Shown here: piece after piece, positions 1 to 64,000 of the stretch | How the letters are laid out: each line of letters opens with the position of its first letter | Numbering within the stretch: position 1 is the stretch's first letter | From: an uncultured Acidimicrobiales bacterium | Lineage (GTDB): Bacteria > Actinomycetota > Acidimicrobiia > Acidimicrobiales > SHLQ01 | DNA: 64,000 nt | NCBI GenBank assembly: GCA_938041035.1 | Contig: CALHYX010000003.1 | Span: 1-64,000, forward strand | Direction: 5' to 3' | Notes under the pieces: model-generated | What the model saw: only the letters and a program-made list of their open reading frames with translations | Told to the model about the DNA's origin: nothing | Databases searched by the model: none | Made by a program: the position numbers and the translations under genes

Positions 1-149
1 CCGGTGGCGGTGAGTGGGGTTCGGGTTGGTACAACGACGGCACCACGTTCCGCGGTGACTACCTCACCTCGAACGGCACCCTGTCCGTGCGAACCACCAC
101 CGTGAACACCCAGTACCGCTGCGTCGTCCCCCGGGGCAGCAGCTACTAG
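1..149 (+). CDS. C-terminal end of a secreted protein, paralogue of the next gene (partial)
   Basis: Only the last 48 codons lie in the window; the gene starts upstream. The fragment reads EWGSGWYNDG, then TTFRGDYL, and ends YRCVVPRGSSY before a TAG stop. The neighbouring gene (559-1479) ends with the same arrangement: EWTGDG, then AFRG, then YRCVAAKGTDF. The two are therefore probably tandem paralogues sharing a cysteine-containing C-terminal domain. Both are followed by a hairpin with nearly the same sequence. The function is unknown; an extracellular location is inferred only from the paralogue's signal peptide. Confidence 0.75.
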   Translation, partial: GGGEWGSGWYNDGTTFRGDYLTSNGTLSVRTTTVNTQYRCVVPRGSSY

Positions 150-216
150 AGCTTTCAACCGGTTGGCTCCTCGGAGCTGACCAACCGAACAGCAAATCAA
201 GCCAAGCAGTACCGAT

Positions 217-258
217 GCCGGCGCATCCCCAACCCGAAAGGGCCCGGGATGCGCCGGC
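217..258 (+). terminator. Hairpin terminator after the partial gene
   Basis: The arms GCCGGCGCATCCC (217-229) and GGGATGCGCCGGC (246-258) are perfectly complementary over 13 bp, with a smaller CCC/GGG pairing in the loop. No clear T-run follows. Nearly the same hairpin recurs after the next gene (1536-1577). Confidence 0.7.
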
Positions 259-320
259 TCGCTTTACCAGCCACGGGAAGCCACGGTTGGTTGCTGGGAT
301 CGCGTGCCATGGTCTGAAAG

Positions 321-348
321 TTGACATCGGCCACCGGAGGTGTAGTAC
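321..348 (+). promoter_or_regulatory. Probable promoter of the 559-1479 gene
   Basis: TTGACA (321-326) is followed by 16 bases and TAGTAC (343-348). This would start transcription near 355 and leave a leader of about 200 nt before the start codon at 559. Confidence 0.5.
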
Positions 349-558
349 CTTCTCGCCTGCGGATCAATGCGGGAGATAGCTAGCGGCGGATGGAACCTTC
401 AGTGTCGGTATTCGACGATGAAGATCGAGTTACACGGGTGCCCGAGGGCGCCCGTTCGTTCGCGTCCTGGGTTGGTGCATCGACTAAGGCGGAGCGGGCG
501 GTGCCGCCGGCGGGGTGACCCGACGGTGTTGTGCTCCAACAAACCATATGGAGAACAC
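349..558 (+). promoter_or_regulatory. Long 5' leader without a gene, containing a hairpin
   Basis: No convincing gene lies here; an in-frame upstream extension reads as non-protein-like sequence. A GC-rich hairpin lies at 435-454 (arms around CGGGTGC and GCGCCCG) and is followed by TTCGTTCG, so it could act as an attenuator or stabilising structure. The ribosome-binding site GGAGAA (550-555) just precedes the ATG at 559. I recognise no known riboswitch. Confidence 0.35.
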
Positions 559-1479
559 ATGTTTAAGCGATTGATGTTGCCGGTGCTTGCGCTGGCGATG
601 GTGGCGGCGCTGTTTGGTGCTGCTGCGGGTGCTCAGGGGGGCGACGATGCGGGTAACACCGGTCCGGGTCCCGAGGTGCCGTCCGACGGCGTGGCCGCGT
701 TGCCTCCCGATGACGGTTCGGCCACCTTGGCCGATGCCACCGGCGACTTCGTGTACACACCGGTTCCGCCGTGTCGAGTGCTCGACACTCGGATCGGCAC
801 CGGCACGTACAACGGTCCGTTCGGTAACGGAACCGTGAAGTCGTTCAACGTGAACGGCAACTTTGCTGCTCAGGGCGGCGCTGCCGCTTGTCAAGGCGAC
901 GTCCCGGACGCCCGGGCGTTTGCGCTGACCATCACGGTTGCGAACTCGACCGGCAACGGCAACTTCCGGGCCTGGGCGTTCGGTGGCCCGGTGCCGCCGG
1001 CGAGCATCCTGAACTTCGGTGCTGCGGCGAACTTCGCCAACAGCTCGATCGTTCCGGCTGCGTTCCTGGCGGGCGACGATCTTTCGGTGCGCTGGGACAT
1101 GGCTCCCGGCCGTGTTGCTGAGGTGATTGTCGACATCGTGGGCTACTTCGACATTCCGGAGGAGACGCCGTGTCCCGCGGGCACCGAATCGCTTGCCGGT
1201 TCGTGCTGGGAGACCGCGCAGCGCAGTCCTGCGACCTACTTCGTCGCTTCGGACGCGTGTGGTACCGCCGGTCGGGCCCTGCCCGAGCCGGCCATCATGC
1301 GCAGCGTTCGTGCGTCGTTGAACAACTTCAGCGGTCCGGAGTGGACCGGTGACGGCATCGATAGCGAGGGCGGCGCGTTCCGAGGCCTCACACTGCAGGC
1401 CACCGGCGGCTTTGCCGAGCTCGGTACGCTGTCGACCGAAAACTACCGTTGCGTGGCCGCGAAGGGCACCGACTTCTAG
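559..1479 (+). CDS. Secreted protein with one DTR...VDIVGYF module and a Cys-rich C-terminal domain
   Basis: The protein has 306 residues. Residues 1-25 form a signal peptide (MFKRLMLPVL then a hydrophobic stretch ending AAAGAQ). A low-complexity Gly/Pro/Asp linker follows. Residues about 65-197 form a module starting PCRVLDTRIG and ending VIVDIVGYF, the same type as the three repeats of the metalloprotease at 3452. The C-terminal about 105 residues hold four cysteines (PCPAG, GSCWE, DACG, YRCV) and EWTGD, which recalls a lectin-like disulfide fold, but this is only an impression. The ATG at 559 was chosen because it has GGAGAA upstream and opens the signal peptide. It is a tandem paralogue of the partial gene upstream. 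A surface or matrix role is inferred; the exact function is unknown. Confidence 0.8.
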   Translation: MFKRLMLPVLALAMVAALFGAAAGAQGGDDAGNTGPGPEVPSDGVAALPPDDGSATLADATGDFVYTPVPPCRVLDTRIGTGTYNGPFGNGTVKSFNVNGNFAAQGGAAACQGDVPDARAFALTITVANSTGNGNFRAWAFGGPVPPASILNFGAAANFANSSIVPAAFLAGDDLSVRWDMAPGRVAEVIVDIVGYFDIPEETPCPAGTESLAGSCWETAQRSPATYFVASDACGTAGRALPEPAIMRSVRASLNNFSGPEWTGDGIDSEGGAFRGLTLQATGGFAELGTLSTENYRCVAAKGTDF

Positions 1480-1535
1480 AACCCGATTGGTCGGTCTGGC
1501 GGACTGACCAACGGTGTTCATTCTGAAGTACCGAC

Positions 1536-1588
1536 GCCGGCGCATCTCGAACCCAACAGGGCTCGGGATGCGCCGGCTCAGTATTTTT
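1536..1588 (+). terminator. Intrinsic terminator after the secreted-protein gene
   Basis: The arms GCCGGCGCATC (1536-1546) and GATGCGCCGGC (1567-1577) form a perfect 11-bp stem, extended by CGAACCC/GGGCTCG pairing. The T-rich stretch GTATTTTT follows at 1581-1588. The stem core matches the hairpin at 217-258. Confidence 0.8.
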
Positions 1589-1605
1589 GCGGCGAGTCGG
1601 GGGCA

Positions 1606-1634
1606 TTGCAGCGTTGCCGGGGCTGGGTCACGAT
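1606..1634 (+). promoter_or_regulatory. Probable promoter giving a leaderless transcript
   Basis: TTGCAG (1606-1611), 17 bases, then CACGAT (1629-1634). The GTG start at 1641 lies 6 bases further on, where transcription should begin. This supports 1641 over the in-frame TTG at 1587, which sits against the upstream terminator. Confidence 0.45.
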
Positions 1635-1640
1635 GGGGGA

Positions 1641-3311
1641 GTGGACACGACGCGGGCGGACGAGCGGTTGGCGGGTGCCGTCGGTCCCGACGGTCCGGTC
1701 GGCCCCGCGTCTGGTTTTCGTGATCTCGTCGGCGCCGCCCTGGTCGGGCTGGTCGTGCTCGCCGCGCCGTTCGATTATGACTGGGCGGTCATCGACGAGC
1801 CGGCCCGGCTGCGCTTCGGCGACCTGATCGCGGCGGTGGCCGCCATTGGGCTGGCGTTGCGCCATCGCTCTACCTTTTGGCGCCTGCCGTTGCTGGTCGC
1901 CTTCGGGTTCGTAGTAGCTCTCGGCCTTTCGGCGGCGACCACATCGGGGTCCGCCGACGCCGCGGCATTGGTCTTCCTGCGCTTTTCGCTGATGGCGGTG
2001 CTGGCCGGCGTTATCGCCGCTACCTTCGGTCGAGCGGATCGCGATCGGGCCGGGACCGTCCGCCTCATCATCGATGTGGTGGGCATCGCCGCCTTCGTCA
2101 CCGGCGCGTCCGCGTTGGTGCTGTGGTGGACCGGCGACGGTGGCGCCGGGCCGTTTTACGGCGGGGTTACCCGTGCGGGTCCGTTCCCGCGGCTGACCCA
2201 TCCGTTCTCCCACGCCAACGTCGCGGCGGCGTATTTCGCCCTGACCATTCCGGCGCTCGCCGATGCCCTCGAGCGGCGGCGGCTCCCGCTGGCGGCGGTC
2301 GCCGCGGTCCTTGCCGTGCCGGTCGCGGCGCTGGCGCTGACGATGAGTCGAGCCGGCCTTTTTGCCGTGGCCCTGGCCGCGGCGGTGTGCTGGCTGGCCG
2401 GTCGTCGCCGCGTCGCCGCCGCGCTCGGCGCCGCGCTCGTGGTGGTCGTCGCGGGGGCGACATTCACCTCCGATGCGTTCGCTTTTCGCCATGGCCTCGG
2501 CGACCAGCTCGCCGCCGTCGATGTCGCCATCGACGTTCCCGCTGCACTCGCCGACGACGCCGAGTCGGTCACGGTGGCGATCACCAACCGCTCGTCGCTC
2601 GACTACCTGGTCGGGACGCCGCGTTCCCTGCGGGTCGTCGCCACCTGGTTCGCCCCCGACGACCATGAGCAGCTCGGCCGCCAGGCGTGGACGCTCAACC
2701 CCGGCTTGGCCAGAGGCGACACGGTCGCCGTCGATCTGGGCATGCCGCAGCCGGTCGGTGCGGGCGATTACGTCGTTCGCTGGACGCTCGAACTTCCGTC
2801 CGGTTCCCAACTCTCGGGCTGGGGCGCGGCGCGAGAGGAGTCCACCGTCACCTATCGCCGCGACCCCGCAGCACTGGCCGCCACGCCGATCGCCGGAAAG
2901 GCGCCCGCCGATCGGCTCACCATCTGGGGCGCCGCGCTGCAGACTTTTGTGGACAACCCGGCGACCGGGGTTGGCCCGGGGGCGTTTCCGGTCGGCTGGG
3001 CCGAGGCCCGGCCCGGCCAGGTTTCGCCGGTCATCCACGCCCACAACATCGTCCTCGAGCCGCTCGCCACCTGGGGGGTGCTCGGTTCGGCATTCTGGCT
3101 GGTCGCCCTCATTGCCGCCGGCCGGTCGTCTCTCGCGCTGATACGGCGCCGCGCCGCCGCGGTACCTCTCGTCGCCGGCTTCATGGGCCTGCTGGTGTTC
3201 GGCGTCGTCGACTGGCCGTTCGTCGCCCCTTCGGCCGGTTACCCCCTCGCCGTCGCCGTCGGCCTCCTCGTCGCCCTGACCCCGAGGGCTTACGGCGCAA
3301 GGCGGGTCTGA
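1641..3311 (+). CDS. O-antigen ligase/polymerase-like membrane protein (Wzy/WaaL type)
   Basis: The product has about 556 residues from the GTG start, mostly hydrophobic, with roughly 10 membrane segments interrupted by a large polar region (about residues 290-430). The Wzy_C-type signature is visible near the C terminus: TGVGPGAFPVGW followed by HAHNIVLEPLATWGVLGS. Such proteins join or polymerise lipid-linked glycans on the outer face of the membrane. The polar insert reads as a beta-rich domain (SLRVVATWF ... GDYVVRWTLELPSG) and is unusual in length. The gene stands alone between a terminator and the metalloprotease gene. Substrate unknown; ligase versus polymerase cannot be decided from sequence. 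Confidence 0.8.
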   Translation: MDTTRADERLAGAVGPDGPVGPASGFRDLVGAALVGLVVLAAPFDYDWAVIDEPARLRFGDLIAAVAAIGLALRHRSTFWRLPLLVAFGFVVALGLSAATTSGSADAAALVFLRFSLMAVLAGVIAATFGRADRDRAGTVRLIIDVVGIAAFVTGASALVLWWTGDGGAGPFYGGVTRAGPFPRLTHPFSHANVAAAYFALTIPALADALERRRLPLAAVAAVLAVPVAALALTMSRAGLFAVALAAAVCWLAGRRRVAAALGAALVVVVAGATFTSDAFAFRHGLGDQLAAVDVAIDVPAALADDAESVTVAITNRSSLDYLVGTPRSLRVVATWFAPDDHEQLGRQAWTLNPGLARGDTVAVDLGMPQPVGAGDYVVRWTLELPSGSQLSGWGAAREESTVTYRRDPAALAATPIAGKAPADRLTIWGAALQTFVDNPATGVGPGAFPVGWAEARPGQVSPVIHAHNIVLEPLATWGVLGSAFWLVALIAAGRSSLALIRRRAAAVPLVAGFMGLLVFGVVDWPFVAPSAGYPLAVAVGLLVALTPRAYGARRV

Positions 3312-3366
3312 CCCGGTGGGTGCGGGGGTCTGACCCCCGGGGTGCCGCGGCGGAGCGAAATCAGGT

Positions 3367-3396
3367 CTGGAACCGGCGCCGGGGCTGATCTACACT
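3367..3396 (+). promoter_or_regulatory. Probable promoter of the metalloprotease gene
   Basis: CTGGAA (3367-3372), 18 bases, then TACACT (3391-3396). A start near 3403 would give a leader of about 50 nt containing GGCGGAG just before the ATG at 3452. Confidence 0.45.
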
Positions 3397-3451
3397 TGCG
3401 ATCTGGCGATGACATCCAGGCAGCGGGCCGGATGCAAATGAAGGCGGAGCG

Positions 3452-5728
3452 ATGACCAGAGTGGGACCCCGTGCGGGGCTTGTACGTATTCTCCTGGTGT
3501 TGGCGGCGTTTGCGCTGCTGGCCCCGGCAGCGGCTGCGCAACCCGACGAGGGCGACACCAAGCCCGATGCCACGGCCGAGGACCCGCCCATCGGGCACGC
3601 CGCAGCCGCTCGGGCGGCGGGAATCCCCATCGACATTCCAACCGGAAACGTCAGCCAGCGGGTCGCCGGCAAGGGCACCTCGATCGACGGCTGGCACATC
3701 CTCGAGGTGGCCGGCGCCAAACACGATGCGCACGGGCCGATGGACGAACTCGCCGAAGCGGCACCCGGGATGGACTTCGAATCCCACGCCTCCGGCGCCA
3801 CCATCAACGTCACCTATGTCGGCGCGTGGCCGACAGCGGCGCTGGACGCCGTCCAGTACGCGGTCGACGTGTGGGAGCACACCCTCGATTCACCCGTTCC
3901 GATCGAGGTCACGGCCAACTGGGCCAACCTCGGCAGCACCGGCATTCTCGGTTCGGCCGGTACCACCCAGTACTGGCGTGACTTCACCAACGCACCGGTG
4001 CCCAGCACCTTCTACCCGGTCGCCCTCGTCAACGCGCTGCGCGGCAGCGACATCAACCCGGGGCTCAACGACATCAACCTCAACATCAACAGCATCTTCC
4101 CGAACTGGTACCTCGGCCTCGACGGGCAGCCGCCCGCCGGCCAGTGGGACCTCATGACGGTGGCCCTGCACGAGCTCGGCCATGGTCTCGGCTTTGCCGG
4201 TAGTGCCCGGGTGGTCGGCGGTCTTGGTCAGTGGGGTCTCGGTTCGCCGCCCCTGCCCACCATCTACGACACGTTTGCCTACGACACGAGCACCTCGCAG
4301 TTCATCCCCGACTTCGCCAACCCGAGCGCGGCGCTCGCCACCGCCCTCACCGGCGGCAACATCGAGCACCGCGGTTCGCTGGGCCAGACCGGCAACAACG
4401 GTGTCTTCCCCAAGCTCTACGCCCCCGGTTCGTGGCAGCAGGGTTCGAGCTACAGCCATCTCGATGAGGCCACCTTCGTCCCCTCGGGTCCCGATCCGCT
4501 GATGACACCCTCGATCGGTAGCGGCCAGTACGAACACGAGGTGGGCTGGACCCACATGGGCATGTACGAGGACTGGGGTTGGCCGACGGTCGCCTGGACC
4601 TCGCTCAAGCCCCTCGCCACGCCGTATCGCACCGCCGACACCCGCACCGGCATCGGCGGTGTACCCGTGGGCAAGGTTGCGCCCGGCACCTCGATCGACG
4701 TGCAGATCGAAGGCGTCGGCGGGGTGCCCAGCTCCGACGTGATCAGCGCGGTCGTGAACATCACCGGGACCGGCCCCATGGGGGCCACCGACCTGCGTGC
4801 CTTCCCGGCCGGCGAGAGCGTGCCGTCGTCGTCGAACCTCAACCTGGTCGCGGGCGAGACCTTCGCCAACCTGGCCGTGGTCAAGGTTGGCGCCGGCGGA
4901 GAGATCAGCGTCTACAACTCGACCTCGAGCACGCACATCATCGTCGACATCATGGGCTACTACGTCAACGACAGCAGCTACGACAGTGGCAAGGCCTACC
5001 CGGTCACGCCGACCCGCATCGCCGACACCCGGAACAACACCGGCAACGTCGGTTCGGTGAAGGTCGGCCCGCAGACCGAGATCGACGTGCAGGTCACCGG
5101 CGTTGGCGGCGTGCCCTCCAACGTGGCCGATGTCGAAGCGGTGATGGTGAACATCACCGCCGCCGGTCCCTCGGCCGCATCGTTCCTGAAGGCCTGGCCC
5201 GAGGGCGGCACCCGGCCGGCCACTTCGAACCTGAACATGGTGCCGGGCCAGACCATCCCGAACCTGGCTCTCGTGGGGGTCGGACCCACGGGCCAGATCA
5301 CGATTCGTAACGCGGCGGGGTTCACCCACGTGATCGTCGACGTCGTGGCCTGGTACGGACGCACCGACCCGAACGGCGCCGATCATCACCCGATCTCGCC
5401 CGCCCGAATCCTCGATACCCGCATCGGGAGCCCGGTGGGTCCGGGAGCGTCGATCGATCTCCAGATCGCCGGCGAGGCCGGAATCGAGCCGAGCGATATC
5501 AAGGTGGCGTATCTCAACGTCACGGCGATCGCGACTGCGGGCACCGATATTCGGCTCTACCCGAGCGGGGGGTCGGTACCCGGTACCTCCAACCTCAACT
5601 TGGTGGGCGGGGAGACGTTCCCGAACCTGGTGGCGGTTGCGGTCGGTGACGATGGCAAGGTCAGCATCCGAAACGCTGCGGGCAACACTCACGTGATCGT
5701 GGACCTGGTCGGGTACGACCGCAGGTAG
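3452..5728 (+). CDS. Secreted zinc metalloprotease with three C-terminal DTR...VDxxGYY repeats
   Basis: The protein has 758 residues. A signal peptide covers about residues 1-30 (LLVLAAFALLAPAAAAQ). The zinc motif HELGHGLGFAG begins at residue 240 and fits the HExxHxxGxxxG/H pattern of metzincins such as matrixins; the third ligand position is the G/H following GLGF. Three repeats follow, at about residues 388-505 (YRTADTR ... VDIMGYY), 518-635 (TRIADTR ... VDVVAWYG) and 648-758 (ARILDTR ... VDLVGYD), each about 115 residues and beta-rich. GGAG precedes the ATG. It is likely an exported protease anchored or targeted by the repeats, which also occur in the upstream secreted protein. The substrate is unknown. 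Confidence 0.85.
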   Translation: MTRVGPRAGLVRILLVLAAFALLAPAAAAQPDEGDTKPDATAEDPPIGHAAAARAAGIPIDIPTGNVSQRVAGKGTSIDGWHILEVAGAKHDAHGPMDELAEAAPGMDFESHASGATINVTYVGAWPTAALDAVQYAVDVWEHTLDSPVPIEVTANWANLGSTGILGSAGTTQYWRDFTNAPVPSTFYPVALVNALRGSDINPGLNDINLNINSIFPNWYLGLDGQPPAGQWDLMTVALHELGHGLGFAGSARVVGGLGQWGLGSPPLPTIYDTFAYDTSTSQFIPDFANPSAALATALTGGNIEHRGSLGQTGNNGVFPKLYAPGSWQQGSSYSHLDEATFVPSGPDPLMTPSIGSGQYEHEVGWTHMGMYEDWGWPTVAWTSLKPLATPYRTADTRTGIGGVPVGKVAPGTSIDVQIEGVGGVPSSDVISAVVNITGTGPMGATDLRAFPAGESVPSSSNLNLVAGETFANLAVVKVGAGGEISVYNSTSSTHIIVDIMGYYVNDSSYDSGKAYPVTPTRIADTRNNTGNVGSVKVGPQTEIDVQVTGVGGVPSNVADVEAVMVNITAAGPSAASFLKAWPEGGTRPATSNLNMVPGQTIPNLALVGVGPTGQITIRNAAGFTHVIVDVVAWYGRTDPNGADHHPISPARILDTRIGSPVGPGASIDLQIAGEAGIEPSDIKVAYLNVTAIATAGTDIRLYPSGGSVPGTSNLNLVGGETFPNLVAVAVGDDGKVSIRNAAGNTHVIVDLVGYDRR

Positions 5729-5780
5729 CGATCGCCCCGACCTCGACCCGTTCGAGACCGATTCAGCAAAGGACACCGAG

Positions 5781-6365
5781 ATGCGCTGGCGGCATACATC
5801 TCAAATCGTGGCGGTGGCAGCCGCACTCGCGTTGGCGGGTGCGGGCTGCTCCGACACCGACGAACCATCCCTGATACCGAACACGTCGGTGGCTTCAACC
5901 CCCGATGCATCCACCCCGGCGCCCGAGCCGGCCACCGGTGACCCGCAGGCGCCCGACGACAGCGTCGTGCCGTTGGTGCCGGTGCCCGACGGCAGCGTGC
6001 CGGACAACAGTGTTCCCGACGGCAGTGTTCCCGCCGGCGATTCGGGGGCGGGAGATACCGAGACCGAGGCGCCGACCACGACCGAGCCCCCCGTACGTAC
6101 GGCGCCTCCGCTGGTGACGAGCGGCTCGCCGCCACCACCGACATCGTCGCCCGCGCCGCCTCCGCCGGCGTCGCCGCAACCGCCGGACTCGACGACATCA
6201 ACCCCACCGGACGCGAGCGTGCCGCCGGACAACAGTGTTCCCGGAGCCAGTGTCCCCTCGGGTCCCGACGACAGCGTTGTGCCGGGCAACGGTGGCGGCG
6301 GTGTTGGGGTACCCGGCAACACCGTGGTCGACACGGTTCCGCCGGACGACTCCGTTGTGCCCTAA
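5781..6365 (+). CDS. Proline/serine/valine-rich lipoprotein
   Basis: The product has 194 residues. A lipoprotein signal peptide ends in the lipobox LAGAGC, so Cys23 should carry the lipid. The remainder is low complexity, built of imperfect DxSVP-type units (DGSVP, DNSVP, DDSVVP) and Pro/Thr-rich stretches, and has no recognisable domain. AAAGGACACCGAG precedes the ATG. It follows the metalloprotease by 52 bases and may be co-transcribed. The extended sequence suggests a wall-spanning spacer; function unknown. Confidence 0.7.
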   Translation: MRWRHTSQIVAVAAALALAGAGCSDTDEPSLIPNTSVASTPDASTPAPEPATGDPQAPDDSVVPLVPVPDGSVPDNSVPDGSVPAGDSGAGDTETEAPTTTEPPVRTAPPLVTSGSPPPPTSSPAPPPPASPQPPDSTTSTPPDASVPPDNSVPGASVPSGPDDSVVPGNGGGGVGVPGNTVVDTVPPDDSVVP

Positions 6366-6387
6366 CCGGTACCGCTAACCGAGCTCG

Positions 6388-7152
6388 CTAGTCGCGCGCC
6401 CGGGCGACGCAAAAGAGATGGGCGCTGGAGAACCGTCGGTTGTCGAGCTTTTCGACCCTGCGGATCGCCTCGGTGGGAACGCCGAGCCGGTCGAGCACGA
6501 TGGCGGCCAACGCGATCGGTCGGGCGAAGAACCCGGCGCCGTCGAACGTGGTCACCGAGAACCCGGCATCGTCGAGCAATCGGCGGAGACCGTCCTCGGT
6601 GAAGTGCTCGTGCCAGGCCTTGTCGGCCGACACGTTTCCGACCATCACGTCATCGCCGTACCGGGCGGCGTAGTGGTCGACGCCGTGGCGCCGCTCGACG
6701 TAACGACGGTGCAGTTTCGGGAAGCGAAACTTGAGGTTGTCGACATCGAACACCGACAACGCATGGCGCTTCGGCACGGTGATGATGAGGGTCGCTCCCG
6801 GAACGAGCACCCTGCGCAGCTCGTTGAGCACCTGCGGTTGGTCGTCGATGTGCTCGAGCACATCGAGCATGGTGGCGCTCGTGAAGCGATCGTCGGCGAA
6901 CGGGAGCGGGTCGCCGGGATCGATCGTCACCAGGTCGGCGTCGGTCGGCAGCGCCAGGCCGCGCCCGACCGCTTCGGCCGACACGTCGGTGCCGACGAGA
7001 TCGCCGGGGGACTTCGGCGCCAACGACGCCAGGAACTGACCCTCGTCGCAGCCCATGTCGAGGTGCGCGGCCGTGCCCGTGGGGACGTTTTGCCACGCGA
7101 ATCCGTACCGGTCCGCGTCGTACGGATTACCCGCTTCTACCGCCTGTTTCAC
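6388..7152 (-). CDS. Class I SAM-dependent methyltransferase
   Basis: About 254 residues from the GTG at 7152. The SAM-binding motif I is LDMGCDEGQFL; the acidic strand follows as VGTDVSAEAV, and the post-motif region reads MLDVLEHIDD then LNELRRVLVPGATLIITVP, typical of methyltransferase domain 11/25 proteins. TACCAT lies 7 bases upstream of the GTG, supporting a leaderless transcript from there; an in-frame TTG at 7182 is the alternative. It sits next to glycan genes and is divergent from a second methyltransferase, so a sugar or lipid-linked intermediate is a plausible substrate (inference). Confidence 0.8.
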   Translation of the reverse strand: MKQAVEAGNPYDADRYGFAWQNVPTGTAAHLDMGCDEGQFLASLAPKSPGDLVGTDVSAEAVGRGLALPTDADLVTIDPGDPLPFADDRFTSATMLDVLEHIDDQPQVLNELRRVLVPGATLIITVPKRHALSVFDVDNLKFRFPKLHRRYVERRHGVDHYAARYGDDVMVGNVSADKAWHEHFTEDGLRRLLDDAGFSVTTFDGAGFFARPIALAAIVLDRLGVPTEAIRRVEKLDNRRFSSAHLFCVARARD

Positions 7153-7159
7153 CAATCCG

Positions 7160-7188
7160 ATGGTAGGCCGACGCCCGGCCAACGTCCA
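7160..7188 (-). promoter_or_regulatory. Probable leaderless promoter for the methyltransferase
   Basis: On the minus strand TGGACG (7188-7183), 17 bases, then TACCAT (7165-7160). The GTG at 7152 lies 7 bases downstream. Confidence 0.45.
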
Positions 7189-7273
7189 GATGTTCTTTTT
7201 GGCGCGTGCGACTCCGTTTTGGGAACTCGGACCCCGGTGTGGTCACCGAGTGTGGTCAGAGGCGAATCGGGCC

Positions 7274-7303
7274 TTTCGCTCGGTGGTATCGGGGGAGTAC
7301 CAT
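7274..7303 (+). promoter_or_regulatory. Candidate promoter for the plus-strand glycan operon
   Basis: TTTCGC (7274-7279), 18 bases, then TACCAT (7298-7303). This would give a leader of about 80 nt before the GTG at 7391. The -35 match is weak. Confidence 0.3.
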
Positions 7304-7390
7304 GGGAACTTCAGATGCGTACCAACTCGGCGGGCGCGCGACACGGACAGAAGCAATACGGACCAAGACCCACGTGGCGGCGGAGTACAG

Positions 7391-8053
7391 GTGTCCCAGG
7401 ATTCCTTTGAACGGCGAAAACAAGCGGGCTATTTCGACAACGCCCGCCAGGAGGTCGCGGACCTCGTGCCGACGGGCAACGGTGTCGTGCTCGAAGTCGG
7501 CTGCGCCGCGGGCGCCATGTCGACCCAGCTTCTGACCAGCGGCCGGGCCGGCGCCATCGACGGCGTGGAGATCGAACCGCGCCTCGCCGCGCAAGCCGAG
7601 GGCATCGTGCGCAAGCTCTACGTCGGTGATGTCGACAGCCTGCTGGCCGAGAACGCCTTGACCGGCCCGTACGACGGAGTGCTCGTCGCCGACGTGCTCG
7701 AGCACCTACTCGACCCGTGGCAGACCCTCACGAACCTCGCGGGGTTGCTCAGTGCCGGCGGGTGGGTCGTCGGCTCGATCCCCAACGTCGGTTCGATCCG
7801 TGTGGTCGGCCCCCTCGTAGCTCGCGGCCGATTCGACTACGTCGACGAGCTGATCCTCGACCGCACCCATCTTCGGTTCTTCACCGAGTCCTCCATCCGC
7901 GAGCTGCTCGAAGGCGCTGGGTTCGAGGTCGATCACATGGGCCGGCGCTACATGGGTTCGACCAAACGCTCCGGATGGGTGCCGAAGGCGGCTCGGCTGC
8001 TCGGCCGCTTCGGGGTTGATCAGTTCGTGTTCCGGGCCCGGCTGCCGTCATGA
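7391..8053 (+). CDS. Class I SAM-dependent methyltransferase
   Basis: About 220 residues starting at GTG 7391, with GGAG five bases upstream. Sequence upstream in the same frame has no protein character. Motif I is LEVGCAAGAMS, motif II is GVEIEPRLAA, and VLVADVLEHLLDPW with LSAGGWVVGSIPNVG completes a methyltransferase-11-like fold. The C terminus has FFTESSIRELLEGAGFEV, frequent in sugar-modifying methyltransferases. It overlaps the following glycosyltransferase by 4 bases (ATGA), so it is first in a long plus-strand operon that runs to 14852. Substrate unknown, probably a glycan precursor. Confidence 0.85.
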   Translation: MSQDSFERRKQAGYFDNARQEVADLVPTGNGVVLEVGCAAGAMSTQLLTSGRAGAIDGVEIEPRLAAQAEGIVRKLYVGDVDSLLAENALTGPYDGVLVADVLEHLLDPWQTLTNLAGLLSAGGWVVGSIPNVGSIRVVGPLVARGRFDYVDELILDRTHLRFFTESSIRELLEGAGFEVDHMGRRYMGSTKRSGWVPKAARLLGRFGVDQFVFRARLPS

Positions 8054-9207
8054 CCATGCTCGACACTCAGCTGCTGATCGCAACGCCAACCCTGGGCACG
8101 CTCACCGAGACGTTCATTCACCGGCACATCGCCGGTCTGGCCCCGGGTCAGACCCACGTGATGGCCAAGCGTTGCCAGGGCGAGTTGCCGGCCGCCGCCA
8201 CCTTGTTGCCGTACGGTCGCGCCCGAAACGCCCGACGGATCCTGACCCGCCGTCTCACCTCGGGTCATGGTTGTGGGTGGACGCCACCGCCGGCCGCCCA
8301 TCGTCGGTTCGAGGAACTGCTCGGAGACGAACGGCCCGACGCGATCCTCTTTGAGTACCTCGATCAATGGCTCGACCTGCTCCCGGCCGCCCAACGCTCG
8401 CCGGCGCGGGTCGTCGTGCACTCCCACGGCTATGACCATTCGGCCTGCCTGCGCTGCCCCAAACAACAGGAGCGCTACCGCGAGCTCGACCAGGCCGACC
8501 ATGTCGTCGTCGTCAACCGGGTCGCCGAGGCTCGGCTCGTGGATCTCGGCATCGCCGCCGAGAAGGTCAGCGTCGTGCCCTACGGCGTCGAACCCAACAC
8601 CGAGGCTGACGACCACCCCGGCGCCGGCACGACCCTTGACCCGGCCCGCATCAACGTGGTCTCGATCGGGCGATTCGGGGCCAAGAAGAGCCCCACCTCG
8701 ACGATCTCGGCCTTTGCCGAGGCGCACCGGTCGGTGCCGGACCTCGCCCTCACGATGGCCGGAACCGGCGATCTGCTCGAGGAATGCCAGGAACTCGCGG
8801 TCGCGCTGGGCGTCGAAGAATCGGTGACGTTTCTCGGGCCCCGGCCGCACGGGTTTTGTCGCACGCTGTTGGCATCCGCCGACGTCTTTGCCCTGCACTC
8901 GGTCACCGATCCCATCACGGGCGACGAGGAGGGGCTTCCCCTGGTCATCCTCGAGGCAATGGCGGCCGCAGTGCCGATCGTCTCCACCGTGCACGCCGGT
9001 ATTCCGGACGCGGTGACCGACGGGGTGAATGGGTATCTCGTCCCTGAATTCGACGTGGCCTCGATGGCGACCGCCTTCGTGAAGCTGGCCGAGGACGACG
9101 CCCTGCGCCGCTCGATGGCCGACGCCTCGCTGGCGCGGTACGAGGCGGACTTCACGTGGGATCGCGAACGCACCGAGCTCCTGAACATCCTGGGGCTTCG
9201 CCCATGA
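8050..9207 (+). CDS. Family GT4 glycosyltransferase
   Basis: The protein has 385 residues with a two-Rossmann GT-B fold. The C-terminal donor-binding half has INVVSIGRFGAKKSP, a GTGDLLEEC segment, and the GT4 E-x7-E signature in GDEEGLPLVILEAMAAAVPIV. The start overlaps the methyltransferase stop (ATGA). The operon context (methyltransferases, polymerase, flippase) points to assembly of a surface polysaccharide; it would act on the cytoplasmic face. Donor and acceptor cannot be read from the sequence. Four closely spaced cysteine/histidine positions near residue 130 (SHGYDHSACLRCPKQQ) might bind metal, but this is speculative. Confidence 0.85.
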   Translation: MTMLDTQLLIATPTLGTLTETFIHRHIAGLAPGQTHVMAKRCQGELPAAATLLPYGRARNARRILTRRLTSGHGCGWTPPPAAHRRFEELLGDERPDAILFEYLDQWLDLLPAAQRSPARVVVHSHGYDHSACLRCPKQQERYRELDQADHVVVVNRVAEARLVDLGIAAEKVSVVPYGVEPNTEADDHPGAGTTLDPARINVVSIGRFGAKKSPTSTISAFAEAHRSVPDLALTMAGTGDLLEECQELAVALGVEESVTFLGPRPHGFCRTLLASADVFALHSVTDPITGDEEGLPLVILEAMAAAVPIVSTVHAGIPDAVTDGVNGYLVPEFDVASMATAFVKLAEDDALRRSMADASLARYEADFTWDRERTELLNILGLRP

Positions 9208-10601
9208 CCGACATCGTCGACCCCGTCGAACCGGTGGAGCCCAATCCTTTCGACCTGGGCAATCGGGGCTACGACGACCGGTCGTTCGGCTCGCCCGACG
9301 GGACCGAGCCCGATCCCGGGGACGACGCCGGGTTCTCCTACATTCGGCGCGGCGGTGAGGTCAGCGAGGCGGCCGAACGCCGCACCATGATCGCGCTGGC
9401 CGTCGTCGCGGTCGCCACGACCCTGCCGTTGCGCGGCACGTTCGGCCCGCTGCCCAGTCTGGCCGCCCTGATGGCCGCGCTCGGCTGGATCCACCTGTTC
9501 GGGGTGCGCACCACCCGGCGCAGCAACTCCCTGCTGGGCCCGGCCGTGTACGCCATGGTGCTGGCGCTGTGCGTTTCGTCGGTGGCGTGGAGCTGGGACA
9601 AGCCCGCTTCCATCAATTCCTCGGTATCGATTGCGGTCGTGGGCGCCGTCGGTCTGTACGTGGCCCGCTCCTTTCACCCCGCCGTCGTGCTCAAGTCGAT
9701 GATGATGGGCATCGGCGTGGTCGCCGGAATCTCGGTGCTCACCGAGTTCAATGCCCCGTTCCTCGCCGGCTTCGATTCCGACCCCGGCCAGTTCAACGGC
9801 ATCTACAGCCACAAGAACGAACTCGGCCGGGCCGTGGTGATCGCTACCGGTATGTCGGTGAGCCTCACCTACGCCAAGCGCTACTGGCCGGAGTGGTTGC
9901 AGGGGTGGGATGTCCGCTCGGTGAAGGTCGGGACGGGCACCGTCGTGCTCGGCCTCTTCCTCCTGTGGACGGTGCTCCAGACCCGGTCGGCCACATCGCT
10001 CGTCGCCATCGCCGGCATCGGTGTGGTCACCGTGGTGCTGTTCATCTTCGCTCGGGTGTTCATGTCCGGTGCGTCGGTCGCCGGCGTGACCCTCGTGTTG
10101 TTGGCGGGCGCGGTGGTTCTCACCCCGTTCATCGACCCGCCCGACCTCTCGCCGACCGCGATCGAGGAGGCCATCGGCCGTCAGGGCGGCCGGTCGTCGT
10201 TCGAGGTGCGGCGGGGCATCTGGGCCGACCTCGACGATGAGATCTCCCGCAACGCCACGTTCGGCCACGGCATTGGCTATTTCGACGCTCGCGATACCGA
10301 ATACTGGAACGGCGCCTTCTATGAGGGCATCAGCCTGCGCCAGTCGCATTCGGGGTACGTCCAGACCCTGCTGCAGCTCGGGTTCGTGGGCCTGGCCATG
10401 ATCCTGGGGATCTATCTGCTGGGTTGGTCGCGGGGTGTCGTGTCGGTGTTGCGCCGATCGAGCCTCGTGGGCATCTGGTCGACAACGTTCTTCGCGTTGA
10501 TGTTGGGCATCAACCTCACGTTCAGCTACTTCCTGAACGACGGGTTGCTCGGCTGGATGCTCACGGTGACCACGCTCGCCTGGGCCAACAGCCAGGCTTG
10601 A
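9204..10601 (+). CDS. O-antigen polymerase/ligase-like membrane protein (Wzy type)
   Basis: The product has 465 residues starting at ATG 9204, overlapping the upstream gene by 4 bases. After a polar, acidic N-terminal tail of about 60 residues come about 10-12 hydrophobic segments. The Wzy-type signatures are FNGIYSHKNELGRAVVIATG in the middle and FGHGIGYFD followed by QSHSGYVQTLLQLGFVGLAM near the end. It presumably polymerises lipid-linked repeat units at the membrane. The gene sits between a glycosyltransferase and a flippase, a classic Wzx/Wzy arrangement. Confidence 0.85.
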   Translation: MTDIVDPVEPVEPNPFDLGNRGYDDRSFGSPDGTEPDPGDDAGFSYIRRGGEVSEAAERRTMIALAVVAVATTLPLRGTFGPLPSLAALMAALGWIHLFGVRTTRRSNSLLGPAVYAMVLALCVSSVAWSWDKPASINSSVSIAVVGAVGLYVARSFHPAVVLKSMMMGIGVVAGISVLTEFNAPFLAGFDSDPGQFNGIYSHKNELGRAVVIATGMSVSLTYAKRYWPEWLQGWDVRSVKVGTGTVVLGLFLLWTVLQTRSATSLVAIAGIGVVTVVLFIFARVFMSGASVAGVTLVLLAGAVVLTPFIDPPDLSPTAIEEAIGRQGGRSSFEVRRGIWADLDDEISRNATFGHGIGYFDARDTEYWNGAFYEGISLRQSHSGYVQTLLQLGFVGLAMILGIYLLGWSRGVVSVLRRSSLVGIWSTTFFALMLGINLTFSYFLNDGLLGWMLTVTTLAWANSQA

Positions 10602-10616
10602 ACCCGTGGCCGAACG

Positions 10617-11942
10617 ATGAGCGTGGGCTCCGACACCGACGAGTCCCCGGTGACCGGTGAGGTGAGCGCCACCGGCCGGGCCCGGGCGGCGGTGTCGGGG
10701 AACCGGTCGTTGGTTCGCGGATTCTTCACGTTGCTTGGCGGGTCGGCGTTTCCGCCCGCGCTCGCGTTGGTGACGGCGCCGCTGGTCGCTCGAATGCTGG
10801 GGGTGTCCGGACGCGGCAGTTTGGCCGCCGGGCTGGCGCTCTTCGGCGTGCTCCGGGTGCTCGCCGTCTTCGGTGCCCCGCACGCGTACCTGCATCTCGC
10901 CGACCGGTTGGGCGCCGAACGCTCGGTGCTGCGCCTGGCTCGTTCGACCGTGTTCGGCGCCGCGATCGCCCTCGCGATCGTGACCGCGCTCGCCGCCCCG
11001 TGGCTGTTGTCGGGCGACGATGCCGCCGTCCTCGGCTTCCGGCTCATGGTGGTGGCGCTGCCGTTGGTGGTGGCGAGCGAGGTGGCTCGATCCGCGTTGG
11101 TCCGCCACCACAACTATCGGGCCTCGGCTCGCGCCGACATCACCGGGGCGGTCCTGCGCACCGCATTGATCGTGGCGTTGTATCTCGTCGGCGTCGACAC
11201 GGTTGGCCCGGTGGCGGCGGCGACGATGGTGGCGTTGTTCGTCGGGGCGCTCGTCCTCCAGGTTGGCTTTGGCCGGCTGCCGATCGTCGACGATGAAACC
11301 CTCGCCTCGCGCCAGATTCTGCGAGCGCTCGCCGCACCGCAACTGTTCATCAGTAGCTCCTACGTGGCGCGTATCCTCGCCCGTCGGCTCGACCAGGTGG
11401 TGCTGTTGGCGGTCGCCGGCGATGCCGAGGTCGGGGTCTACGCCGTCGGCGTCGTCGTGGCGGAGGTCGCCGAGTACGCGGGCCGGGCGGTATTCCCGAT
11501 CGCCATGGCCGAACTCGGGCGTACCGAGCGGGAAACCACCCGGCCCGGGTTCCTGGTGGTGGGGGTGGCTGCGCTGACGCTCGTCATCGCCATCGGTCTC
11601 GCGGTGGTTGTGGTTCCGCTCATCCCGTGGGCGTTCGGCGCGGAGTTTGCGCCGGCGCGAAGCGTGACGCTGCTGTTGTTGTTGTCCGCCCCGGTGTTGT
11701 CGGCTCGCGATGCGCTGTCGGTGGCGTTGGTGAGCCGCGGGTTCGTGCGTCGCGATGCGGTCGGTCACTGGATCGGTGCTGCTGCGGGGTTGGCATTGCT
11801 GGTGCCCCTGGCTCGATCCCACGGCGCCGACGGAGCCGCCATCGCCAGTCTCGCCGGCTACGGGGCGGGGTTCCTGGCTCTGCTGGTGTCGGCTCGGCGA
11901 TCGTTTGCCATGATCGATGCCGACGCCCCGATCACCGATTGA
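10617..11942 (+). CDS. Wzx-type polysaccharide flippase (MOP superfamily)
   Basis: 441 residues with about 12 hydrophobic segments. The N-terminal segment LLGGSAFPPALALVTAPLVARMLGVSGRGSLA is typical of oligosaccharide flippases of the MATE/MOP superfamily, with the internal pattern ARRLDQVVLLAVAGDAEVGVYAVGVVVAEV repeated from the family. It would move a lipid-linked repeat unit across the membrane for the polymerase encoded just upstream (15-base gap). One of three such genes in this window. Confidence 0.85.
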   Translation: MSVGSDTDESPVTGEVSATGRARAAVSGNRSLVRGFFTLLGGSAFPPALALVTAPLVARMLGVSGRGSLAAGLALFGVLRVLAVFGAPHAYLHLADRLGAERSVLRLARSTVFGAAIALAIVTALAAPWLLSGDDAAVLGFRLMVVALPLVVASEVARSALVRHHNYRASARADITGAVLRTALIVALYLVGVDTVGPVAAATMVALFVGALVLQVGFGRLPIVDDETLASRQILRALAAPQLFISSSYVARILARRLDQVVLLAVAGDAEVGVYAVGVVVAEVAEYAGRAVFPIAMAELGRTERETTRPGFLVVGVAALTLVIAIGLAVVVVPLIPWAFGAEFAPARSVTLLLLLSAPVLSARDALSVALVSRGFVRRDAVGHWIGAAAGLALLVPLARSHGADGAAIASLAGYGAGFLALLVSARRSFAMIDADAPITD

Positions 11943-11947
11943 CGCAG

Positions 11948-13051
11948 ATGAAGATCGCCATGGTGCGCCCTCGGGCGACCCGTTCCCACTACCTCGGCCT
12001 GATCGAGGTCGCCGCCGCCCACGGGCACGAGATCGTCCCGATCTCCTATGGCGTTGCTGATGGGCTCCGCTCCGGTCGGCTCCGTGAGGCCGGCGCTGCC
12101 CTCGTGCGGTCGGGGCGCGCGTGGCGCGACGTCGTTCGCCTGGCCCGGGACCCTGCGGTCGGCGCGGTGGTCGTGGCCGCGGTGCCGTTCTCGTGGGTGG
12201 TCCCCGTCGTCGCGCTGCTCTTTCGGTCGCGAACTGTCGCGGTGCATTCGTCGTGGCCCGACTGGAACGTGTCGCCGGTCGCCGCGCCGCGCGTCGGGGG
12301 CCGCAAGCTGGCCTATCGGGCGTGGCGGATGGCGCTCGAGCGCTGGGTCGATGTCGTCGCCGGGGTGACGCCGGCGGTCACCAGTTCCGCGCTGGCGCTG
12401 GTCGAAGGGTCAGGGCTGCGCACCGAGCTGGTGGGTCATACCTCGGCGTTGTTGGCCGCTGAGGTCGTTCGCCAAGATGACGAGGCCCGGCGCCCGACCG
12501 TGATTTGTGTCGGCCGGCTCGAGCGGGAGAAGGGGGTCGATCGCTTTCTCGCCATCGCGGGTTCGGCGGAGTTGGCCGAGGTCGACTTCGTGATCGCCGG
12601 CGACGGACCGATGCGCGCCGACGTCGAGAAGCGTGCCGACGGTTCGGCCAACCTGCGCTATGTCGGTCAGTTGGCTTCGCAGGATCTGGTGGAGCTGTAC
12701 GCCGCAGCGGATCTCATCGTCGTTCCCTGCCGCCGAAGCGAACGCTGGGAGGAACTCTTCGGCATCGCCTTGCTGGAAGCGATGCACGCGGGCGTCGTAC
12801 CCATCGCGGTTGACCATGTCGGCCCGCGACACCTGTTGGCGGGTGACCTGGCGGAGCAGCTCCTGGGGGAGGAGGACGTGGTCGCCGAAGCGACCGCGGC
12901 CATCGCGTCGTTCGTCGCCGCTCCGGCGCCCGATCGACAGCGGTTGCGTCGAGCCGCCGTCACCGCGGCCGCGAGGTATCGGCCCGACGAGGTCGCCGCC
13001 GCCTGGCTACGAGCCCTACCCGGGCTCGGCCCGGAATCGAGGTCGGCGTGA
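11948..13051 (+). CDS. Family GT4 glycosyltransferase
   Basis: 367 residues starting at ATG 11948 (MKIAMVRPRA), 5 bases after the flippase stop. The C-terminal half has VICVGRLEREKGVDRFL, VIAGDGPMRADVE, and the E-x7-E region ERWEELFGIALLEAMHAGVVPIAV, all characteristic of GT4. The stop overlaps the following GT2 gene by 4 bases (GTGA). Role: addition of one sugar during repeat-unit assembly; the sugar is not identifiable. Confidence 0.85.
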   Translation: MKIAMVRPRATRSHYLGLIEVAAAHGHEIVPISYGVADGLRSGRLREAGAALVRSGRAWRDVVRLARDPAVGAVVVAAVPFSWVVPVVALLFRSRTVAVHSSWPDWNVSPVAAPRVGGRKLAYRAWRMALERWVDVVAGVTPAVTSSALALVEGSGLRTELVGHTSALLAAEVVRQDDEARRPTVICVGRLEREKGVDRFLAIAGSAELAEVDFVIAGDGPMRADVEKRADGSANLRYVGQLASQDLVELYAAADLIVVPCRRSERWEELFGIALLEAMHAGVVPIAVDHVGPRHLLAGDLAEQLLGEEDVVAEATAAIASFVAAPAPDRQRLRRAAVTAAARYRPDEVAAAWLRALPGLGPESRSA

Positions 13052-14028
13052 ACGGGTCGGCCGCCGCGGTCGCTGTCTGCGTTCCCGCCTTTCGCCCCGA
13101 CCTCGCGCTGCTCGAAGCCTGCCTGGCCTCGGCGGTGGATGCCCCCGAGCTGGCGGAGCTGGTCGTCAGCGACGATACCGATGGCCCTGAGGCTGCGGCC
13201 GTCGCCGACCTGGCCGATCGCTTTGGGGCCACCTACGTTCCCGGGCCGAGGACGGGTCTGGCCGGCAACTGGAACGCCGCAGTTCGGGCGTCGTCGGCGC
13301 GGTGGGTGCTGGTCCTGCACCAGGACGATGCGCTCGTCCCCGGCTCGCTGGGGGTGATGTTGCAGGCCGCCGAAGAGGTGGGGGCCGACGTCGTCGGCGG
13401 TGGCGCCGTGCTCGTCGCCGGCGACGGTTCGGAGATCGACCTCGGCACCCGCCGCTGGCTGCACCACCGGTCCCGTATCTTCCAAAGCGGTGAGCGCTAT
13501 GCGTTGAGTGCCGACCGGCACGCCTACCTCACGCTCCGCAACGGCCAGATTCTGGGCGAACCATCGACCGTTCTGATCCGCCGGTCGTTGTTCGACGCCC
13601 TCGACGGATTTCGCTCGACGTATCACCATGGGTGCGATGTCGACTTCAACCTCCGGGCGGTGAACCACGCCGACGGCGCCGCCATCGTCGGGTCACCGGT
13701 GGCCGTCCGTCGCTTCGATCCAACGACGACCACCTCGGCCAACATGACTTCGGGCACGGTCGTCGAAGAACGAGGCCGCCTGATCGCCGACTTTGCCCCC
13801 GGTCGCGACGGGCTGGCGGCGTTCGAAGCCGCCGCCGGCGCCCACGCCGTGTTGCACTTCGTCCGGGCTCTGCGCTCTGGCAGTCGCGCCCAGGCCCGGG
13901 AGGCCATCGCCGGACTTCGTCGGGCCGCGCCGGGTCTGCGGCCGGGCGCGCTGGCGCGCTACGGGGCCGAGATCATTCGCAACGACAACGCCGACCGCAG
14001 CTCGGTCGACGCCGAGCGGCTGCGATGA
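13048..14028 (+). CDS. Family GT2 glycosyltransferase
   Basis: 326 residues from a GTG start overlapping the previous stop. The GT-A fold is visible: AVAVCVPAFRPDLALLEACL at the N terminus, a nucleotide-binding LVVSDDTDG, and the acidic metal motif region VLVLHQDDALVPG around residue 92. The tail (residues about 250-326) is Arg/Ala-rich. It sits between a GT4 and a sulfotransferase with 4-base overlaps on both sides, so translation is probably coupled. Substrate unknown. Confidence 0.85.
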   Translation: MNGSAAAVAVCVPAFRPDLALLEACLASAVDAPELAELVVSDDTDGPEAAAVADLADRFGATYVPGPRTGLAGNWNAAVRASSARWVLVLHQDDALVPGSLGVMLQAAEEVGADVVGGGAVLVAGDGSEIDLGTRRWLHHRSRIFQSGERYALSADRHAYLTLRNGQILGEPSTVLIRRSLFDALDGFRSTYHHGCDVDFNLRAVNHADGAAIVGSPVAVRRFDPTTTTSANMTSGTVVEERGRLIADFAPGRDGLAAFEAAAGAHAVLHFVRALRSGSRAQAREAIAGLRRAAPGLRPGALARYGAEIIRNDNADRSSVDAERLR

Positions 14029-14852
14029 CCGAGGCGTGGACCAGAACCCGTTGGGGTCGGTTGTGGTATCGGTTGCCCGCGGCCGCTGACCGAACGCTGC
14101 GCCGGAGCGCGCCCACGCCTCGCGTGGTCATGCTCGGCCACCAAAAGACCGGCACGACGGCGATCGCCGCCGGACTGGCGGCGTCGTGCGGGCTCGGGGT
14201 CACCCTCGATCTATGGCGCGAGGTGCGCAACCCGCGGGCGTACCGGCCGTGGGGCCCGGCCGACCTCGATCGGCTCGTCGACCACAACCATTTCGATTTC
14301 GCGCAACCGGTGGTGAAAGACCCCAATCTGACCTTGTTCGCTGAAGCGATCCGCCAACGCTGGCCGGCGGTTCCGGTCGTTCTCGTCGTGCGCGATCCGC
14401 TCGATACGGTGCGGTCGGTGCTCGATCGGCTGGGGATGGAACCGGGGCACACGTGGTCGAGCACCGACTCGGCGAACCTGCCGGCGGGCTGGGCGCCCAC
14501 CTTTGACCCGGCTACCGCCGGGCTCACGACGGCCGAGGCCATGCCCTTGTCGGTAGCCGAGTACGTGGGTGTTCGGTGGGAACGCTTCGCCGGCGCGATC
14601 CGCGGCCTCGACGGGCCGACGGCGGTGGTCCGCTACGAGGACTTCGTCGCCGATCGAGCAGGGGAGATCGCCCGGCTGGCCCGAGCCGTGGACCTCCGGG
14701 CGGACCACGGCGCCGATCTCGAACGGCAGTATCAGGGCCGCGGTACGCGGCGCGACGAAGCCGCCGTCGACGTGCTCGGGGTCGACGTCGCCGACGCGGT
14801 GCGCCGCCGCACCGAAACGGGCGCCGCGTTGCACGGGTACGGCGACGAGTAG
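14025..14852 (+). CDS. PAPS-dependent sulfotransferase-like protein
   Basis: 275 residues from ATG 14025. The 5'-phosphosulfate loop is visible as VVMLGHQKTGTTAIAAGLA (residues about 30-48), and the 3'-phosphate strand as VVLVVRDPLDTVRSVLDRLG, with TAVVRYEDFVADRAGEI further on. These are the standard landmarks of sulfotransferase family 1/3 proteins. In this operon it likely sulfates a sugar of the surface polymer (inference), which would make the polymer acidic. It is the last gene of the plus-strand operon that starts at 7391. Confidence 0.8.
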   Translation: MTEAWTRTRWGRLWYRLPAAADRTLRRSAPTPRVVMLGHQKTGTTAIAAGLAASCGLGVTLDLWREVRNPRAYRPWGPADLDRLVDHNHFDFAQPVVKDPNLTLFAEAIRQRWPAVPVVLVVRDPLDTVRSVLDRLGMEPGHTWSSTDSANLPAGWAPTFDPATAGLTTAEAMPLSVAEYVGVRWERFAGAIRGLDGPTAVVRYEDFVADRAGEIARLARAVDLRADHGADLERQYQGRGTRRDEAAVDVLGVDVADAVRRRTETGAALHGYGDE

Positions 14853-14876
14853 CGAGCGACCACCGAATGACCGGGT

Positions 14877-16019
14877 CTAGGCCGTTTCGCGGTCGCTGCC
14901 GATGCCGAGGTGGGGGCCGAGGCGCCGAACGAAGTTCTCCATGGTGAACTCCAGCGCGCTCTTCTGGATCAACCGCTCATCCCAATCGGTGGCCGTTCCG
15001 GCCTCGATCGTTCGGGCGAGCGTCTGGGGGTTGAGGTCATCGACGAACAATCCGGTCGCCATCTCGGTGACGGTGTCGAGGTAGCCGCCGTAGCGCAGCA
15101 CGATCGAGGGGGTGCCGAAAAGCGACGCCTCGATCGGGGTCAGACCAAAATCCTCATAGGAGATGGCCACGAGCGATGCGGCCTCGGCGTAGAGCCAGCG
15201 CAGTTCGGCCTCGGTGACCGAGCCGAGCAGTTCCACGTTCGGCGGCGCGATCGCCTTCAGCCGGTCGAACTCCGGCCCCGTGCCGGCGATGACCAGGCGT
15301 TCGTTCGGCAGGCGGCGGAACGCGTCGACCGCAACCTCGACGTTCTTGTACGAGATGAGCCGGCTCACCACGAGGTGGAACCCGGGCTCGAGCCCGTGAA
15401 TCGCCTGCGACGGTCCGCATTCGTCGAGGGTGGTCGGGGCGCCGATGACCTCGGCGTCGATACCGTAGGAGCGCCGTACCCGTTGGGCGATGTGGGTCGA
15501 GATCGCCAGGTGGGTGGTGTCCGGGTCGTGGCGGATGGGGCGCTTGTCGAGCGCCTTCATCGCCGGTGCAAGGGCGGCCAGCCCGACCCGGGTGGTGCTC
15601 GACATGCCCGCGAGGTACGGGCTGGGGTCGTACAACCAGCGGGCCGGGGAGAACCAGTACACGACCTTGCGGCCTTCGACCCGGGCGCAGTGTGACCAGC
15701 CCGCGCTCATGCACAGGGTGACGTCGGTGCTGGTGTGCATCGATCGGGCCAGCGCCGGGAACACGGGAAGCAAATGCCGGTGTCGGTGCCGCAGGGCGCC
15801 GAAGGCGTTCAACGGCGAGGTGGTGATCCGCTCGGGATCGAAGCCGCTGTGGGTGGCCCGGGGCTCGAAAAACGTCGTGTGGAGCTGCGCCTGTTGGTAA
15901 TGCTCGAGCAGGGCGAGCAGTACCCGCTCGGCCCCGCCGCGCTGAACCAAATGGTCCGCCACTATCGACAACGATGGAGCTGTCGCCCCCGCTGAACGTC
16001 TCAAAGACCCGCCAGTCAT
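14877..16019 (-). CDS. Family GT4 glycosyltransferase
   Basis: 380 residues from ATG 16019, which has GCGGAG a few bases upstream; a longer in-frame start at 16130 lacks such a site. The N-terminal acceptor domain begins APSLSIVADHLVQRGGAERVLLALL, typical for capsule/mycofactocin-like GT4 enzymes. The donor domain shows FHLVVSRLISYKNVEVAVDAF and the E-x7-E signature YEDFGLTPIEASLFGTPSIVL. It is transcribed alone on the minus strand, convergent to the sulfotransferase operon. Its leader shares motifs with the gene at 18759. Confidence 0.85.
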   Translation of the reverse strand: MTGGSLRRSAGATAPSLSIVADHLVQRGGAERVLLALLEHYQQAQLHTTFFEPRATHSGFDPERITTSPLNAFGALRHRHRHLLPVFPALARSMHTSTDVTLCMSAGWSHCARVEGRKVVYWFSPARWLYDPSPYLAGMSSTTRVGLAALAPAMKALDKRPIRHDPDTTHLAISTHIAQRVRRSYGIDAEVIGAPTTLDECGPSQAIHGLEPGFHLVVSRLISYKNVEVAVDAFRRLPNERLVIAGTGPEFDRLKAIAPPNVELLGSVTEAELRWLYAEAASLVAISYEDFGLTPIEASLFGTPSIVLRYGGYLDTVTEMATGLFVDDLNPQTLARTIEAGTATDWDERLIQKSALEFTMENFVRRLGPHLGIGSDRETA

Positions 16020-16035
16020 AATCTCCGCCTTATAC

Positions 16036-16068
16036 CTTTCCGCCAGTAAGGCCCGCATTGAGGCAACC
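16036..16068 (-). promoter_or_regulatory. Upstream element shared with the 18759 gene
   Basis: On the minus strand GGTTGCCTCAA (16068-16058) precedes ACTGGCGGAAAG (16047-16036). The same 11-mer and TGGCGGAAAG lie upstream of the start at 18759 (18823-18813 and 18779-18770). The second part also precedes the start at 39177. Confidence 0.35.
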
Positions 16069-16112
16069 AGTACGGCCCGCGGAGCCAAAGATAGCAGATC
16101 TCCAACCACGAT

Positions 16113-16127
16113 GAGACATCTTGTCTC
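16113..16127. promoter_or_regulatory. Inverted repeat GAGACA-TCT-TGTCTC
   Basis: A perfect 6-bp inverted repeat with a 3-base spacer lies in the divergent region between the GT4 gene and sufB. It could be an operator; the protein is unknown. Confidence 0.35.
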
Positions 16128-16145
16128 CAAAAATGCTCACGCTGC

Positions 16146-16159
16146 GTGTCGGCCGACAC
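16146..16159. promoter_or_regulatory. Perfect palindrome GTGTCGGCCGACAC
   Basis: A 14-bp perfect palindrome lies about 150 bases upstream of sufB and 130 upstream of the divergent GT4 gene. It has the shape of a dimeric regulator site. No regulator gene lies nearby. Confidence 0.35.
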
Positions 16160-16252
16160 ACCTGGCCCGCCGTCACCCCGTGCCAGCGCAAAGAGCGCGC
16201 TGTTTCGGTGCTTTTTCCCGGGATCGGCTGTTCAAACCCGGGCCCGAACGGG

Positions 16253-16280
16253 TAATATTCCTATCTGCATAGGAGAAATT
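16253..16280 (+). promoter_or_regulatory. sufB promoter with suf operator (CCTAT-N4-ATAGGAGAAAT)
   Basis: The -10 box TAATAT (16253-16258) is followed by the inverted repeat CCTAT-CTGC-ATAGG (16260-16273) and AGAAATT. A loose -35 (TTCAAA, 16231-16236) lies upstream. Transcription would start inside the repeat, so a bound repressor would block it. Sites of the same design precede sufD (20013) and the minus-strand sufC (25986). Confidence 0.65.
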
Positions 16281-16307
16281 CCTGTCGCCGATCCTTGAGG
16301 ATGCCCG

Positions 16308-17717
16308 ATGAGCACGACCGATGACCTTGGCCTCGATCTCAGCCGCTACAAGCTGGGCTGGAGCGATAAGGAAGACTACGTCTACAAGCCCAAGAAGGGC
16401 ATCGATGAGAACATCATCCGCGAGATGTCGTGGATGAAGGGCGAGCCCGACTGGATGCTCGACTTCCGGCTCAAGTCGTTCAAGCGGTTCGAGAAGCGGC
16501 CGATGCCCCACTGGGGCGGCAACATGGACGGCATCCACTTCGACGACATCTTCTATTACATCAAGCCCACCGAGGCGATGACCGACTCCTGGGACGACGT
16601 GCCCGAGGCGATCAAGGACACCTACGAAAAGCTCGGCATCCCCGAGGCCGAACGCGAGTACCTGGCCGGGGTCACCGCCCAGTACGAGTCCGAGGTCGTG
16701 TACCACCGCAACCGCGAAGACCTCGAAGAGCGCGGCGTCATCTTCTCCGACATGGACACCGCCCTGCGCGAGTATCCGCAGTTGGTGAAGCAGTACTTCG
16801 GCAAGATCATCCCGCCGAACGACAACAAGTTCTCCGCCCTCAACTCCTCGGTGTGGTCCGGCGGCTCGTTCATCTACGTGCCCGAGAACTGCGACATCCA
16901 GGATCTGCCGCTCCAGGCCTACTTCCGGATCAACGCCGAGAACATGGGCCAGTTCGAACGCACCCTGATCATCGCCGACAAGGGCTCGAAGGTGCACTAC
17001 ATCGAGGGCTGTTCGGCGCCGGTGTACACCTCGGACTCGCTGCACTCGGCCGTGGTAGAGATCGTGGTGAAAGAGGCCGCCCGGGTCACCTACACCACCA
17101 TCCAGAACTGGTCCTCGAACGTGTTCAACCTGGTCACCAAGCGGGCCCGGGTCGAAGCCGAAGGCCACATGGAATGGATCGATGGCAACATCGGCAGCCG
17201 GCTCACCATGAAGTACCCCGGCGTCGTCATGGTGGGACCCAAGGCCTCCGGCGAGGTGCTCTCGGTCGCTTACGCCGGCCCCGGTCAGCATCAAGACACC
17301 GGAGCAAAGATGGTGCACGCGGCGCCCGAGACCTCGTCCAAGATCGTGTCGAAGTCGATCTCCAAGGACGGTGGCCGCACCAGTTACCGCGGTCTCGTGC
17401 ACGTCGATCCCGAGGCCTACGGCTGCAAGAGCCATGTGCAGTGCGACGCCCTCATCCTCGACGACGAGTCGATCAGCGACACCTACCCCTACATGGAGGT
17501 CGGGTCTTCCGATGCGGTCATTGGCCATGAGGCCACGGTCAGCCGGGTCGCCGACGATCAGCTCTTCTACCTCATGAGCCGCGGGCTCACCGAGGAACAG
17601 GCGATGGGCATGGTGGTCAACGGCTTCATCGAGCCGATCACCCGCACCCTTCCCATGGAGTACGCGGTCGAGTGGAGTCGTCTGATCGAGCTGCAAATGG
17701 AGGGCTCGGTCGGCTGA
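16308..17717 (+). CDS. sufB: Fe-S cluster scaffold subunit SufB
   Basis: 469 residues, the usual length for SufB. It forms the SufBCD complex on which [4Fe-4S] clusters are built in the cytoplasm. Visible family landmarks are [10 protein letters not shown] near residue 51, [13 protein letters not shown] in the middle, [20 protein letters not shown], and [16 protein letters not shown] near the C terminus, which contains the conserved cysteine region, followed by [21 protein letters not shown] precedes the ATG at 16308. Unlike usual actinobacterial suf operons, the downstream gene is not sufD: a small Cys-rich gene and two minus-strand genes intervene. Confidence 0.95.
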
Positions 17718-17766
17718 TTTCGGGTTGCGCGTCCGCTTTGGACGCCCGACACGCCATCATGGGTTC

Positions 17767-18126
17767 ATGCCAATGCGGCAGAACTGCAAGTACTTCGAAA
17801 GCCGCACCTACCCCAGCGGGGACACGGTGCGAAAGTGCGATCTCGACCTCGCGCCCGAGGCGCCGTGGCGCTGCCCGGACGACTGTCCGAGCTTCGCCCC
17901 GCGCATGGTCGACGTCGACTGGAAGTACGGCACCATGATCACGCCACCGACCCCGGCCGAGCCGGAGTCCCTGGGCGAGGATCCCTCTATCGCCGCGCTG
18001 CTCGACGCCGCCGAGGACATCGTGAACGCGGCGGGTCCCCAGGTGCGCGCCGATGTCGATGCTGAAAAGGCAAAGGCGGCAAAGCGAGGGTTGTTCGGCC
18101 GACTGTTTCGTCGGCGGAAGCGCTAG
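17767..18126 (+). CDS. Small cysteine-containing protein downstream of sufB
   Basis: About 119 residues from ATG 17767 (MPMRQNCKYFESRTYPSG). The N-terminal half holds four cysteines: QNCKYF, RKCDLD, WRCPDDCPSF. This spacing could bind a metal or Fe-S cluster (inference). The middle is acidic and helical (IAALLDAAEDIVNAAG) and the end is basic (RGLFGRLFRRRKR). It follows sufB by 49 bases; a hairpin GCGTCC/GGACGC (17729-17745) lies in the gap. I do not recognise a named family. Its position suggests a possible role linked to Fe-S assembly or simply co-expression. Confidence 0.7.
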   Translation: MPMRQNCKYFESRTYPSGDTVRKCDLDLAPEAPWRCPDDCPSFAPRMVDVDWKYGTMITPPTPAEPESLGEDPSIAALLDAAEDIVNAAGPQVRADVDAEKAKAAKRGLFGRLFRRRKR

Positions 18127-18132
18127 CGGTAC

Positions 18133-18759
18133 CTACGCGGCGACCGGGCAGCGTTCCAGCAGGAACACTCGCCCCGAGTCGGCGGCGGCGCTGAGCTGGT
18201 CGACGACCTTCACGCCGTCGTGGTCATCGAGGAAGACATCCCAGACGAAGCCGGCGTCAGCGAAGTTCTCGAACGCGACGATGGTGGTATCGCCGAAGCG
18301 GTCGACGCTCCAACGCAGCAGGGCGTCGAGGTCGGCCGAGGCGCCGGCGCCGAGGTTGAGCACCGAGATTTTCTCGATCGGGTGACGGGTCGCCGGATCA
18401 TCGGCGAGCTGGTCGCGCAGCGGGCCGCCGAAGACGACCGCACGGTTGCCGTCGGCTCCCTGATCGCGCAGTTGTGCTCGCACCCGTTCGGCGTAACGGT
18501 GGGTCAGGAAGTGATAGGAGCGGAGCCGGCCCTGCGCCGCCAGTCGGGTCGCGTGCAACATGTTCACGCTGGCCGAACCATCGTCGGTGACCAGGTGCAC
18601 GACCGATCCGGGTGCCGGGTCTTCCGCGGCCAGCCGGTTGAGTGCCGCCACCCACGCTTCGACCGTTGTGGCCGCTGACCTCAGCCGCAGCATCGAACCC
18701 ACATGTTTGTGGAGTTGACCCGCGACAACAAGGTGTACGAGGTTCCCGCCTGTACCCAT
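18133..18759 (-). CDS. Hypothetical protein, possibly nucleotide/SAM-fold
   Basis: 208 residues from ATG 18759, chosen over the in-frame TTG at 18780 because it has GGGAAA just upstream. The sequence alternates strands and helices (VHLVTDDGSASVNML, NRAVVFGGPL, KISVLNLGAGASADLDALL, FLDDHDGVKVVDQL), compatible with a Rossmann-like fold, but I recognise no family. It lies convergent to the sufB unit, with only 6 bases between stops, and shares a leader motif with the GT4 gene at 14877-16019, which suggests joint regulation. A role in surface glycan formation is possible. Confidence 0.6.
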   Translation of the reverse strand: MGTGGNLVHLVVAGQLHKHVGSMLRLRSAATTVEAWVAALNRLAAEDPAPGSVVHLVTDDGSASVNMLHATRLAAQGRLRSYHFLTHRYAERVRAQLRDQGADGNRAVVFGGPLRDQLADDPATRHPIEKISVLNLGAGASADLDALLRWSVDRFGDTTIVAFENFADAGFVWDVFLDDHDGVKVVDQLSAAADSGRVFLLERCPVAA

Positions 18760-18769
18760 GATTTCCCGT

Positions 18770-18823
18770 CTTTCCGCCAATACACGAGCGCGACAGTAGG
18801 TCGATCCGCCCGTTGAGGCAACC
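18770..18823 (-). promoter_or_regulatory. Upstream element shared with the 16019 GT4 gene
   Basis: GGTTGCCTCAA (minus strand, 18823-18813) and TGGCGGAAAG (18779-18770) match the leader of the GT4 gene that starts at 16019. The spacing between the two parts differs (33 versus 10 bases), so they may be separate signals. Confidence 0.35.
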
Positions 18824-18928
18824 CGGTTCCACCTGCAGCCATGACCACGCAGAGTAGTCGATCCTGGGCCGAAAACGCCAGCGGGTGCAACCGAAACAGG
18901 CCGAGCGCCCTAGACGCGTCCAAATGGC

Positions 18929-19972
18929 CTAGAGGGTGGCGTACAGCTCGTTGTAGGCGTCGCCGATGGCCGGCCACTCGAACCGGCTCACGTCGGGTAG
19001 GCCCGAGCGCGGTGCGAGCGCCCAGCGGCACAGGTCGTCGAGCTTGTCGGCGGTGATGTCGCCCGCGAGCGTGGCCACCCATTCCTCGCCGACCACGTCG
19101 GTCAGGAAGTCGGCCTGCGGTCCCGGACTCATCACCACCGGTAACCCGTGGGTGAGGGAGAGCAACGCGGCGGCCGAGGTGAAGGCTTCGGCTTGGAGGG
19201 CGATGGCGGCGTGGCCGGCGACCAGCACCTCGTGAATCCGGTCGGCCTCGGCGTAGCCGTACTCCGTGGTGACCGCGTCGGTTCGGGCGGTGATGCGATC
19301 GAGCTCAACCCGCACGTCCGGGTCCTTGTCGAGCCCGATGATGTCGAGCCGGATGCGACCGGCCCCGAGCGTCTCGGCCGCCGTTCCCAACTCGACCAGG
19401 CGCTTGTACGGGGCGATGCGGCCGGCGGCGACGAACACCACGGGCCCGCCATCGGCGTCGGGGTGCGCCGGGCGCGGCGGGCCAAACCGGGTGACGCCGA
19501 TGGGGATGAGGGTCTTGGGCACGCCGGTGAGCTCGGGGTAGCGGTCGTCGAGCAACCGGTCGTGGCCGCCGGACAACAACACGACGTGGTCGGCCATCCC
19601 CAGGATCCTGCGGTAGCCCCATCGTTCGCGCCGGCTCTCGAACCCGTCGTGGGGCGCCAGGTTGTGCGCCGTGTAGACGAGCGGAAATCCTCGCAACCGC
19701 AACAGCGCGACGACCGCCAGGCCCCACAGCGCCTTGGCGACGCGCTTGGGTGCGTTGGCCAGGATGGGACGCATCACGTACTCGGGCCAGTGGATGTGAA
19801 CGATGCGGCGCGGGCCCAGCAGCCGGCGAGGGGTGAGCGCCTCCATCGCGATGCCGTGGCCCCGCAGTTCGCCGGCGAGGTCGTGGATGTAGTCCGAAGG
19901 CGTTCGGTCATCGGGGGCCGGGTGCCAGAGCACGGTCCGGGTGCTCGAAACCGGTGTTTGCGGGCTCGTCAT
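18929..19972 (-). CDS. GT4-like glycosyltransferase
   Basis: 347 residues from ATG 19972. The N-terminal domain has IVHIHWPEYV and FPLVYTAHNLAPHDGFE, common in GT4 enzymes of glycan clusters. The donor domain has VVFVAAGRIAPYKRLVELG and DIIGLDKDPDVRVEL; the final EAFTSAAALLSLTHGLPVVMS replaces the usual E-x7-E loop. TACACT lies 9 bases before the ATG, so the transcript is nearly leaderless. The gene is divergent from sufD, and the suf operator at 20013-20026 lies about 40 bases upstream of its start, so it may be co-regulated with Fe-S genes. Confidence 0.75.
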   Translation of the reverse strand: MTSPQTPVSSTRTVLWHPAPDDRTPSDYIHDLAGELRGHGIAMEALTPRRLLGPRRIVHIHWPEYVMRPILANAPKRVAKALWGLAVVALLRLRGFPLVYTAHNLAPHDGFESRRERWGYRRILGMADHVVLLSGGHDRLLDDRYPELTGVPKTLIPIGVTRFGPPRPAHPDADGGPVVFVAAGRIAPYKRLVELGTAAETLGAGRIRLDIIGLDKDPDVRVELDRITARTDAVTTEYGYAEADRIHEVLVAGHAAIALQAEAFTSAAALLSLTHGLPVVMSPGPQADFLTDVVGEEWVATLAGDITADKLDDLCRWALAPRSGLPDVSRFEWPAIGDAYNELYATL

Positions 19973-20012
19973 ATTCGCCGAAGTGTACCGCGTCCGATGC
20001 CACCGATTTTCT

Positions 20013-20028
20013 CCTACGCCGATAGGAT
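20013..20028 (+). promoter_or_regulatory. sufD suf operator overlapping a leaderless -10 box
   Basis: CCTAC-GCCG-ATAGG (20013-20026) is an inverted repeat with one mismatch, and its left half extends to TTTTCTCCTAC, matching the ATAGGAGAAAT half-site of the other suf units. TAGGAT (20023-20028) is a good -10 box; the GTG start at 20035 lies 6 bases on, implying a leaderless mRNA. A clear -35 is not seen. Confidence 0.6.
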
Positions 20029-20034
20029 TAATCG

Positions 20035-21267
20035 GTGCTCAACCCTGCAGAATCAGCTGCGTTGCCCGGCCCGGAATGGCTTGTCGAACGCCGCCGCGCC
20101 GCTGCCGAACGGCTCGCGAATCTCCCCGTGCCCACCGTCGAAGAAGAGGTCTGGCGCTACAGCCGGATCGGTGAGGTCGACTTCGAGTCTCGGCCGGCGA
20201 CGACGGTCGCCGGACCGGCCCCGGCCGACATCGCCCTCGCCGACACCACTCCGGCTGCGGTGGTCAAGGTGGCCAACGGCTTCGTGGTCGATATCGCGGT
20301 CGCCGACGACGCCGTGTTCTCGCTGCGAATCGCGGGCGACGACGACGCCGCGGCCCTCGACCGCTTCGACAACCACGATGTGGTCACCGCGATCAACGAC
20401 GCGGCGGCCCCAACCCCGCTGATCCTCGACGTGCCTCGGTCCAAGACGGTCGAAGGGCCGATCCTGATCGTGCACGAGAACTCCGCCGTCGGGGCCACCG
20501 TGGCCAGCCGCCTGGTCGGATCCATCGGCGAGGACGCCGAGGTCACCATCATCGAGCATCGCACCTCCACCGCCGGCGACCAGCTGGTCATCCCGATGGT
20601 CGAAATCGATGTGGCTCAGGCCGCCCGGGTCACCTACCTCGACGTGCAGCGCCTGCACACCGATACCTGGCAACTGGGCCAGCTGTCGGCCAGCGTCGGC
20701 GCCCAGGCTACGGTCACCATGTCCCAGGTTGGGCTCGGCGGTGGCTACGCCCGCATGCGCGCCGACTGCCGACTCGTCGGGCGCGGGGCCACCGGCAATC
20801 TCGCCGCCATGTACTTCGGCGACGAGGACCAGACGCTGGATTTCCGCACGTTCCAGGATCACCTGGCCCCCGACACCACCAGCGACCTGCTTTTCAAGGG
20901 TGCCGTCGGCGGTCACGCCCGTTCGGTGTACAGCGGTCTCATTCGGGTGGCTCCCGAGGGCGCCGGCACCAACGCGTTCCAAACGAACCACAACATCAAG
21001 TTGTCCGAGCACGCCCAGGTTGAATCGGTTCCGAACCTCGAGATCGAAAACGACGACGTGCGCTGTAGCCACGCCTCCACGGTGGGCCCCATCGATGCGG
21101 ATCAGCGCTTCTATCTCGAGTCCCGCGGCGTACCGCCGACCGAAGCCGAGCGGCTGGTCGTGAGCGGGTTCTTCGATGAGGTGCTGCACGGCTTCCCCTA
21201 CGGGTCCGTCGTCGACGCCCTCGTGCGCGGCGACATAACGACCAAGCTCGACCGGAGGTTCACGTGA
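20035..21267 (+). CDS. sufD: Fe-S cluster assembly protein SufD
   Basis: 410 residues from GTG 20035. SufD pairs with SufB and SufC2 in the cytoplasmic scaffold complex and is linked to iron acquisition. The beta-helical core and the family C-terminal signature are clear: GHARSVYSGLIRVAPEGAGT, then TNHNIKLSEHAQVESVPNLEI, then DVRCSHASTVGPIDADQRFYL and SRGVPPTEAERLVVSGFF. The stop overlaps the Rieske gene by 4 bases. The N-terminal region WLVERRRAAAERLANLPVPT is the helical cap usual for SufD. Confidence 0.92.
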   Translation: MLNPAESAALPGPEWLVERRRAAAERLANLPVPTVEEEVWRYSRIGEVDFESRPATTVAGPAPADIALADTTPAAVVKVANGFVVDIAVADDAVFSLRIAGDDDAAALDRFDNHDVVTAINDAAAPTPLILDVPRSKTVEGPILIVHENSAVGATVASRLVGSIGEDAEVTIIEHRTSTAGDQLVIPMVEIDVAQAARVTYLDVQRLHTDTWQLGQLSASVGAQATVTMSQVGLGGGYARMRADCRLVGRGATGNLAAMYFGDEDQTLDFRTFQDHLAPDTTSDLLFKGAVGGHARSVYSGLIRVAPEGAGTNAFQTNHNIKLSEHAQVESVPNLEIENDDVRCSHASTVGPIDADQRFYLESRGVPPTEAERLVVSGFFDEVLHGFPYGSVVDALVRGDITTKLDRRFT

Positions 21268-21620
21268 CCGAAACCGCAACGCCCGGCGCCGACCCGGTTC
21301 GGATCGGCGCGGTCGCCGACTTCGATGTCGACAGCGCCCGACGCATCGACATCGACGGTCACCGGGTGGCCGTCGTGCGGATCGCCGACGACTTCTACGC
21401 GATCGGCGATCAGTGCAGCCACGCCGACGTCTCGCTCGCCGAAGGCGACGTCGACACCGACGAGCTCGCCCTCGAATGCTGGAAGCACGGCAGCCTGTTC
21501 TGCCTGAAGTCCGGCGAGGCGTTGACCCTTCCGGCCATCCGTCCGGTCCCGGTGTACACCGTGACCGTCGACGGCGACGATGTGCTTCTGGGCCTGGGCA
21601 CCGAGGAGGCCTCCCGATGA
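21264..21620 (+). CDS. Rieske-type [2Fe-2S] ferredoxin
   Basis: 118 residues. The Rieske ligand motifs are CSHADVSLAEG (Cys-X-His) and ECWKHGSLFCL (Cys-X2-His), as in non-heme-iron oxygenase ferredoxin subunits. The fold is the small beta-sandwich type, with no signal peptide, so it is cytoplasmic. In several actinobacteria a Rieske protein lies within the suf operon between sufD and sufC, as here; it is proposed to be an electron donor, but its role is unproven. It overlaps both neighbours by 4 bases. Confidence 0.9.
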   Translation: MTETATPGADPVRIGAVADFDVDSARRIDIDGHRVAVVRIADDFYAIGDQCSHADVSLAEGDVDTDELALECWKHGSLFCLKSGEALTLPAIRPVPVYTVTVDGDDVLLGLGTEEASR

Positions 21621-22420
21621 CGGAGCTGGTAATCGAAGGGCTGCGAGCCCGCGTCGGCGGCACCGAGGTGCTCCAGGGCGTCGACATCACCGTGCGCAGC
21701 GGCGAGGTGCACGCGGTCATGGGGCCAAACGGTTCGGGAAAGTCGACCCTCAGCCATGTGCTGATGGGGCGCCCCGGCTACGAGGTCACCGGAGGTACCG
21801 CCAGGCTCGACGGCGTGGACCTGCTCGGGCTCGAGACCTGGGAGCGGGCCAAGGCCGGGTTGTTTCTCGCCATGCAGTACCCGATCGAGGTGCCGGGCGT
21901 GTCGCTGGTCGACATGCTCGAGAGCTCCGCGGTCGCCGCGGGTCGTGATCGCTCGGCCGTCAGCGCCGAGTTGGCCGCCGAGGCCGACCGCATCGGCTTC
22001 GATCGCCGGTTCCTCGACCGCGCCCTCAACGTCGACCTGTCCGGCGGCGAACAGAAGCGCAACGAGACCCTGCAGATGGGTGTTCTCAACCCCGCGATCG
22101 CCATCCTCGATGAGCTCGACAGCGGCCTCGACGTCGACGGTCTGCGCACGATCAGCGAGCACATCGAGGCGGCGACGAACGCCACGCGGGGCGATCGCGA
22201 CCCGCTCGGCGTACTCGTGATCACGCACTACAGCCGCCTCCTCGAGCAGTTGCGCCCCGACGTGGTCCACGTCCTGGCCCAGGGGCGCATCCAGACCACC
22301 GGAGGTCCGGAGTTGGCCGACGAACTCGAACGCACCGGGTACGCCGAATGGACGGCCGCACCGGCAGCGGCATCCGCCCCGGACCCGATGGCGGACCCGT
22401 TCGCGGACCCCCTCGCCTGA
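21617..22420 (+). CDS. sufC: Fe-S assembly ATPase SufC (copy 1)
   Basis: 267 residues from ATG 21617, which overlaps the Rieske stop. ABC ATPase landmarks are Walker A GPNGSGKST, the SufC-specific signature LSGGEQKRNETLQM, Walker B AILDELDSGLDVDGL, and the switch histidine in VITHYSRLLE. It is a soluble ATPase that drives the SufBD scaffold. The C terminus carries an extra Ala/Pro/Asp tail (APDPMADPFADPLA) absent from copy 2 (25213-25968). The two copies share the ABC core but differ markedly between the motifs. Confidence 0.9.
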   Translation: MTELVIEGLRARVGGTEVLQGVDITVRSGEVHAVMGPNGSGKSTLSHVLMGRPGYEVTGGTARLDGVDLLGLETWERAKAGLFLAMQYPIEVPGVSLVDMLESSAVAAGRDRSAVSAELAAEADRIGFDRRFLDRALNVDLSGGEQKRNETLQMGVLNPAIAILDELDSGLDVDGLRTISEHIEAATNATRGDRDPLGVLVITHYSRLLEQLRPDVVHVLAQGRIQTTGGPELADELERTGYAEWTAAPAAASAPDPMADPFADPLA

Positions 22421-23436
22421 TGCGGGTTCTCGTCACCGGCGCAGCCGGCTACATCGGTTCGCACTCGTGTGTGGAGTTGGCTCAGGCCGGCCACGAGGTC
22501 GTCGGTATCGACAACTTCAATAACTCCTATCCCGCGGCCGTCGAGCGCATGAACGAGGTCGCCGGCACCGAGATCGTCGTCCACGAGGTCGACCTGACCG
22601 ACCGCGCGGCCACCCGCGCCGTGTTCGAGCAGGCCCAGCCCGAGGCCGTCGTGCACTTCGCCGCTCTCAAGGCGGTGGGCGAGTCGGTCGAGCAGCCGCT
22701 CGAGTACCAGCGGGTCAACATCGGCTCCACCGTCTCGATCGGCGAGGCCATGAACGCCGTCGGCTGCAAGAAGATGATCTTCTCGTCGTCGTGCACCGTC
22801 TACGGCGAGCCCCAGTGGACCCCGGTCGGCGAGGATCACCCGCTATCGGTGATCAACCCCTACGGGCGCACCAAGCTGCAGATCGAGAACCTCCTGCGCG
22901 ACGCCGAGGTGGCCTACGGCTGGAACTCGATCTGCCTGCGCTACTTCAACCCCGTCGGCGCGCATCCCAGCGGCCGCATGGGAGAGGCGGCCAAGGGCAC
23001 GCCCGTGAACCTCATGCCGTTGGTGCTCGCCGCGGCCAACGGCACCCGCCCGCCGGTCAAGGTGTTCGGCGACGACTACGACACCCGCGACGGCAGCGCC
23101 ATCCGCGACTACCTGCACGTGGTCGATCTCGCCCGGGGACACGTCGCCGCGGTCGAGGCCGCCGGTGAAGATGCCGGCTGGGATACGGTCAATCTGGGCA
23201 CCGGCACCGGAAGCACCGTGTTCGAGGTGATCAACACCACCGCCGAGGTGCTCGGCACGGAGGTGCCGCACGAGGTCGTCGGTCGCCGACCGGGCGACGC
23301 CGCCGCGGTGTACGCCGATGCCAGCAAGGCCGCCGAGACGCTCGGCTGGCGCGCCGAACGCACGCTGCGCAACATGATCGCCGACCAGCAGGCCTGGGAA
23401 CAGGCGATCGTCGCCGACGCCGACTTCGGGCGTTAG
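22420..23436 (+). CDS. galE: UDP-glucose 4-epimerase GalE
   Basis: 338 residues from ATG 22420, sharing one base with the sufC stop (TGATG). It interconverts UDP-glucose and UDP-galactose in the cytoplasm, supplying galactose for surface glycans. Visible are the NAD-binding VTGAAGYIGSHS at the N terminus, SSSCTVYG with the catalytic Ser/Thr, the NPYGRTK motif with catalytic Tyr and Lys, and the GalE-type IRDYLHVVDLARGH. Its tight coupling to the suf operon is unusual; the gene could also be read through from sufD. Confidence 0.92.
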   Translation: MRVLVTGAAGYIGSHSCVELAQAGHEVVGIDNFNNSYPAAVERMNEVAGTEIVVHEVDLTDRAATRAVFEQAQPEAVVHFAALKAVGESVEQPLEYQRVNIGSTVSIGEAMNAVGCKKMIFSSSCTVYGEPQWTPVGEDHPLSVINPYGRTKLQIENLLRDAEVAYGWNSICLRYFNPVGAHPSGRMGEAAKGTPVNLMPLVLAAANGTRPPVKVFGDDYDTRDGSAIRDYLHVVDLARGHVAAVEAAGEDAGWDTVNLGTGTGSTVFEVINTTAEVLGTEVPHEVVGRRPGDAAAVYADASKAAETLGWRAERTLRNMIADQQAWEQAIVADADFGR

Positions 23437-23437
23437 C

Positions 23438-23460
23438 GGCGGGGCCCCGACCGGGCCGCC
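23438..23460. terminator. GC-rich hairpin between convergent galE and sufU
   Basis: GGCGG-gg-CCC and GGG-CCGCC form an 8-bp stem with a 2-base bulge and a 5-base loop in the 62-base gap between the convergent galE and sufU stops. No T-run follows, so it may work as a weak or bidirectional terminator. Confidence 0.4.
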
Positions 23461-23498
23461 GATGTCGAGGACAGACCAGGCGCCGACAGGCGCGCGGC

Positions 23499-23981
23499 TC
23501 AGCTGACCGCGGGGTGTTCGTCGATGCCCTGGAGCAGGGTGTTCCAGCCGAGCGTGGCGCACTTGATCCGTACGGGGAACTTCACGACCCCGCGCATGGC
23601 TTCGAGGTCGCCCATCGGGAACTCGGCGTCGACGATCGAGTCGGCTTCGGACTCCGATCCGTCGCCGCCGATCTCCCTTTCGTGGATCGACATCATCGAC
23701 TTGAACGAGCTGGTCAGCTGCTGGACCTCGTCGATGGTCTTGCCCTTGACCGCGGCCGACATCATCGAGGCGGACGCCATCGAGATCGAGCAACCCTGGC
23801 CGCCGATCTTCACGTCGGTCACGACGCCGCCCTCGTCGATGTCGAGGAACACCACGACCTCGTCGCCGCACAGCGGGTTGAACCCCTCGGTGCGCGTCGC
23901 CGGCTCGCCCAGCTCGCCCCGGTTTCGCGGCGAACGATAGTGGTCGATGATGATTTCTCGGTAGAGATCTTCGAGGCCCAT
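23499..23981 (-). CDS. sufU: SufU-type sulfur-relay/scaffold protein
   Basis: 160 residues. SufU is a zinc-dependent sulfurtransferase that accepts persulfide from SufS. The three ligand cysteines appear as NPLCGDEV, GGQGCSISMASASMM and IKCATLGWNTL, with the Asp of CGD as fourth ligand. It starts 8 bases after the sufS stop on the minus strand, giving the order sufC-sufS-sufU. The length fits the actinobacterial SufU proteins. There is no paaD/sufT gene after it in this window; galE converges on it instead. Confidence 0.92.
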   Translation of the reverse strand: MGLEDLYREIIIDHYRSPRNRGELGEPATRTEGFNPLCGDEVVVFLDIDEGGVVTDVKIGGQGCSISMASASMMSAAVKGKTIDEVQQLTSSFKSMMSIHEREIGGDGSESEADSIVDAEFPMGDLEAMRGVVKFPVRIKCATLGWNTLLQGIDEHPAVS

Positions 23982-23989
23982 GGTGACTC

Positions 23990-25216
23990 CTAGAGGGCGA
24001 ACATATCGGCGGCGCTCAGCGTGTCGGCGAGGGCGTCGATATCGGATTCGTCGTTGTAGAGGTACAGCGAAGCGCGCGTGGTGGCGTTCTCACCCAGCAC
24101 CTTCATCAGCGGCTTGGCGCAATGGTGGCCGGCTCGCACGCAGATGTTCTGCTCGTCGAGCACCTGGGCGATGTCGTGGGGGTGCACACCCTTGTAGGTG
24201 AACGAGAATACGCCGCCCCGACTCGCCGGCTCCGACGGCCCGTGGATCGTGATGTCGTCGCCGTGGCGCTCGGTGAGGGTGCGCATGGCGTAACCGGTGA
24301 GCGAAACCTCGTGTTCGCGGATGGCTTCCATGCCGACGGCGCTCAGGTAGTCGACCGCAGCACCGAGCCCGACCGCGGCATCGACGGCCGGGGTGCCCGC
24401 CTCGAACTTCCAGGGCAACTCGGTGGTCGTGAACCCCTCTTTGGTGACGTTGAGGATCATCTCGCCGCCGCCGAGAAACGGCGGCATGGCCTCGAGGAGT
24501 TCGGTACGCCCCCACAGCGCGCCGATGCCCATGGGGCCGAGCATCTTGTGGCCGGTGAAGGCGACGAAGTCGGCCCCCATCGCCTGCACATCGGTCGGCA
24601 GGTGGGGTACGTGTTGGCTGGCATCGACGATGACGGTGGCGCCGGCGGCATGGGCCAGCGCGCTCAGCTCGGCGACCGGCGTGATCGTGCCCAGCACGTT
24701 CGACATGGCGGTGAACGACAACAGCTTTGCTCCGTCGAGCAGACGGTCGATCTCGCGCAGATCGAGCTGGCCGTCGGGGGTGATCGGAATCCAGCGGAGC
24801 TCGATGCCGCGCTCGGCGGCCAACATGTGCCAGGGGACGATGTTGGCGTGGTGTTCCATCTCGGTGAGCACGACGGCGTCGCCTTTGCCCAGGTTGGCCC
24901 GGCCCCAGGTCTGGGCGAGCAGGTTGAGCAGCTCGGTGACGTTCTTGGCAAAGATCACCTCGTGGACCGCCGGCGCGTTGATGAACCGGGCGACCTTGGC
25001 TCGGGCCCCTTCGAGTGCCTCGGTGGCCTCGTGCGCGAGCTTGTAGCTACCGCGGTGCACGTTGGCGTTCGAACGCTCGTAGTACTCGGCCATCGCGTCG
25101 ATGACCATCTGCGGTTTCTGCGAGGTGTTGGCCGAGTCGAGGTAGATGAGCGGCTTGTCGTCGAAGGTGCGGGCCAGGACGGGGAAGTCGGCCTTGTGGC
25201 CGGCGAGCGGGCTCAC
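23990..25216 (-). CDS. sufS: Cysteine desulfurase SufS
   Basis: 408 residues from the GTG at 25216, which overlaps the sufC stop by 4 bases. It removes sulfur from cysteine using PLP and hands it to SufU. Visible are the substrate-binding YLDSANTSQKP, the PLP-Asp region ATVIVDASQHVPHL, the Schiff-base lysine in FVAFTGHKMLGPMGIGALWG, and the catalytic cysteine in VRAGHHCAKPLMKVLG, which identifies group II (SufS/CsdA) enzymes. The open frame continues upstream to 25585 but that extension is a shadow of sufC. Confidence 0.93.
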   Translation of the reverse strand: MSPLAGHKADFPVLARTFDDKPLIYLDSANTSQKPQMVIDAMAEYYERSNANVHRGSYKLAHEATEALEGARAKVARFINAPAVHEVIFAKNVTELLNLLAQTWGRANLGKGDAVVLTEMEHHANIVPWHMLAAERGIELRWIPITPDGQLDLREIDRLLDGAKLLSFTAMSNVLGTITPVAELSALAHAAGATVIVDASQHVPHLPTDVQAMGADFVAFTGHKMLGPMGIGALWGRTELLEAMPPFLGGGEMILNVTKEGFTTTELPWKFEAGTPAVDAAVGLGAAVDYLSAVGMEAIREHEVSLTGYAMRTLTERHGDDITIHGPSEPASRGGVFSFTYKGVHPHDIAQVLDEQNICVRAGHHCAKPLMKVLGENATTRASLYLYNDESDIDALADTLSAADMFAL

Positions 25217-25968
25217 GCGGTGCGCCAGGCGTCGTAGCCGTCGGCTTCGACCCGCTCGACCAGTTCCATACCGCCGCTTTCGACGATGCGGCCGTCGAGC
25301 AGGATGTGCACGTGGTCGGGGCGTAGGTGCTCGAGGAGCCGTTGGAAGTGGGTGATGACGATCACGCCGAGTTCGGGGCGGTCCTTGCGCACTTCCTGCA
25401 CGCCGTTGGCGACGGTGCGCAGCGCGTCGATGTCGAGCCCGGAATCGGTCTCGTCGAGGATGGCGATCTCGGGTTCGAGCATGGCCATCTGCAGAACCTC
25501 GTTGCGCTTTTTCTCGCCGCCGGAGAACCCTTCGTTCAGGTAGCGGTCGGCGAACGCCGGGTCGATGTCGAGGCGTTCCATCCACTCCATGATCGAAACC
25601 CGCAGCTCCAGAACCGAAAGATCGAAGCCTTTGCGCGCCGACAGTGCCTGGCGCAGGAAGTTGATCACCGAGACGCCGGCGATTTCCTGGGGGTGCTGGA
25701 AGGCGAGGAACATGCCGGCCTTGCCCCGCACGTCGGCCGACCAGTCGGTGATGTCGTCGCCGCGAAAGCTGATCGATCCGGCGGTGACCTCGTATTCGGG
25801 GCTGCCGAGCAGGCTGGAGGCAAGGGTGGACTTCCCACAGCCGTTCGGGCCCATCAGCGCGTGCACCTCGCCTTCCTCGACGGTGAGGTCGATGCCCTGG
25901 AGGATGTCGGTGCCGTCGCCGCCGGCGGCAGCTGCGCGCAAACCGGAGATCTCAAAGAGGGGAGCCAT
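25213..25968 (-). CDS. sufC: Fe-S assembly ATPase SufC (copy 2)
   Basis: 251 residues from ATG 25968; an in-frame TTG at 25974 would add two residues. Walker A is GPNGCGKST, the signature FSGGEKKRNEVLQMAM, Walker B AILDETDSGLDIDAL, and the switch region VITHFQRLLE. This is the canonical SufC sequence type, closer to the family norm than copy 1 (DETDSGLDIDAL versus DELDSGLDVDGL). It heads the minus-strand sufC-sufS-sufU operon. Which copy serves SufBD cannot be told from the sequence. Confidence 0.92.
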   Translation of the reverse strand: MAPLFEISGLRAAAAGGDGTDILQGIDLTVEEGEVHALMGPNGCGKSTLASSLLGSPEYEVTAGSISFRGDDITDWSADVRGKAGMFLAFQHPQEIAGVSVINFLRQALSARKGFDLSVLELRVSIMEWMERLDIDPAFADRYLNEGFSGGEKKRNEVLQMAMLEPEIAILDETDSGLDIDALRTVANGVQEVRKDRPELGVIVITHFQRLLEHLRPDHVHILLDGRIVESGGMELVERVEADGYDAWRTA

Positions 25969-25974
25969 GGGCAA

Positions 25975-26003
25975 AGTCTATTTGCACTATGGCCATAGGA
26001 GAA
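25975..26003 (-). promoter_or_regulatory. sufCSU promoter with suf operator
   Basis: On the minus strand TTCTCC (26003-25998) and TAGACT (25980-25975) are 17 bases apart, and the ATG at 25968 lies 6 bases after the -10, so the mRNA would be leaderless. The inverted repeat CCTAT-GGCC-ATAGT (25999-25986) fills the spacer, and its strong half reads ATAGGAGAAAT on the plus strand, as at sufB. Confidence 0.6.
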
Positions 26004-26038
26004 ATGTCGGCGGCCAGGTTTTTCGCCGAATTTCCCGG

Positions 26039-26809
26039 TTATCGGTTGCGCAGCCGGTGCGATGCTGCCCCGGCGACCAGGCGGAGGCCGAGCGGCACGC
26101 AGCGCACGAGGTACCGCCGGGTGAGGTCGGGCTGCTGCAACATGCGGTGCAGCCATTCGAGCCCGACGCGTTGGACCCACTCCGGGGCTCGGGCGACCTC
26201 GCCGGTGACGAACGAAAAGCTGACGCCGACCCCGAGGACCCAGGCGTTCGGGAGCAGCTCGCGAAAGCGGTCGGCCATGATCGCCTGGAGTTGGCTCGGG
26301 AGGCCGATACACACGATGTCGGGCTGGGCCGCCACGACCAGCTGGATGTGTTCCTCGAGCAGTTCCGGGTCGTCCTTCAGCCCAAAGGGCGGCATGTGGT
26401 GGCCGGCAAAGGTGAGATCGGGGTGGCGCTTCTGGAACAGCGCGACCGCCCCGGCCGCGGCCCCTTCGTTTCCGCCGACGAAGTACGGCTTCAGTCCGGC
26501 GTCGCCGGCGGCGGCCATCAACCGTTCGAACAGATCGATTCCGCCCACCCGTTCGGGGAGGGGAGTGTTGCGGATACGGCTCACGAGGACGAGCGGCTGC
26601 CCGTCGGCCACGGCGAGGTTGGCGTTGGCCGAGAGTTCATCGAACTGCGGGTCGTGCTCGCGCAGCCACAGGTGTTCGAGGTTGTGGGTCATCACGTACC
26701 CGCCGGACCCGGCCCGGCCGTGATCGACGATGTGGGCGACGGTTTCGTCGATCGACAACACATCGATCAGGGCCGGCCCGATCGGGATGCGGTCGTGGGC
26801 GGCGGTCAC
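26039..26809 (-). CDS. WecG/TagA/CpsF-family glycosyltransferase (GT26), copy 1
   Basis: 256 residues from GTG 26809, overlapping the upstream GT2 stop by 4 bases. This family transfers N-acetylmannosamine-type sugars to lipid-linked acceptors at the cytoplasmic membrane face. The N-terminal THNLEHLWL and the catalytic-base motif VADGQPLVLVSR are present, as is GGIDLFERLMAAAG. The usual PKQE motif reads PSQLQ here, so the Glu is replaced. The C-terminal region (LGVGVSFSFVTG, then APEWVQRVGLEWLHRM) is intact. Reduced or altered activity is possible. The second copy (43708) has PRQE. Confidence 0.8.
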   Translation of the reverse strand: MTAAHDRIPIGPALIDVLSIDETVAHIVDHGRAGSGGYVMTHNLEHLWLREHDPQFDELSANANLAVADGQPLVLVSRIRNTPLPERVGGIDLFERLMAAAGDAGLKPYFVGGNEGAAAGAVALFQKRHPDLTFAGHHMPPFGLKDDPELLEEHIQLVVAAQPDIVCIGLPSQLQAIMADRFRELLPNAWVLGVGVSFSFVTGEVARAPEWVQRVGLEWLHRMLQQPDLTRRYLVRCVPLGLRLVAGAASHRLRNR

Positions 26810-27678
26810 GAGTCGCTCGCGGTGCTCTGGCGGGCGTGATCGTCGCGCGTCCACGCCTGCGGGTCATCGGAACGGCGACGGCGAGCGGCCTTGGCGCGGA
26901 TCAACAGCTTGGCTCCCACGAAGAGGGCGAGGCCGGGCCATGAGCGCGGTTGGCGGGCGACGTCGCCCAGCCATCGGAGTCCGCCTTCGTCGTGCACGGT
27001 GGCGCCGGTGGAAGCTGCCCATTCGGCGAACTCGTCGCGGGCCGCCTCGCGGCGGACCTCGATCGATACGAGATCGCGGAGGCGCTTGCTCATCAGCGGG
27101 GTGAAGGTTGCGTCGCGGGCGACCGCCCGTTCGTCGCTGCGGAAGCGGGTGACGACGAACATGTCGTCGGCGACGATCGGTGGGAACGACCCCAGCCGGT
27201 CCTGGCCGGCGGCCGACACGCCGTAGAAGCCGGTGCCGACCAGGTTGTCCGAGAAGTACGGCGCCTGTTTCCACACGTCGAGGAACAGCTGCATCGGGCG
27301 GGTGGCGCCTTCGCCGTCGAGGATGACCGTGGGGGCGGCGGCGAAGATGTCGTCGCGCTCGAGTACGGCGACGGTGGCCGAGACGGCTCCCGAGCTCAAA
27401 ATGACGTCGGCATCGATGTAGAGGCGAGGTCCGTCGGCGGTCGCCTTGCGGCCCATCTCCAACGCGTTCGCCTTCGATGGGATATCGGTTTCGAGCACCC
27501 GTACGGGCTCGCCGTGGGCTTGGGCGAGTTTGACCGTGTCATCGGTGCACCCGTTGCAGACCACCACCACGTCGAGGTCTTCGCGTCGAGGGTCGTCCAG
27601 AACCGAGCGCAGGCAGGCATCGATGGTGGCGGCCTCGTTGTGGGCCGGGATGATCACCGAAGCGAAAGGTGTGGTCAT
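26806..27678 (-). CDS. Family GT2 glycosyltransferase
   Basis: About 290 residues from ATG 27678 (MTTPFASVIIPAHNE); a GTG at 27705 is also possible and neither has a clear ribosome site. GT-A landmarks are SVIIPAHNEAATIDACLRSV, VVVVCNGCTDDTV, PSKANALEMG and the DxD-like metal site LYIDADVIL. A C-terminal hydrophobic segment (PGLALFVGAKLLIRAKA) may tether it to the membrane. It overlaps the following WecG-type gene by 4 bases, so the two likely act in the same pathway. Confidence 0.85.
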   Translation of the reverse strand: MTTPFASVIIPAHNEAATIDACLRSVLDDPRREDLDVVVVCNGCTDDTVKLAQAHGEPVRVLETDIPSKANALEMGRKATADGPRLYIDADVILSSGAVSATVAVLERDDIFAAAPTVILDGEGATRPMQLFLDVWKQAPYFSDNLVGTGFYGVSAAGQDRLGSFPPIVADDMFVVTRFRSDERAVARDATFTPLMSKRLRDLVSIEVRREAARDEFAEWAASTGATVHDEGGLRWLGDVARQPRSWPGLALFVGAKLLIRAKAARRRRSDDPQAWTRDDHARQSTASDS

Positions 27679-27741
27679 GGGTGGGAAGCCAATGGGGGTG
27701 GACACGGCGGCGGGGGCTGCGCCGCCGGCGCGTGTTCGAGG

Positions 27742-28119
27742 TTACGAGGTTGGGGAGGCGATCAGGTCTTTCTTCCAGTCCCGGAATCGGTCGTGCTCGT
27801 CGCCGGAGGGGCCACGGCCCTGCCCGGAACCTTCGGGATCCAATCGGAAGATGCAGCGGCGGCTCAAGTCTTCGCAGTGAATCGCCATGTAGCGGGCGTG
27901 GTCGCCCTTCGCCGGTCCCGCCCGCCAGAGCAGCCACGGGCCCAGCCTTCGCTTGTAGGCGATGAGTGGAGCGCCGATGTCATCGCCCAGCGACAGCAGG
28001 GCATCGGGTGCTTCTATCCACGCCTCGGCGGGGATGTTGCGATCCCGGGTGGGCGTGGGGGGAAGATCGGCGGTGTGCACGGGCGTCGGGTCGACGGGAC
28101 GGTCGTCTGCTTTGGTCAC
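27742..28119 (-). CDS. Hypothetical protein
   Basis: 125 residues from an ATG at 28119. The sequence has a Pro/Thr-rich start, then a compact part (IEAPDALLSLGDDIGAPLIA, RRLGPWLLWRAGPAKGDHARYMAI) and a charged end (DEHDRFRDWKKDLIA). I recognise no family. It lies 63 bases upstream of the GT2 gene on the same strand and could be the first gene of that operon. The protein-like composition and lack of a better frame support it as real. Confidence 0.6.
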   Translation of the reverse strand: MTKADDRPVDPTPVHTADLPPTPTRDRNIPAEAWIEAPDALLSLGDDIGAPLIAYKRRLGPWLLWRAGPAKGDHARYMAIHCEDLSRRCIFRLDPEGSGQGRGPSGDEHDRFRDWKKDLIASPTS

Positions 28120-28248
28120 GCCACCGAACGTAACCGGACGTCGGGCGCGACGTCGGCCCCACTGGTTTCCGGGGGGTAACAGCGCTACCTTCGGTCTGTT
28201 GTCGCCTCCTCGTGACCGACTATTCGATCGATCGGCCTAGCCCCTACC

Positions 28249-29655
28249 GTGCAAAAATCCTCCCCCGACGGCGTCCAGGGTTTGACGACGTTCGCTCGCG
28301 ATATTGCGATTGCCCTCGCCATCGGTGCGGTCGTCGCCCTGCTGGTCGCTCTCGTCATTCGCGGCGGCGCCGACGAGTTCGAGGCGACCAACCGCATGAC
28401 CCTGACCACCGAGGTGAACTGGCCGTTCTACGACAGCGTGCGCGAGGCCCAGGCCGTCGCGGTCGATGAGGCGATGATCGACCGGGTGAACGACCGCTTC
28501 GACGACGAGGTGCGATCGGTCGAGGTGCAAATACCCCGCAACCAGGCCTTCATCGATGTCCAGGCCGTCGCTTCGAGCGCCGCGTCGGCCGCGGGTGCGG
28601 CCAACGATGTGGCCGAGCGTCTCATCGATGCCAACGTGGCCAAGGTCCGGGAGGACACCCAGACCGAACTCGACGCCGCCCGAGCCGCGCTGGCGTCGGT
28701 GACGCCGAGCTCGACCGCCGAGGACGACAGCCGGGCCGACGCGTTGGTACGCAACATTGTCGACCTCGAGCTCGCCCTGGCCCAGATCGAGCCCGAGATC
28801 GAGGCCCTGCGCCCGGCCCAGGTGCCCGACGGTCCGCGCGGCGGCGCCTGGCGAGACGGGCTGCTGGCCGGTCTGATCGCCGGGTTTGCGAGTTTGTTGC
28901 TCGTGCGTTCGATCAGCGGCGTCGGCGCCAGCGTCGGTCAGCGGCGCCGCTCGACCGAGGTCTCGCTTCCGCCGCCCCGGTCCGAACCCAACGGCGCGGC
29001 CGAGACCGCGCCGGCCGCACCGGTGACCCGCACCGACGATGGGCTCGAGCGAGCTCGCCGCAAGGCCGAGGACTCCCGCCGGGCCGCGGCGGCCAACCGT
29101 CCCACCCCCAGCCCTACCGCCCGGGAGCGCGAAGTCGGCTCCGGGCCCGGATCCCGCCAACCGCAGCAGGCACGGTCGAAGCCGAATCAGTCGAAGCGGT
29201 CGTCATCGGCATCGAGATCGACAGCGCCAACCGGCGACCCCCGGTCCGGCGGGCCCCGGAAGGCCACGAGCACCGGCCCCGAAAAGAAGCGAAGCCCGAC
29301 GGCCAAGAGTTCGACGGGCAAGAAGTCGGCGGCCAAGGCGTCGACGGGCAAGACGTCGACGGGCAAGACGTCGGCGGGCAAGACGTCGACGGGTAAGGCG
29401 TCGGCGGGCAAGACGTCGGCGGGCAAGACGTCGGCGGGCAAGACGTCGACGGGCAAGACGTCGACGGGTAAGGCGTCGACTGCCAAGTCGTCGACCGACA
29501 AACGTTCGACGGGCACGCGCGCATCCCGGAGCGGCTCGACCACCAAGTCCGGTTCGACGGCCAAAAAGGGCGCCACCAAGCCCCGGCGCCCATCCGACGA
29601 GGCCGATCCAGACGAGCCATCGTTGCTCGACAAGTCCCGGCAACGCCGCCGCTAA
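28249..29655 (+). CDS. Wzz-like membrane protein with a Lys-rich repeat tail
   Basis: 468 residues from GTG 28249. A membrane segment (DIAIALAIGAVVALLVALVIRG) is followed by a periplasmic alpha-rich part with coiled-coil character (ELDAARAALASVTP ... VRNIVDLELALAQIEPEIEAL) and a second membrane segment (LLAGLIAGFASLLLV). This resembles a reduced polysaccharide co-polymerase. The cytoplasmic tail (residues about 220-468) is low complexity and basic; it contains twelve 5-residue units of the type STGKT/SAGKT (residues about 355-414). Such tails bind nucleic acid or polyanions in some proteins, but this is only inference. It is followed by a polymerase-like gene after 18 bases. Confidence 0.7.
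   Translation: MQKSSPDGVQGLTTFARDIAIALAIGAVVALLVALVIRGGADEFEATNRMTLTTEVNWPFYDSVREAQAVAVDEAMIDRVNDRFDDEVRSVEVQIPRNQAFIDVQAVASSAASAAGAANDVAERLIDANVAKVREDTQTELDAARAALASVTPSSTAEDDSRADALVRNIVDLELALAQIEPEIEALRPAQVPDGPRGGAWRDGLLAGLIAGFASLLLVRSISGVGASVGQRRRSTEVSLPPPRSEPNGAAETAPAAPVTRTDDGLERARRKAEDSRRAAAANRPTPSPTAREREVGSGPGSRQPQQARSKPNQSKRSSSASRSTAPTGDPRSGGPRKATSTGPEKKRSPTAKSSTGKKSAAKASTGKTSTGKTSAGKTSTGKASAGKTSAGKTSAGKTSTGKTSTGKASTAKSSTDKRSTGTRASRSGSTTKSGSTAKKGATKPRRPSDEADPDEPSLLDKSRQRRR
29311..29490 (+). repeat. 15-bp tandem repeat encoding the STGKT/SAGKT tail
   Basis: Twelve units of the form TCG(A/G)CGGGCAAGACG, most differing by one or two bases, code for (S-T/A-G-K-T/A/K). The near-identity of some neighbouring units suggests recent expansion, so length could vary among strains. 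Confidence 0.9.
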
Positions 29656-29673
29656 GCACCGTCGGGTTTCGAG

Positions 29674-30954
29674 TTGTCCCGTTTGTTTCCGGCCGGCCCG
29701 GTGAGCACCCTCGCCTCCCAGGCGGCAGCCGCGGTGCTGGCCGCGGCCTACGCGGTCGCCGCGGTCGATGCCATCCGCCTCCGGGGCGGCGAGACCGATG
29801 CCGAACTTCCGGCCCTCGTCGTGCTCGGACTGCTCGCGCTCGTCGCCAATCTCGCGCTACGGGGTCAGGCGCTGCCCGGCGCCCTCCGGGGCCCCACGAT
29901 CGCTCTCGTCGTTCTCACCGGGTGGCTGTTGTTCGCCGCGGCGGTCGCATCGGATCCGTTGCTGTCGGTCTGGGCGGTCGTCGTCTACGCGGTGCTCGGT
30001 ATCGCCACGGCGCGGCTCGCGGTCGCCGGGTCCTGGCGCACGGTCTGCGTTTCGGTGGTCGCCGGGTTCGCCATCTTTGTGGCGGGCAGTCTGTTCGTCG
30101 CCACCTTCGTCGACGTCGCGATGCGGTTCGAACGGCGACTCCAGTTGCTCAGTCTCGATCCGAATCAGCTGTCGCGCTTCGCCGGCCTGGCGGCCATCGC
30201 GGCCCTGGTGCTGGCCTTCACCGAGCGGTCCTCCGAGGTAGCCGCCCGCGCCGGGTGGCTGGTCGTCGCCGGGAGTTGCATCGGCGCCGCGGCCTGGTCG
30301 GGCAGTCGTACCGGGGCGCTCGCCCTCGCCGCTGCGCTCATCTTTCTCGCCTGGGCGTGGCTCGACCGACGCGCCGTCGCCGTCGGGGTGATCGTGATCG
30401 GTGCCTTCTCCCTCCTGGCGGCTCCGGCCCAGGTCGGCGAGGTTCTGTCCGACACGCTTGGTCGGGAGATCGCGATCGCGGATCTCGGTAGCGTGGCCGG
30501 GCGGACCGAGACGTGGCGCGTCGCCGCCGACGAGGCCCGCGACGCACCGTTCGTCGGGGTCGGTCCGCTCGGCGACGACGAGGTGTACGCCGAAGCCCGG
30601 CTCGACGGTCGGATCGGCTGGGACGCCCGCAACGCCCACGCGCTCTGGGCGCACCTGCTGGTCGTCGGCGGGCTTCCCGCGCTGTTCGCCGGCCTGGCAA
30701 TGGTCGCGGCCTACATCGTCGTCGCCGCCCGGCGACTTCGACCGGGGATCGACGCCATGGTCGTGCTGATACTCGTCGACGGCCTGAACGAAGCGGTGCT
30801 CACCACTCCCAACGCGTCGTCGGCCCTGCTGGCCGCCGCGGTGATCGTGCGCGGTATCGACGCGTCACGACGAGCGTTACCAGCCCCGGGCGACCCACTC
30901 GTCGAGGCTGGGGCTCTCGGTACCGATGGTGGTGTCGTCCCCGTGCCCGGGTAG
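29674..30954 (+). CDS. O-antigen ligase/polymerase-like membrane protein
   Basis: About 426 residues from a TTG start; GTG 29701 is also possible. About 10 hydrophobic segments are seen, with a cytoplasmic or periplasmic loop that has the signature GRTETWRVAADEARDAPFVG, VGPLGDDEV, then NAHALWAHLLVVGGLPALFAGL, as in Wzy_C proteins. The SRTGALALAAALIFL segment is also typical. It follows the Wzz-like gene and may act with it. Its final about 26 codons overlap the end of the convergent MBL gene, so either stop region may be mis-set or the overlap is real. Confidence 0.75.
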   Translation: MSRLFPAGPVSTLASQAAAAVLAAAYAVAAVDAIRLRGGETDAELPALVVLGLLALVANLALRGQALPGALRGPTIALVVLTGWLLFAAAVASDPLLSVWAVVVYAVLGIATARLAVAGSWRTVCVSVVAGFAIFVAGSLFVATFVDVAMRFERRLQLLSLDPNQLSRFAGLAAIAALVLAFTERSSEVAARAGWLVVAGSCIGAAAWSGSRTGALALAAALIFLAWAWLDRRAVAVGVIVIGAFSLLAAPAQVGEVLSDTLGREIAIADLGSVAGRTETWRVAADEARDAPFVGVGPLGDDEVYAEARLDGRIGWDARNAHALWAHLLVVGGLPALFAGLAMVAAYIVVAARRLRPGIDAMVVLILVDGLNEAVLTTPNASSALLAAAVIVRGIDASRRALPAPGDPLVEAGALGTDGGVVPVPG

Positions 30955-31506
30955 GACCATCGTCTCGGGGGCGAGAGGTCGGAAGAAGCGATCCTCGATG
31001 CTGGTGATGATCGTGGCGAAGTCGCCGCCTTCGAATCCGGTGGCGCCGGGACCGCCCGGGAACAGGGTGTCGCCGCTGAACAGCACGGGGTGATCCTCGA
31101 GTTTGAACGACATCGAACCGGGCGTGTGGCCGGGCGCATGGATGGTGCGCAGTCGGAGCCGGCCGATCTCGATGATGGTGTCGTCCTCGAGGATGTAGTC
31201 GTAGGCCTCGTCGAGCATCGAGGCATCCTCGGCGGTCACGCCGACCTCGTAGCCGGCCTCGCGCAGCTGGGGGATGGCCTGGATGTGGTCCCAGTGACCG
31301 TGGGTTTCGAGAATCGTGCGTACGCCGGTCGCCTGGGCGAGCTCGAGGAGTTGTTCGTGTTCGTTGGCTGCGTCGATGAGGGCGGCTTCGCCGGTTTCGG
31401 TGCAGCGCAGCACGAACACGTTGTTGTCGACCGGTCCGACCACCAGCTTGTGGATCTCGAAACCGGTCGCGGACAAATGGAGGGTCTGGGTGAGGTCGAG
31501 CGTCAT
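30877..31506 (-). CDS. Metallo-beta-lactamase-fold hydrolase (glyoxalase II-like)
   Basis: 209 residues. The MBL metal motifs are complete: THGHWDH (HxHxDH), HAPGHTPGS, FSGDTLFPGGPG and LPGHGDDTTIG. These are typical of short glyoxalase II-like or persulfide/thiol-ester hydrolases. There is no signal peptide, so it is cytoplasmic. The 3' end overlaps the end of the convergent polymerase gene by 78 bases. The substrate cannot be told; S-lactoylglutathione is unlikely in an actinobacterium, where mycothiol conjugates or persulfides are alternatives. Confidence 0.88.
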   Translation of the reverse strand: MTLDLTQTLHLSATGFEIHKLVVGPVDNNVFVLRCTETGEAALIDAANEHEQLLELAQATGVRTILETHGHWDHIQAIPQLREAGYEVGVTAEDASMLDEAYDYILEDDTIIEIGRLRLRTIHAPGHTPGSMSFKLEDHPVLFSGDTLFPGGPGATGFEGGDFATIITSIEDRFFRPLAPETMVLPGHGDDTTIGTESPSLDEWVARGW

Positions 31507-31563
31507 GGAACCACCCTAGAGCGCGGTCACCAGCGCGATGCCGCCGATCGGGGCTGCGGGCGC

Positions 31564-32001
31564 CTACGGGAGATCGGTCCGGGGCGCGATGACCTCGAAG
31601 CCGAGCCCGCCCGCGGCGAGGAGCTGACGTCGGTCGAACGACAGGTAGCGGACGGGCTGGGGAAGGCGGGCGGCGGCGGCGAGGTGGATGGCGTCGACCG
31701 TGCGCACGCCGTAGGTGGCACCGATCTCGGCGGCGCGGGCCAGGCATCGCTCGTCGACCGGAACCTCGATGAAGCTGTCCCACTCGTCGCGAAAGCGCGT
31801 CCACAGCTCGTCGTGGTGGAACTGGTCGAGGGCGATTCGGTGCAACGCCATGAGCATCTCGCTGCGCGCCAGCGCGGAAGCACACCAGTGCGCCGCGCTC
31901 GCCATGGTGTCGATGACGAGACCGCGGTGCTCGTGCTCCACGTAGCGCAACACCAGCGCCGACGGATCGACGAAAACGGTGGTGGGCGAGTCTGCGGTCA
32001 C
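31564..32001 (-). CDS. vapC: VapC-like PIN-domain ribonuclease toxin
   Basis: 145 residues. The acidic PIN residues are visible in VFVDPSALVLRY (first Asp), SALARSEMLMAL (Glu), RTVDAIHLAAAARL (Asp) and YLSFDRRQLLAAG (last Asp). VapC toxins cut RNA (often tRNA or rRNA) and are held inactive by VapB. The start overlaps the antitoxin gene by 4 bases (ATGA), as expected for a TA operon. Which RNA it targets cannot be inferred. Confidence 0.88.
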   Translation of the reverse strand: MTADSPTTVFVDPSALVLRYVEHEHRGLVIDTMASAAHWCASALARSEMLMALHRIALDQFHHDELWTRFRDEWDSFIEVPVDERCLARAAEIGATYGVRTVDAIHLAAAARLPQPVRYLSFDRRQLLAAGGLGFEVIAPRTDLP

Positions 32002-32324
32002 CGTTCGCCGCGCAGGTCGTCGATCACCGAGTCCACCCGAACATCGACCGGGAGTTGGGTCGGCGGTAGGGGATCGGGGTGATCCGGCCGCTCGGCGGCG
32101 GTGATGAGGCCCACGGCGAGCAGATGGTCGAGGGTGAGTACGGCCTCATCGGCGCCGACCGGTCCGAGTTGGGCCACCGGCCGACCGTCGACGGTGACCA
32201 CGATGCGCTCGCCCGCCTCGGCTCGACGCAGCGATGCCGCCAGGTCACGGCGCAGATCGCTCATCGAGAGACGAATGCGGCCGGGTACGGGATCCGGGGT
32301 GGTGGGTGGCACGGAGGAGCCCAT
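31998..32324 (-). CDS. vapB: VapB/Phd-like antitoxin
   Basis: 108 residues from ATG 32324. The DNA-binding N-terminal part reads RIRLSMSDLRRDLAASLRRA, then EAGERIVVTVDGRPVAQLGPV, the Phd/YefM-like pattern, and the C-terminal acidic tail would block VapC. TACACT lies 7 bases upstream, implying a leaderless mRNA and supporting this start over the internal ATG at 32264, which would cut the first strand. The operon is probably autoregulated; the palindrome at 32368-32383 could be its operator, but it is also close to the divergent acyl-CoA dehydrogenase gene. Confidence 0.8.
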   Translation of the reverse strand: MGSSVPPTTPDPVPGRIRLSMSDLRRDLAASLRRAEAGERIVVTVDGRPVAQLGPVGADEAVLTLDHLLAVGLITAAERPDHPDPLPPTQLPVDVRVDSVIDDLRGER

Positions 32325-32331
32325 CGCCGCC

Positions 32332-32337
32332 AGTGTA
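32332..32337 (-). promoter_or_regulatory. -10 box of vapBC
   Basis: TACACT on the minus strand, 7 bases before the ATG at 32324; leaderless start. The -35 is weak. Confidence 0.5.
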
Positions 32338-32367
32338 GGCCTCGTATCACGGAAGATACCCGTTTTC

Positions 32368-32383
32368 TGTACATCGATGTACA
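32368..32383. promoter_or_regulatory. Perfect 16-bp palindrome between vapB and acyl-CoA dehydrogenase
   Basis: TGTACATCGATGTACA is a perfect palindrome, the shape of a TetR- or GntR-type operator. It lies 44 bases upstream of the vapB start and 69 bases upstream of the dehydrogenase start, so it could control either. No regulator gene is adjacent. Confidence 0.6.
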
Positions 32384-32451
32384 TCACCGGAATGGACGGT
32401 GGTTGACCACCCGCGTACGTTCGGGTCGTCACATCTACCGGGGAGTCCAGC

Positions 32452-33567
32452 GTGAACTTCGCTTTCAGCGACGAGCAAGAACAACTTCGTACCTTCGTCC
32501 GCCAGTTTCTCGAGGAGAAGTCCAGCGAAGAGGCCGTCCGCGAGCAGATGGCGACCGAGGACGGCTTCGACGCCGCCGTGTGGTCCCAGATGTCCGAGCA
32601 GATGGGCCTTCCCGGCCTCATCATCCCGGAGGAGCACGGTGGCCAGGGATACGGCTACGTCGAACTCATCGTCGTGCTCGAAGAGATGGGTCGGGCCCTG
32701 CTGTGCTCGCCGTTCTTCTCGAGCGTCGTGCTCGGTGCCAACACCTTGATCCACAGTGGTGACGAGGCGGCCCAGGCCGCGCACCTCCCGGGCATCGCTT
32801 CGGGCGAGACCACCGCCACCCTCGCCTTCACCGAGGAAAACGGTAAGTGGGACGAGTCCGGTATCACCATGCAGGCCAGCGGTAGCGGTGATTCGTGGAC
32901 CCTCGACGGTTCGAAGATGTACGTGATCGACGGCAACACCGCCGGCCTGATCCTCGTCGCCGCCCGCGGCGACAAGGGCGTCTCGCTCTTCGCCGTCGCC
33001 GGCGACGCCGACGGCCTCACCCGCACCTCGCTCGCCACCATGGACCAGACCCGCAAGCAGGCCAAGCTCGACTTCGCCGGCACCCCCGCCACCCTGGTCG
33101 GGGCCGAGGGCGAGGGCTGGGCCGTGATGGAGCGGGTCCTCGATCTCGCCGCGGTGGCTCTCGCCGCGGAACAGGTCGGCGGCGCTCAGGCGTGTCTCGA
33201 CATGGCGGTCGAATACGCCAAGGTCCGCGTCCAGTTCGGTCGCCCGATCGGTTCGTTCCAGGCGATCAAGCACAAGTGCGCCGACATGTTGCTCGAGGTC
33301 GAGTCGGCCAAGTCCGCGGCGTACTACGCCGGCTGGGCTGCGTCGGAACTCAACGACGAACTGCCGTCGGTGGCCTCGCTGGCCAAGGCGTACTGCTCGG
33401 AGGCCTACTTCCACGCCTCCGCCGAGAACATTCAGATTCACGGTGGCATCGGCTTCACGTGGGAACACCCGGCCCACCTGTACTTCAAGCGGGCCAAGTC
33501 GAGCGAACTGCTCTTCGGCGACCCGACCTACCACCGCGAGCTGCTCGCCCAGCGAATCGGCATCTGA
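32452..33567 (+). CDS. Acyl-CoA dehydrogenase (FadE-like)
   Basis: 371 residues from GTG 32452, with GGGGAG six bases upstream. It is an FAD enzyme for alpha,beta-dehydrogenation of acyl-CoA. Landmarks are FSDEQEQLRTFVRQFLEE, GGQGYGYVELIVVLEEMGR, TLAFTEENGKW, VRVQFGRPIGSFQAIKHKCADM and QIHGGIGFTWEHPAHLYFKRAK, typical of the actinobacterial FadE subgroup often working as heterotetramers. The usual IYEGT catalytic stretch reads LLFGDPTYH here; subfamilies place the catalytic Glu elsewhere, so activity cannot be judged. No partner subunit gene lies next to it. A TetR/GntR-type palindrome lies upstream. Confidence 0.88.
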   Translation: MNFAFSDEQEQLRTFVRQFLEEKSSEEAVREQMATEDGFDAAVWSQMSEQMGLPGLIIPEEHGGQGYGYVELIVVLEEMGRALLCSPFFSSVVLGANTLIHSGDEAAQAAHLPGIASGETTATLAFTEENGKWDESGITMQASGSGDSWTLDGSKMYVIDGNTAGLILVAARGDKGVSLFAVAGDADGLTRTSLATMDQTRKQAKLDFAGTPATLVGAEGEGWAVMERVLDLAAVALAAEQVGGAQACLDMAVEYAKVRVQFGRPIGSFQAIKHKCADMLLEVESAKSAAYYAGWAASELNDELPSVASLAKAYCSEAYFHASAENIQIHGGIGFTWEHPAHLYFKRAKSSELLFGDPTYHRELLAQRIGI

Positions 33568-33620
33568 GCCGGCATCGCTGACCCGGCGTTGGATCGCCGA
33601 CGTCGGGCGGCGGGTTCCCC

Positions 33621-34058
33621 ATGGCCATCGCCCTCATCATCGTCGCCGCGGTCATCGTGGTGGTCATCGCCCTCGTGGCCGTTGGCCGAACCGTTTTCCA
33701 ACTGGAGGCCGAGGATGCTCCCTCGGTGCTCCGGGTGGAGGATGCGGTCGAGTGGATCGCCGAACGGTTGCCCGATGAAACCTCGGCGCGGCTGAGCTAC
33801 GAGGACGTCACGCAGATTCTCGAATGGCATGTCGACTTCTTTGCCACCGTCGGCATGCGCAGCGAGTACGGCGAAGAGTTGGCCACCGGTGACGTCGTCG
33901 GCACCGAGGGCGAGGACCTCATCGCCGATGGCGAAGCGGCGATCGACTTCGTCGTGCAGCAGGCGATCGAGGCCGAAGTCGACCTCGAGCCGGTCGACGC
34001 GGTCGTCGTCATCGACCTCCAAATGCAGTACCTCGAGCTCATCGGCGCCATTGGTTGA
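33621..34058 (+). CDS. Small single-pass membrane protein, unknown function
   Basis: 145 residues. One membrane segment (LIIVAAVIVVVIALVAVG) at the N terminus, then an acidic soluble part with helices (VLRVEDAVEWIAERLPDETSARLSYEDVTQIL). No motif recognised. It follows the dehydrogenase by 53 bases on the same strand and may be co-transcribed. Downstream lies the structured-RNA candidate. Confidence 0.75.
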   Translation: MAIALIIVAAVIVVVIALVAVGRTVFQLEAEDAPSVLRVEDAVEWIAERLPDETSARLSYEDVTQILEWHVDFFATVGMRSEYGEELATGDVVGTEGEDLIADGEAAIDFVVQQAIEAEVDLEPVDAVVVIDLQMQYLELIGAIG

Positions 34059-34084
34059 CGCAAATTCTCCAATTGCACATGCAC

Positions 34085-34435
34085 AGCGGGCGGCGGTGTG
34101 GTTCACTGTCGGTACCGAGGAAAGGAGGTGGTCCAAATCAGTAATTCTTTTGGGACTTCGGAGGTGGCTGGCCGCTAGGTCAACCTCGCTCTCCGCACCA
34201 TCCTCGAACAAGACGATCGAGGGTGACGGCGAGCGACAGCTAGCTGGGCCACCTGGTGAATCCACGCCAGACACCGCCAGATCAATCGGGTTGGAAGCTC
34301 GTCCCGTCCAATGCCCGTCACCTCCGATAGGTGGCGATGCGGCAACCGACATCTGGTGAAACCAGCAACTGCCCCTAGTGGCAGAGCATGTACGTTTCGA
34401 AGGTCGACGCTCCGGCGTCGGCCTTCGTTCGTTTT
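34085..34435 (+). ncRNA. Candidate structured RNA with strong terminator (5' end uncertain)
   Basis: This stretch between two genes has lower GC than its surroundings and no protein-like frame, but it is rich in hairpins. They are GTCCAAA/TTTGGGAC (34131-34156), CCTCGA/TCGAGG (34202-34222), CACCT/AGGTG (34319-34333), CTGGT/ACCAG with loop GAA (34353-34365), CTGCC/GGCAG (about 34369-34384) and the 12-bp terminator stem 34399-34426. A 14-base AAAGGAGGTGGTCC (about 34120-34133) resembles the anti-Shine-Dalgarno complement. A second GGAGGTGG copy (34160-34167) and CACCTCC (34319-34325) could pair. A short GTG frame (MVQISNSFGTSEVAGR) overlaps it; this may be coding or coincidental. It matches none of tmRNA, RNase P, SRP RNA or riboswitch cores that I know. 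Confidence 0.5.
34399..34435 (+). terminator. Intrinsic terminator of the RNA candidate
   Basis: GAAGGTCGACGC (34399-34410) and GCGTCGGCCTTC (34415-34426) pair over 12 bp with one G-T pair, loop TCCG, then GTTCGTTTT. It faces the convergent minus-strand gene ending at 34449. Confidence 0.85.
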
Positions 34436-34448
34436 CCCGGGGCTCGAC

Positions 34449-36218
34449 TCAGCCGCCGGAGGTGGTGGGGATGGTGTCGGGGCTGACCGACACGCTGTCG
34501 TCGCGGGCCCGGATGGTATTGAGCTGGGAGTCGATGGCGAAGACGGTGCCGGGAGCCGCGCCCGCAGGGCAGGTGAAACGCCACTCCTCTTCGATGTCGA
34601 GAATCTCGTCGCCGTCGGCGGCATCCTCGAGCTGGGGTTGGCAACCCGGTGACGACAACGCGACGTCGGTGAGCGGGTCGTCGCCGGTGTTGGTGACCAA
34701 CCAGGACGTTTCCTCCGTGTCGTCCTCGGCGCGGATCAGCGTGACCTGCGGGTCGATCAGTTCGATCTGCACCTCGCGGGCCGTCTGGCCGGGGGCGCCG
34801 TCGGGCCCCTCGACCTGGACCAGCACCTCGATCAGACCGTCGACATATTGGCGAGCGGCGCACTGGAACTGCCACACCTCGCCCGGGGTCAACAGGCCGT
34901 CGCCGTCACCCGGTGGCCGTTGGTCGGCCACGTCGACGATCGTGTCGCCCTCGACGTAGATCGCTTCGTCGCAACCGCTCGTCGAGGCGTTCACCACGGT
35001 GACGCCACCCACCTCGTCGGTCGTGACGAAAATGTCGACGTTGACCGAACCGCGGGCATAGGCGACCGGTGTGACCGGCGAGGCTTCGACGCTGACGATC
35101 TCGTTGTCGTCGAGGTTGGTGACTTCGCTGAGCTCGGTCGTGACCGCGTTGAACGAACCGAGCCAGGACAGCACGCTGCGCTGGCAGAGATCCTGGCGTT
35201 CGTCGCGCTGGCATTCGCCCGTGTCGCGGCCCCAGAAAGCGGCGGCGAGCGGGTCGGCTTCCGCGGTGGCGAGCACCGTGATGGTCTCGCCGGGCGCCGC
35301 GAAACCGGCAGTGCAGCTCACCGTGCCCTCTTCGACGTCGCAGCGGGTGATGCCGCCGACGGCATCGTCGACCGAGACGTCGGTGAATCGGGCATCGCCC
35401 TCGATGTTGGCTCGGAAGTTGATGCGGTTGACGACCGCATCGGTCGGATTGGTGATGGTGTATGCCGTTACGAAGTCGCCGCCGGGCGCGACGATGCCGT
35501 TGCCGTCGTCGACCGCGAGCGTCAGCTCGGCGCCGGTTCCGGTCGGCGCGCCCAGGCTCACCCGGTCCGACCGGGTCGCGGTCTCGGCTGCCGTGCCCTG
35601 GCTCGGGCGCAGGGTGAGCTCGAGCTTGGGAGAATCGGTTCCGGCGCTCTCGAGCACGGTCCACGCCTGCACGATGACGGTTTCGCCGGCGTCCATACCG
35701 CCGAGCACCAACTGGCCTTCGGCCCCGGAGGCCGCGGCGGTGGGGAACCAGCGGGCGGTGGCGGGAGTGCCGGCGGCATCCTCGGCGTGGGCGGGGTCGT
35801 CCTCGACGACGAAAACACAGAATACGCCGGGGTTGGCCGCGAAGGCTTCGCCGAATGTGGCGTTCAGGCGGGCGACGTCGGCCGGGGCTTCGCCCGCGGT
35901 CACCGAGATCGCGAATGCCACGACCTGACCGAGGCCAAAGCTGTTGCGGTCCGGGCTGGCGGTGGCCGCCCCGAATTCACTGCCGGGTATGGGCGAGCTC
36001 GCCCGCTGATCGGTCGGGCAATCGAGCTTGTCGGGTGACACGCGCGTATCGTCGATGGGTTCGACAATGCCGATGGCGAGGGCAAAATCGGTCGGCGGGT
36101 CGCCGCGAAACAGCACCAACGATACGAGCAGGGCGATGATGACCGCGGCGGCGATGGCCGCGGCGATCACCGCGGTGCGGCGCAGAAATGGGTCCCCGGT
36201 TAGGTGCTCGGCGTTCAT
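34449..36218 (-). CDS. Large membrane-anchored extracellular protein
   Basis: About 589 residues from ATG 36218, with AGGA upstream; a longer GTG start exists at 36239. A single membrane anchor (TAVIAAAIAAAVIIALLVSLVLF) near the N terminus is followed by a long acidic, beta-rich outer part. Several stretches look like conserved-repeat (DUF11-like) Ig-type domains: VAPGGDFVTAYTITNPTDAV, GLLTPGEVWQFQC, EILDIEEEWRFTCPAG. Cysteines occur in pairs (CQRDERQDLC, CDVEEGTVSC). The similarity of GEVWQFQC and EEEWRFTC suggests repeated modules. Function unknown; probably displayed on the surface. It is a single-gene unit. Confidence 0.8.
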   Translation of the reverse strand: MNAEHLTGDPFLRRTAVIAAAIAAAVIIALLVSLVLFRGDPPTDFALAIGIVEPIDDTRVSPDKLDCPTDQRASSPIPGSEFGAATASPDRNSFGLGQVVAFAISVTAGEAPADVARLNATFGEAFAANPGVFCVFVVEDDPAHAEDAAGTPATARWFPTAAASGAEGQLVLGGMDAGETVIVQAWTVLESAGTDSPKLELTLRPSQGTAAETATRSDRVSLGAPTGTGAELTLAVDDGNGIVAPGGDFVTAYTITNPTDAVVNRINFRANIEGDARFTDVSVDDAVGGITRCDVEEGTVSCTAGFAAPGETITVLATAEADPLAAAFWGRDTGECQRDERQDLCQRSVLSWLGSFNAVTTELSEVTNLDDNEIVSVEASPVTPVAYARGSVNVDIFVTTDEVGGVTVVNASTSGCDEAIYVEGDTIVDVADQRPPGDGDGLLTPGEVWQFQCAARQYVDGLIEVLVQVEGPDGAPGQTAREVQIELIDPQVTLIRAEDDTEETSWLVTNTGDDPLTDVALSSPGCQPQLEDAADGDEILDIEEEWRFTCPAGAAPGTVFAIDSQLNTIRARDDSVSVSPDTIPTTSGG

Positions 36219-36346
36219 GAAATCCTGGTGTCGCGGCACGAAATTGTACCCCCGTGCTCCCTGTCCCCGTCGGCCACCCCCGGCGATCTCTTAGGGGACC
36301 GGCTTCGGGCTTGTCGTCCGGGGATAACCCTCGGGGACTCGACGTC

Positions 36347-36371
36347 GAGATCGTGGAGATCGTGGAGATAG
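36347..36371. repeat. 9-bp tandem repeat GAGATCGTG
   Basis: GAGATCGTG occurs twice and then partly a third time (GAGATAGG) in the 207-base divergent region (36219-36425). It might be repeated regulator half-sites. No clear promoter was assigned here. Confidence 0.5.
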
Positions 36372-36425
36372 GGTGGGAGGGTTCACGAATGACCGGTTCA
36401 TGGACACGCGCAGAAGACGATCAGG

Positions 36426-36632
36426 ATGGGTGAACGGGTGATGGAGCGACCGGGCAAGTTCGAGGAGTTTCGTTTCCTCGGCGACAAGCGCACCCAGGTT
36501 GTGTACGACCTCGACGAGTTCGACGACGAAGCGATCATCGATGAATTGATCGAGTCCGAGCAGTTCGCCGCCTTTGGTCCCGACACGCTCGCCGAAGCCA
36601 GGAACCGTGGCTACCGACTCCGACGGGGCTGA
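36426..36632 (+). CDS. Small hypothetical protein
   Basis: 68 residues from ATG 36426; ATG 36441 (MERPGKFEEFRFLGDK) is also plausible. It is charged, with the segments FRFLGDKRTQVVYDLDEFDDEAIIDELIES and a basic end (LAEARNRGYRLRRG). The pattern looks like a conserved small actinobacterial protein, but I cannot name the family. It overlaps the following hydrolase-fold gene by 26 bases, so translation may be coupled. Confidence 0.7.
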   Translation: MGERVMERPGKFEEFRFLGDKRTQVVYDLDEFDDEAIIDELIESEQFAAFGPDTLAEARNRGYRLRRG

Positions 36633-37443
36633 CGGCGACCCGGGCGCCGCCATATCGGGCCCGACCGAGTTCCTGAGCGGGGGCCACCGCGTGATCGGTC
36701 ATCTCGCTCGACCGGCCGCGGCCGGTGGGCATGCACCCCCCGCGGTCATCTTTGCCCACGGGTTTCCCTCGGCCGCCGGTGGCGGCAGCAACGCCTATGT
36801 CAGCTATCCGTCCCTGGCCGACCGCGTGGCCCAGGAGATGAACTGGGTGGCGCTCGCCATCCAGTTCCGAGGCACCGGTGAGTCCGAAGGACAGTTCTCC
36901 CTCGCCGGCTGGCATGAGGATCTCACCGCGGCCATCGAGCACGTGCACCAGGTCGAACGAATTCTCGGGGTCTGGCTGGTCGGGTTCGGCACCGGTGGGA
37001 GCCTGGCGATTTGTGCCGGCGCCGCGAACGGCCGGGTGCGAGGGGTCGCCGCGGTTGCCGCCCCGGCGGACTTCGCCGACTGGGCCGGCAACCCCCGGGC
37101 GTTGCTCGAGCATGCTCGGCGCCTGGGCATCGTGACCGACGACTCCTTTCCGGCCTCGATGTCGGCGTGGTCGCGAGAACTGAGCGAGATCCGGGCCGAG
37201 CAGGCGGCCCGCACGCTGGCGCCGCGGCCGTTGCTCGTGATGCACGGCGACGAGGACGACGTCGTGCCGGTCTTCGATGCTCGAGCGGTGGCCGACGCCC
37301 ACGGTGACGCCGACCTTCGCGTGTTGAATGGTGGCGCCCATCGCCTGCGCCATGATCCGAGAGCCGTAGCGGTTCTGCTCGACTGGCTCGATCGCCAACA
37401 GCGCAAGTCCCGTCCGGGCGCCTCCGCCTCGGAACCGACCTGA
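36607..37443 (+). CDS. Alpha/beta-hydrolase-fold protein lacking the nucleophile serine
   Basis: 278 residues from GTG 36607. The fold is clear: oxyanion region VIFAHGFPSAAGGG, LAIQFRGTGESEG, the nucleophile elbow at WLVGFGTGGSLAI, the acid at HGDEDDVVPV, and the final histidine in LNGGAHRLRHDP. In the elbow the usual G-X-S-X-G reads G-F-G-T-G, so the serine position is glycine. The Asp and His are kept. It may be a non-catalytic or altered enzyme. It overlaps the small gene upstream and is followed by a phosphatase gene. Confidence 0.8.
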   Translation: MATDSDGADGDPGAAISGPTEFLSGGHRVIGHLARPAAAGGHAPPAVIFAHGFPSAAGGGSNAYVSYPSLADRVAQEMNWVALAIQFRGTGESEGQFSLAGWHEDLTAAIEHVHQVERILGVWLVGFGTGGSLAICAGAANGRVRGVAAVAAPADFADWAGNPRALLEHARRLGIVTDDSFPASMSAWSRELSEIRAEQAARTLAPRPLLVMHGDEDDVVPVFDARAVADAHGDADLRVLNGGAHRLRHDPRAVAVLLDWLDRQQRKSRPGASASEPT

Positions 37444-37478
37444 CCACGCCCCCTTTGGGGGTCGTCGGAGTGGCGATA

Positions 37479-37484
37479 TAGATT
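37479..37484 (+). promoter_or_regulatory. -10 box of the tyrosine phosphatase gene
   Basis: TAGATT lies 7 bases before the ATG at 37492, implying a leaderless mRNA. The -35 region is not clear. Confidence 0.5.
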
Positions 37485-37491
37485 GCGGCGC

Positions 37492-38073
37492 ATGAGCTGG
37501 CCTCTTGGCGATGATGCGCCTTCCCCGAAAATCCTGGTCATGTGCACGGCGAACATCTGCCGGTCGCCGGTCGCCGAGCGGATGATCGAACGGGGCTTTG
37601 CCCAACGGTCCGTGCCGGTGTCGGTCGCTTCGGCCGGCTTCCTCGAAGACGGCCGGGAGCCGGACTCGGTCATGGCGACCATGGCCGCGCCGCTCGGCAT
37701 CGACACCGCTGGTCACAAGAGCCGGTTGGTGAGCCCGGAGCTGGTCCGTTCCTCGGACCTGGTCATCACGATGGAGCGGCGTCACGCCCGCGAGTTGATC
37801 GTCGGCGCCCCCGACGTGGGGCATCGGGTACACACGCTTCGCGGCCTCGTGGCCGCGGCGTCGAACAGCACGCTCCCGCCGCCGCCGAGCGGGGCGCTGG
37901 AGCAATGGTTGAAGCTGCTGACCGAACAACGTTCGCCGTCGGATCTGATGGGCGACAATGCCCCCGACAACATCGAGGATCCACACGGTCGGTCCAAGCG
38001 CCACTACCGCAAGTGCCTCGAGCAGTTGGAGCCGGTCTGCGCCGACCTCGTGCTCTTGTTGACCCGCGGCTGA
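37492..38073 (+). CDS. Low-molecular-weight protein tyrosine phosphatase (Wzb-like)
   Basis: 193 residues from ATG 37492. The P-loop is LVMCTANICRSP (C-x5-R, residues about 20-30), and the general acid appears as NIEDPHGRS with an Asp-Pro pair. The segment ERRHARELIVGAPD matches the family. It likely dephosphorylates the tyrosine-rich tails of the BY-kinases at 39177 and 44770 (inference), as Wzb does for Wzc in capsule export. It is longer than usual (about 150 residues) because of inserts around LRGLVAAASNSTLPPPPSGALEQ. Confidence 0.85.
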   Translation: MSWPLGDDAPSPKILVMCTANICRSPVAERMIERGFAQRSVPVSVASAGFLEDGREPDSVMATMAAPLGIDTAGHKSRLVSPELVRSSDLVITMERRHARELIVGAPDVGHRVHTLRGLVAAASNSTLPPPPSGALEQWLKLLTEQRSPSDLMGDNAPDNIEDPHGRSKRHYRKCLEQLEPVCADLVLLLTRG

Positions 38074-38400
38074 GGCCGGGCGCACGCACGGGTTCCATTC
38101 GGCCTGGGTCGTTCGGCCGTTTGCCACGCTACGTGTGGAAAGGTGACGGCAATGTGCGGTAAAAGTGGTGGACGGGTTCTGTGCCTCTTTTCCCGCGGCC
38201 AACCGTGTGCTGAACTACAGCGACTCCAAAGATCGAGCCATGAAGTGGCCAGACAAAGAAATTTTCGACAACTCTCAATATCTTCTGTACATTCCTGGAT
38301 GCAGCTGGCGGGTGCGGCTGCACCATCTGCCTCCGGATACGCAATAGCCTGAATCCTGCGGCCCCGTCGCACCAACCTCCCCCCGAGACTCTACGAACGC
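38074..38400. other. 327-base region without a gene before the main glycan cluster
   Basis: No protein-like frame is seen. GC is lower in 38150-38300 than around it. A TGCAGC/GCTGCA pairing occurs near 38301-38323 (TGCAGC...GCTGCA). The rest holds scattered AT-rich words such as CAATATCTTCTGTACATT (38275-38292). Promoters for the 38401 gene probably lie here; I can assign none with confidence. Confidence 0.4.
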
Positions 38401-39105
38401 ATGGCATCTTCCTCTTCTGCACGGCAAGCTACCCCGGCCCCCCGGCCGATGTTGCATACGGTCCCGACCCCGGCACCGGTCGAGCACCCCGACGTCCTGC
38501 GCATCATCGGGCCCTACGCCCGCTGGGGTAAGCGCCTGGTCGACATCGTCGGCTCGGCTCTGTTGATCGCGGTGTTGTCGCCGCTGTTGGCCACGACGGC
38601 GCTGTGTGTTCGGCTGTCGCTCGGCAATGGCGTGCTGTTTCGTCAGATGCGCGTCGGCCGCTACGGCGCCCCCTTCGACGTCGTGAAGTTTCGCAGCATG
38701 GGTCACGACCGCCGCGCCGACCAGCAGCCTTTCGAAGGTACCGATCGCCGCAACACCCACAAGACCACCGACGACCCGCGCCACACCCGGCTCGGGCGCA
38801 TCATCCGCAAGTGGAGCCTCGACGAACTGCCGCAGCTGTTCAACGTGTTTCGCGGCGAGATGAGCCTGGTCGGACCCCGTCCGGAGATCCTCGAGGTGGC
38901 GCAGCGCTACGACATCGTCGATCACCCCCGCCACCTCGTGCGGCCCGGCATCACCGGGCTGTGGCAGGTCTCGTCGGAACGTTCCGACCTCCTGCACGAG
39001 AACATTCACATCGATATCGACTATGTGGAACGGGTCACGCTTTGGGGCGACCTGAAGATCCTGCTTCGTACCGGCGGCGCGGTTCTGCGGGGAACCGGCG
39101 CGTGA
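38401..39105 (+). CDS. Initiating sugar-phosphate transferase (PGT, bacterial sugar transferase)
   Basis: 234 residues, a short monotopic phosphoglycosyl transferase. It transfers a sugar-1-phosphate from a nucleotide sugar to undecaprenyl phosphate, starting repeat-unit synthesis. A single membrane segment ([27 protein letters not shown]) is followed by the catalytic part: [23 protein letters not shown], then [31 protein letters not shown] and [11 protein letters not shown]. It lacks the extra N-terminal membrane domain of WbaP, so it is the minimal form. It opens the main exopolysaccharide cluster. Confidence 0.9.
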
Positions 39106-39163
39106 CCAGCGGGCCACAGGCCCATCACCCACGGCCCCTCTCGGGTCAGCACCACGATTGAAC

Positions 39164-39176
39164 TGGCGGAAAGATC
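39164..39176 (+). promoter_or_regulatory. TGGCGGAAAG motif before the start at 39177
   Basis: The same 10-mer, with ACTGGCGGAAAG, occurs upstream of the start at 16019, and TGGCGGAAAG upstream of 18759. Whether it is a ribosome site or a regulatory signal is open. Confidence 0.3.
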
Positions 39177-40745
39177 ATGCGGGCAGACGAACTCGAGCTC
39201 ACGGACTACCTCACCCTCGGCCGACGCCGGTGGAAGACCCTGGTGGCCGTCACCATCCTCGGGATTCTGGCCGCCGGCGCCATTTCGGCCCTCCAGACGC
39301 CGAAGTACCGCGCCACCACCCAGGTGCTCATCGCCAACGCAAGCGTGCAGCGCCAGCTCGACCTCGGTGGTGTGGCGTCGGCGCGCGACCGCGAGCGTGA
39401 GCTGCGCAACGAGGTCGAGTTCGCCAAGAGCAATCGGGTCGAATCGGCGGTGGAGGAATCGGTCGGTTACGAGGTGAAGGCGCAGATCGCGCCCGATGCC
39501 GACGCCGACAACCTGCGGATCTCGGTCGTCGACACCGACCCTGAGGTGGCCGCCGAGGCTGCCAACGCCTACGCCGACGCCTACATCGACCAGCGGGTGC
39601 GGTTCGCCACCCAGAGCTACCTCGACGCCTCCGCCGTCCTCCAGGACCGACTCGATCAGATTCTGGCCGACCGCACGGCGCTCGAAGACCAACTCGAAGC
39701 CGATCCCGACCTCGAGACCAGCCTGGCCGGCAGCATCGCGTCGCTGACCGCGGAGGAATCCCGGTTACGGGGCCAACTGTCCGAACTCGAACTGGTGAAT
39801 CAGCTCACCGACATCGGTGTGGCGCAGATCAACCGGTCGGCGGAGGTGCCCGAGTCGCCGTTCTCGCCGAACTGGATCCGCAACCTGTTGCTGGGCCTCG
39901 TCGCGGGCGGCCTGGGTGGTGTCGGCCTGGCGCTGTTGTCCGAAGCCCTTCACGATGCGGTGCGGACCCGAACCGATCTTCGCTCGGCCAGCAACGGTCT
40001 CCCGGTCATCGGCACCATCCCCGAACAAGCCGGCGGCCGGCGGCGCGGCGGTGCCGAGCAGCCGATGCTCGTCACCCAACGCACCGGCGGCTTTCGGGAG
40101 GGGTTCCGCTCGCTTCGGTCCTCGCTCAGCCTGTTGCAGAGCTCCGATGACCTGCGGGTCATCCTGGTCACGAGCGCCAACCCCTCGGAGGGCAAGTCGA
40201 CCACCAGCGCCAACATCGCGTTGTCGATGGCCCAGATCGGCCAGCGGGTACTGCTGATCGATGCCGACCTGCGCAGCCCGTCGATCCACCAGTTCCTCCA
40301 GGTCAAGAACCAGGCCGGGCTGTCCGACTTCATCTCGACCGGCTCGGATTTCACCACGGTGCGCGAGCAGGCGACGGGCGAACAGCTCATCGAGTTCCTC
40401 GCCGCCGGCCCGCCGTCCGATGCCGTGGCCGACGAGCTCGCCAACGGTCGGTTCGAGACCCTCATCGACAAGCTCCGCGGCTCGTTCGACCTGATCGTGG
40501 TCGACACCCCGCCCATCCTCCCGCTCAGCGACACGCTCCAGTTGGCCCGCAGTGTCGACGGGGTCATCTTCGTCGCCCGGTCGAACTCGACCACGACGGG
40601 CGATGTCGAGGAGGCCCTTGATCGCATCGAACGGGTCGGTGCCAGCGTGATCGGTACCGTGCTCACCTTCGCGGACTCCACCGTCGACAAGTACGGGTAC
40701 GGCTACGGTTACGGCTCGACGAAGAAATCCCGACGGAACGGCTAA
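39177..40745 (+). CDS. Wzz domain plus BY-kinase (tyrosine autokinase), copy 1
   Basis: 522 residues. The N-terminal half has two membrane segments around a periplasmic chain-length domain (TLVAVTILGILAAGAIS, and NLLLGLVAGGLGGVGLALL) with coiled-coil stretches. The C-terminal half is a bacterial tyrosine kinase: Walker A SANPSEGKSTTSANIAL, Walker A' VLLIDADLRSP, Walker B LIVVDTPPIL. The tail ends KYGYGYGYGSTKK, a tyrosine cluster typical of autophosphorylation sites. Such proteins control polymer length and export, and are dephosphorylated by enzymes like that at 37492. It follows the initiating transferase gene by 71 bases. Confidence 0.9.
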   Translation: MRADELELTDYLTLGRRRWKTLVAVTILGILAAGAISALQTPKYRATTQVLIANASVQRQLDLGGVASARDRERELRNEVEFAKSNRVESAVEESVGYEVKAQIAPDADADNLRISVVDTDPEVAAEAANAYADAYIDQRVRFATQSYLDASAVLQDRLDQILADRTALEDQLEADPDLETSLAGSIASLTAEESRLRGQLSELELVNQLTDIGVAQINRSAEVPESPFSPNWIRNLLLGLVAGGLGGVGLALLSEALHDAVRTRTDLRSASNGLPVIGTIPEQAGGRRRGGAEQPMLVTQRTGGFREGFRSLRSSLSLLQSSDDLRVILVTSANPSEGKSTTSANIALSMAQIGQRVLLIDADLRSPSIHQFLQVKNQAGLSDFISTGSDFTTVREQATGEQLIEFLAAGPPSDAVADELANGRFETLIDKLRGSFDLIVVDTPPILPLSDTLQLARSVDGVIFVARSNSTTTGDVEEALDRIERVGASVIGTVLTFADSTVDKYGYGYGYGSTKKSRRNG

Positions 40746-40762
40746 TCCCCACACACTTCCCC

Positions 40763-41971
40763 ATGCGAATACTCATCAGCGCCTACGGGTGCGCGCCCGG
40801 TTCGGGCTCGGAGGACGGGTGGGGGTGGGTGGCGACGCGCGCCGCGGCCACCCGGCACGACGTGACCGTGCTGACCCGCAAGAACAACGTCGCCGCCATC
40901 GAGGCAGCGGTCGCCGCAGAACCCGACCTGCAGCTCCGGGTCGTCGGCGTGGATCCACCGACGTGGATGACGTTCTGGAAGAAGGGGCTACGCGGGTTCC
41001 GGCCGTTCTACGTGTTGTGGCAGCGCGAGGCCGCCCGCACGGCCCGGGACCTGCATGCCCGCGAGCCGTTCGAGCTGCTGCATCACGTCTCGATGTCCAC
41101 CGACTGGTTTCCGGTGGGCATCGGCCAGATCCCCGACGTTCCGCTCGTGTGGGGGCCGGTGGGCGGTAGCCAACCCATGCCGTGGCGGCTATGGCGATCG
41201 GTCGGCGCGGTTGGACTCGTCGGCGAGGCCGTACGATCGGCGATGACCGTCTCGTGGCGGCGGGTCTTTGGTGATCGCGCCGCCGACCGGGCCGACCTGG
41301 TCGTGGCCAACAATCCGGAGTGCGCCGATCGCTTTCGTGATCGAGCCGAGACCACGATCGACTCGATGGTCGGCATCGACGTACCGGCGCTCCTCGCCAA
41401 TCTCGATGCCAATCTCGACGACCCGGACGGCGCACCCGACCCCACCCCGGACGCCACTACCAGGACCGCGGTGTATGCCGGACGCCTTCTGCCGTGGAAG
41501 GGGGTCGCGCTGGGTATCGCGGCGTTGGCTCGCCCCGCCGCCCTCGACTGGACCTATGAGATCTACGGCGACGGCCCCGACCGTCGGCGACTACAGAAGC
41601 TGGCCGACTCGCTCGGCGTTGGCGATCGGGTCAACTTCAACGGCCTGATTCCGCGCCCGGAGCTGTTACGGGCGGTGGCGGCGGCCGACGCGTTGTTGTT
41701 CCCAAGCCTGCACGACACCGCTGGTTGGGCGGTGGCCGAAGCGGTCACCATGGGAGTGCCCGTGGTCTGCCTGGACGCCGCCGGCCCACCGGTGCTCGTC
41801 GGCGAGGCCGGCGTCCTCGTGCCGGTCACCGGTGATGTTCCCGCGGCGTTGGCCGCCGGGCTCGCCGATCTACCCGCGGTAGAGCCCACCGATCGATGGT
41901 CACTCGAGCGACTGCCGGATCTGCTCGACGAATGGTACGACCGGGCGATCGCCGCCTCGGGTCAAATCTGA
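40763..41971 (+). CDS. Family GT4 glycosyltransferase
   Basis: 402 residues from ATG 40763. The N-terminal half begins MRILISAYGCAPGSGSEDGWG, typical of GT4 enzymes of exopolysaccharide clusters, and includes LVWGPVGGSQPMPW. The donor half has AVYAGRLLPWKGVALGIAAL, YEIYGDGPDRRRL and the E-x7-E-like HDTAGWAVAEAVTMGVPVVCL. Its stop overlaps the next gene by one base (TGATG). Substrate unknown. Confidence 0.85.
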   Translation: MRILISAYGCAPGSGSEDGWGWVATRAAATRHDVTVLTRKNNVAAIEAAVAAEPDLQLRVVGVDPPTWMTFWKKGLRGFRPFYVLWQREAARTARDLHAREPFELLHHVSMSTDWFPVGIGQIPDVPLVWGPVGGSQPMPWRLWRSVGAVGLVGEAVRSAMTVSWRRVFGDRAADRADLVVANNPECADRFRDRAETTIDSMVGIDVPALLANLDANLDDPDGAPDPTPDATTRTAVYAGRLLPWKGVALGIAALARPAALDWTYEIYGDGPDRRRLQKLADSLGVGDRVNFNGLIPRPELLRAVAAADALLFPSLHDTAGWAVAEAVTMGVPVVCLDAAGPPVLVGEAGVLVPVTGDVPAALAAGLADLPAVEPTDRWSLERLPDLLDEWYDRAIAASGQI

Positions 41972-42906
41972 TGCCGACCACCTCGGCGATCGTCGCCCAG
42001 GAAGTGCTCCAGGCCATCGCCGATGCCGGCGTTGGCTTTGTCGTGCTCGGCGACGAGTCGGCCGTGGAGGTGGACCCCATCAGCGATGTCGATCTCGGCG
42101 TCGATCGGTCCCCGGCCGACGTCGTGCACACCGCGGGTCCGGCGCTCGAAGCCCTGGGGTACGTCCCGGTGGTGTTTTGGCGCTACGACCGGCCGAGCGT
42201 GAACGTGTTCTTCTCCGATGCCGAAGCCCGCCGCGGCGCCCAGATCGACCTGACCTATGACCCCGACGGGGTGAGTCGGTACGGGTTCCGTACCGGCGCG
42301 CTCATCGATCGTGCGGTGCGCGGCCGGCGGTGGATGCTGCTCGGCGACCTCGACACCGATCTGTACCGGCTCCGAAAGCGCCAGGTGAAGCGCCTGCGGC
42401 TCGGCGGGGACGCCGCGCTCGACAACGTCCTCGGCACCCATGGGGCCGGTACGGCCGCCGAGCGGGTGCGCGAGTCCTACGGCTCGCCCGCCCGCGAAGA
42501 GATGCTCGAAGCGCTCGGGAGCGAGACCTTTGCCCACTCCGAGAGCCAACGGTGGGACAAACCAACCATGGCGCTCGCCCAGCACGGAAGCCGCTTTCTC
42601 CAGCGAATCCAGTCGCCCATCGGGTCGTGGGTCCACCTCGATGACGCCGACCTCGCCGACCGTCTCGTGGACCGATTGGCGGTGTTCTTGATGACGAGCC
42701 GCCGGCGGTTTCCCGAATCCCCGGTCGCACGCGAGCGGGTCGGCGCGTCGGTTTCCGCCCGTCGGGTGCTGCCGCTGGTCACCGTGTCATCGGGACCGCT
42801 GCCTCGACTCGCCACCCCCGATGCCACCATCGCGGCGACCTCGGTGGACGATGCCGCGCGGCAAACGGTCGCGGCGATGTATCGGCACACCCAGACGCTG
42901 CTCTAA
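41971..42906 (+). CDS. Nucleotidyltransferase-fold protein, unknown role
   Basis: 311 residues from ATG 41971, translationally coupled to the GT4 gene. The N terminus reads FVVLGDESAVEVDPISDVDLGVD, which fits the nucleotidyltransferase fold (G...S/D-x-D-x-D), and RRGAQIDLTYDP carries a further acidic pair. The remainder is helical and charged, and I recognise no family name. In glycan clusters similar proteins are sometimes paired with kinase-like ones, as in the fusion at 49144 (inference). Function open. Confidence 0.65.
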   Translation: MPTTSAIVAQEVLQAIADAGVGFVVLGDESAVEVDPISDVDLGVDRSPADVVHTAGPALEALGYVPVVFWRYDRPSVNVFFSDAEARRGAQIDLTYDPDGVSRYGFRTGALIDRAVRGRRWMLLGDLDTDLYRLRKRQVKRLRLGGDAALDNVLGTHGAGTAAERVRESYGSPAREEMLEALGSETFAHSESQRWDKPTMALAQHGSRFLQRIQSPIGSWVHLDDADLADRLVDRLAVFLMTSRRRFPESPVARERVGASVSARRVLPLVTVSSGPLPRLATPDATIAATSVDDAARQTVAAMYRHTQTLL

Positions 42907-42952
42907 CCCTGCCGGCTGGTGCTTGAGCGGCACCGATCGGGAACGGACCGAC

Positions 42953-43711
42953 CTAGCGGGTCGCTTCGAGGTAGAGGGTGTCGTCGATCCACTCCGACCC
43001 GTCGTTGCGGCGGTCGAGATCGATCTCGGGCCACATCGCGATGTTGGAGGATTCCGACGTCATCCGTTCGACGGTGGAGAACCCGGTGTCGAGCAGCAAC
43101 TGGCCGAGGTTGACCTCGTCGTAGGCCCACTGGTGGGTCTCGCCCCGCTTGCGGGCGTCGCCCAGCAGCGTGCGGTCGAGCTTTTGGCGGACACCCGTTT
43201 GCTGTTGGGCGCCAACGCTCATGCGGCGAACGGATTGCTCGTACAGCTCGTGGACCCGGCGATCATGGATGTGGGGCAACAGGTTGCCCGCCCGGGCCGC
43301 GTCGAGGCTCTCGAGGTAGTTGCGCACCATGACCTCGAGATCCGGGGTGGTGATGCGCAGGATCCCTCCGGGCTTCAGCACCCGGCGGATCTCCTTCAGG
43401 AAGCCTTCGACCTGATCGCGATCGATGTGCTCCACCACATGGGAGGAGTACACGGCATCGGCCGACGCATCCTCGGCGGGGATGCCCGTGCGGAGGTCGT
43501 GAACAACGATCGCGTCGTCCATGTGGGACAGCCGCTCGCGGCGAGCGGGGCTGAGGAACGGCATGGCCGCCCGGCGCAGCATCGGCTGCTGCTTCAGGCG
43601 CAGGTAGAGGGTCCAGTCGATGTTGACGCAGTGCGGACTGGTCCGGGTGCCACAGCCGAGGTTGAGGATGGTCTGGGAGCCGACGGTGGTCGAGGTCTGG
43701 GTCACGCTCAT
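42953..43711 (-). CDS. SAM-dependent methyltransferase
   Basis: 252 residues from ATG 43711. Motif I is ILNLGCGTRTSPHCVNIDW; ADAVYSSHVVEHIDRDQVEGFLKEIRRVLKPGGILRITTPD follows, and GETHQWAYDEVNLGQLLLDTGFSTV closes a typical methyltransferase-11 protein. The gene overlaps the WecG-type gene by 4 bases (ATGA), so the two form a minus-strand pair inside the glycan region. A methylated sugar or lipid intermediate is a likely substrate (inference). Confidence 0.85.
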   Translation of the reverse strand: MSVTQTSTTVGSQTILNLGCGTRTSPHCVNIDWTLYLRLKQQPMLRRAAMPFLSPARRERLSHMDDAIVVHDLRTGIPAEDASADAVYSSHVVEHIDRDQVEGFLKEIRRVLKPGGILRITTPDLEVMVRNYLESLDAARAGNLLPHIHDRRVHELYEQSVRRMSVGAQQQTGVRQKLDRTLLGDARKRGETHQWAYDEVNLGQLLLDTGFSTVERMTSESSNIAMWPEIDLDRRNDGSEWIDDTLYLEATR

Positions 43712-44514
43712 CCGTACAGAACTTCTTCGCGCGGCGCCACGGTGGCGGCGGGATCGGGCGACCAGCGACCGGTCTTTTGCAGTGCGACGCGCGACAGGTA
43801 CTGCGCGTTGAGCACGGTGTAGCGGTGCCACAGACGGCGCGGTTCCTGGACGAGCCGGTACAGCCACTGCAGGCCGGCGCGCTGGATGAACGCCGGCGGC
43901 TGCTCGAGCAGGCCTGCGTGGTAGTCGAACGCGGCGCCGACGGCGAGCATCGGCATCGACAGCTCGTTGCGGTATTCGTACGCGAAGACTTCCTGGCGGG
44001 GGCAGCCGAGACCGATGAAGGTGATCTTGGCGCCGGAGTCTTTGATGCGCTGGCTGATCTCGACTTTTTCCTCGGCGGTCGTCTGGCGGAACTTCGACGG
44101 CTCGAAGCCGGCGATGTCGATACCGGGGAACATCTGGGTGAGGTTCTTGGCGAGGGACTCGAGCACCTCGACGGTGGAACCGTAGAGATAGATCGGCAGG
44201 CGTTCGTCGCGCGCCATCGTGCAGGTCCGGAGCATGAGCTCGGGGCCGTACACCCGGTCGGGGAGCTTGACCCCGTGGAGCAGGCGGAGCGCCCAGCGAA
44301 CCGGCTGACCGTCCGGGGTGACGAGCTCGAGCTGATTGAGGCGGTGGCGATGGTCCTCGTCGGTCACGCCGGTCATCACACCGTGCACCGCGAGGGCCGA
44401 CACGCCGTAGGGCCGCTCTTCGCGCGCAGCGTCGCGAATACGGTTGACGGCCGCGTCGTAGTCGACGGCGTCAATCGTGACGCCGAGCAGGTTCTGCTTA
44501 CCGTGGTCAATCAT
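43708..44514 (-). CDS. WecG/TagA/CpsF-family glycosyltransferase (GT26), copy 2
   Basis: 268 residues from ATG 44514 (MIDHGKQNLLGVTIDAVDYD), with GAAAGG upstream. The catalytic motifs are intact: VTPDGQPVRWALRLL, VYGPELMLRTC, YLYGSTVEVLESL and FIGLGCPRQEVFAYEY, with the normal Pro-x-Gln-Glu that copy 1 lacks. The C-terminal membrane-associating region (PPAFIQRAGLQWLYRLVQEPRRLW) is present. It transfers an N-acetylmannosamine-type sugar to a lipid-linked acceptor. It is divergent from the second Wzz/BY-kinase gene. Confidence 0.88.
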   Translation of the reverse strand: MIDHGKQNLLGVTIDAVDYDAAVNRIRDAAREERPYGVSALAVHGVMTGVTDEDHRHRLNQLELVTPDGQPVRWALRLLHGVKLPDRVYGPELMLRTCTMARDERLPIYLYGSTVEVLESLAKNLTQMFPGIDIAGFEPSKFRQTTAEEKVEISQRIKDSGAKITFIGLGCPRQEVFAYEYRNELSMPMLAVGAAFDYHAGLLEQPPAFIQRAGLQWLYRLVQEPRRLWHRYTVLNAQYLSRVALQKTGRWSPDPAATVAPREEVLYG

Positions 44515-44554
44515 CAGGGGGGTACCTTTCAGCCCCTCCAACTTAGGGCAATCT

Positions 44555-44577
44555 CCGAGAGATGTGTTCACACTCGG
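44555..44577. promoter_or_regulatory. Inverted repeat in the wecG-like/Wzz divergent region
   Basis: CCGAG and CTCGG enclose GTGTTCACAC-like sequence (the core TGTGTTCACA is nearly palindromic). It lies about 40 bases upstream of the minus-strand GT26 start. Possible operator; no regulator known. Confidence 0.3.
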
Positions 44578-44729
44578 TGAGATTTCAGAGGGGAGCGGGG
44601 GGATTTCCATACTGCGGGGCATGACGCAGATCGTACAAAACCCACGCAGAATGGTCCATAGCCAATATGATTCCCACGCCAAGTGGCAAATCCGGGCCGA
44701 GATTCCCGGATCAAACGAAATCAGACCTA

Positions 44730-44759
44730 TTGAAATTGGTCGAGAAGCCTTTGTACTAT
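44730..44759 (+). promoter_or_regulatory. Promoter of the second Wzz/BY-kinase gene
   Basis: TTGAAA (44730-44735), 18 bases, TACTAT (44754-44759). The second in-frame ATG (44770) lies 10 bases further, close to the expected transcription start. The first ATG (44758) falls inside the -10 box, so 44770 is the better start. Confidence 0.6.
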
Positions 44760-44769
44760 GAGTGGCCAT

Positions 44770-46422
44770 ATGACTTCCCAAGACATTTTCGGCGCGCCCG
44801 CGCCAACATTGCGCGATTACGTCCAGGTGCTCAAGCGCGGCCTGTGGATCGTCCTGCTCATGGCGCTGGTCGCCGGCCTCGCCGGTTACTACCTCGCCTC
44901 GCGTCAGGAGAACCAGTTCCGAGCGACCGCCAACGTGTTGTTGCCGACCTCGATCGCCGAGGACGCAATCACCGGTGGCCGGGCCGTGTTGACCAACAGC
45001 GACCTCGGCGACCGGGTGGTCTATGCCGAGCAGGTCGTGGTCGACGAGGTCTATGACCGCAACGAGGTCGAGGGCGAGCAGCTGCAGCTGTTCGTCGACG
45101 CGGCCAACGACGGCACGTCGGTGATGTTCTTCACCGCGGTGAGCACCGACGCCCAGTTGGCCGCCGACGCCGCCAACGACTTCGCGACCACCTACGTCAC
45201 CGAACAGCAGGAGCAAACCGACGCCGACTTCAACGAGGTCACCAACACGTTCAAAGAGGAACTCAACCGGCTCAGCATCGAGCGCACCGACGTTCGCTCC
45301 ACGCTTTCGGAACTCCAGGCCGAGCGGCTGAACCCCCAGACCGACGAGCAGCGCGCCATCCTGGAAGCCGAGATCACCAACGAGGAAAACCGCATTCGCG
45401 ATGAGTTGTTGAACCTCGACGCCGCCATCTCCAAGATCCGGGCCGACATCGTCGAGCTCCAGGTGAGCCGGGCCTTCACCAGCGGCGCCGACGTCAACCT
45501 CGGCCGCGCCGCCCAGGTGCCGTTCGGGCCGTTCGCCCCGAACGTCGGCCGCCAGGTACAGCTGGCGCTCATCGCCGGTCTCGCCCTCGGCGTCGGCCTC
45601 GTCTTCGTGCGCGAGCACATGGACGACCGGGTCCGCAGCGTCCAGCGACTCGAATCCGCCGTCGACCCGTTGCCGGTCATCGGCTCGATTCCCAAGCGGG
45701 CCTCGCGCGACCGGTACGAGCTCGACGTCGTGCACGATCCCAGCGGACCCGTCGGCGAAGCGTTCCGCTCCCTGCGAACATCGCTCCAGCTGTCGGCCGC
45801 GGCCAAGGATCTCAAGGTCATCCTGGTCACCAGTGCCAACCCGTCCGAGGGCAAGACCACCGTGTCGGCCAACCTCGCCGTCGCGCTGGCCAACGCCGGT
45901 CAGCAGGTCGTGCTGATCGACGCCGACCTTCGCCGCCCTCGTCTCCAGAAGCTCTTCGGCATCGAGGATCAGCTCGGCCCCGAGGACGGTCTCACCCACC
46001 AACTGCTGAGCGGCGAACTCACGATGGGTGTGCAGCTCGAAGGGTTCCCGAACGTCAACCTGATCCCGGCCGGGCCCCGCACCGTCGATCCTCCGGAACT
46101 GCTGATGTCGGACTCGATGGACGTGTTGCTCGACGCGCTGCGCGACAAGGTCGACCACGTCATCATCGATGCGCCGCCGGTTCTGCCGGTGAGCGACGCC
46201 CGGATCCTCGCCGGCATGGTCGATGCGGTCGTCATCGTCGTCAACGCCGTCGAAAGCCGCCGCGACGAGGTCCGCCGCTCCCTGCGCCTCATGGGTGAAG
46301 CGGACGGCAATCTGCTCGGCTCGGTGCTCGTCGCCGCCCGCGAAGAGGACAGCGATTACCGCTACCACTACCGTTACGCAGAACCATCCTCCTCGGGGCG
46401 CAAGCTCTGGCCGTTCGGTTAG
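44770..46422 (+). CDS. Wzz domain plus BY-kinase (tyrosine autokinase), copy 2
   Basis: About 550 residues from ATG 44770. A chain-length domain with two membrane segments (GLWIVLLMALVAGLAGYYLA and LALIAGLALGVGLVFV) surrounds a long coiled coil (residues about 150-240). The kinase half has Walker A SANPSEGKTTVSANLAVAL, Walker A' VVLIDADLRRPRLQKLFG and Walker B HVIIDAPPVLPVSDA. The C-terminal tail YRYHYRYAEPSSSGRKLWPFG is rich in Tyr, as in Wzc-type kinases. It has a longer coiled coil than copy 1. It probably heads the operon with the polymerase gene at 46570. Confidence 0.9.
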   Translation: MTSQDIFGAPAPTLRDYVQVLKRGLWIVLLMALVAGLAGYYLASRQENQFRATANVLLPTSIAEDAITGGRAVLTNSDLGDRVVYAEQVVVDEVYDRNEVEGEQLQLFVDAANDGTSVMFFTAVSTDAQLAADAANDFATTYVTEQQEQTDADFNEVTNTFKEELNRLSIERTDVRSTLSELQAERLNPQTDEQRAILEAEITNEENRIRDELLNLDAAISKIRADIVELQVSRAFTSGADVNLGRAAQVPFGPFAPNVGRQVQLALIAGLALGVGLVFVREHMDDRVRSVQRLESAVDPLPVIGSIPKRASRDRYELDVVHDPSGPVGEAFRSLRTSLQLSAAAKDLKVILVTSANPSEGKTTVSANLAVALANAGQQVVLIDADLRRPRLQKLFGIEDQLGPEDGLTHQLLSGELTMGVQLEGFPNVNLIPAGPRTVDPPELLMSDSMDVLLDALRDKVDHVIIDAPPVLPVSDARILAGMVDAVVIVVNAVESRRDEVRRSLRLMGEADGNLLGSVLVAAREEDSDYRYHYRYAEPSSSGRKLWPFG

Positions 46423-46569
46423 GAACCACATGCTCGACGGGTCCCCCCGCCCTCGCGACCGCTCGCCGCTCCGGCCGCGGAATGTCGCGACCAATTCGCC
46501 CGCTCAATCGTCTGAACCTTTGGCGCTGCTTTTTCGCGGCGCCCACCCGCTGGAGGCGGGCGGCACGCG

Positions 46570-47982
46570 ATGACCACCTATGACCCCACGACGGGGACCG
46601 ATTCCGCGACTGCGGACGAACAGGACCGCCTTGGGGCGGCCGAACGCGCTGCTCTGTACGGCTACGGTGCCGCCCTGGCCGCCGACGGTTCCGCCGGTTC
46701 GCTCGGCCTCCGCCAGCGCAAGCTCTTCTACCTTTGGGTCGCGCTGCTTCTCGTCGCCCCCCAGTGGAGCCAGAGCGGCTCCCAGCTGATCCCGGCCATC
46801 GAACTCGCGGTCACGATGGGTTTGATCTACCTCGCCTTTACCTCGGCGCCTCCCCTGCCGCCGGGCCGCAACAACGTGATGATCAAGCTGGTGTTCGCCA
46901 CGATCTTCATCTCGGTGCTCGGCGCCGCTGCGTCGGGAACCGGCGGCCCCAACCCGCTCACCACCGAGGTCAGCGGCCCCATCGCCCTGGTGCGTTCCGT
47001 CCGATTCTTCATCGTGGTGCTCGGGGTCAGCCATCTGGCGATGCACCTCGGCATGCGGCTGGTGCGCACCGGCGTCATGTACGCCGGCACGATCATCTGC
47101 CTGCTGCCCATCGTCGTGTCGCAGCTCGGCGTGCAGGTGCGCATCTTCGACCCGCTCGCCCAGGCTCGTCGGCTTACCGCCTGGCCCTATGCGATCCACC
47201 CCAACGGCCTCGGCACGATCGCGGCGATCACCGTGGTCGTCATGTGGTCGGGAGATCTTCGCTCCGGCCTCGTGCACCCGGTAACCGAACGTCGCCTGCG
47301 TTGGGCGGCGAGTCTCGTGTGCCTGGTGTGCATTCTCGAAACCGCGTCGCGCACGAGTCTCGGCGCGATGGCCATCGGCCTCGCGCTAATCGTTGGCCGG
47401 GGCAGCTTCATCAAGGTCGCCGGCACCGTGCTCGCGTTGGCATTGCTGATCGGGGCCACGTTCGTGCCGGGATCGCCCCTCGACGGCTACTTCGGTGAAC
47501 GCAACCAGCAGAACGCCACCCTGAACTTCACCGGCCGTACCGACGCCTGGGCGGTCGCCAAGGACATCCATCGGAACCGGGCCCAGGTGATGGTCGGTAA
47601 CGGCTTGACCTACAAGACCGTGATCGTCACCCAGGAGTTCCGCAATCCCGGCGGTGTCGTGTACCAAACCAAGGACCAGGCGATCGACAACACCTGGATC
47701 GTGACCTACACCACGATGGGCATGATCGGCGTGGCGTTGCTGGCCGCCATGTTCGTCGCCGCGATCGTCTTCGGCATTCGAATGCCCACCGACCTGGGGA
47801 GTCCGATCGCCATCTTGGCGCTCGCCTTGTTACCGGTCACCATCACCACCAACGTGCTCAACGATGTCTCGTTCAGCACGATTGCCGTGCTCGGCATTTT
47901 TGCCTGCGGCGTGACCCATCTGTCCCGACTGCGTCGCTCGAGCGGCCAGTCGGCCTCGCCCTGGGCGGAGAACGTGTTGTGA
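46570..47982 (+). CDS. O-antigen ligase/polymerase-like membrane protein
   Basis: 470 residues with about 12 hydrophobic segments and GGAGGCGGGCGG upstream of the ATG. The WaaL/Wzy region is visible as NGLGTIAAITVVVMWSGDL, followed by RTSLGAMAIGLALIVGRG. The final part, NFTGRTDAWAVAKDIHRNRAQVMVGNGLTYKT, resembles the Wzy_C loop. It shares its stop with the GT4 start (4-base overlap). The polymerase of the second Wzz/BY-kinase unit. Confidence 0.82.
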   Translation: MTTYDPTTGTDSATADEQDRLGAAERAALYGYGAALAADGSAGSLGLRQRKLFYLWVALLLVAPQWSQSGSQLIPAIELAVTMGLIYLAFTSAPPLPPGRNNVMIKLVFATIFISVLGAAASGTGGPNPLTTEVSGPIALVRSVRFFIVVLGVSHLAMHLGMRLVRTGVMYAGTIICLLPIVVSQLGVQVRIFDPLAQARRLTAWPYAIHPNGLGTIAAITVVVMWSGDLRSGLVHPVTERRLRWAASLVCLVCILETASRTSLGAMAIGLALIVGRGSFIKVAGTVLALALLIGATFVPGSPLDGYFGERNQQNATLNFTGRTDAWAVAKDIHRNRAQVMVGNGLTYKTVIVTQEFRNPGGVVYQTKDQAIDNTWIVTYTTMGMIGVALLAAMFVAAIVFGIRMPTDLGSPIAILALALLPVTITTNVLNDVSFSTIAVLGIFACGVTHLSRLRRSSGQSASPWAENVL

Positions 47983-49142
47983 AAGTCCTCGTCGTCCACA
48001 ACTTCTACGATTCCCGGCTCCCGTCGGGCGAGAACAACCTGGTGCTCGCCGAGGTCGAGGCGCTGCGGCGCTCGGGTGTCGAGGTCGTCACCCACTTTCG
48101 CGATTCGGCCGAGATCGCCGATTTCGGTTTGGGCGACCAGATGCTCCTGCCGACCCGGCCCATATTGTCGCTCGGCGACACCCGCACGGTCGCCAACCTG
48201 ATCGATGAGCATCGGCCCGACCTGATGCACATCCACAACGTGTACCCCCTCATCTCGCCTGCGATCGTTCGGGTCGCGAAGCGCAAGGGCGTTCCCGTCG
48301 TCCAGACCGTGCACAACTACCGGCAGTTCTGTATGTCGAACACGTGCTTTCGCGACGGCGAGATCTGCTACTCGTGCCAGGACAAGCGGTCGCGCTGGCC
48401 CGGCGTCGTGCACGGGTGCTACCGCGACTCCCGCGCCCAGAGCGTGATCATGGCCGCGTCGCTCGGCGCCCACCAAAAGACGTGGCCGATGGTCGACCGG
48501 TTCCTCTGCATCTCGGAGTTCGTGGCGGAAAAGCTCGCCGAGACCGGCGTGCCCCGAGCCCAGCTCACGGTAAAGCCCAACGGCATCGCCGACCCGGGCG
48601 AGCCCACGCCCCCCGGTACGGGTTTCGTCTTCGCCGGTCGCCTCGATCGCGAGAAGGGCGTCGAGTTGTTGATCGATGCCTGGGACGTGGCCAACATCGG
48701 CCGCGACCACACGCTGACCATCGTGGGCGACGGGCCGCTGCGCGGCTTCGTCGAGATGAGCGCCCGGCAACTCCCGGGACTCGATTTCGCCGGCCAGGTT
48801 TCGCGCGATGAGGTCACCGTGCATTTCCAGAAGGCCGCGGTGGTACTCGTGCCGTCGGTCTGGGACGAGACGTTCGGCCTGGTGGTCGTGGAGGCCTTTG
48901 CCGCCGGGCGTCCGGTCGTGGTCACCAACCACGGCGCCCTTACCGAGCTCGTGACCCCCGACGTTGGGTGGCGGGTCGATGATTCCGTCGGTGCCCTCGC
49001 CAAGGCATTGCGCGACGCGGCGAACGAGAGTCAGGCCGATCGCGGTGCGCGAGCCCGCGAACGGTTCCTCGAGCGCTTCGAGACCAGCGTGGTGCTCGAT
49101 CAACAGCTCCGCATCTATGAGGACGTCGTTCGAGGCGCATGA
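47979..49142 (+). CDS. Family GT4 glycosyltransferase
   Basis: 387 residues from GTG 47979 (VKVLVVHNFYDSRLPSGENN). The acceptor half has IHNVYPLISPAIVRVAKRK and VVQTVHNYRQFCMSNTCF, with CYSCQDKRSRWPGVVHGCY giving a Cys-rich segment common to a subgroup of GT4 enzymes. The donor half has FVFAGRLDREKGVELLIDAW and the E-x7-E signature WDETFGLVVVEAFAAGRPVVV. The stop is 1 base before the fusion-kinase start. Confidence 0.87.
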   Translation: MKVLVVHNFYDSRLPSGENNLVLAEVEALRRSGVEVVTHFRDSAEIADFGLGDQMLLPTRPILSLGDTRTVANLIDEHRPDLMHIHNVYPLISPAIVRVAKRKGVPVVQTVHNYRQFCMSNTCFRDGEICYSCQDKRSRWPGVVHGCYRDSRAQSVIMAASLGAHQKTWPMVDRFLCISEFVAEKLAETGVPRAQLTVKPNGIADPGEPTPPGTGFVFAGRLDREKGVELLIDAWDVANIGRDHTLTIVGDGPLRGFVEMSARQLPGLDFAGQVSRDEVTVHFQKAAVVLVPSVWDETFGLVVVEAFAAGRPVVVTNHGALTELVTPDVGWRVDDSVGALAKALRDAANESQADRGARARERFLERFETSVVLDQQLRIYEDVVRGA

Positions 49143-49143
49143 G

Positions 49144-50652
49144 ATGAGTCGTCCTCCGCGCGGCACCGTGCATTTCGTAGGCCCCGACGGGGTCGGCAAG
49201 TCGACGGTGGGCGATGCCTTCCTCGGCCGTCTCGCCGACGCCAACGTCGATGTCGTCCGCACCCACTGGCGGCCGAACTGGTCCGGGTCCGACAAGGGGG
49301 GCCCGATCGTCACCGATCCCCACGGTGAGACGGCGCGTCCGCTGGTGCCCTCGATCGCCAAGGTCGCCATCTTGTTCGGTCAGTTTCTGGCCGTCGGTCG
49401 GCTACGCCTCGGCCCTCGGGCGAAAGAGGGGGTGGTGGTTGGCGAACGAGTGTGGCAGGACCAGTTGGTCGATCCGCTGCGATACCGGGTGCACCCCGGT
49501 GCCGTGCCGCTGGCCCGAGTGCTCAGCCGTTTCCTGCCGGCGCCCGATCTCTTCGTCCTGCTCTATGGCGATCCGCAGGCGATCCATGACCGCAAGCCCG
49601 AACTGCCGGTCGAGGAAATCGAAGCGCAACTCACCTCGTGGCGCCGCGAACTCACCCACGTGAAGGGGCCCGTGCTCGCGCTCGACACCGTCGAGACCGC
49701 CCCCGCCGACTGCGCCCAGCGCATCCTCGACGCGCTCGCTGACGCCAGCGGCGACTGGCGCGTGGCGCCGGTGACGCCGGACCGGCTCACCGTGCACGTG
49801 GATCGAGCCGGAGACCTGGCGGCGACATCGGTCTACAAACCGCTGCGACCGCGCGCCAAGGTCGTGGCCCCGATCAGCCGGGCCCTCCTGCGGCTCGGTT
49901 TCGCCCGCAAGGCCGCCCCCCCGATCGACGAACTCGACGACCTCCTCGACCAATTGCCGGTCGAGGTCGAGGGCACCGCGGTGCTCACGATGCAGGCCGA
50001 ACGCCGCTATGGCGGCCATGCCCGGCACATTCTCGGTCTCAGCCGTGACGGCGAACTCCAAGCGGTGGTGAAGGTCGGTCCCATGACCGACGACGGGCTG
50101 GCCAACGAGATCGATGTCCTCGACCGGCTGCACCGCACCTCGGTGGCCAACGTGTTGCCCCGCCTGCTTTGGCACGGCGAACACAAGGGTCGTCGCGTGT
50201 TGTGCATCGACGCGCTGCGCAACGCCGAGCCGTCCTCATCGGCGCACGATGGCGACCACCTGGTCGACGCCATCGTCCGGCTCCAGGGTCTCGACACGCC
50301 GATGATTCACGGTGACTTCGCCCCCTGGAACGTGCTGCGCCGAGCCGGCGCCCTCGCGTTGATCGATCTCGAAGATGCCCGCCCCGAGCGCCAGCCCCTT
50401 TTCGACCTCGCGCACTATCTCATCGGCGAAGGCGAGCTGCTCGAACTGCTCGAGCCCGCCGACGTCGTGCGCCAGCTCACCGCCCCCGGGTCACTGGGTC
50501 GGCGCGTGCTCGATCAACTCGGCCTCGACGACGACCCGGTTGCCCTCGTGCTCGACTACCTCGACCGGGCCGAGACCATTCTCGACCAACAGGACACATT
50601 CCGCCGCCAGGTGCGTCACGCGCTCGGCGAATCCCGAAGGAAACCCTCATGA
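49144..50652 (+). CDS. Fusion of a P-loop kinase domain and an APH-type kinase domain
   Basis: 502 residues from ATG 49144. Residues 1-200 form a thymidylate-kinase-like P-loop domain: Walker A FVGPDGVGKSTVGDAFLGRL and VVGERVWQDQLVDPLRY, with LFVLLYGDPQAIHDRKPEL. Residues about 290-500 form an aminoglycoside-phosphotransferase/choline-kinase-like domain: MIHGDFAPWNVLRRAG (Brenner motif, catalytic Asp) and LALIDLEDARPERQPLFDLAHYL (metal-binding Asp). The two catalytic sites look intact. Such a pairing is uncommon and could phosphorylate a sugar or lipid intermediate. It sits between a GT4 and a PhyH-like gene with 4-base overlap. Confidence 0.8.
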   Translation: MSRPPRGTVHFVGPDGVGKSTVGDAFLGRLADANVDVVRTHWRPNWSGSDKGGPIVTDPHGETARPLVPSIAKVAILFGQFLAVGRLRLGPRAKEGVVVGERVWQDQLVDPLRYRVHPGAVPLARVLSRFLPAPDLFVLLYGDPQAIHDRKPELPVEEIEAQLTSWRRELTHVKGPVLALDTVETAPADCAQRILDALADASGDWRVAPVTPDRLTVHVDRAGDLAATSVYKPLRPRAKVVAPISRALLRLGFARKAAPPIDELDDLLDQLPVEVEGTAVLTMQAERRYGGHARHILGLSRDGELQAVVKVGPMTDDGLANEIDVLDRLHRTSVANVLPRLLWHGEHKGRRVLCIDALRNAEPSSSAHDGDHLVDAIVRLQGLDTPMIHGDFAPWNVLRRAGALALIDLEDARPERQPLFDLAHYLIGEGELLELLEPADVVRQLTAPGSLGRRVLDQLGLDDDPVALVLDYLDRAETILDQQDTFRRQVRHALGESRRKPS

Positions 50653-51641
50653 CATCCACCACCGAACAGGCGCCCAAGAACTGGCTCACCTATTACGGCA
50701 AGCGGGCGCTGGAAGTCCCCAAGAAGATGGACCGCCATCGCTTTGCGTTGGAGACCGCAGGCCGCTTCGGCGAGGTCCGCAAGCGTGCGGCCAAGTCGGA
50801 TCGCCAGCTCAACGTCGGCAAGTACGGTGAGGACTCGTTGTTCACCGGCGTCGATTTCGTCGCCGCGGGCAGGACCCTCGAACGCGACGGCATCGTGCAG
50901 GGGCTTCAGCTGCCCCAGGAATCGATCGACGGATTGTGGGAGATCGTCCGCACGCGGCCCTGTGCCAGTCGAGCCGACCGGACCATCTCGTTCATGTACG
51001 AGGATCGGGCCGACAAGTTCGCCGAGCTCGGCGGGCCGATCATCCGGGCCGACTACCTCCGCGAAGACCTCGACGACAACGAAGCGCTGGACCGCATCGC
51101 CGGCGATCCCGGCCTGCGCAAGATCGCCGCGACCTATCTCGGCGCCGAACCGATCCTCACCCGGCACAACCTGTCGTGGATCTTCGCCCAGGCGCCGGAC
51201 TCGTTCGACACCTACGACGAAAAGCCCTACGAGCTGGCCCGGTTCGGCTCCCAGACGTTCCACTACGACCTCTACGACTACAAGAGCGTCAGCTTCTTCT
51301 TCTATCTGACCGACTGCGACGAAACGACCGGATGCCACACGTTTGTGGCCGGGACCCATCGCCGCAAGAAGTTGGCGCACATGCTCACGTTGTCGCGCCA
51401 GCGCACCGATCGCGAGGTCGACTCGGTCTACGGAGCCGACAAGGTCACGAATGTGGTCGGCCCCGCCGGCACGGGATTCGCCACCGACGCGTCGGGTTTC
51501 CACAAGGCCAACGTGCCCGTGAGCGCCGATCGGCTGGCCCTGCGGGTGCGATTCTTGTCCAACCCCCATTTTGTGTCGTCGCGCCCTAACGTTGATCCGT
51601 TGGCGGCCCGGCTGGACGAGGCGGACTCACTCGGAAAATAG
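50649..51641 (+). CDS. PhyH-family Fe(II)/2-oxoglutarate-dependent dioxygenase-like protein
   Basis: 330 residues from ATG 50649, overlapping the fusion-kinase stop. The dioxygenase metal motif HxD appears as [19 protein letters not shown], followed by the Gly-rich [18 protein letters not shown] typical of the phytanoyl-CoA family, and the distal His as [20 protein letters not shown]. It probably hydroxylates or oxidises a glycan or lipid intermediate (inference). It closes a short operon (GT4, kinase fusion, dioxygenase). Confidence 0.75.
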
Positions 51642-51653
51642 GCCGAATGAGAC

Positions 51654-51682
51654 TTGTCGAAAGACATCGAAATACCCATACT
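51654..51682 (+). promoter_or_regulatory. Promoter upstream of the epimerase gene
   Basis: TTGTCG (51654-51659), 17 bases, then CATACT (51677-51682). A start near 51689 leaves a leader of about 70 nt with AAAGGAAA before the GTG at 51757. Confidence 0.5.
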
Positions 51683-51756
51683 GGGAGCCGGGTGTTCCCA
51701 TTACTTCCCGGTGCCTGTACGGCATCGAACAACCCGCAAGAAAGGAAACCACGACG

Positions 51757-52815
51757 GTGAAGGTTCTGGTCACAGGCTCAAGCGGCCTGATTGGCTCGGA
51801 GGCCGTTCGTTACTACGACGAACGAGGCGCTGAGGTCATCGGAGTAGACAACAACATGAGGGCCGAGTTCTTCGGCCCCGACGGCGACACCACGTGGAAC
51901 CTGCATCAGCTGCAGGAAGCGGTCTCGGACCGGTTCCGCCATGTCTCGGTCGATATTCGGGACCGGGAGAACCTGTTCAAGCTCTTCGAGGAGGTCCGGC
52001 CCGACACGATCGTGCACTGCGCCGCGCAGCCATCGCACGACAAGGCCGCCGACATCCCGCTGCTCGACTTTGAGGTCAACGCACTCGGCACGGTGAACCT
52101 GCTGGAGGCGACCCGCCAGTACTGCAAGGAATCGCCGTTCCTGCACATGAGCACCAACAAGGTGTACGGCGACGCGCCGAACGAGCTCGACCTGATCGAG
52201 CTCGAGACCCGCTACGACTACGGCGACCCCGCCTACGCCAACGGCATTGCGGAGAACTTCCGGATCGACCAGTGCCTGCACTCGCTGTTCGGCGCGTCCA
52301 AGCTCGCGGCCGACGTCGCGGCCCAGGAGTACGGCCGCTACTTCAACATGCCCGTCGGCATCTTCCGGGGCGGCTGCCTCACCGGCCCCGCGCACTCGGG
52401 TGTGGAGCTGCACGGATTCCTCGCCTACCTGGTGAAGACCGCGGTGACCGGCGGTCACTACCGGATCTTTGGCTACAAGGGCAAGCAGGTTCGCGACAAC
52501 ATTCACAGCTACGACGTGCTGTGCGCGTTCGATGCCTTCCGCGACAACCCGCGCCCCGGCGAGGTCTACAACCTCGGCGGCGGTCGGGAGAACTCGGTAT
52601 CGATGCTCGAGGCGTTCGCCCGGGTCGAAGCCATCACCGGCGAGAAGATCGACTACGAGTACCTCGACGACAACCGCTCGGGCGATCACATCTGCTACAT
52701 CTCCGATCTCACCAAGATGCACGAGCATTTCCCGGGGTGGGGTATCACCCGCAGCCTCGACGACATCTTCGATGAACTCGTCTCCGCCGCGCAGGCGCTC
52801 GCTGCGAGCACCTGA
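51757..52815 (+). CDS. CDP-paratose 2-epimerase-like SDR protein
   Basis: 352 residues from GTG 51757, with AAAGGAAA upstream; earlier in-frame sequence is not protein-like. It is an extended [21 protein letters not shown] binds NAD, and STNKVYGD with [17 protein letters not shown] matches the CDP-tyvelose/paratose 2-epimerase group. In the catalytic motif the usual Tyr-x3-Lys reads [11 protein letters not shown], so the tyrosine position is Phe. Close family members may share this, but I cannot confirm it here. It would change the configuration of a CDP-dideoxyhexose feeding the polymer. Confidence 0.8.
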
Positions 52816-52844
52816 GTCTTCGCGACGCGCTCCCGGTTGAGGAC

Positions 52845-54251
52845 ATGGCGGAACCTGCACCATCCGGCGACGCCGACTCGACGGTAACGACCCAGATCAG
52901 CGAACCGTCCACGACCCGCAAGGGTCTGGGCGGCCGCGCCGGCTGGTCGATCGTCGATCAGGGCCTGTCGAGCGTCACCAACGTGCTGGTGACCTTCGCG
53001 GTCGCCCGCTCGGTGGACCAGTTCGAATTCGGTTCCTTCGCCACCGGGTTCATGGCCTACGTCGTGATATTGAACCTGTCGCGCTCGTTTGCGAGTCAAC
53101 CGCTCGTGATCCGGTTCAGCAGCGTCGACGCCGCCGAACATCGCCGCGCGTGTCGCGCTGCAGTGTCCACCGCGCTGGCCTTCGGCTGCCTGTTCGGCGT
53201 CCCTCTCGTGGCCTACGGCTACATCCGGGACGAACCGCTTGGTTGGGTGCTCGCCGCCCTCGGCATCATGTTGCCCGGGCTGCTGGTACAGGACGCGCTG
53301 CGCTTTTGTTTCACGAGCGGCGGCATTCCGAAGTGGGCCGCCATCGTCGACTTCACCTGGTTGGTCGCCATCGGAGTCGGCGTCACCGTGCTGACGGTAA
53401 ACGAGGTGACCGAAGGTTCGACCTGGCTGTTCGTGTGGGGCGTCGGCGCCGCCGCGGCCGCGATCCTCGGCAGCCTGCGCCTGGGTCTGATCCCGTCGTT
53501 CGGCGAGGTTGTGGGCTGGATCGAGGATCATCTCGATCTGGGGCCGTTCCTCGCCGGCGATTACCTGCTGACCGCGATCTTGTCGTCGGCCGCGGTGTTG
53601 ATCCTGAGCGCCGTCACCGAGCAGACCCGCGCCGATGTCGGCACGTTCACCGGTGCCCAGCAACTGGTCGGCCCCGCGTTCATCCTGCTGGTTGGGCTGT
53701 CGCTGTTCGTCGTGCCGGAGGGGGCTCGTATCTGGAAGCGGTCGCCGGAGCGCCTGGCACCGATGATGGGCCTGGCCAGCGCCGCGGTGGTGGTGGCCTT
53801 CGTCTTGTTCAGCGCCGTGATCCTCGCCCTGCCATCCTCGGTGGGTGTACAGCTCCTCGGCGACACCTGGGCTCCGGCGCGCGCCGTGCTGATCTGGTTC
53901 TGTCTCCGCGTGGTGGGGGAGGGGCTGGCCTTCGGCGCCACGAGCGGGCTGCAGGTTCTCGGCCGAGCCCGCACGCTACTGGTGACGCGTGCGGCGATCA
54001 CCGCGCCGACCCTGGCTCTCGCGGTGTACGGCGCCTGGGACGACGGACTGGCGGGATTCGTGATGTGGATCGCCTTCGCCCGCCTGGTCGCCGCCGGTGT
54101 GTGGTGGCTGACGTTCCTGAAAGCTCAGCGGCAGTCACGGGGTCAAAGCGACGAAGCCGCTACCCTGATGGCGGGTGGAGTCGGGACCTCCTCGTCTCCC
54201 GCTGGGCCATCGGCCCGGCGGGCGGATGCTGGTCCGGACGCAGAAACATGA
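52845..54251 (+). CDS. Wzx-type polysaccharide flippase
   Basis: 468 residues with about 12 hydrophobic segments and the typical N-terminal flippase pattern (GWSIVDQGLSSVTNVLVTFAVARSV). The internal repeat around RADVGTFTGAQQLVGPAFILLVGLSLFVV is also family-like. The C-terminal 40 residues are polar and disordered (MAGGVGTSSSPAGPSARRADAG). It lies between the epimerase and the GT2-GT4 gene, 29 bases after the epimerase stop. Confidence 0.82.
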   Translation: MAEPAPSGDADSTVTTQISEPSTTRKGLGGRAGWSIVDQGLSSVTNVLVTFAVARSVDQFEFGSFATGFMAYVVILNLSRSFASQPLVIRFSSVDAAEHRRACRAAVSTALAFGCLFGVPLVAYGYIRDEPLGWVLAALGIMLPGLLVQDALRFCFTSGGIPKWAAIVDFTWLVAIGVGVTVLTVNEVTEGSTWLFVWGVGAAAAAILGSLRLGLIPSFGEVVGWIEDHLDLGPFLAGDYLLTAILSSAAVLILSAVTEQTRADVGTFTGAQQLVGPAFILLVGLSLFVVPEGARIWKRSPERLAPMMGLASAAVVVAFVLFSAVILALPSSVGVQLLGDTWAPARAVLIWFCLRVVGEGLAFGATSGLQVLGRARTLLVTRAAITAPTLALAVYGAWDDGLAGFVMWIAFARLVAAGVWWLTFLKAQRQSRGQSDEAATLMAGGVGTSSSPAGPSARRADAGPDAET

Positions 54252-54294
54252 ATCGACGTTCTCGAACTTCTCAGAACAAGGAAAGACACGAAAC

Positions 54295-56478
54295 GTGAAC
54301 CGCTACCGCCCCGAAGACCTCACGATCGCGCTTTGCACGATCGGGCGCCCGGGATACCTGCCGGCGGCCATCGAGTCTCTACTGGCGACCACGCCGCGCG
54401 AGGTCACCATCCACCTGGTGCTGAACCAGGTGGCACCTGAGGTCGCATCCGAGGCCGAACACCTGCTCGAAAGCTGGCAGGGGCCGGTCAAGGTCACCCG
54501 GGTTCCCCAGCGGGTCGAGATCTGGGAGTCACACAACCTCCCGCTGTTCGACGCCGAGACGAAGCTGATCACGTTCATGGGCGACGACGATCTGGTGCTC
54601 GAGCCGCGCATCGAACGGCTCCTGACGTTCTTTGAGCTCGAGCCGGAACCGGTCGTGGTGTCGAGCTTTGCTCGCCGCACCGGGGGCACGCCGAGCCAGC
54701 CCGTCTTTTTGGGGCGGAAGGATCTCGGCCCCACCTCGATCGACGAATGGGAGCAGTGGCGTTCGGAGAATCGCCTGTTCGAGCTGTGTTTCCCGTCGGC
54801 GATCTTCAATGTGGATGCCGCCCGGGCCGCCGGGGGCTTCGAGGCCAAGTTCGGTCCGGTCATGGATGTGGGCCTGCTCACCCGTCTGGCCCAGGACTCG
54901 CCGATCATCACCGATGTGCGCCGCACGTTCGGTTACCGAATTCACGATCAGTCGCTGTCGACCTCCGATGGTGCCCACCTGGCCGAACTGATGCGCTACG
55001 TCCGGGCCTGCATGGAGCGGGTTCGGGCGGGTGAGCCCGAGCCGAGCATCGAGGAAATGCTCGAAAGCGAGAAGTCCGACCCCTTCCTGCGCCGGGCGAT
55101 GCGCAGCCGCGACGTCGCCAGCCAGATCAACTTCCGGCGCGCCGGCGCCGCCGTGCTCGGCGGCCGTCGAAGCGCAGGTGTTTCCCAGCTCGCCATGTCC
55201 GCGTTCAACTCACCGAGGGTTTTCGCCGGGAAGGTCCGTGACCAGTTCGGCAAGCATCACGGCCACGAACCGGTCACCCCGGTGGCCCGACGCGACGAAG
55301 AGTGGGTTCACGACATCGACCGGCGGGTCGCGGCGCTGCCGTTGGACGCCCCGGTCGCCACCATCTTGATCAAGGGCCTCTACAACTATCGGGTCAGCTT
55401 CTATCAGCATCTGCGCGGCATGCTCGCCGAGCGCGGGGTGCGCCTCCGTCTGGTGCACGGCCAGGGCACGCACGAGGATCGGGCGAAGGGCGACGTCACC
55501 CGCCTGTCGTGGTCGGAACATCTGCCGCTTCGCACCGTGAACATTCGGTCGCAGGAGCTGCTTTGGCAGTCGGGTATCGGGGTTGCCCGCGACAGCGACA
55601 TCATCGTGTGCGAGCAGGCCAGCCGCCTGCTGCTCAACTACGTGTTGTTGTTCGGTCGCAAGCTGTTCGGCTGCCGGCTTGCGCTCTGGGGTCACGGTCG
55701 CAACCTGCGGCGCGGCCAGGAGAGCCCCGTGGGTGAAACCGCGAAGCGGCTGCTCACGAACCGGGCCGACTGGTTCTTTGCCTACAACCGCATGAGCGCC
55801 GCCGAGGTTCGTCGCCTCGGGTTCCCGTCGGAACGCATCACCGCGGTGCAGAACGCAACCGATACGCGCGAGCTGCGCGAAGCGCGTGCGGCGGTTACCG
55901 ACGCCGACATCGCCGAGCTGCGCGCCGAACTCGGTGCCACCGGCGACAACATCGGCCTGTTCATCGGTGGCCTCTACGACCTGAAGCGGCCCGACTACCT
56001 GATCGCGGCGGCTTATGAGCTGCGGCGCATGGTGCCGGACTTCGAGCTGATCGTGCTCGGCGACGGCCCGATGAGCGATGTGGTTCGCCAGGCCGCGGCC
56101 ACCGAATCCTGGGTGCACTATCCCGGCTCGGTGTTCAGCGACAGCCGAGCGACCTACGGGGCGCTCGCCAAGATCTTCCTGATCCCCGGTCTGGTCGGGC
56201 TCAACGTGGTCGACGCGTTCGCCCTCGATCTGCCGATCGCGTCGGTGGATCGGCCGTACCACGCCCCCGAGATCGAGTACGTGCTCGACGGCGTGAACGC
56301 GGTCATGTTGGCCGAGGACACGACGCCGACCAAGTACGCCCAGGAAGTGGCCCAGCTGCTGGAAGACCCCGAGCGGTTGGCCCGTCTGCGTAAGGGTTGT
56401 CGCGATAGCGCCGACACCCTCACGATCGAGGAGATGGCGCGCCGCTTCGCCGACGGCGTGGTGGAAGCTCTGCGGTGA
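54295..56478 (+). CDS. GT2-GT4 glycosyltransferase fusion
   Basis: 727 residues from GTG 54295, with AAGGAAAG upstream. The N-terminal domain (about residues 1-300) is GT2-like: DLTIALCTIGRPGYLPAAIES, LITFMGDDDLVLEP (DDD in place of DxD) and AGGFEAKFGPVMDVGLLTRL. The C-terminal domain (about 345-727) is GT4-like: ATILIKGLYNYRVSFYQHLRGM, LFIGGLYDLKRPDYLIAAAYEL, LIVLGDGPMSDVVRQAA and GLNVVDAFALDLPIASVD. It overlaps the next flippase gene by 4 bases. Two transfers by one protein would fit an ordered two-sugar addition. Confidence 0.82.
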   Translation: MNRYRPEDLTIALCTIGRPGYLPAAIESLLATTPREVTIHLVLNQVAPEVASEAEHLLESWQGPVKVTRVPQRVEIWESHNLPLFDAETKLITFMGDDDLVLEPRIERLLTFFELEPEPVVVSSFARRTGGTPSQPVFLGRKDLGPTSIDEWEQWRSENRLFELCFPSAIFNVDAARAAGGFEAKFGPVMDVGLLTRLAQDSPIITDVRRTFGYRIHDQSLSTSDGAHLAELMRYVRACMERVRAGEPEPSIEEMLESEKSDPFLRRAMRSRDVASQINFRRAGAAVLGGRRSAGVSQLAMSAFNSPRVFAGKVRDQFGKHHGHEPVTPVARRDEEWVHDIDRRVAALPLDAPVATILIKGLYNYRVSFYQHLRGMLAERGVRLRLVHGQGTHEDRAKGDVTRLSWSEHLPLRTVNIRSQELLWQSGIGVARDSDIIVCEQASRLLLNYVLLFGRKLFGCRLALWGHGRNLRRGQESPVGETAKRLLTNRADWFFAYNRMSAAEVRRLGFPSERITAVQNATDTRELREARAAVTDADIAELRAELGATGDNIGLFIGGLYDLKRPDYLIAAAYELRRMVPDFELIVLGDGPMSDVVRQAAATESWVHYPGSVFSDSRATYGALAKIFLIPGLVGLNVVDAFALDLPIASVDRPYHAPEIEYVLDGVNAVMLAEDTTPTKYAQEVAQLLEDPERLARLRKGCRDSADTLTIEEMARRFADGVVEALR

Positions 56479-57770
56479 GCGCCACGGGGGCGGATACCCC
56501 CGACTCATCCACCGACGATTCGGGCTCCGCCGGCGAAGCGCGAGGTCTCGCCAACAACACCGGCTGGGCTCTGGGCAGCCAGGCGCTGGTCATCGGCACG
56601 CGCACGGCCGTGTTCCTGGTGCTCGCCGCCCTGCTCGACCCGGTCGGCTACGGCCAGTTCGCCGCGGTCATCTCCCTCATGGAGATCCTGTCGCCCATCG
56701 CGCAGCTCGGGATGGCTCACCTGGCGGTGCGGGCGGTTGCTCGGGGGCTGCCGCTGTCGCCGATGTGGCACCGGCTGTCGTCGACCGCGCTGATCGGTGG
56801 GCTGGTCGCCACCGCGGTGGTGGTGCCGTTGCGGCCGGTGCTGTTCGACGACGTACCGATCGCCGCGATCGTGCTGCTCGGCATCTCCCAGATCTGCTTC
56901 TTCGGGTTGTTGAACGGCGCCATGATGATCGCCGAGGCCGACCGCCGCGCCGACGTGGGAACCCGATTCGTGTTGGTGAACGCTATCGCCCGGGTGCTGG
57001 CCCTTCTGCCGTTCGTGCTGCTCGGTCGCCATACGGTCATGGCCTGGTCGATCGTGCTGTTCGTCGCCACCCTGGTGACCGCGGTCGCGACGTTCGCCAT
57101 CGTGCACCGCCAGCTCGGCGCGCCGTTCGGGCTGGCGCGACCCGACGCCGGCGAGGTGCGCTCGGGTATGGCCTTCGTGGTGGCGACCGGCTCCGACAGT
57201 CTGCAGGCCGACGTCGACAAGGTGATTCTCAAAGCCCAGAACTTCGATGTCGACACCGGCATTTACGCCGCCGGTTACCGGCTCGCCCAGATGACGATCG
57301 TGCCGATCAGCGCGTTGGTCCGAGCGTCTTACGGGGACTTCTTTCGGCGCGGGGCGAGCCAGGTGCGCGACGCGCTGCCGTACGCCAAGAAGCTGTGCCT
57401 GATCGCGGCCGGGTACGCAACCGTGGTCGCGATCGGTCTACTGATTTTCGCCCCGTGGCTGAAGTTTCTGCTCGGCGACGAGTTTGCCGACAGCGTGCGG
57501 GTGGTGCGCTATCTCGCCTTCATCCCGTTGCTGAAAGCCCTGCAGTACTTCCCCGCCAACACGCTGAGCGGATCGGACCATCAACCGGTGCGCGCCACCC
57601 TGCTCACCATGACCGCGCTCGGCAACATCGTGTTGAACCTGCTGCTGATCCCCGGCCGGGGCTGGGAGGGCGCGGCGATCGCCACCAATATCACCGAGGG
57701 CGTGTACGCGGTGGGGCTCTGGATCGCCGTGTGGTGGCTGGCGCGCAGCGAAGTGGGGAATGCGACTTAA
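56475..57770 (+). CDS. Wzx-type polysaccharide flippase
   Basis: 431 residues from GTG 56475, about 12 hydrophobic segments. The family start GWALGSQALVIGTRTAVFLVLAALLDPVGYGQFAAVISLM is clear, and the second half repeats the pattern (FDVDTGIYAAGYRLAQMTIVPISALVRASYGDFF). It is the second flippase in 3.6 kb. Which of the two moves which repeat unit cannot be told; each may pair with its own polymerase. Confidence 0.85.
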   Translation: MSATGADTPDSSTDDSGSAGEARGLANNTGWALGSQALVIGTRTAVFLVLAALLDPVGYGQFAAVISLMEILSPIAQLGMAHLAVRAVARGLPLSPMWHRLSSTALIGGLVATAVVVPLRPVLFDDVPIAAIVLLGISQICFFGLLNGAMMIAEADRRADVGTRFVLVNAIARVLALLPFVLLGRHTVMAWSIVLFVATLVTAVATFAIVHRQLGAPFGLARPDAGEVRSGMAFVVATGSDSLQADVDKVILKAQNFDVDTGIYAAGYRLAQMTIVPISALVRASYGDFFRRGASQVRDALPYAKKLCLIAAGYATVVAIGLLIFAPWLKFLLGDEFADSVRVVRYLAFIPLLKALQYFPANTLSGSDHQPVRATLLTMTALGNIVLNLLLIPGRGWEGAAIATNITEGVYAVGLWIAVWWLARSEVGNAT

Positions 57771-57824
57771 GTTCGCACGGGGTTCAACCGATGGAAGTAG
57801 TGCCGCTCCCTGGCGGCATTCCCC

Positions 57825-58634
57825 ATGCTGTTTCCCGGAACTCCCCTCAAGGGTCGTTTTGCGACCCGCGTCACCCCCGCCTTGGCGCTGGTATTCGCGT
57901 TGCTGCTCGCCGGTTGCGCCACCCAGTCGCTCAGCGACTACGCCGCCACCGCGGACCCCGACGCCACCGCGCCGGGCGTGGCCCGCGACGTCACCGACGC
58001 GACGACGACGGTCCCCGCCCCGGAGGCGACCGATGGCGCGCCCGGTGATGCTGCGACCACGTCGCCGCCGGCCACCGATAGCCCGGACTCCACCGTCGCG
58101 CCGACCACCACCGCACCGGGGGCGCCCGACCCGATAGCGCTCAACGGTGACTGGGAAGAGGTCTCCGCGGCGGCCCCGTCGACGGACACGCCGCTCTGCG
58201 CCGAAGCGGAACGCCCAAGCGTGCAGTTGCCGCCGACGTCGACCTCGCACCGGCAGTACCAGAGCCTCGCGTTTCCCGAGGTACTGGTCGACATCCGCGT
58301 GCTCGAGTTCGATTCCAACGACCTGGCCGGCGAGTTCGTCGAGATCACGGTCGACGCGGCGCAGCGATGCGGCCAGCACAGCTACGAGGGGCACAACGTT
58401 CGCCGCCTCGTCGAGTCACTGAGCTGGATTCAAGGTGCCGACCAGGCCGTGATGTTGACCGCCACCCTCTCGAAGGACGGCGTCGAAACGTCCGTCAGCC
58501 AGACCGCCCTGGCCCAGGTGGAGGACCAGCTCGTCGAGGTTCGGGTGATCGATCTCGGGTCGACCCAACCAAATCCGGCGCTGCTGCTGCAGGTCGTCTC
58601 CCTTCAAGTCGATGCGGCCCGGTCCCAGTCATGA
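57825..58634 (+). CDS. Lipoprotein with a C-terminal soluble domain
   Basis: 269 residues. The lipobox is LLLAGC within ALALVFALLLAGC, so Cys is the probable lipid site. A Thr/Ala/Pro-rich linker (about residues 40-105) precedes a compact domain of about 160 residues (WEEVSAAAPSTDTPLC, QRCGQHSYEGHNVRRLVESL, QVEDQLVEVRVIDLGS). Two cysteines (PLC and RCGQ) might form a disulfide. I recognise no family. It overlaps the beta-helix gene by 4 bases, so the two exported proteins probably act together. Confidence 0.72.
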   Translation: MLFPGTPLKGRFATRVTPALALVFALLLAGCATQSLSDYAATADPDATAPGVARDVTDATTTVPAPEATDGAPGDAATTSPPATDSPDSTVAPTTTAPGAPDPIALNGDWEEVSAAAPSTDTPLCAEAERPSVQLPPTSTSHRQYQSLAFPEVLVDIRVLEFDSNDLAGEFVEITVDAAQRCGQHSYEGHNVRRLVESLSWIQGADQAVMLTATLSKDGVETSVSQTALAQVEDQLVEVRVIDLGSTQPNPALLLQVVSLQVDAARSQS

Positions 58635-60403
58635 GTATTCGTCACCGTTGGCTCCGCGCCTGCGCCCTTTTGCTGGCCCTCGCCCTGCTCGCAACGAGCT
58701 GTTCGCGGTCGGGCACGAGCGCGCCTGAACCGGAGCCGGAGACCTCGGTACTCGGATCCTCGGAATCGGCGGAGATCTTCGTATCGCCTGAGGGCGACGA
58801 TGCCAATGCCGGACGGGAATCCGCCGAGGCCGTGCAGTCGCTTCAGCGAGCGGTCGACCTGGCCAAGCCGGGCGACACGATCACGGTCGAAAACGGTGTG
58901 TACGCACCGGTGAAGTTCACCAACAAGCACGGCTCGAACGACCGCCCGATCGTGATGCGGGCTCGCAACCGTGGTCAGGTGACCATCCGGGACAAGGACT
59001 ACCGCTCCCGAGCTGCGATCCACGTGCTGCGTTCGAGCAACATCGTGGTCGAGGGGTTCGTCGTCGAACACGCCCTGTGGGGCGTCATGGTGGAGCAGTC
59101 GCAACGGGTGACCGTGGCTCGCAACCACGCCCGCGACATCGGCCAGGAGGCACTGCGGGTCAAGGGTGACTCCGCCTTCGTCAGCCTCATCGAAAACGTC
59201 GTGCAAGATACCGGCAACCGGCCCGACGCCATCGGCCCGTTCCCGCACGCCAACGGCGAGGGCATCTACATCGGTACCGGTACGCCGTCGAACGTCGACC
59301 GGACCCACGACATCTACATCGCCCGCAACGAGGTCTTCGAGGTTGGCCACGAGGCGTTGGACATCAAGGTGGGGACGTACAACATCACCATCGAGGACAA
59401 CCACTTCCACGATATTCCGACCTTCACCACGGGTGCCGTGGTGATCCACCTGGGCGAGTTCAACACGGCCGATCCCAACATCACGTTCCGGCGGAACCGG
59501 GTGAACAACGTCTCGCGCACGTCGCGGTGGATGGACGGCAACTGTGTGGTCCTGTCCTCGGCCATCACCGTCGTGAACAACGTGATCTACAACTGCCAGC
59601 ATCGCGGCATCCACGTGCGCCGCGGTCCGAGCGGGTCGAACCGGGCGGTGAACGTCTACTTCAACACCGTGTTCAACACCGGGGCGAGCGCCTTTGAGCT
59701 CGAGGGTGGTTCTCAGGCCAACGTCGACTCCCGCGGCAACCTCGGCTTTGGCGGTGGCGACAACCTCCCGGCCCAGGCCGGGTACTTCCGCAATCCCGGC
59801 GCCGGCGACTTCCGGTTGACGTCGGCCGCTCCTCGGGGCCAGGCGACCGCGATCAGCGGCGTCGATCACGACTTTGTGCGGGCATCGCGACCGACCTCGG
59901 GCAAGGCTGACCACGGCGCTTACCAGGTCTCCGGCGCCGCTCCTGCGCCGCCGCCTCCACCACCATCGCCGAACCCGCCACCACCTCCACCGCCGCCATC
60001 GCCGAACCCACCGCCACCACCACCATCGCCGAACCCGCCGCCGGCTGTGGCCCCGCCGCCGCCTCCATCACCGAACCCGCCTGCGTCGCCGACCTCGGCG
60101 CCGACGCCGCCGGCCCCCGGCCCGCAGCCGCCCGCGGCGCCGTCGACGACCAAGCCGCCGCGGACGCCCTTCTTCAACCCGCCGACGCCCGCCACGATCG
60201 GTTCCGCGGCGCCGACGACACCGTCGACCACCGTTCCCGACTCGCCCACCACCACCGGTGGCGCGGCCACGCCGACCACGACCGGTCCGGCCGCATCGAT
60301 TCCGCCCGGCGCGGTGTCACCACCGCTGCCGCCGGCCGCGATCGCCAACGTGACGTTGTGCGAAGCCCTCGACGACTGCCTGAATTGGGCACCGCTGCTG
60401 TAG
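58631..60403 (+). CDS. Lipoprotein with right-handed beta-helix, Pro-rich tail
   Basis: 590 residues from ATG 58631. The signal ends in LATSC, a lipobox. Residues about 50-430 repeat as a parallel beta-helix (pectate-lyase/NosD-like), seen in runs such as NIVVEGFVVEHALWGVMVEQSQRVTV and HDIYIARNEVFEVGHEALDIKVGTYNITI. This fold often binds or cuts polysaccharides. A long Pro-rich SPNPPPP stretch follows (about residues 437-550), then Thr-rich spacer and a short C-terminal CEALDDCLNWAPLL with two cysteines. It may be an exported glycan lyase or binder at the end of the cluster. Confidence 0.78.
   Translation: MSIRHRWLRACALLLALALLATSCSRSGTSAPEPEPETSVLGSSESAEIFVSPEGDDANAGRESAEAVQSLQRAVDLAKPGDTITVENGVYAPVKFTNKHGSNDRPIVMRARNRGQVTIRDKDYRSRAAIHVLRSSNIVVEGFVVEHALWGVMVEQSQRVTVARNHARDIGQEALRVKGDSAFVSLIENVVQDTGNRPDAIGPFPHANGEGIYIGTGTPSNVDRTHDIYIARNEVFEVGHEALDIKVGTYNITIEDNHFHDIPTFTTGAVVIHLGEFNTADPNITFRRNRVNNVSRTSRWMDGNCVVLSSAITVVNNVIYNCQHRGIHVRRGPSGSNRAVNVYFNTVFNTGASAFELEGGSQANVDSRGNLGFGGGDNLPAQAGYFRNPGAGDFRLTSAAPRGQATAISGVDHDFVRASRPTSGKADHGAYQVSGAAPAPPPPPPSPNPPPPPPPPSPNPPPPPPSPNPPPAVAPPPPPSPNPPASPTSAPTPPAPGPQPPAAPSTTKPPRTPFFNPPTPATIGSAAPTTPSTTVPDSPTTTGGAATPTTTGPAASIPPGAVSPPLPPAAIANVTLCEALDDCLNWAPLL
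59941..60095 (+). repeat. Pro-rich SPNPPPP-type low-complexity repeat
   Basis: Imperfect units of the SPNPPPP type, in DNA runs like CCATCGCCGAACCCGCC, recur about five times. Such repeats often vary in length between strains. Confidence 0.7.
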
Positions 60404-60407
60404 CAGC

Positions 60408-61634
60408 CTAGACGGTGCCCTGCGGCTGATAGCTGTGGCCCGGGAAGAGATCACTCGGATTGGCAACGCCGAGCACCGAGCCGGCGACATCGCCCAGCAC
60501 GTCGCGGAAGTCGACGGTCACGGGAACGTCGTTGCGCGGGCCGATCGAGCCGGGCGTGAGCGGAGCGACGGTGCCGAACACCCCTCCGGTGGCCGCGTCT
60601 CCGAGTACGAGCATCACCGAAGCGTGGCCGTGGTCGGTGCCCCCGGACCCGTTTTCGATGACGCGCCGCCCGAACTCGGTCATCACCAGGGTGGTGACGT
60701 CGTCGAGCCCCCGACTGTCGAGGTCGCTCTGAAAGGCACCGAGGGCGGTATCGAGGCCCCCGAGGAGGTACCTCATCTCCCCGTCGTCCCAGGTGCCCAT
60801 GGCGTCGTGGGAGTCCCAGCCGCCGAGGTTGATGGTGATGACCTCGGTGCCGAGGTCGGCTTCCAACAGGTTCGCCGTGTCCTCGAACACGGCCGTGTTC
60901 GGATCAGCACTCGTCGAACGGGGCAGGCCGCCGACGATGTCCGCCGCGCTCAACGCGGTCGTACCCACCCGTTCGATCGACGCGCCGCCGCTGTAGGCCA
61001 TCTTCAACAGGTCGGTTGATTGCGCTGCCAGGCCGGTCTCGCCGAGACCGAAGCCGGCGATGGAAGCCATGCCAAGCGCATCGAAGCCGCGCAGGCTGAG
61101 GTGCACGTTGTTGCCAACGGTGAGGGCGCGAAACAACGAGGAACTGGACGACGGCGCGCGCAGGTAGCGGGCCAACCAACCAAAGCCGTCGCTGGGAGTG
61201 GTCTCGGCCCCGTATTCGGACAGGTCCTGGGCGGTGAAGTGGCTGCGGTCACCCACGGGGTTGCCGGCACCGACGACGACGGACAGTCGGCCGGTGGTGA
61301 ATAACGAATGCAGCCCGGCCATCACCGGGTGGAACCCGAAGGTTCCATCGAGGTCGAGCACTTCGGTGTCGGGAATGGCGATGGTGGGGCGGGCCGCGTA
61401 GTAGTTGCTGTCGCCGTAGGGGACCACGGTGCTGAGGTGATCCTGGCCGCCGCGCAGGTACACGACGACGAGGCGCCCGGGTGGCCCGGCTTGGGCGCCG
61501 GCCCGGGCGGTGAATCCGGGGGTGAGGTTCACCGCGGTGGTCGCCAGGCCCGTCGCCGCGACCGCTCCGGCGAGAAACGAGCGGCGGCTGGGTCCCGAAG
61601 ACACTGAGGAAACGGAAGCAGAAGAAGCGGTCAT
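60408..61634 (-). CDS. DUF1501-family secreted protein (Tat)
   Basis: 408 residues from ATG 61634. The N terminus has the Tat-type SRRSFLAGAVAATGLATTAV. The DUF1501 landmarks are VVVYLRGGQDHLSTVVPYGDS, FHPVMAGLHSLF, ADLGTEVITINLGGWDSHD, TLVMTEFGRRVIENGSGGTDHG and DVPVTVDFRDVLGDV; GTDHGHAS and DSHD hold the acidic/His sites typical of sulfatase- or alkaline-phosphatase-like folds. DUF1501 genes usually lie next to DUF1800 genes, as here (4-base overlap). The substrate is unknown. Confidence 0.88.
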   Translation of the reverse strand: MTASSASVSSVSSGPSRRSFLAGAVAATGLATTAVNLTPGFTARAGAQAGPPGRLVVVYLRGGQDHLSTVVPYGDSNYYAARPTIAIPDTEVLDLDGTFGFHPVMAGLHSLFTTGRLSVVVGAGNPVGDRSHFTAQDLSEYGAETTPSDGFGWLARYLRAPSSSSSLFRALTVGNNVHLSLRGFDALGMASIAGFGLGETGLAAQSTDLLKMAYSGGASIERVGTTALSAADIVGGLPRSTSADPNTAVFEDTANLLEADLGTEVITINLGGWDSHDAMGTWDDGEMRYLLGGLDTALGAFQSDLDSRGLDDVTTLVMTEFGRRVIENGSGGTDHGHASVMLVLGDAATGGVFGTVAPLTPGSIGPRNDVPVTVDFRDVLGDVAGSVLGVANPSDLFPGHSYQPQGTV

Positions 61635-63208
61635 CGGTACATCACATCCGGGGCGGTGAGCAGGGCGTAGGCGACGGTCGCGAGACCGGTAGTGAACTGG
61701 TTTCCGGGAGGTATCTGGCCCGGTGGCCATCCGGTGCGGTTGGCGAGAAGTTGGGCGCCGTCGGTGGTGATCTGTTCGAACGTCAGGCGTTCGGCGGCTG
61801 CGGCGTAGATCTCCTCGGCGGTCAGTCCCTGCATCGCGGCGACGAAGTCGGCCGGATTCAGTGCGAGCACCGAATTGAAGGCGCCGTCGATGATGAGACC
61901 GGTCATCCGCCATCGGTTCAGGAGCGCACCGGTGTTGAGCCAGGCCCCTTCGACATCGGGAAAGCCGTTGGGCGCGGGCCAACCGAAGGGGATCTGGCCG
62001 AGGGCGCCGACAACACCGCCCAGCCCGGTGAGGTTGGCGAGATCGGTGGTGGGGACAACGTTGGCCTCGGCCGCGCGCAGGGTGGCCGCCAGATAGTCGA
62101 GGGGTCGGCGCAGCTTGGTGCCCGCCGCGGCGGCAAAGGCCGGGTGGGCGAACATGGTTTCGAGTACCGGGACGATCTCGGTGTCGTTGGCGAGCCAGGC
62201 CTGGGCCATGGCGTTGACCAGGGCCGGGTCGGGGTCATCGCCCACGAATCGGACGGCGAGCTTGGTGCAGACGAACGAGGCGGTCGCCGGTCGTTCGGCG
62301 AGGTAGTGCAGAAACTGCACCCCGTGATCGAAATACTCGGTGTCGGTCGGTCGTTGCCAGCCGAGTATGGAGAGCGGTGAGGTGTCGTGCTGACCGGCCC
62401 GGAAGAGGAAGACCCCGAATGCCGGCAGGACGCTCCAGCCGGTGAGCAGCCGGGCGGTGTTGACGATGTCGGTCTCGGTGTAGCCGCCGTCCACGCCGAG
62501 GGTGTGGAGTTCGAGGAGTTCGCGGGCGTAGTTCTCGTTGATGGCCCCAGCGGAGGACCGGGCGTTGTCGAGGTAGTCGAGCATGGCGGGGCTGGCCGCC
62601 GAGGCGGCGAGGAGGTCCTTGAACCGACCCAGCGCGTGCGGCCGGATCACCTGGCGGTCTTCGACGATCTTGGTCAGGTTGGAGAACCGAGACTGCTGGG
62701 GGACGTTGAGATGGTCGGACCAGAACTCGACCATGCGTTCGAACAGCTGGGCGGGGCTGTGGACCGCGCGGATCAGCCAGGCCAACTTCAGCTGCGCTCC
62801 GGCCGCGTTCGCGGTGTTGGTGTTCGGGTACTGCTGGAACAGCTGGGCCGGGGGCAGGTCGAGCGCGGGGAGCTGTGCGAGCAGGGCATCGACCGCGGTG
62901 GTGTCGAGGGTCTGGGGATGCAGCTGGGCGTCGAGCCAGGCGGCCGAACCCATGGTCTCGATCTCCTCGAGCAGGTCTGGGGTGGGGCCGTAGGTTGCCC
63001 GTCGGAGCAGGTGCAGGTCGGCGTCGAACGGAGCGGACACCAGGTCACACGCCGCCAGCCCGACCCCGGCGGCGGCGATCAGCGCGGCTCGACTCCATCG
63101 CCCGCTCAGCAGGTCGCGCCGGCTCGGATCCGTGCGGGCCGGCGATTCGGGTTCGTGGTCGACATCGAGGAGATGGCCGTGATCGGTGAAGGTGGTGGTG
63201 CTGGTCAT
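61631..63208 (-). CDS. DUF1800-family secreted protein
   Basis: 525 residues from ATG 63208. The family start is LHLLRRATYGPTPDLLEEIETMGS, followed by LAWLIRAVHSPAQLFERMVEFWSDHLNV, NENYARELLELHTLGVDGGYTE and AVRFVGDDPDPALVNAMAQAW. A Tat-like SRRDLLSGRWS and a LAAC stretch lie at the N terminus, so it may be a Tat-exported lipoprotein. It overlaps the upstream PAE-like gene and the DUF1501 gene by 4 bases each. Confidence 0.88.
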   Translation of the reverse strand: MTSTTTFTDHGHLLDVDHEPESPARTDPSRRDLLSGRWSRAALIAAAGVGLAACDLVSAPFDADLHLLRRATYGPTPDLLEEIETMGSAAWLDAQLHPQTLDTTAVDALLAQLPALDLPPAQLFQQYPNTNTANAAGAQLKLAWLIRAVHSPAQLFERMVEFWSDHLNVPQQSRFSNLTKIVEDRQVIRPHALGRFKDLLAASAASPAMLDYLDNARSSAGAINENYARELLELHTLGVDGGYTETDIVNTARLLTGWSVLPAFGVFLFRAGQHDTSPLSILGWQRPTDTEYFDHGVQFLHYLAERPATASFVCTKLAVRFVGDDPDPALVNAMAQAWLANDTEIVPVLETMFAHPAFAAAAGTKLRRPLDYLAATLRAAEANVVPTTDLANLTGLGGVVGALGQIPFGWPAPNGFPDVEGAWLNTGALLNRWRMTGLIIDGAFNSVLALNPADFVAAMQGLTAEEIYAAAAERLTFEQITTDGAQLLANRTGWPPGQIPPGNQFTTGLATVAYALLTAPDVMYR

Positions 63209-64000
63209 CGGTTCGTGAACTCCTGAAGGAACGCGAGTAGGGCAACAGCTGTTTCGGAATCGGTATCGACGGGGTCGGTATCGGGGTAGTCGGCATCGGG
63301 GTAATCAGCATCGAGGTAGTCAGCATCGAGGAGGGTCGCCGTGGTGCCGGGCAGGACCAGGGTTTCCCAGCCAAATCGTTCGGCGTGGGCCATGACGGCC
63401 GTAGTACCGGCGGCGAACTCGGCTTCGCTCAGCGGCTCGTCGGCCTGGCAATCGTCCAGGCTTCGTCCAAGCGCAGTGCGCAGCCGTTCGTTGCCTTCGG
63501 TGACGATGACGCCGAACCGGGCATCGGGGTGCTGGTCGGCGAGGTACTGATACGAGCCGGCCAGGGCCTGATCCTGCGGCTCGGTCACCACCGCCTCCCA
63601 GTCGTCGGGGTAGGTGCGGTCGAGGGCCCTCGCCAGCCGGCTCACGAGGCACGCCCCGAGGAGGTCGGTGGTGAGCGGGATGATGGCGGAGTCGACGAGC
63701 AGATCGACGGCGGTGGGGGCGAAGGCGGCCGCCACCGTCGGGTAGTTGATCATCGAACCCAGCCCGCCCGCTCCGGTGCCGACGAACGCGACTTGACCGA
63801 AGCCGGCGGGAAAGCGGGTGGCGAGGTCGGCGAGGACCAGCTCGAGGTTGCGGGCCCCGGTGAGCGGTGTCTCGTCGTTCAGGCCGGCGTGGAGGTCGGC
63901 GGTCGTGCTCGGGATCTCAACCGCGGTCCAGGTGGCGAACGGGTTGTTCTCGACGACATCGAACAGGGCGCCGCGCGGGCTCGTGCCCTCGACGAAAGCG
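63205..64000 (-). CDS. Pectinacetylesterase-like protein, 5' part outside the window (partial)
   Basis: The frame is open to the window edge. It shows ARNLELVLADLATRFPAGFG, then VAFVGTGAGGLGSMINYPTVAAAF and VDLLVDSAIIP, the pattern of pectinacetylesterase/depolymerase-type alpha/beta hydrolases. The nucleophile elbow reads GTGAGG, so the usual Ser (GxSAGG) is Gly. The C-terminal end has an acidic DADY/DTDP repeat. It begins the minus-strand operon with DUF1800 and DUF1501. A non-catalytic binding role is possible. Confidence 0.68.
   Translation of the reverse strand, partial: AFVEGTSPRGALFDVVENNPFATWTAVEIPSTTADLHAGLNDETPLTGARNLELVLADLATRFPAGFGQVAFVGTGAGGLGSMINYPTVAAAFAPTAVDLLVDSAIIPLTTDLLGACLVSRLARALDRTYPDDWEAVVTEPQDQALAGSYQYLADQHPDARFGVIVTEGNERLRTALGRSLDDCQADEPLSEAEFAAGTTAVMAHAERFGWETLVLPGTTATLLDADYLDADYPDADYPDTDPVDTDSETAVALLAFLQEFTNR
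63256..63330 (-). repeat. 15-bp tandem repeat encoding DADY-type units
   Basis: Five 15-base units code for LDADY, LDADY, PDADY, PDTDP and a last VDTDS-type unit near the C terminus of the PAE-like protein. The repeat is acidic and resembles calcium-binding DxD strings, but this is inference. Confidence 0.75.

Follow-up and report, generated by a model that had tools for sequence, protein, structure and literature searches.

How are the suf genes controlled in a bacterium in which they do not stand together? The suf operon is normally compact, and the split seen in the window, by which we mean the whole 64-kb stretch of DNA analysed here, is unusual. Three genes on it score over the cut-offs of their family models, namely sufB (16308-17717, plus strand; TIGR01980, 708 bits), sufD (20035-21267, plus strand; TIGR01981, 229 bits) and sufC (25213-25968, minus strand; TIGR01978, 303 bits). 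A Rieske-type ferredoxin gene (21264-21620, plus strand; PF00355) overlaps the end of sufD and probably belongs to the same unit. On the minus strand, sufS (23990-25162; TIGR01979, 524 bits, over cut-off), the start codon of which is uncertain, and a sufU or NifU_N scaffold-like gene (23499-23981; PF01592) are probably co-transcribed with sufC. Genes of polysaccharide type stand among the suf units between 14877 and 26854; they comprise glycosyltransferase genes (14877-16130 and 18929-19972), a GDP-mannose-dehydratase/epimerase-like gene (22348-23436) and a WecG-type gene (26039-26854). Several relatives encode another SufB, second or alternative, with about 42% identity (G002:C162, G006:C21, G008:C30 and G037:C6).

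The preliminary description of this DNA had proposed that one inverted repeat serves as a shared control site of the three units. Reading the sequence directly gives CCTATCTGCATAGG at sufB (16260-16273), CCTACGCCGATAGG at sufD (20013-20026) and ACTATGGCCATAGG at sufC (25986-25999), which are exactly the repeats and positions it had listed. The pattern MCTAYNNNNATAGK occurs in the 64 kb at these three places only (0.01 expected), and the extended half-site RTAGGAGAAAWT, which had also been claimed for all three, is confined to them within the window when up to one mismatch is allowed (0.05 expected). Markov-shuffled windows gave no match at scores at which the real window gives six, that is, three sites on two strands. 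The complete element, about 28 bp long, forms an imperfect palindrome in which the half-site AATTTCYMCTAY flanks a 4-bp centre. At sufB it reads TAATATTCCTATCTGCATAGGAGAAATT (16253-16280, dyad centre 16266/16267) and aligns with the conserved sufB operator of relatives, ATTGTTACTATSNNSRTAGKRGAAAT; at sufD it reads ATTTTCTCCTACGCCGATAGGATTAATC (20006-20033, dyad centre 20019/20020) and ends just 5' of the GTG start at 20035; at sufC, in the sense of that minus-strand gene, it reads CATTTCTCCTATGGCCATAGTGCAAATA (25979-26006, dyad centre 25992/25993). None of the three is assigned a strand, and the sufD and sufC copies have homologous sites at the same genes of relatives.

The comparison covered the sufB loci of 40 genomes (the window's own and relatives) and of 80 named contigs, almost all of which bear the label Acidimicrobiia or Actinobacteria. 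Most of them carry (A/G)(A/G)TTGTTACTATSNNSRTAG(G/T)(A/G)G(A/T)AAT(T), usually 24-105 bases 5' of the sufB start; in one relative (L066) the operator reads AATTACCACTATCCTGATAGTGGTAATT. CTA-N6-TAG served to select the sites of relatives; the TT/AA arms lie outside that selection rule and are about 95% conserved. Two of the contigs, CAMDCI010000190.1 and CAMDVC010000152.1 (L077 and L089), are titled 'Bifidobacterium breve' and carry an acidimicrobial-type sufB with the operator; these titles look wrong. The same operator precedes sufD and sufC of relatives. Derived from the sites at sufC, sufD and the regulator gene, each half-site takes the form ATTtcYMCTAY, more strictly so in the gene-distal half; the suf-promoter element is of the type ACTAY-N4-RTAGT. 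A profile built from 56 sufB-promoter sites, all from other genomes (R1), detects the operator in 23 of the 40 genomes and, across 198 genomes sampled from the order, in 135; the sufB copy is the best match, and many genomes also have the copies at sufD and sufC. When the phylum was sampled, the same profile found it in 12 of 18 Acidimicrobiia and in none of 179 other actinobacteria.

Specificity within genomes is equally sharp. Against the 4.9-Mb genome from which the window comes, R1 returns only the three suf sites (E 0.0013, 0.013 and 0.049), and a symmetric profile from which the window sites were left out (R2) returns the same three at E<=2 and nothing further; with thresholds of E<=10 for R1 and E<=2 for R2, no other target of the operator was found in this genome. 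The strict pattern CCTAYNNNNATAGG matches genome-wide at sufB, at sufD and at one unrelated place, and its reversed control pattern nowhere. The unrelated match (contig 11:47002, CCTACACTCATAGG) is without the outer AATTT/AAATT arms and unmatched by both profiles, and it was taken as chance. Run at E<=2 on 12 whole genomes, which make up about 48 Mb, R2 finds two to four distinct sites per genome, and all 38 can be assigned to sufB, sufD, sufC or the divergent promoter between mrp and a regulator gene. Over all fetched loci, 126 of 128 distinct sites lie at sufB, sufD, sufC, mrp/regulator or sufS; of the other two, one sits behind sufB where a contig ends and is probably a sufD site, and one is weak and has no assignment. 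A chance origin of the sites is thereby excluded, and the three suf units carry one operator that is real and class-wide across Acidimicrobiia. The shared control site of the preliminary description is thus strongly supported: the motif is conserved near Fe-S genes across the order, is specific to them genome-wide, and lies over the promoter.

On the promoters themselves the preliminary description, which had seen the repeat overlapping or lying between predicted -10 and -35 boxes, is on weaker ground. A sigma-70 promoter scan found no consensus promoter at the sufB, sufD or sufC sites; what can be recognized in the sequence are TANNNT hexamers in consistent placement. The candidate -10 of sufB, TAATAT (16253-16258, plus strand), was missed by the consensus scan and would set the start at about 16265, so that the operator would cover both -10 and start. 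The candidate -10 of sufD, TAGGAT (20023-20028, plus strand), lies in the proximal half of the operator, an arrangement that matches TAGGAT/TAGAAT in the sufD and regulator promoters of relatives, and transcription is predicted to begin at the GTG, which would give a leaderless mRNA. Likewise, the candidate -10 of sufC, TAGACT (25975-25980, minus strand), abuts the operator at its downstream edge, with the ATG at 25968 as predicted start of a leaderless mRNA. A protein bound over or against the -10 would block the polymerase, which points to a repressor, and repression is therefore the likeliest mode of control. In relatives a clear TGTTACTAT lies within the sufB operator. Compared with them, the sufB -10 of the window appears to have moved about 6 bases upstream (TAATAT, not TACTAT) with the palindrome unmoved, and this shift (16253-16264) seems to leave the left half of the operator largely without promoter sequence.

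Which protein could read this operator? The non-suf sites of relatives lie between mrp/apbC, the gene of an ATPase that carries Fe-S clusters, and a divergent helix-turn-helix (HTH) gene, which is often followed by a gene for a NifS/IscS-type cysteine desulfurase. At E<1e-60 an orthologue of the HTH gene turns up in 21 of the 40 genomes, including the window's own, where it lies on contig 23 (80880-81587), again divergent from mrp. Its product of 236 aa matches HTH_20 (PF12840) over the cut-off and MetOD1 partially. Three cysteines, Cys185, Cys198 and Cys231, are invariant in 20 orthologues and are spaced C-X12-C-X32-C, with X12 constant and X32 found in most. In 11 of these 21 genomes the operator overlaps the -10 of the regulator gene itself, which is typically TAGAAT, and a GTG start mostly follows a few bases later. 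The regulator promoter of the window's own genome has a -10 (TACACT) and no operator, and that of a genome of the same family (G005) also has no operator, so self-control is not general. In the 12 whole genomes (E<=2), this SufR-like regulator is the only transcription factor whose gene stands under the operator. The preliminary description had noted that the window holds no sufR or Rrf2-type gene, and indeed the only strong Rrf2 protein is encoded on contig 8 and the SufR-like protein on contig 23; it had also called for an Fe-S-sensing regulator without naming one, and the mrp-linked HTH_20 protein now gives this role a specific candidate, for which Fe-S sensing is suggested by its cysteines. 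The AlphaFold model of the regulator is confident for the winged helix and poor for the C-terminal half (mean pLDDT 64), a sequence search of the PDB gave no match, and a fold search returned only winged helices of ArsR/SmtB and similar types (E>=6e-3, none at E<=0.001); with such a model and such matches, no conclusion is rested on structure. Several relatives (L183, L187-L191) encode other HTH proteins with C-X13-C, a third cysteine about 30 residues further on and the motif HPNTVRPHLERMRDVGLL, possibly another Fe-S-sensing regulator. This second family (L183-L191) was considered as reader of the operator and set aside, as no operator lies nearby.

Operator and regulator occur together. Among the 40 genomes, 21 have both, 2 the operator only, none the regulator only and 17 neither (Fisher p 1.9e-9), and among the 198 genomes of the order the corresponding numbers are 123, 12, 18 and 45 (odds 25.6, Fisher p 4.8e-19); these p values ignore shared ancestry and hence overstate the evidence, while the direction is clear. 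Two genera (g4 and g5) of the window genome's own family have neither. Incomplete assemblies and strict filters may explain some of the mismatches, that is, the 12 of 135 operator genomes without a detected regulator and the 18 regulator genomes without the operator, though not surely all of them.

Taken together, it is very likely that the three sites are the operators of one suf regulon and that a dimer of the mrp-linked SufR-like regulator encoded on contig 23 binds them, as judged from sequence comparison. Rrf2 proteins commonly control Fe-S genes, and the genome encodes a strong one (contig 8, 49551-49982) of IscR/RirA/CymR-like kind with a C-X5-C cysteine pair in its C-terminal half. Of the two protein types that the preliminary description had proposed to test, Rrf2 and SufR-like, the second is favoured. 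The distribution of the Rrf2 gene over the 40 genomes (21 with both, 2 with the operator only, 6 with Rrf2 only, 11 with neither) fits worse than that of the SufR-like regulator: Rrf2 occurs without the operator in G003, G006, G008, G010, G034 and G038, and the operator without a detected Rrf2 in G002 and G005. Moreover, none of the 29 Rrf2 loci fetched has an operator-like site nearby, and in the 12 whole genomes no match at E<=2 falls at any Rrf2 gene. Control by Rrf2 is thus very improbable, and on co-occurrence and the promoter scan it was rejected as the operator's regulator. The Rrf2 gene itself is conserved and lies downstream of lspA and rluD-like genes (in the window's own genome, L004 and L222).

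It could also be asked whether the operator belongs to a third transcription factor and the SufR-like gene is just one more member of that factor's regulon, since some operator-bearing genomes have no detectable gene for the regulator and the regulator promoter of the window's own genome has no operator. This is unlikely, because operator and SufR-like regulator are lost together, the 12 whole genomes have the operator at no other transcription factor gene, and the domain layout and cysteines of the regulator match a known type of Fe-S regulator. Hardly any weight can be given to a reading of the element as conserved promoter core or leader RNA hairpin rather than protein operator, even if its left half at sufB of relatives is an extended -10, TGTTACTAT. 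The palindrome is conserved on both sides, beyond any -10; at sufC the element lies upstream of the -10, and at sufD and the regulator gene it has the -10 in its opposite half; most of the element would accordingly stay out of the transcript. In addition, its distance to the sufB start varies over the whole range of 24 to 105 bases, and it is missing from genera that are without the regulator.

If the mrp-linked protein is the regulator, its relation to known families has to be considered. Cyanobacterial SufR represses suf, carries an Fe-S cluster in its C-terminal part and controls its own gene from a separate site. Its model (TIGR02702, SufR_cyano) matches the window genome's regulator weakly, at 25.3 bits, and those of relatives at 19-39 bits against a cut-off of 178.8, which places them outside the family; that cut-off is strict, as canonical actinobacterial SufR also stays under it (up to 129 bits). 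No canonical SufR was found in the window's own genome. In a tree, canonical SufR and the mrp-linked regulators fall on opposite sides of a branch with 100/100 support and a length of 1.87, and some genomes, such as G112, encode both. The broad SufR-type layout, a winged HTH followed by the ligand pattern C-X12-C-Xn-C, is nevertheless present in the mrp-linked regulator, and it shares several traits with the SufR of Mycobacterium tuberculosis (Rv1460), Streptomyces avermitilis and Corynebacterium glutamicum: a winged-helix N-terminus, C-terminal cysteines with C-X12-C, suf targets, an operator over -10 and start, and, in many genomes, self-regulation. The differences are as consistent. The cysteines used by M. 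tuberculosis SufR, C203, C216 and C244, are spaced C-X12-C-X27-C (PMC6034842), whereas the second spacing is 32 here. The published SufR operator is CAAC-N6-GTTG, overlapping -10 and start (PMC8593673, PMC11995493), as it does in S. avermitilis (PMC11995493), whereas the CAAC/GTTG half-sites of actinobacterial and cyanobacterial SufR are absent from the suf-promoter element, the half-site of which surrounds 4 bp. Finally, the regulator gene adjoins mrp and not the head of suf, and the regulon is spread over three units and mrp. With ArsR/HTH_20 winged-helix regulators the protein shares the DNA-binding domain PF12840, but it has in addition a C-terminal domain with the three conserved cysteines and the partial MetOD1 match; IscR/Rrf2 regulators perform the same Fe-S task in many bacteria, but belong to a different protein family. 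Therefore, the mrp-linked regulator looks as if it works like SufR, yet it is no SufR by the family's own sequence tests. Literature searches that paired Acidimicrobi* with SufR, or iron-sulfur cluster with Acidimicrobiia and suf, found nothing. The protein that probably acts on the operator is a distant SufR cousin not linked to it before.

The most likely mode of action is that of an Fe-S-sensing repressor at the -10/start region, although DNA binding, repression and sensing are all inferred from sequence features. When clusters are sufficient, the regulator would hold an Fe-S cluster on its three C-terminal cysteines, and the cluster-loaded dimer would occupy the palindrome over -10 and start, by which sufB, sufD with the ferredoxin gene, and sufC-sufS-sufU would be repressed. 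The three cysteines suggest release on loss of the cluster: when clusters are scarce or damaged, the regulator would drop its cluster and leave the operator, and transcription would rise. In many relatives the same operator would also govern the regulator gene and the divergent mrp/apbC Fe-S carrier.

A further genome of the order (G139) may show how such a system can change. It carries a canonical-looking sufR-sufB-sufC-sufD cluster (L275, about 6496-11002) with a divergent SufB of 42% identity, and both the operator and the mrp-linked regulator are not among its matches; the whole system has apparently been replaced by a canonical-type cluster. It is likely that Acidimicrobiia run a family of Fe-S regulators of their own, which is neither SufR nor Rrf2, has a separate operator code and serves a regulon of scattered suf units and the mrp Fe-S carrier, and that at least one relative has swapped it for an operon of canonical SufR type. 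For an entire class of environmental actinobacteria, a concrete operator, its regulon and a specific gene can now be named, and with them comes a natural case in which an Fe-S regulator and its operator are jointly lost, kept or replaced.
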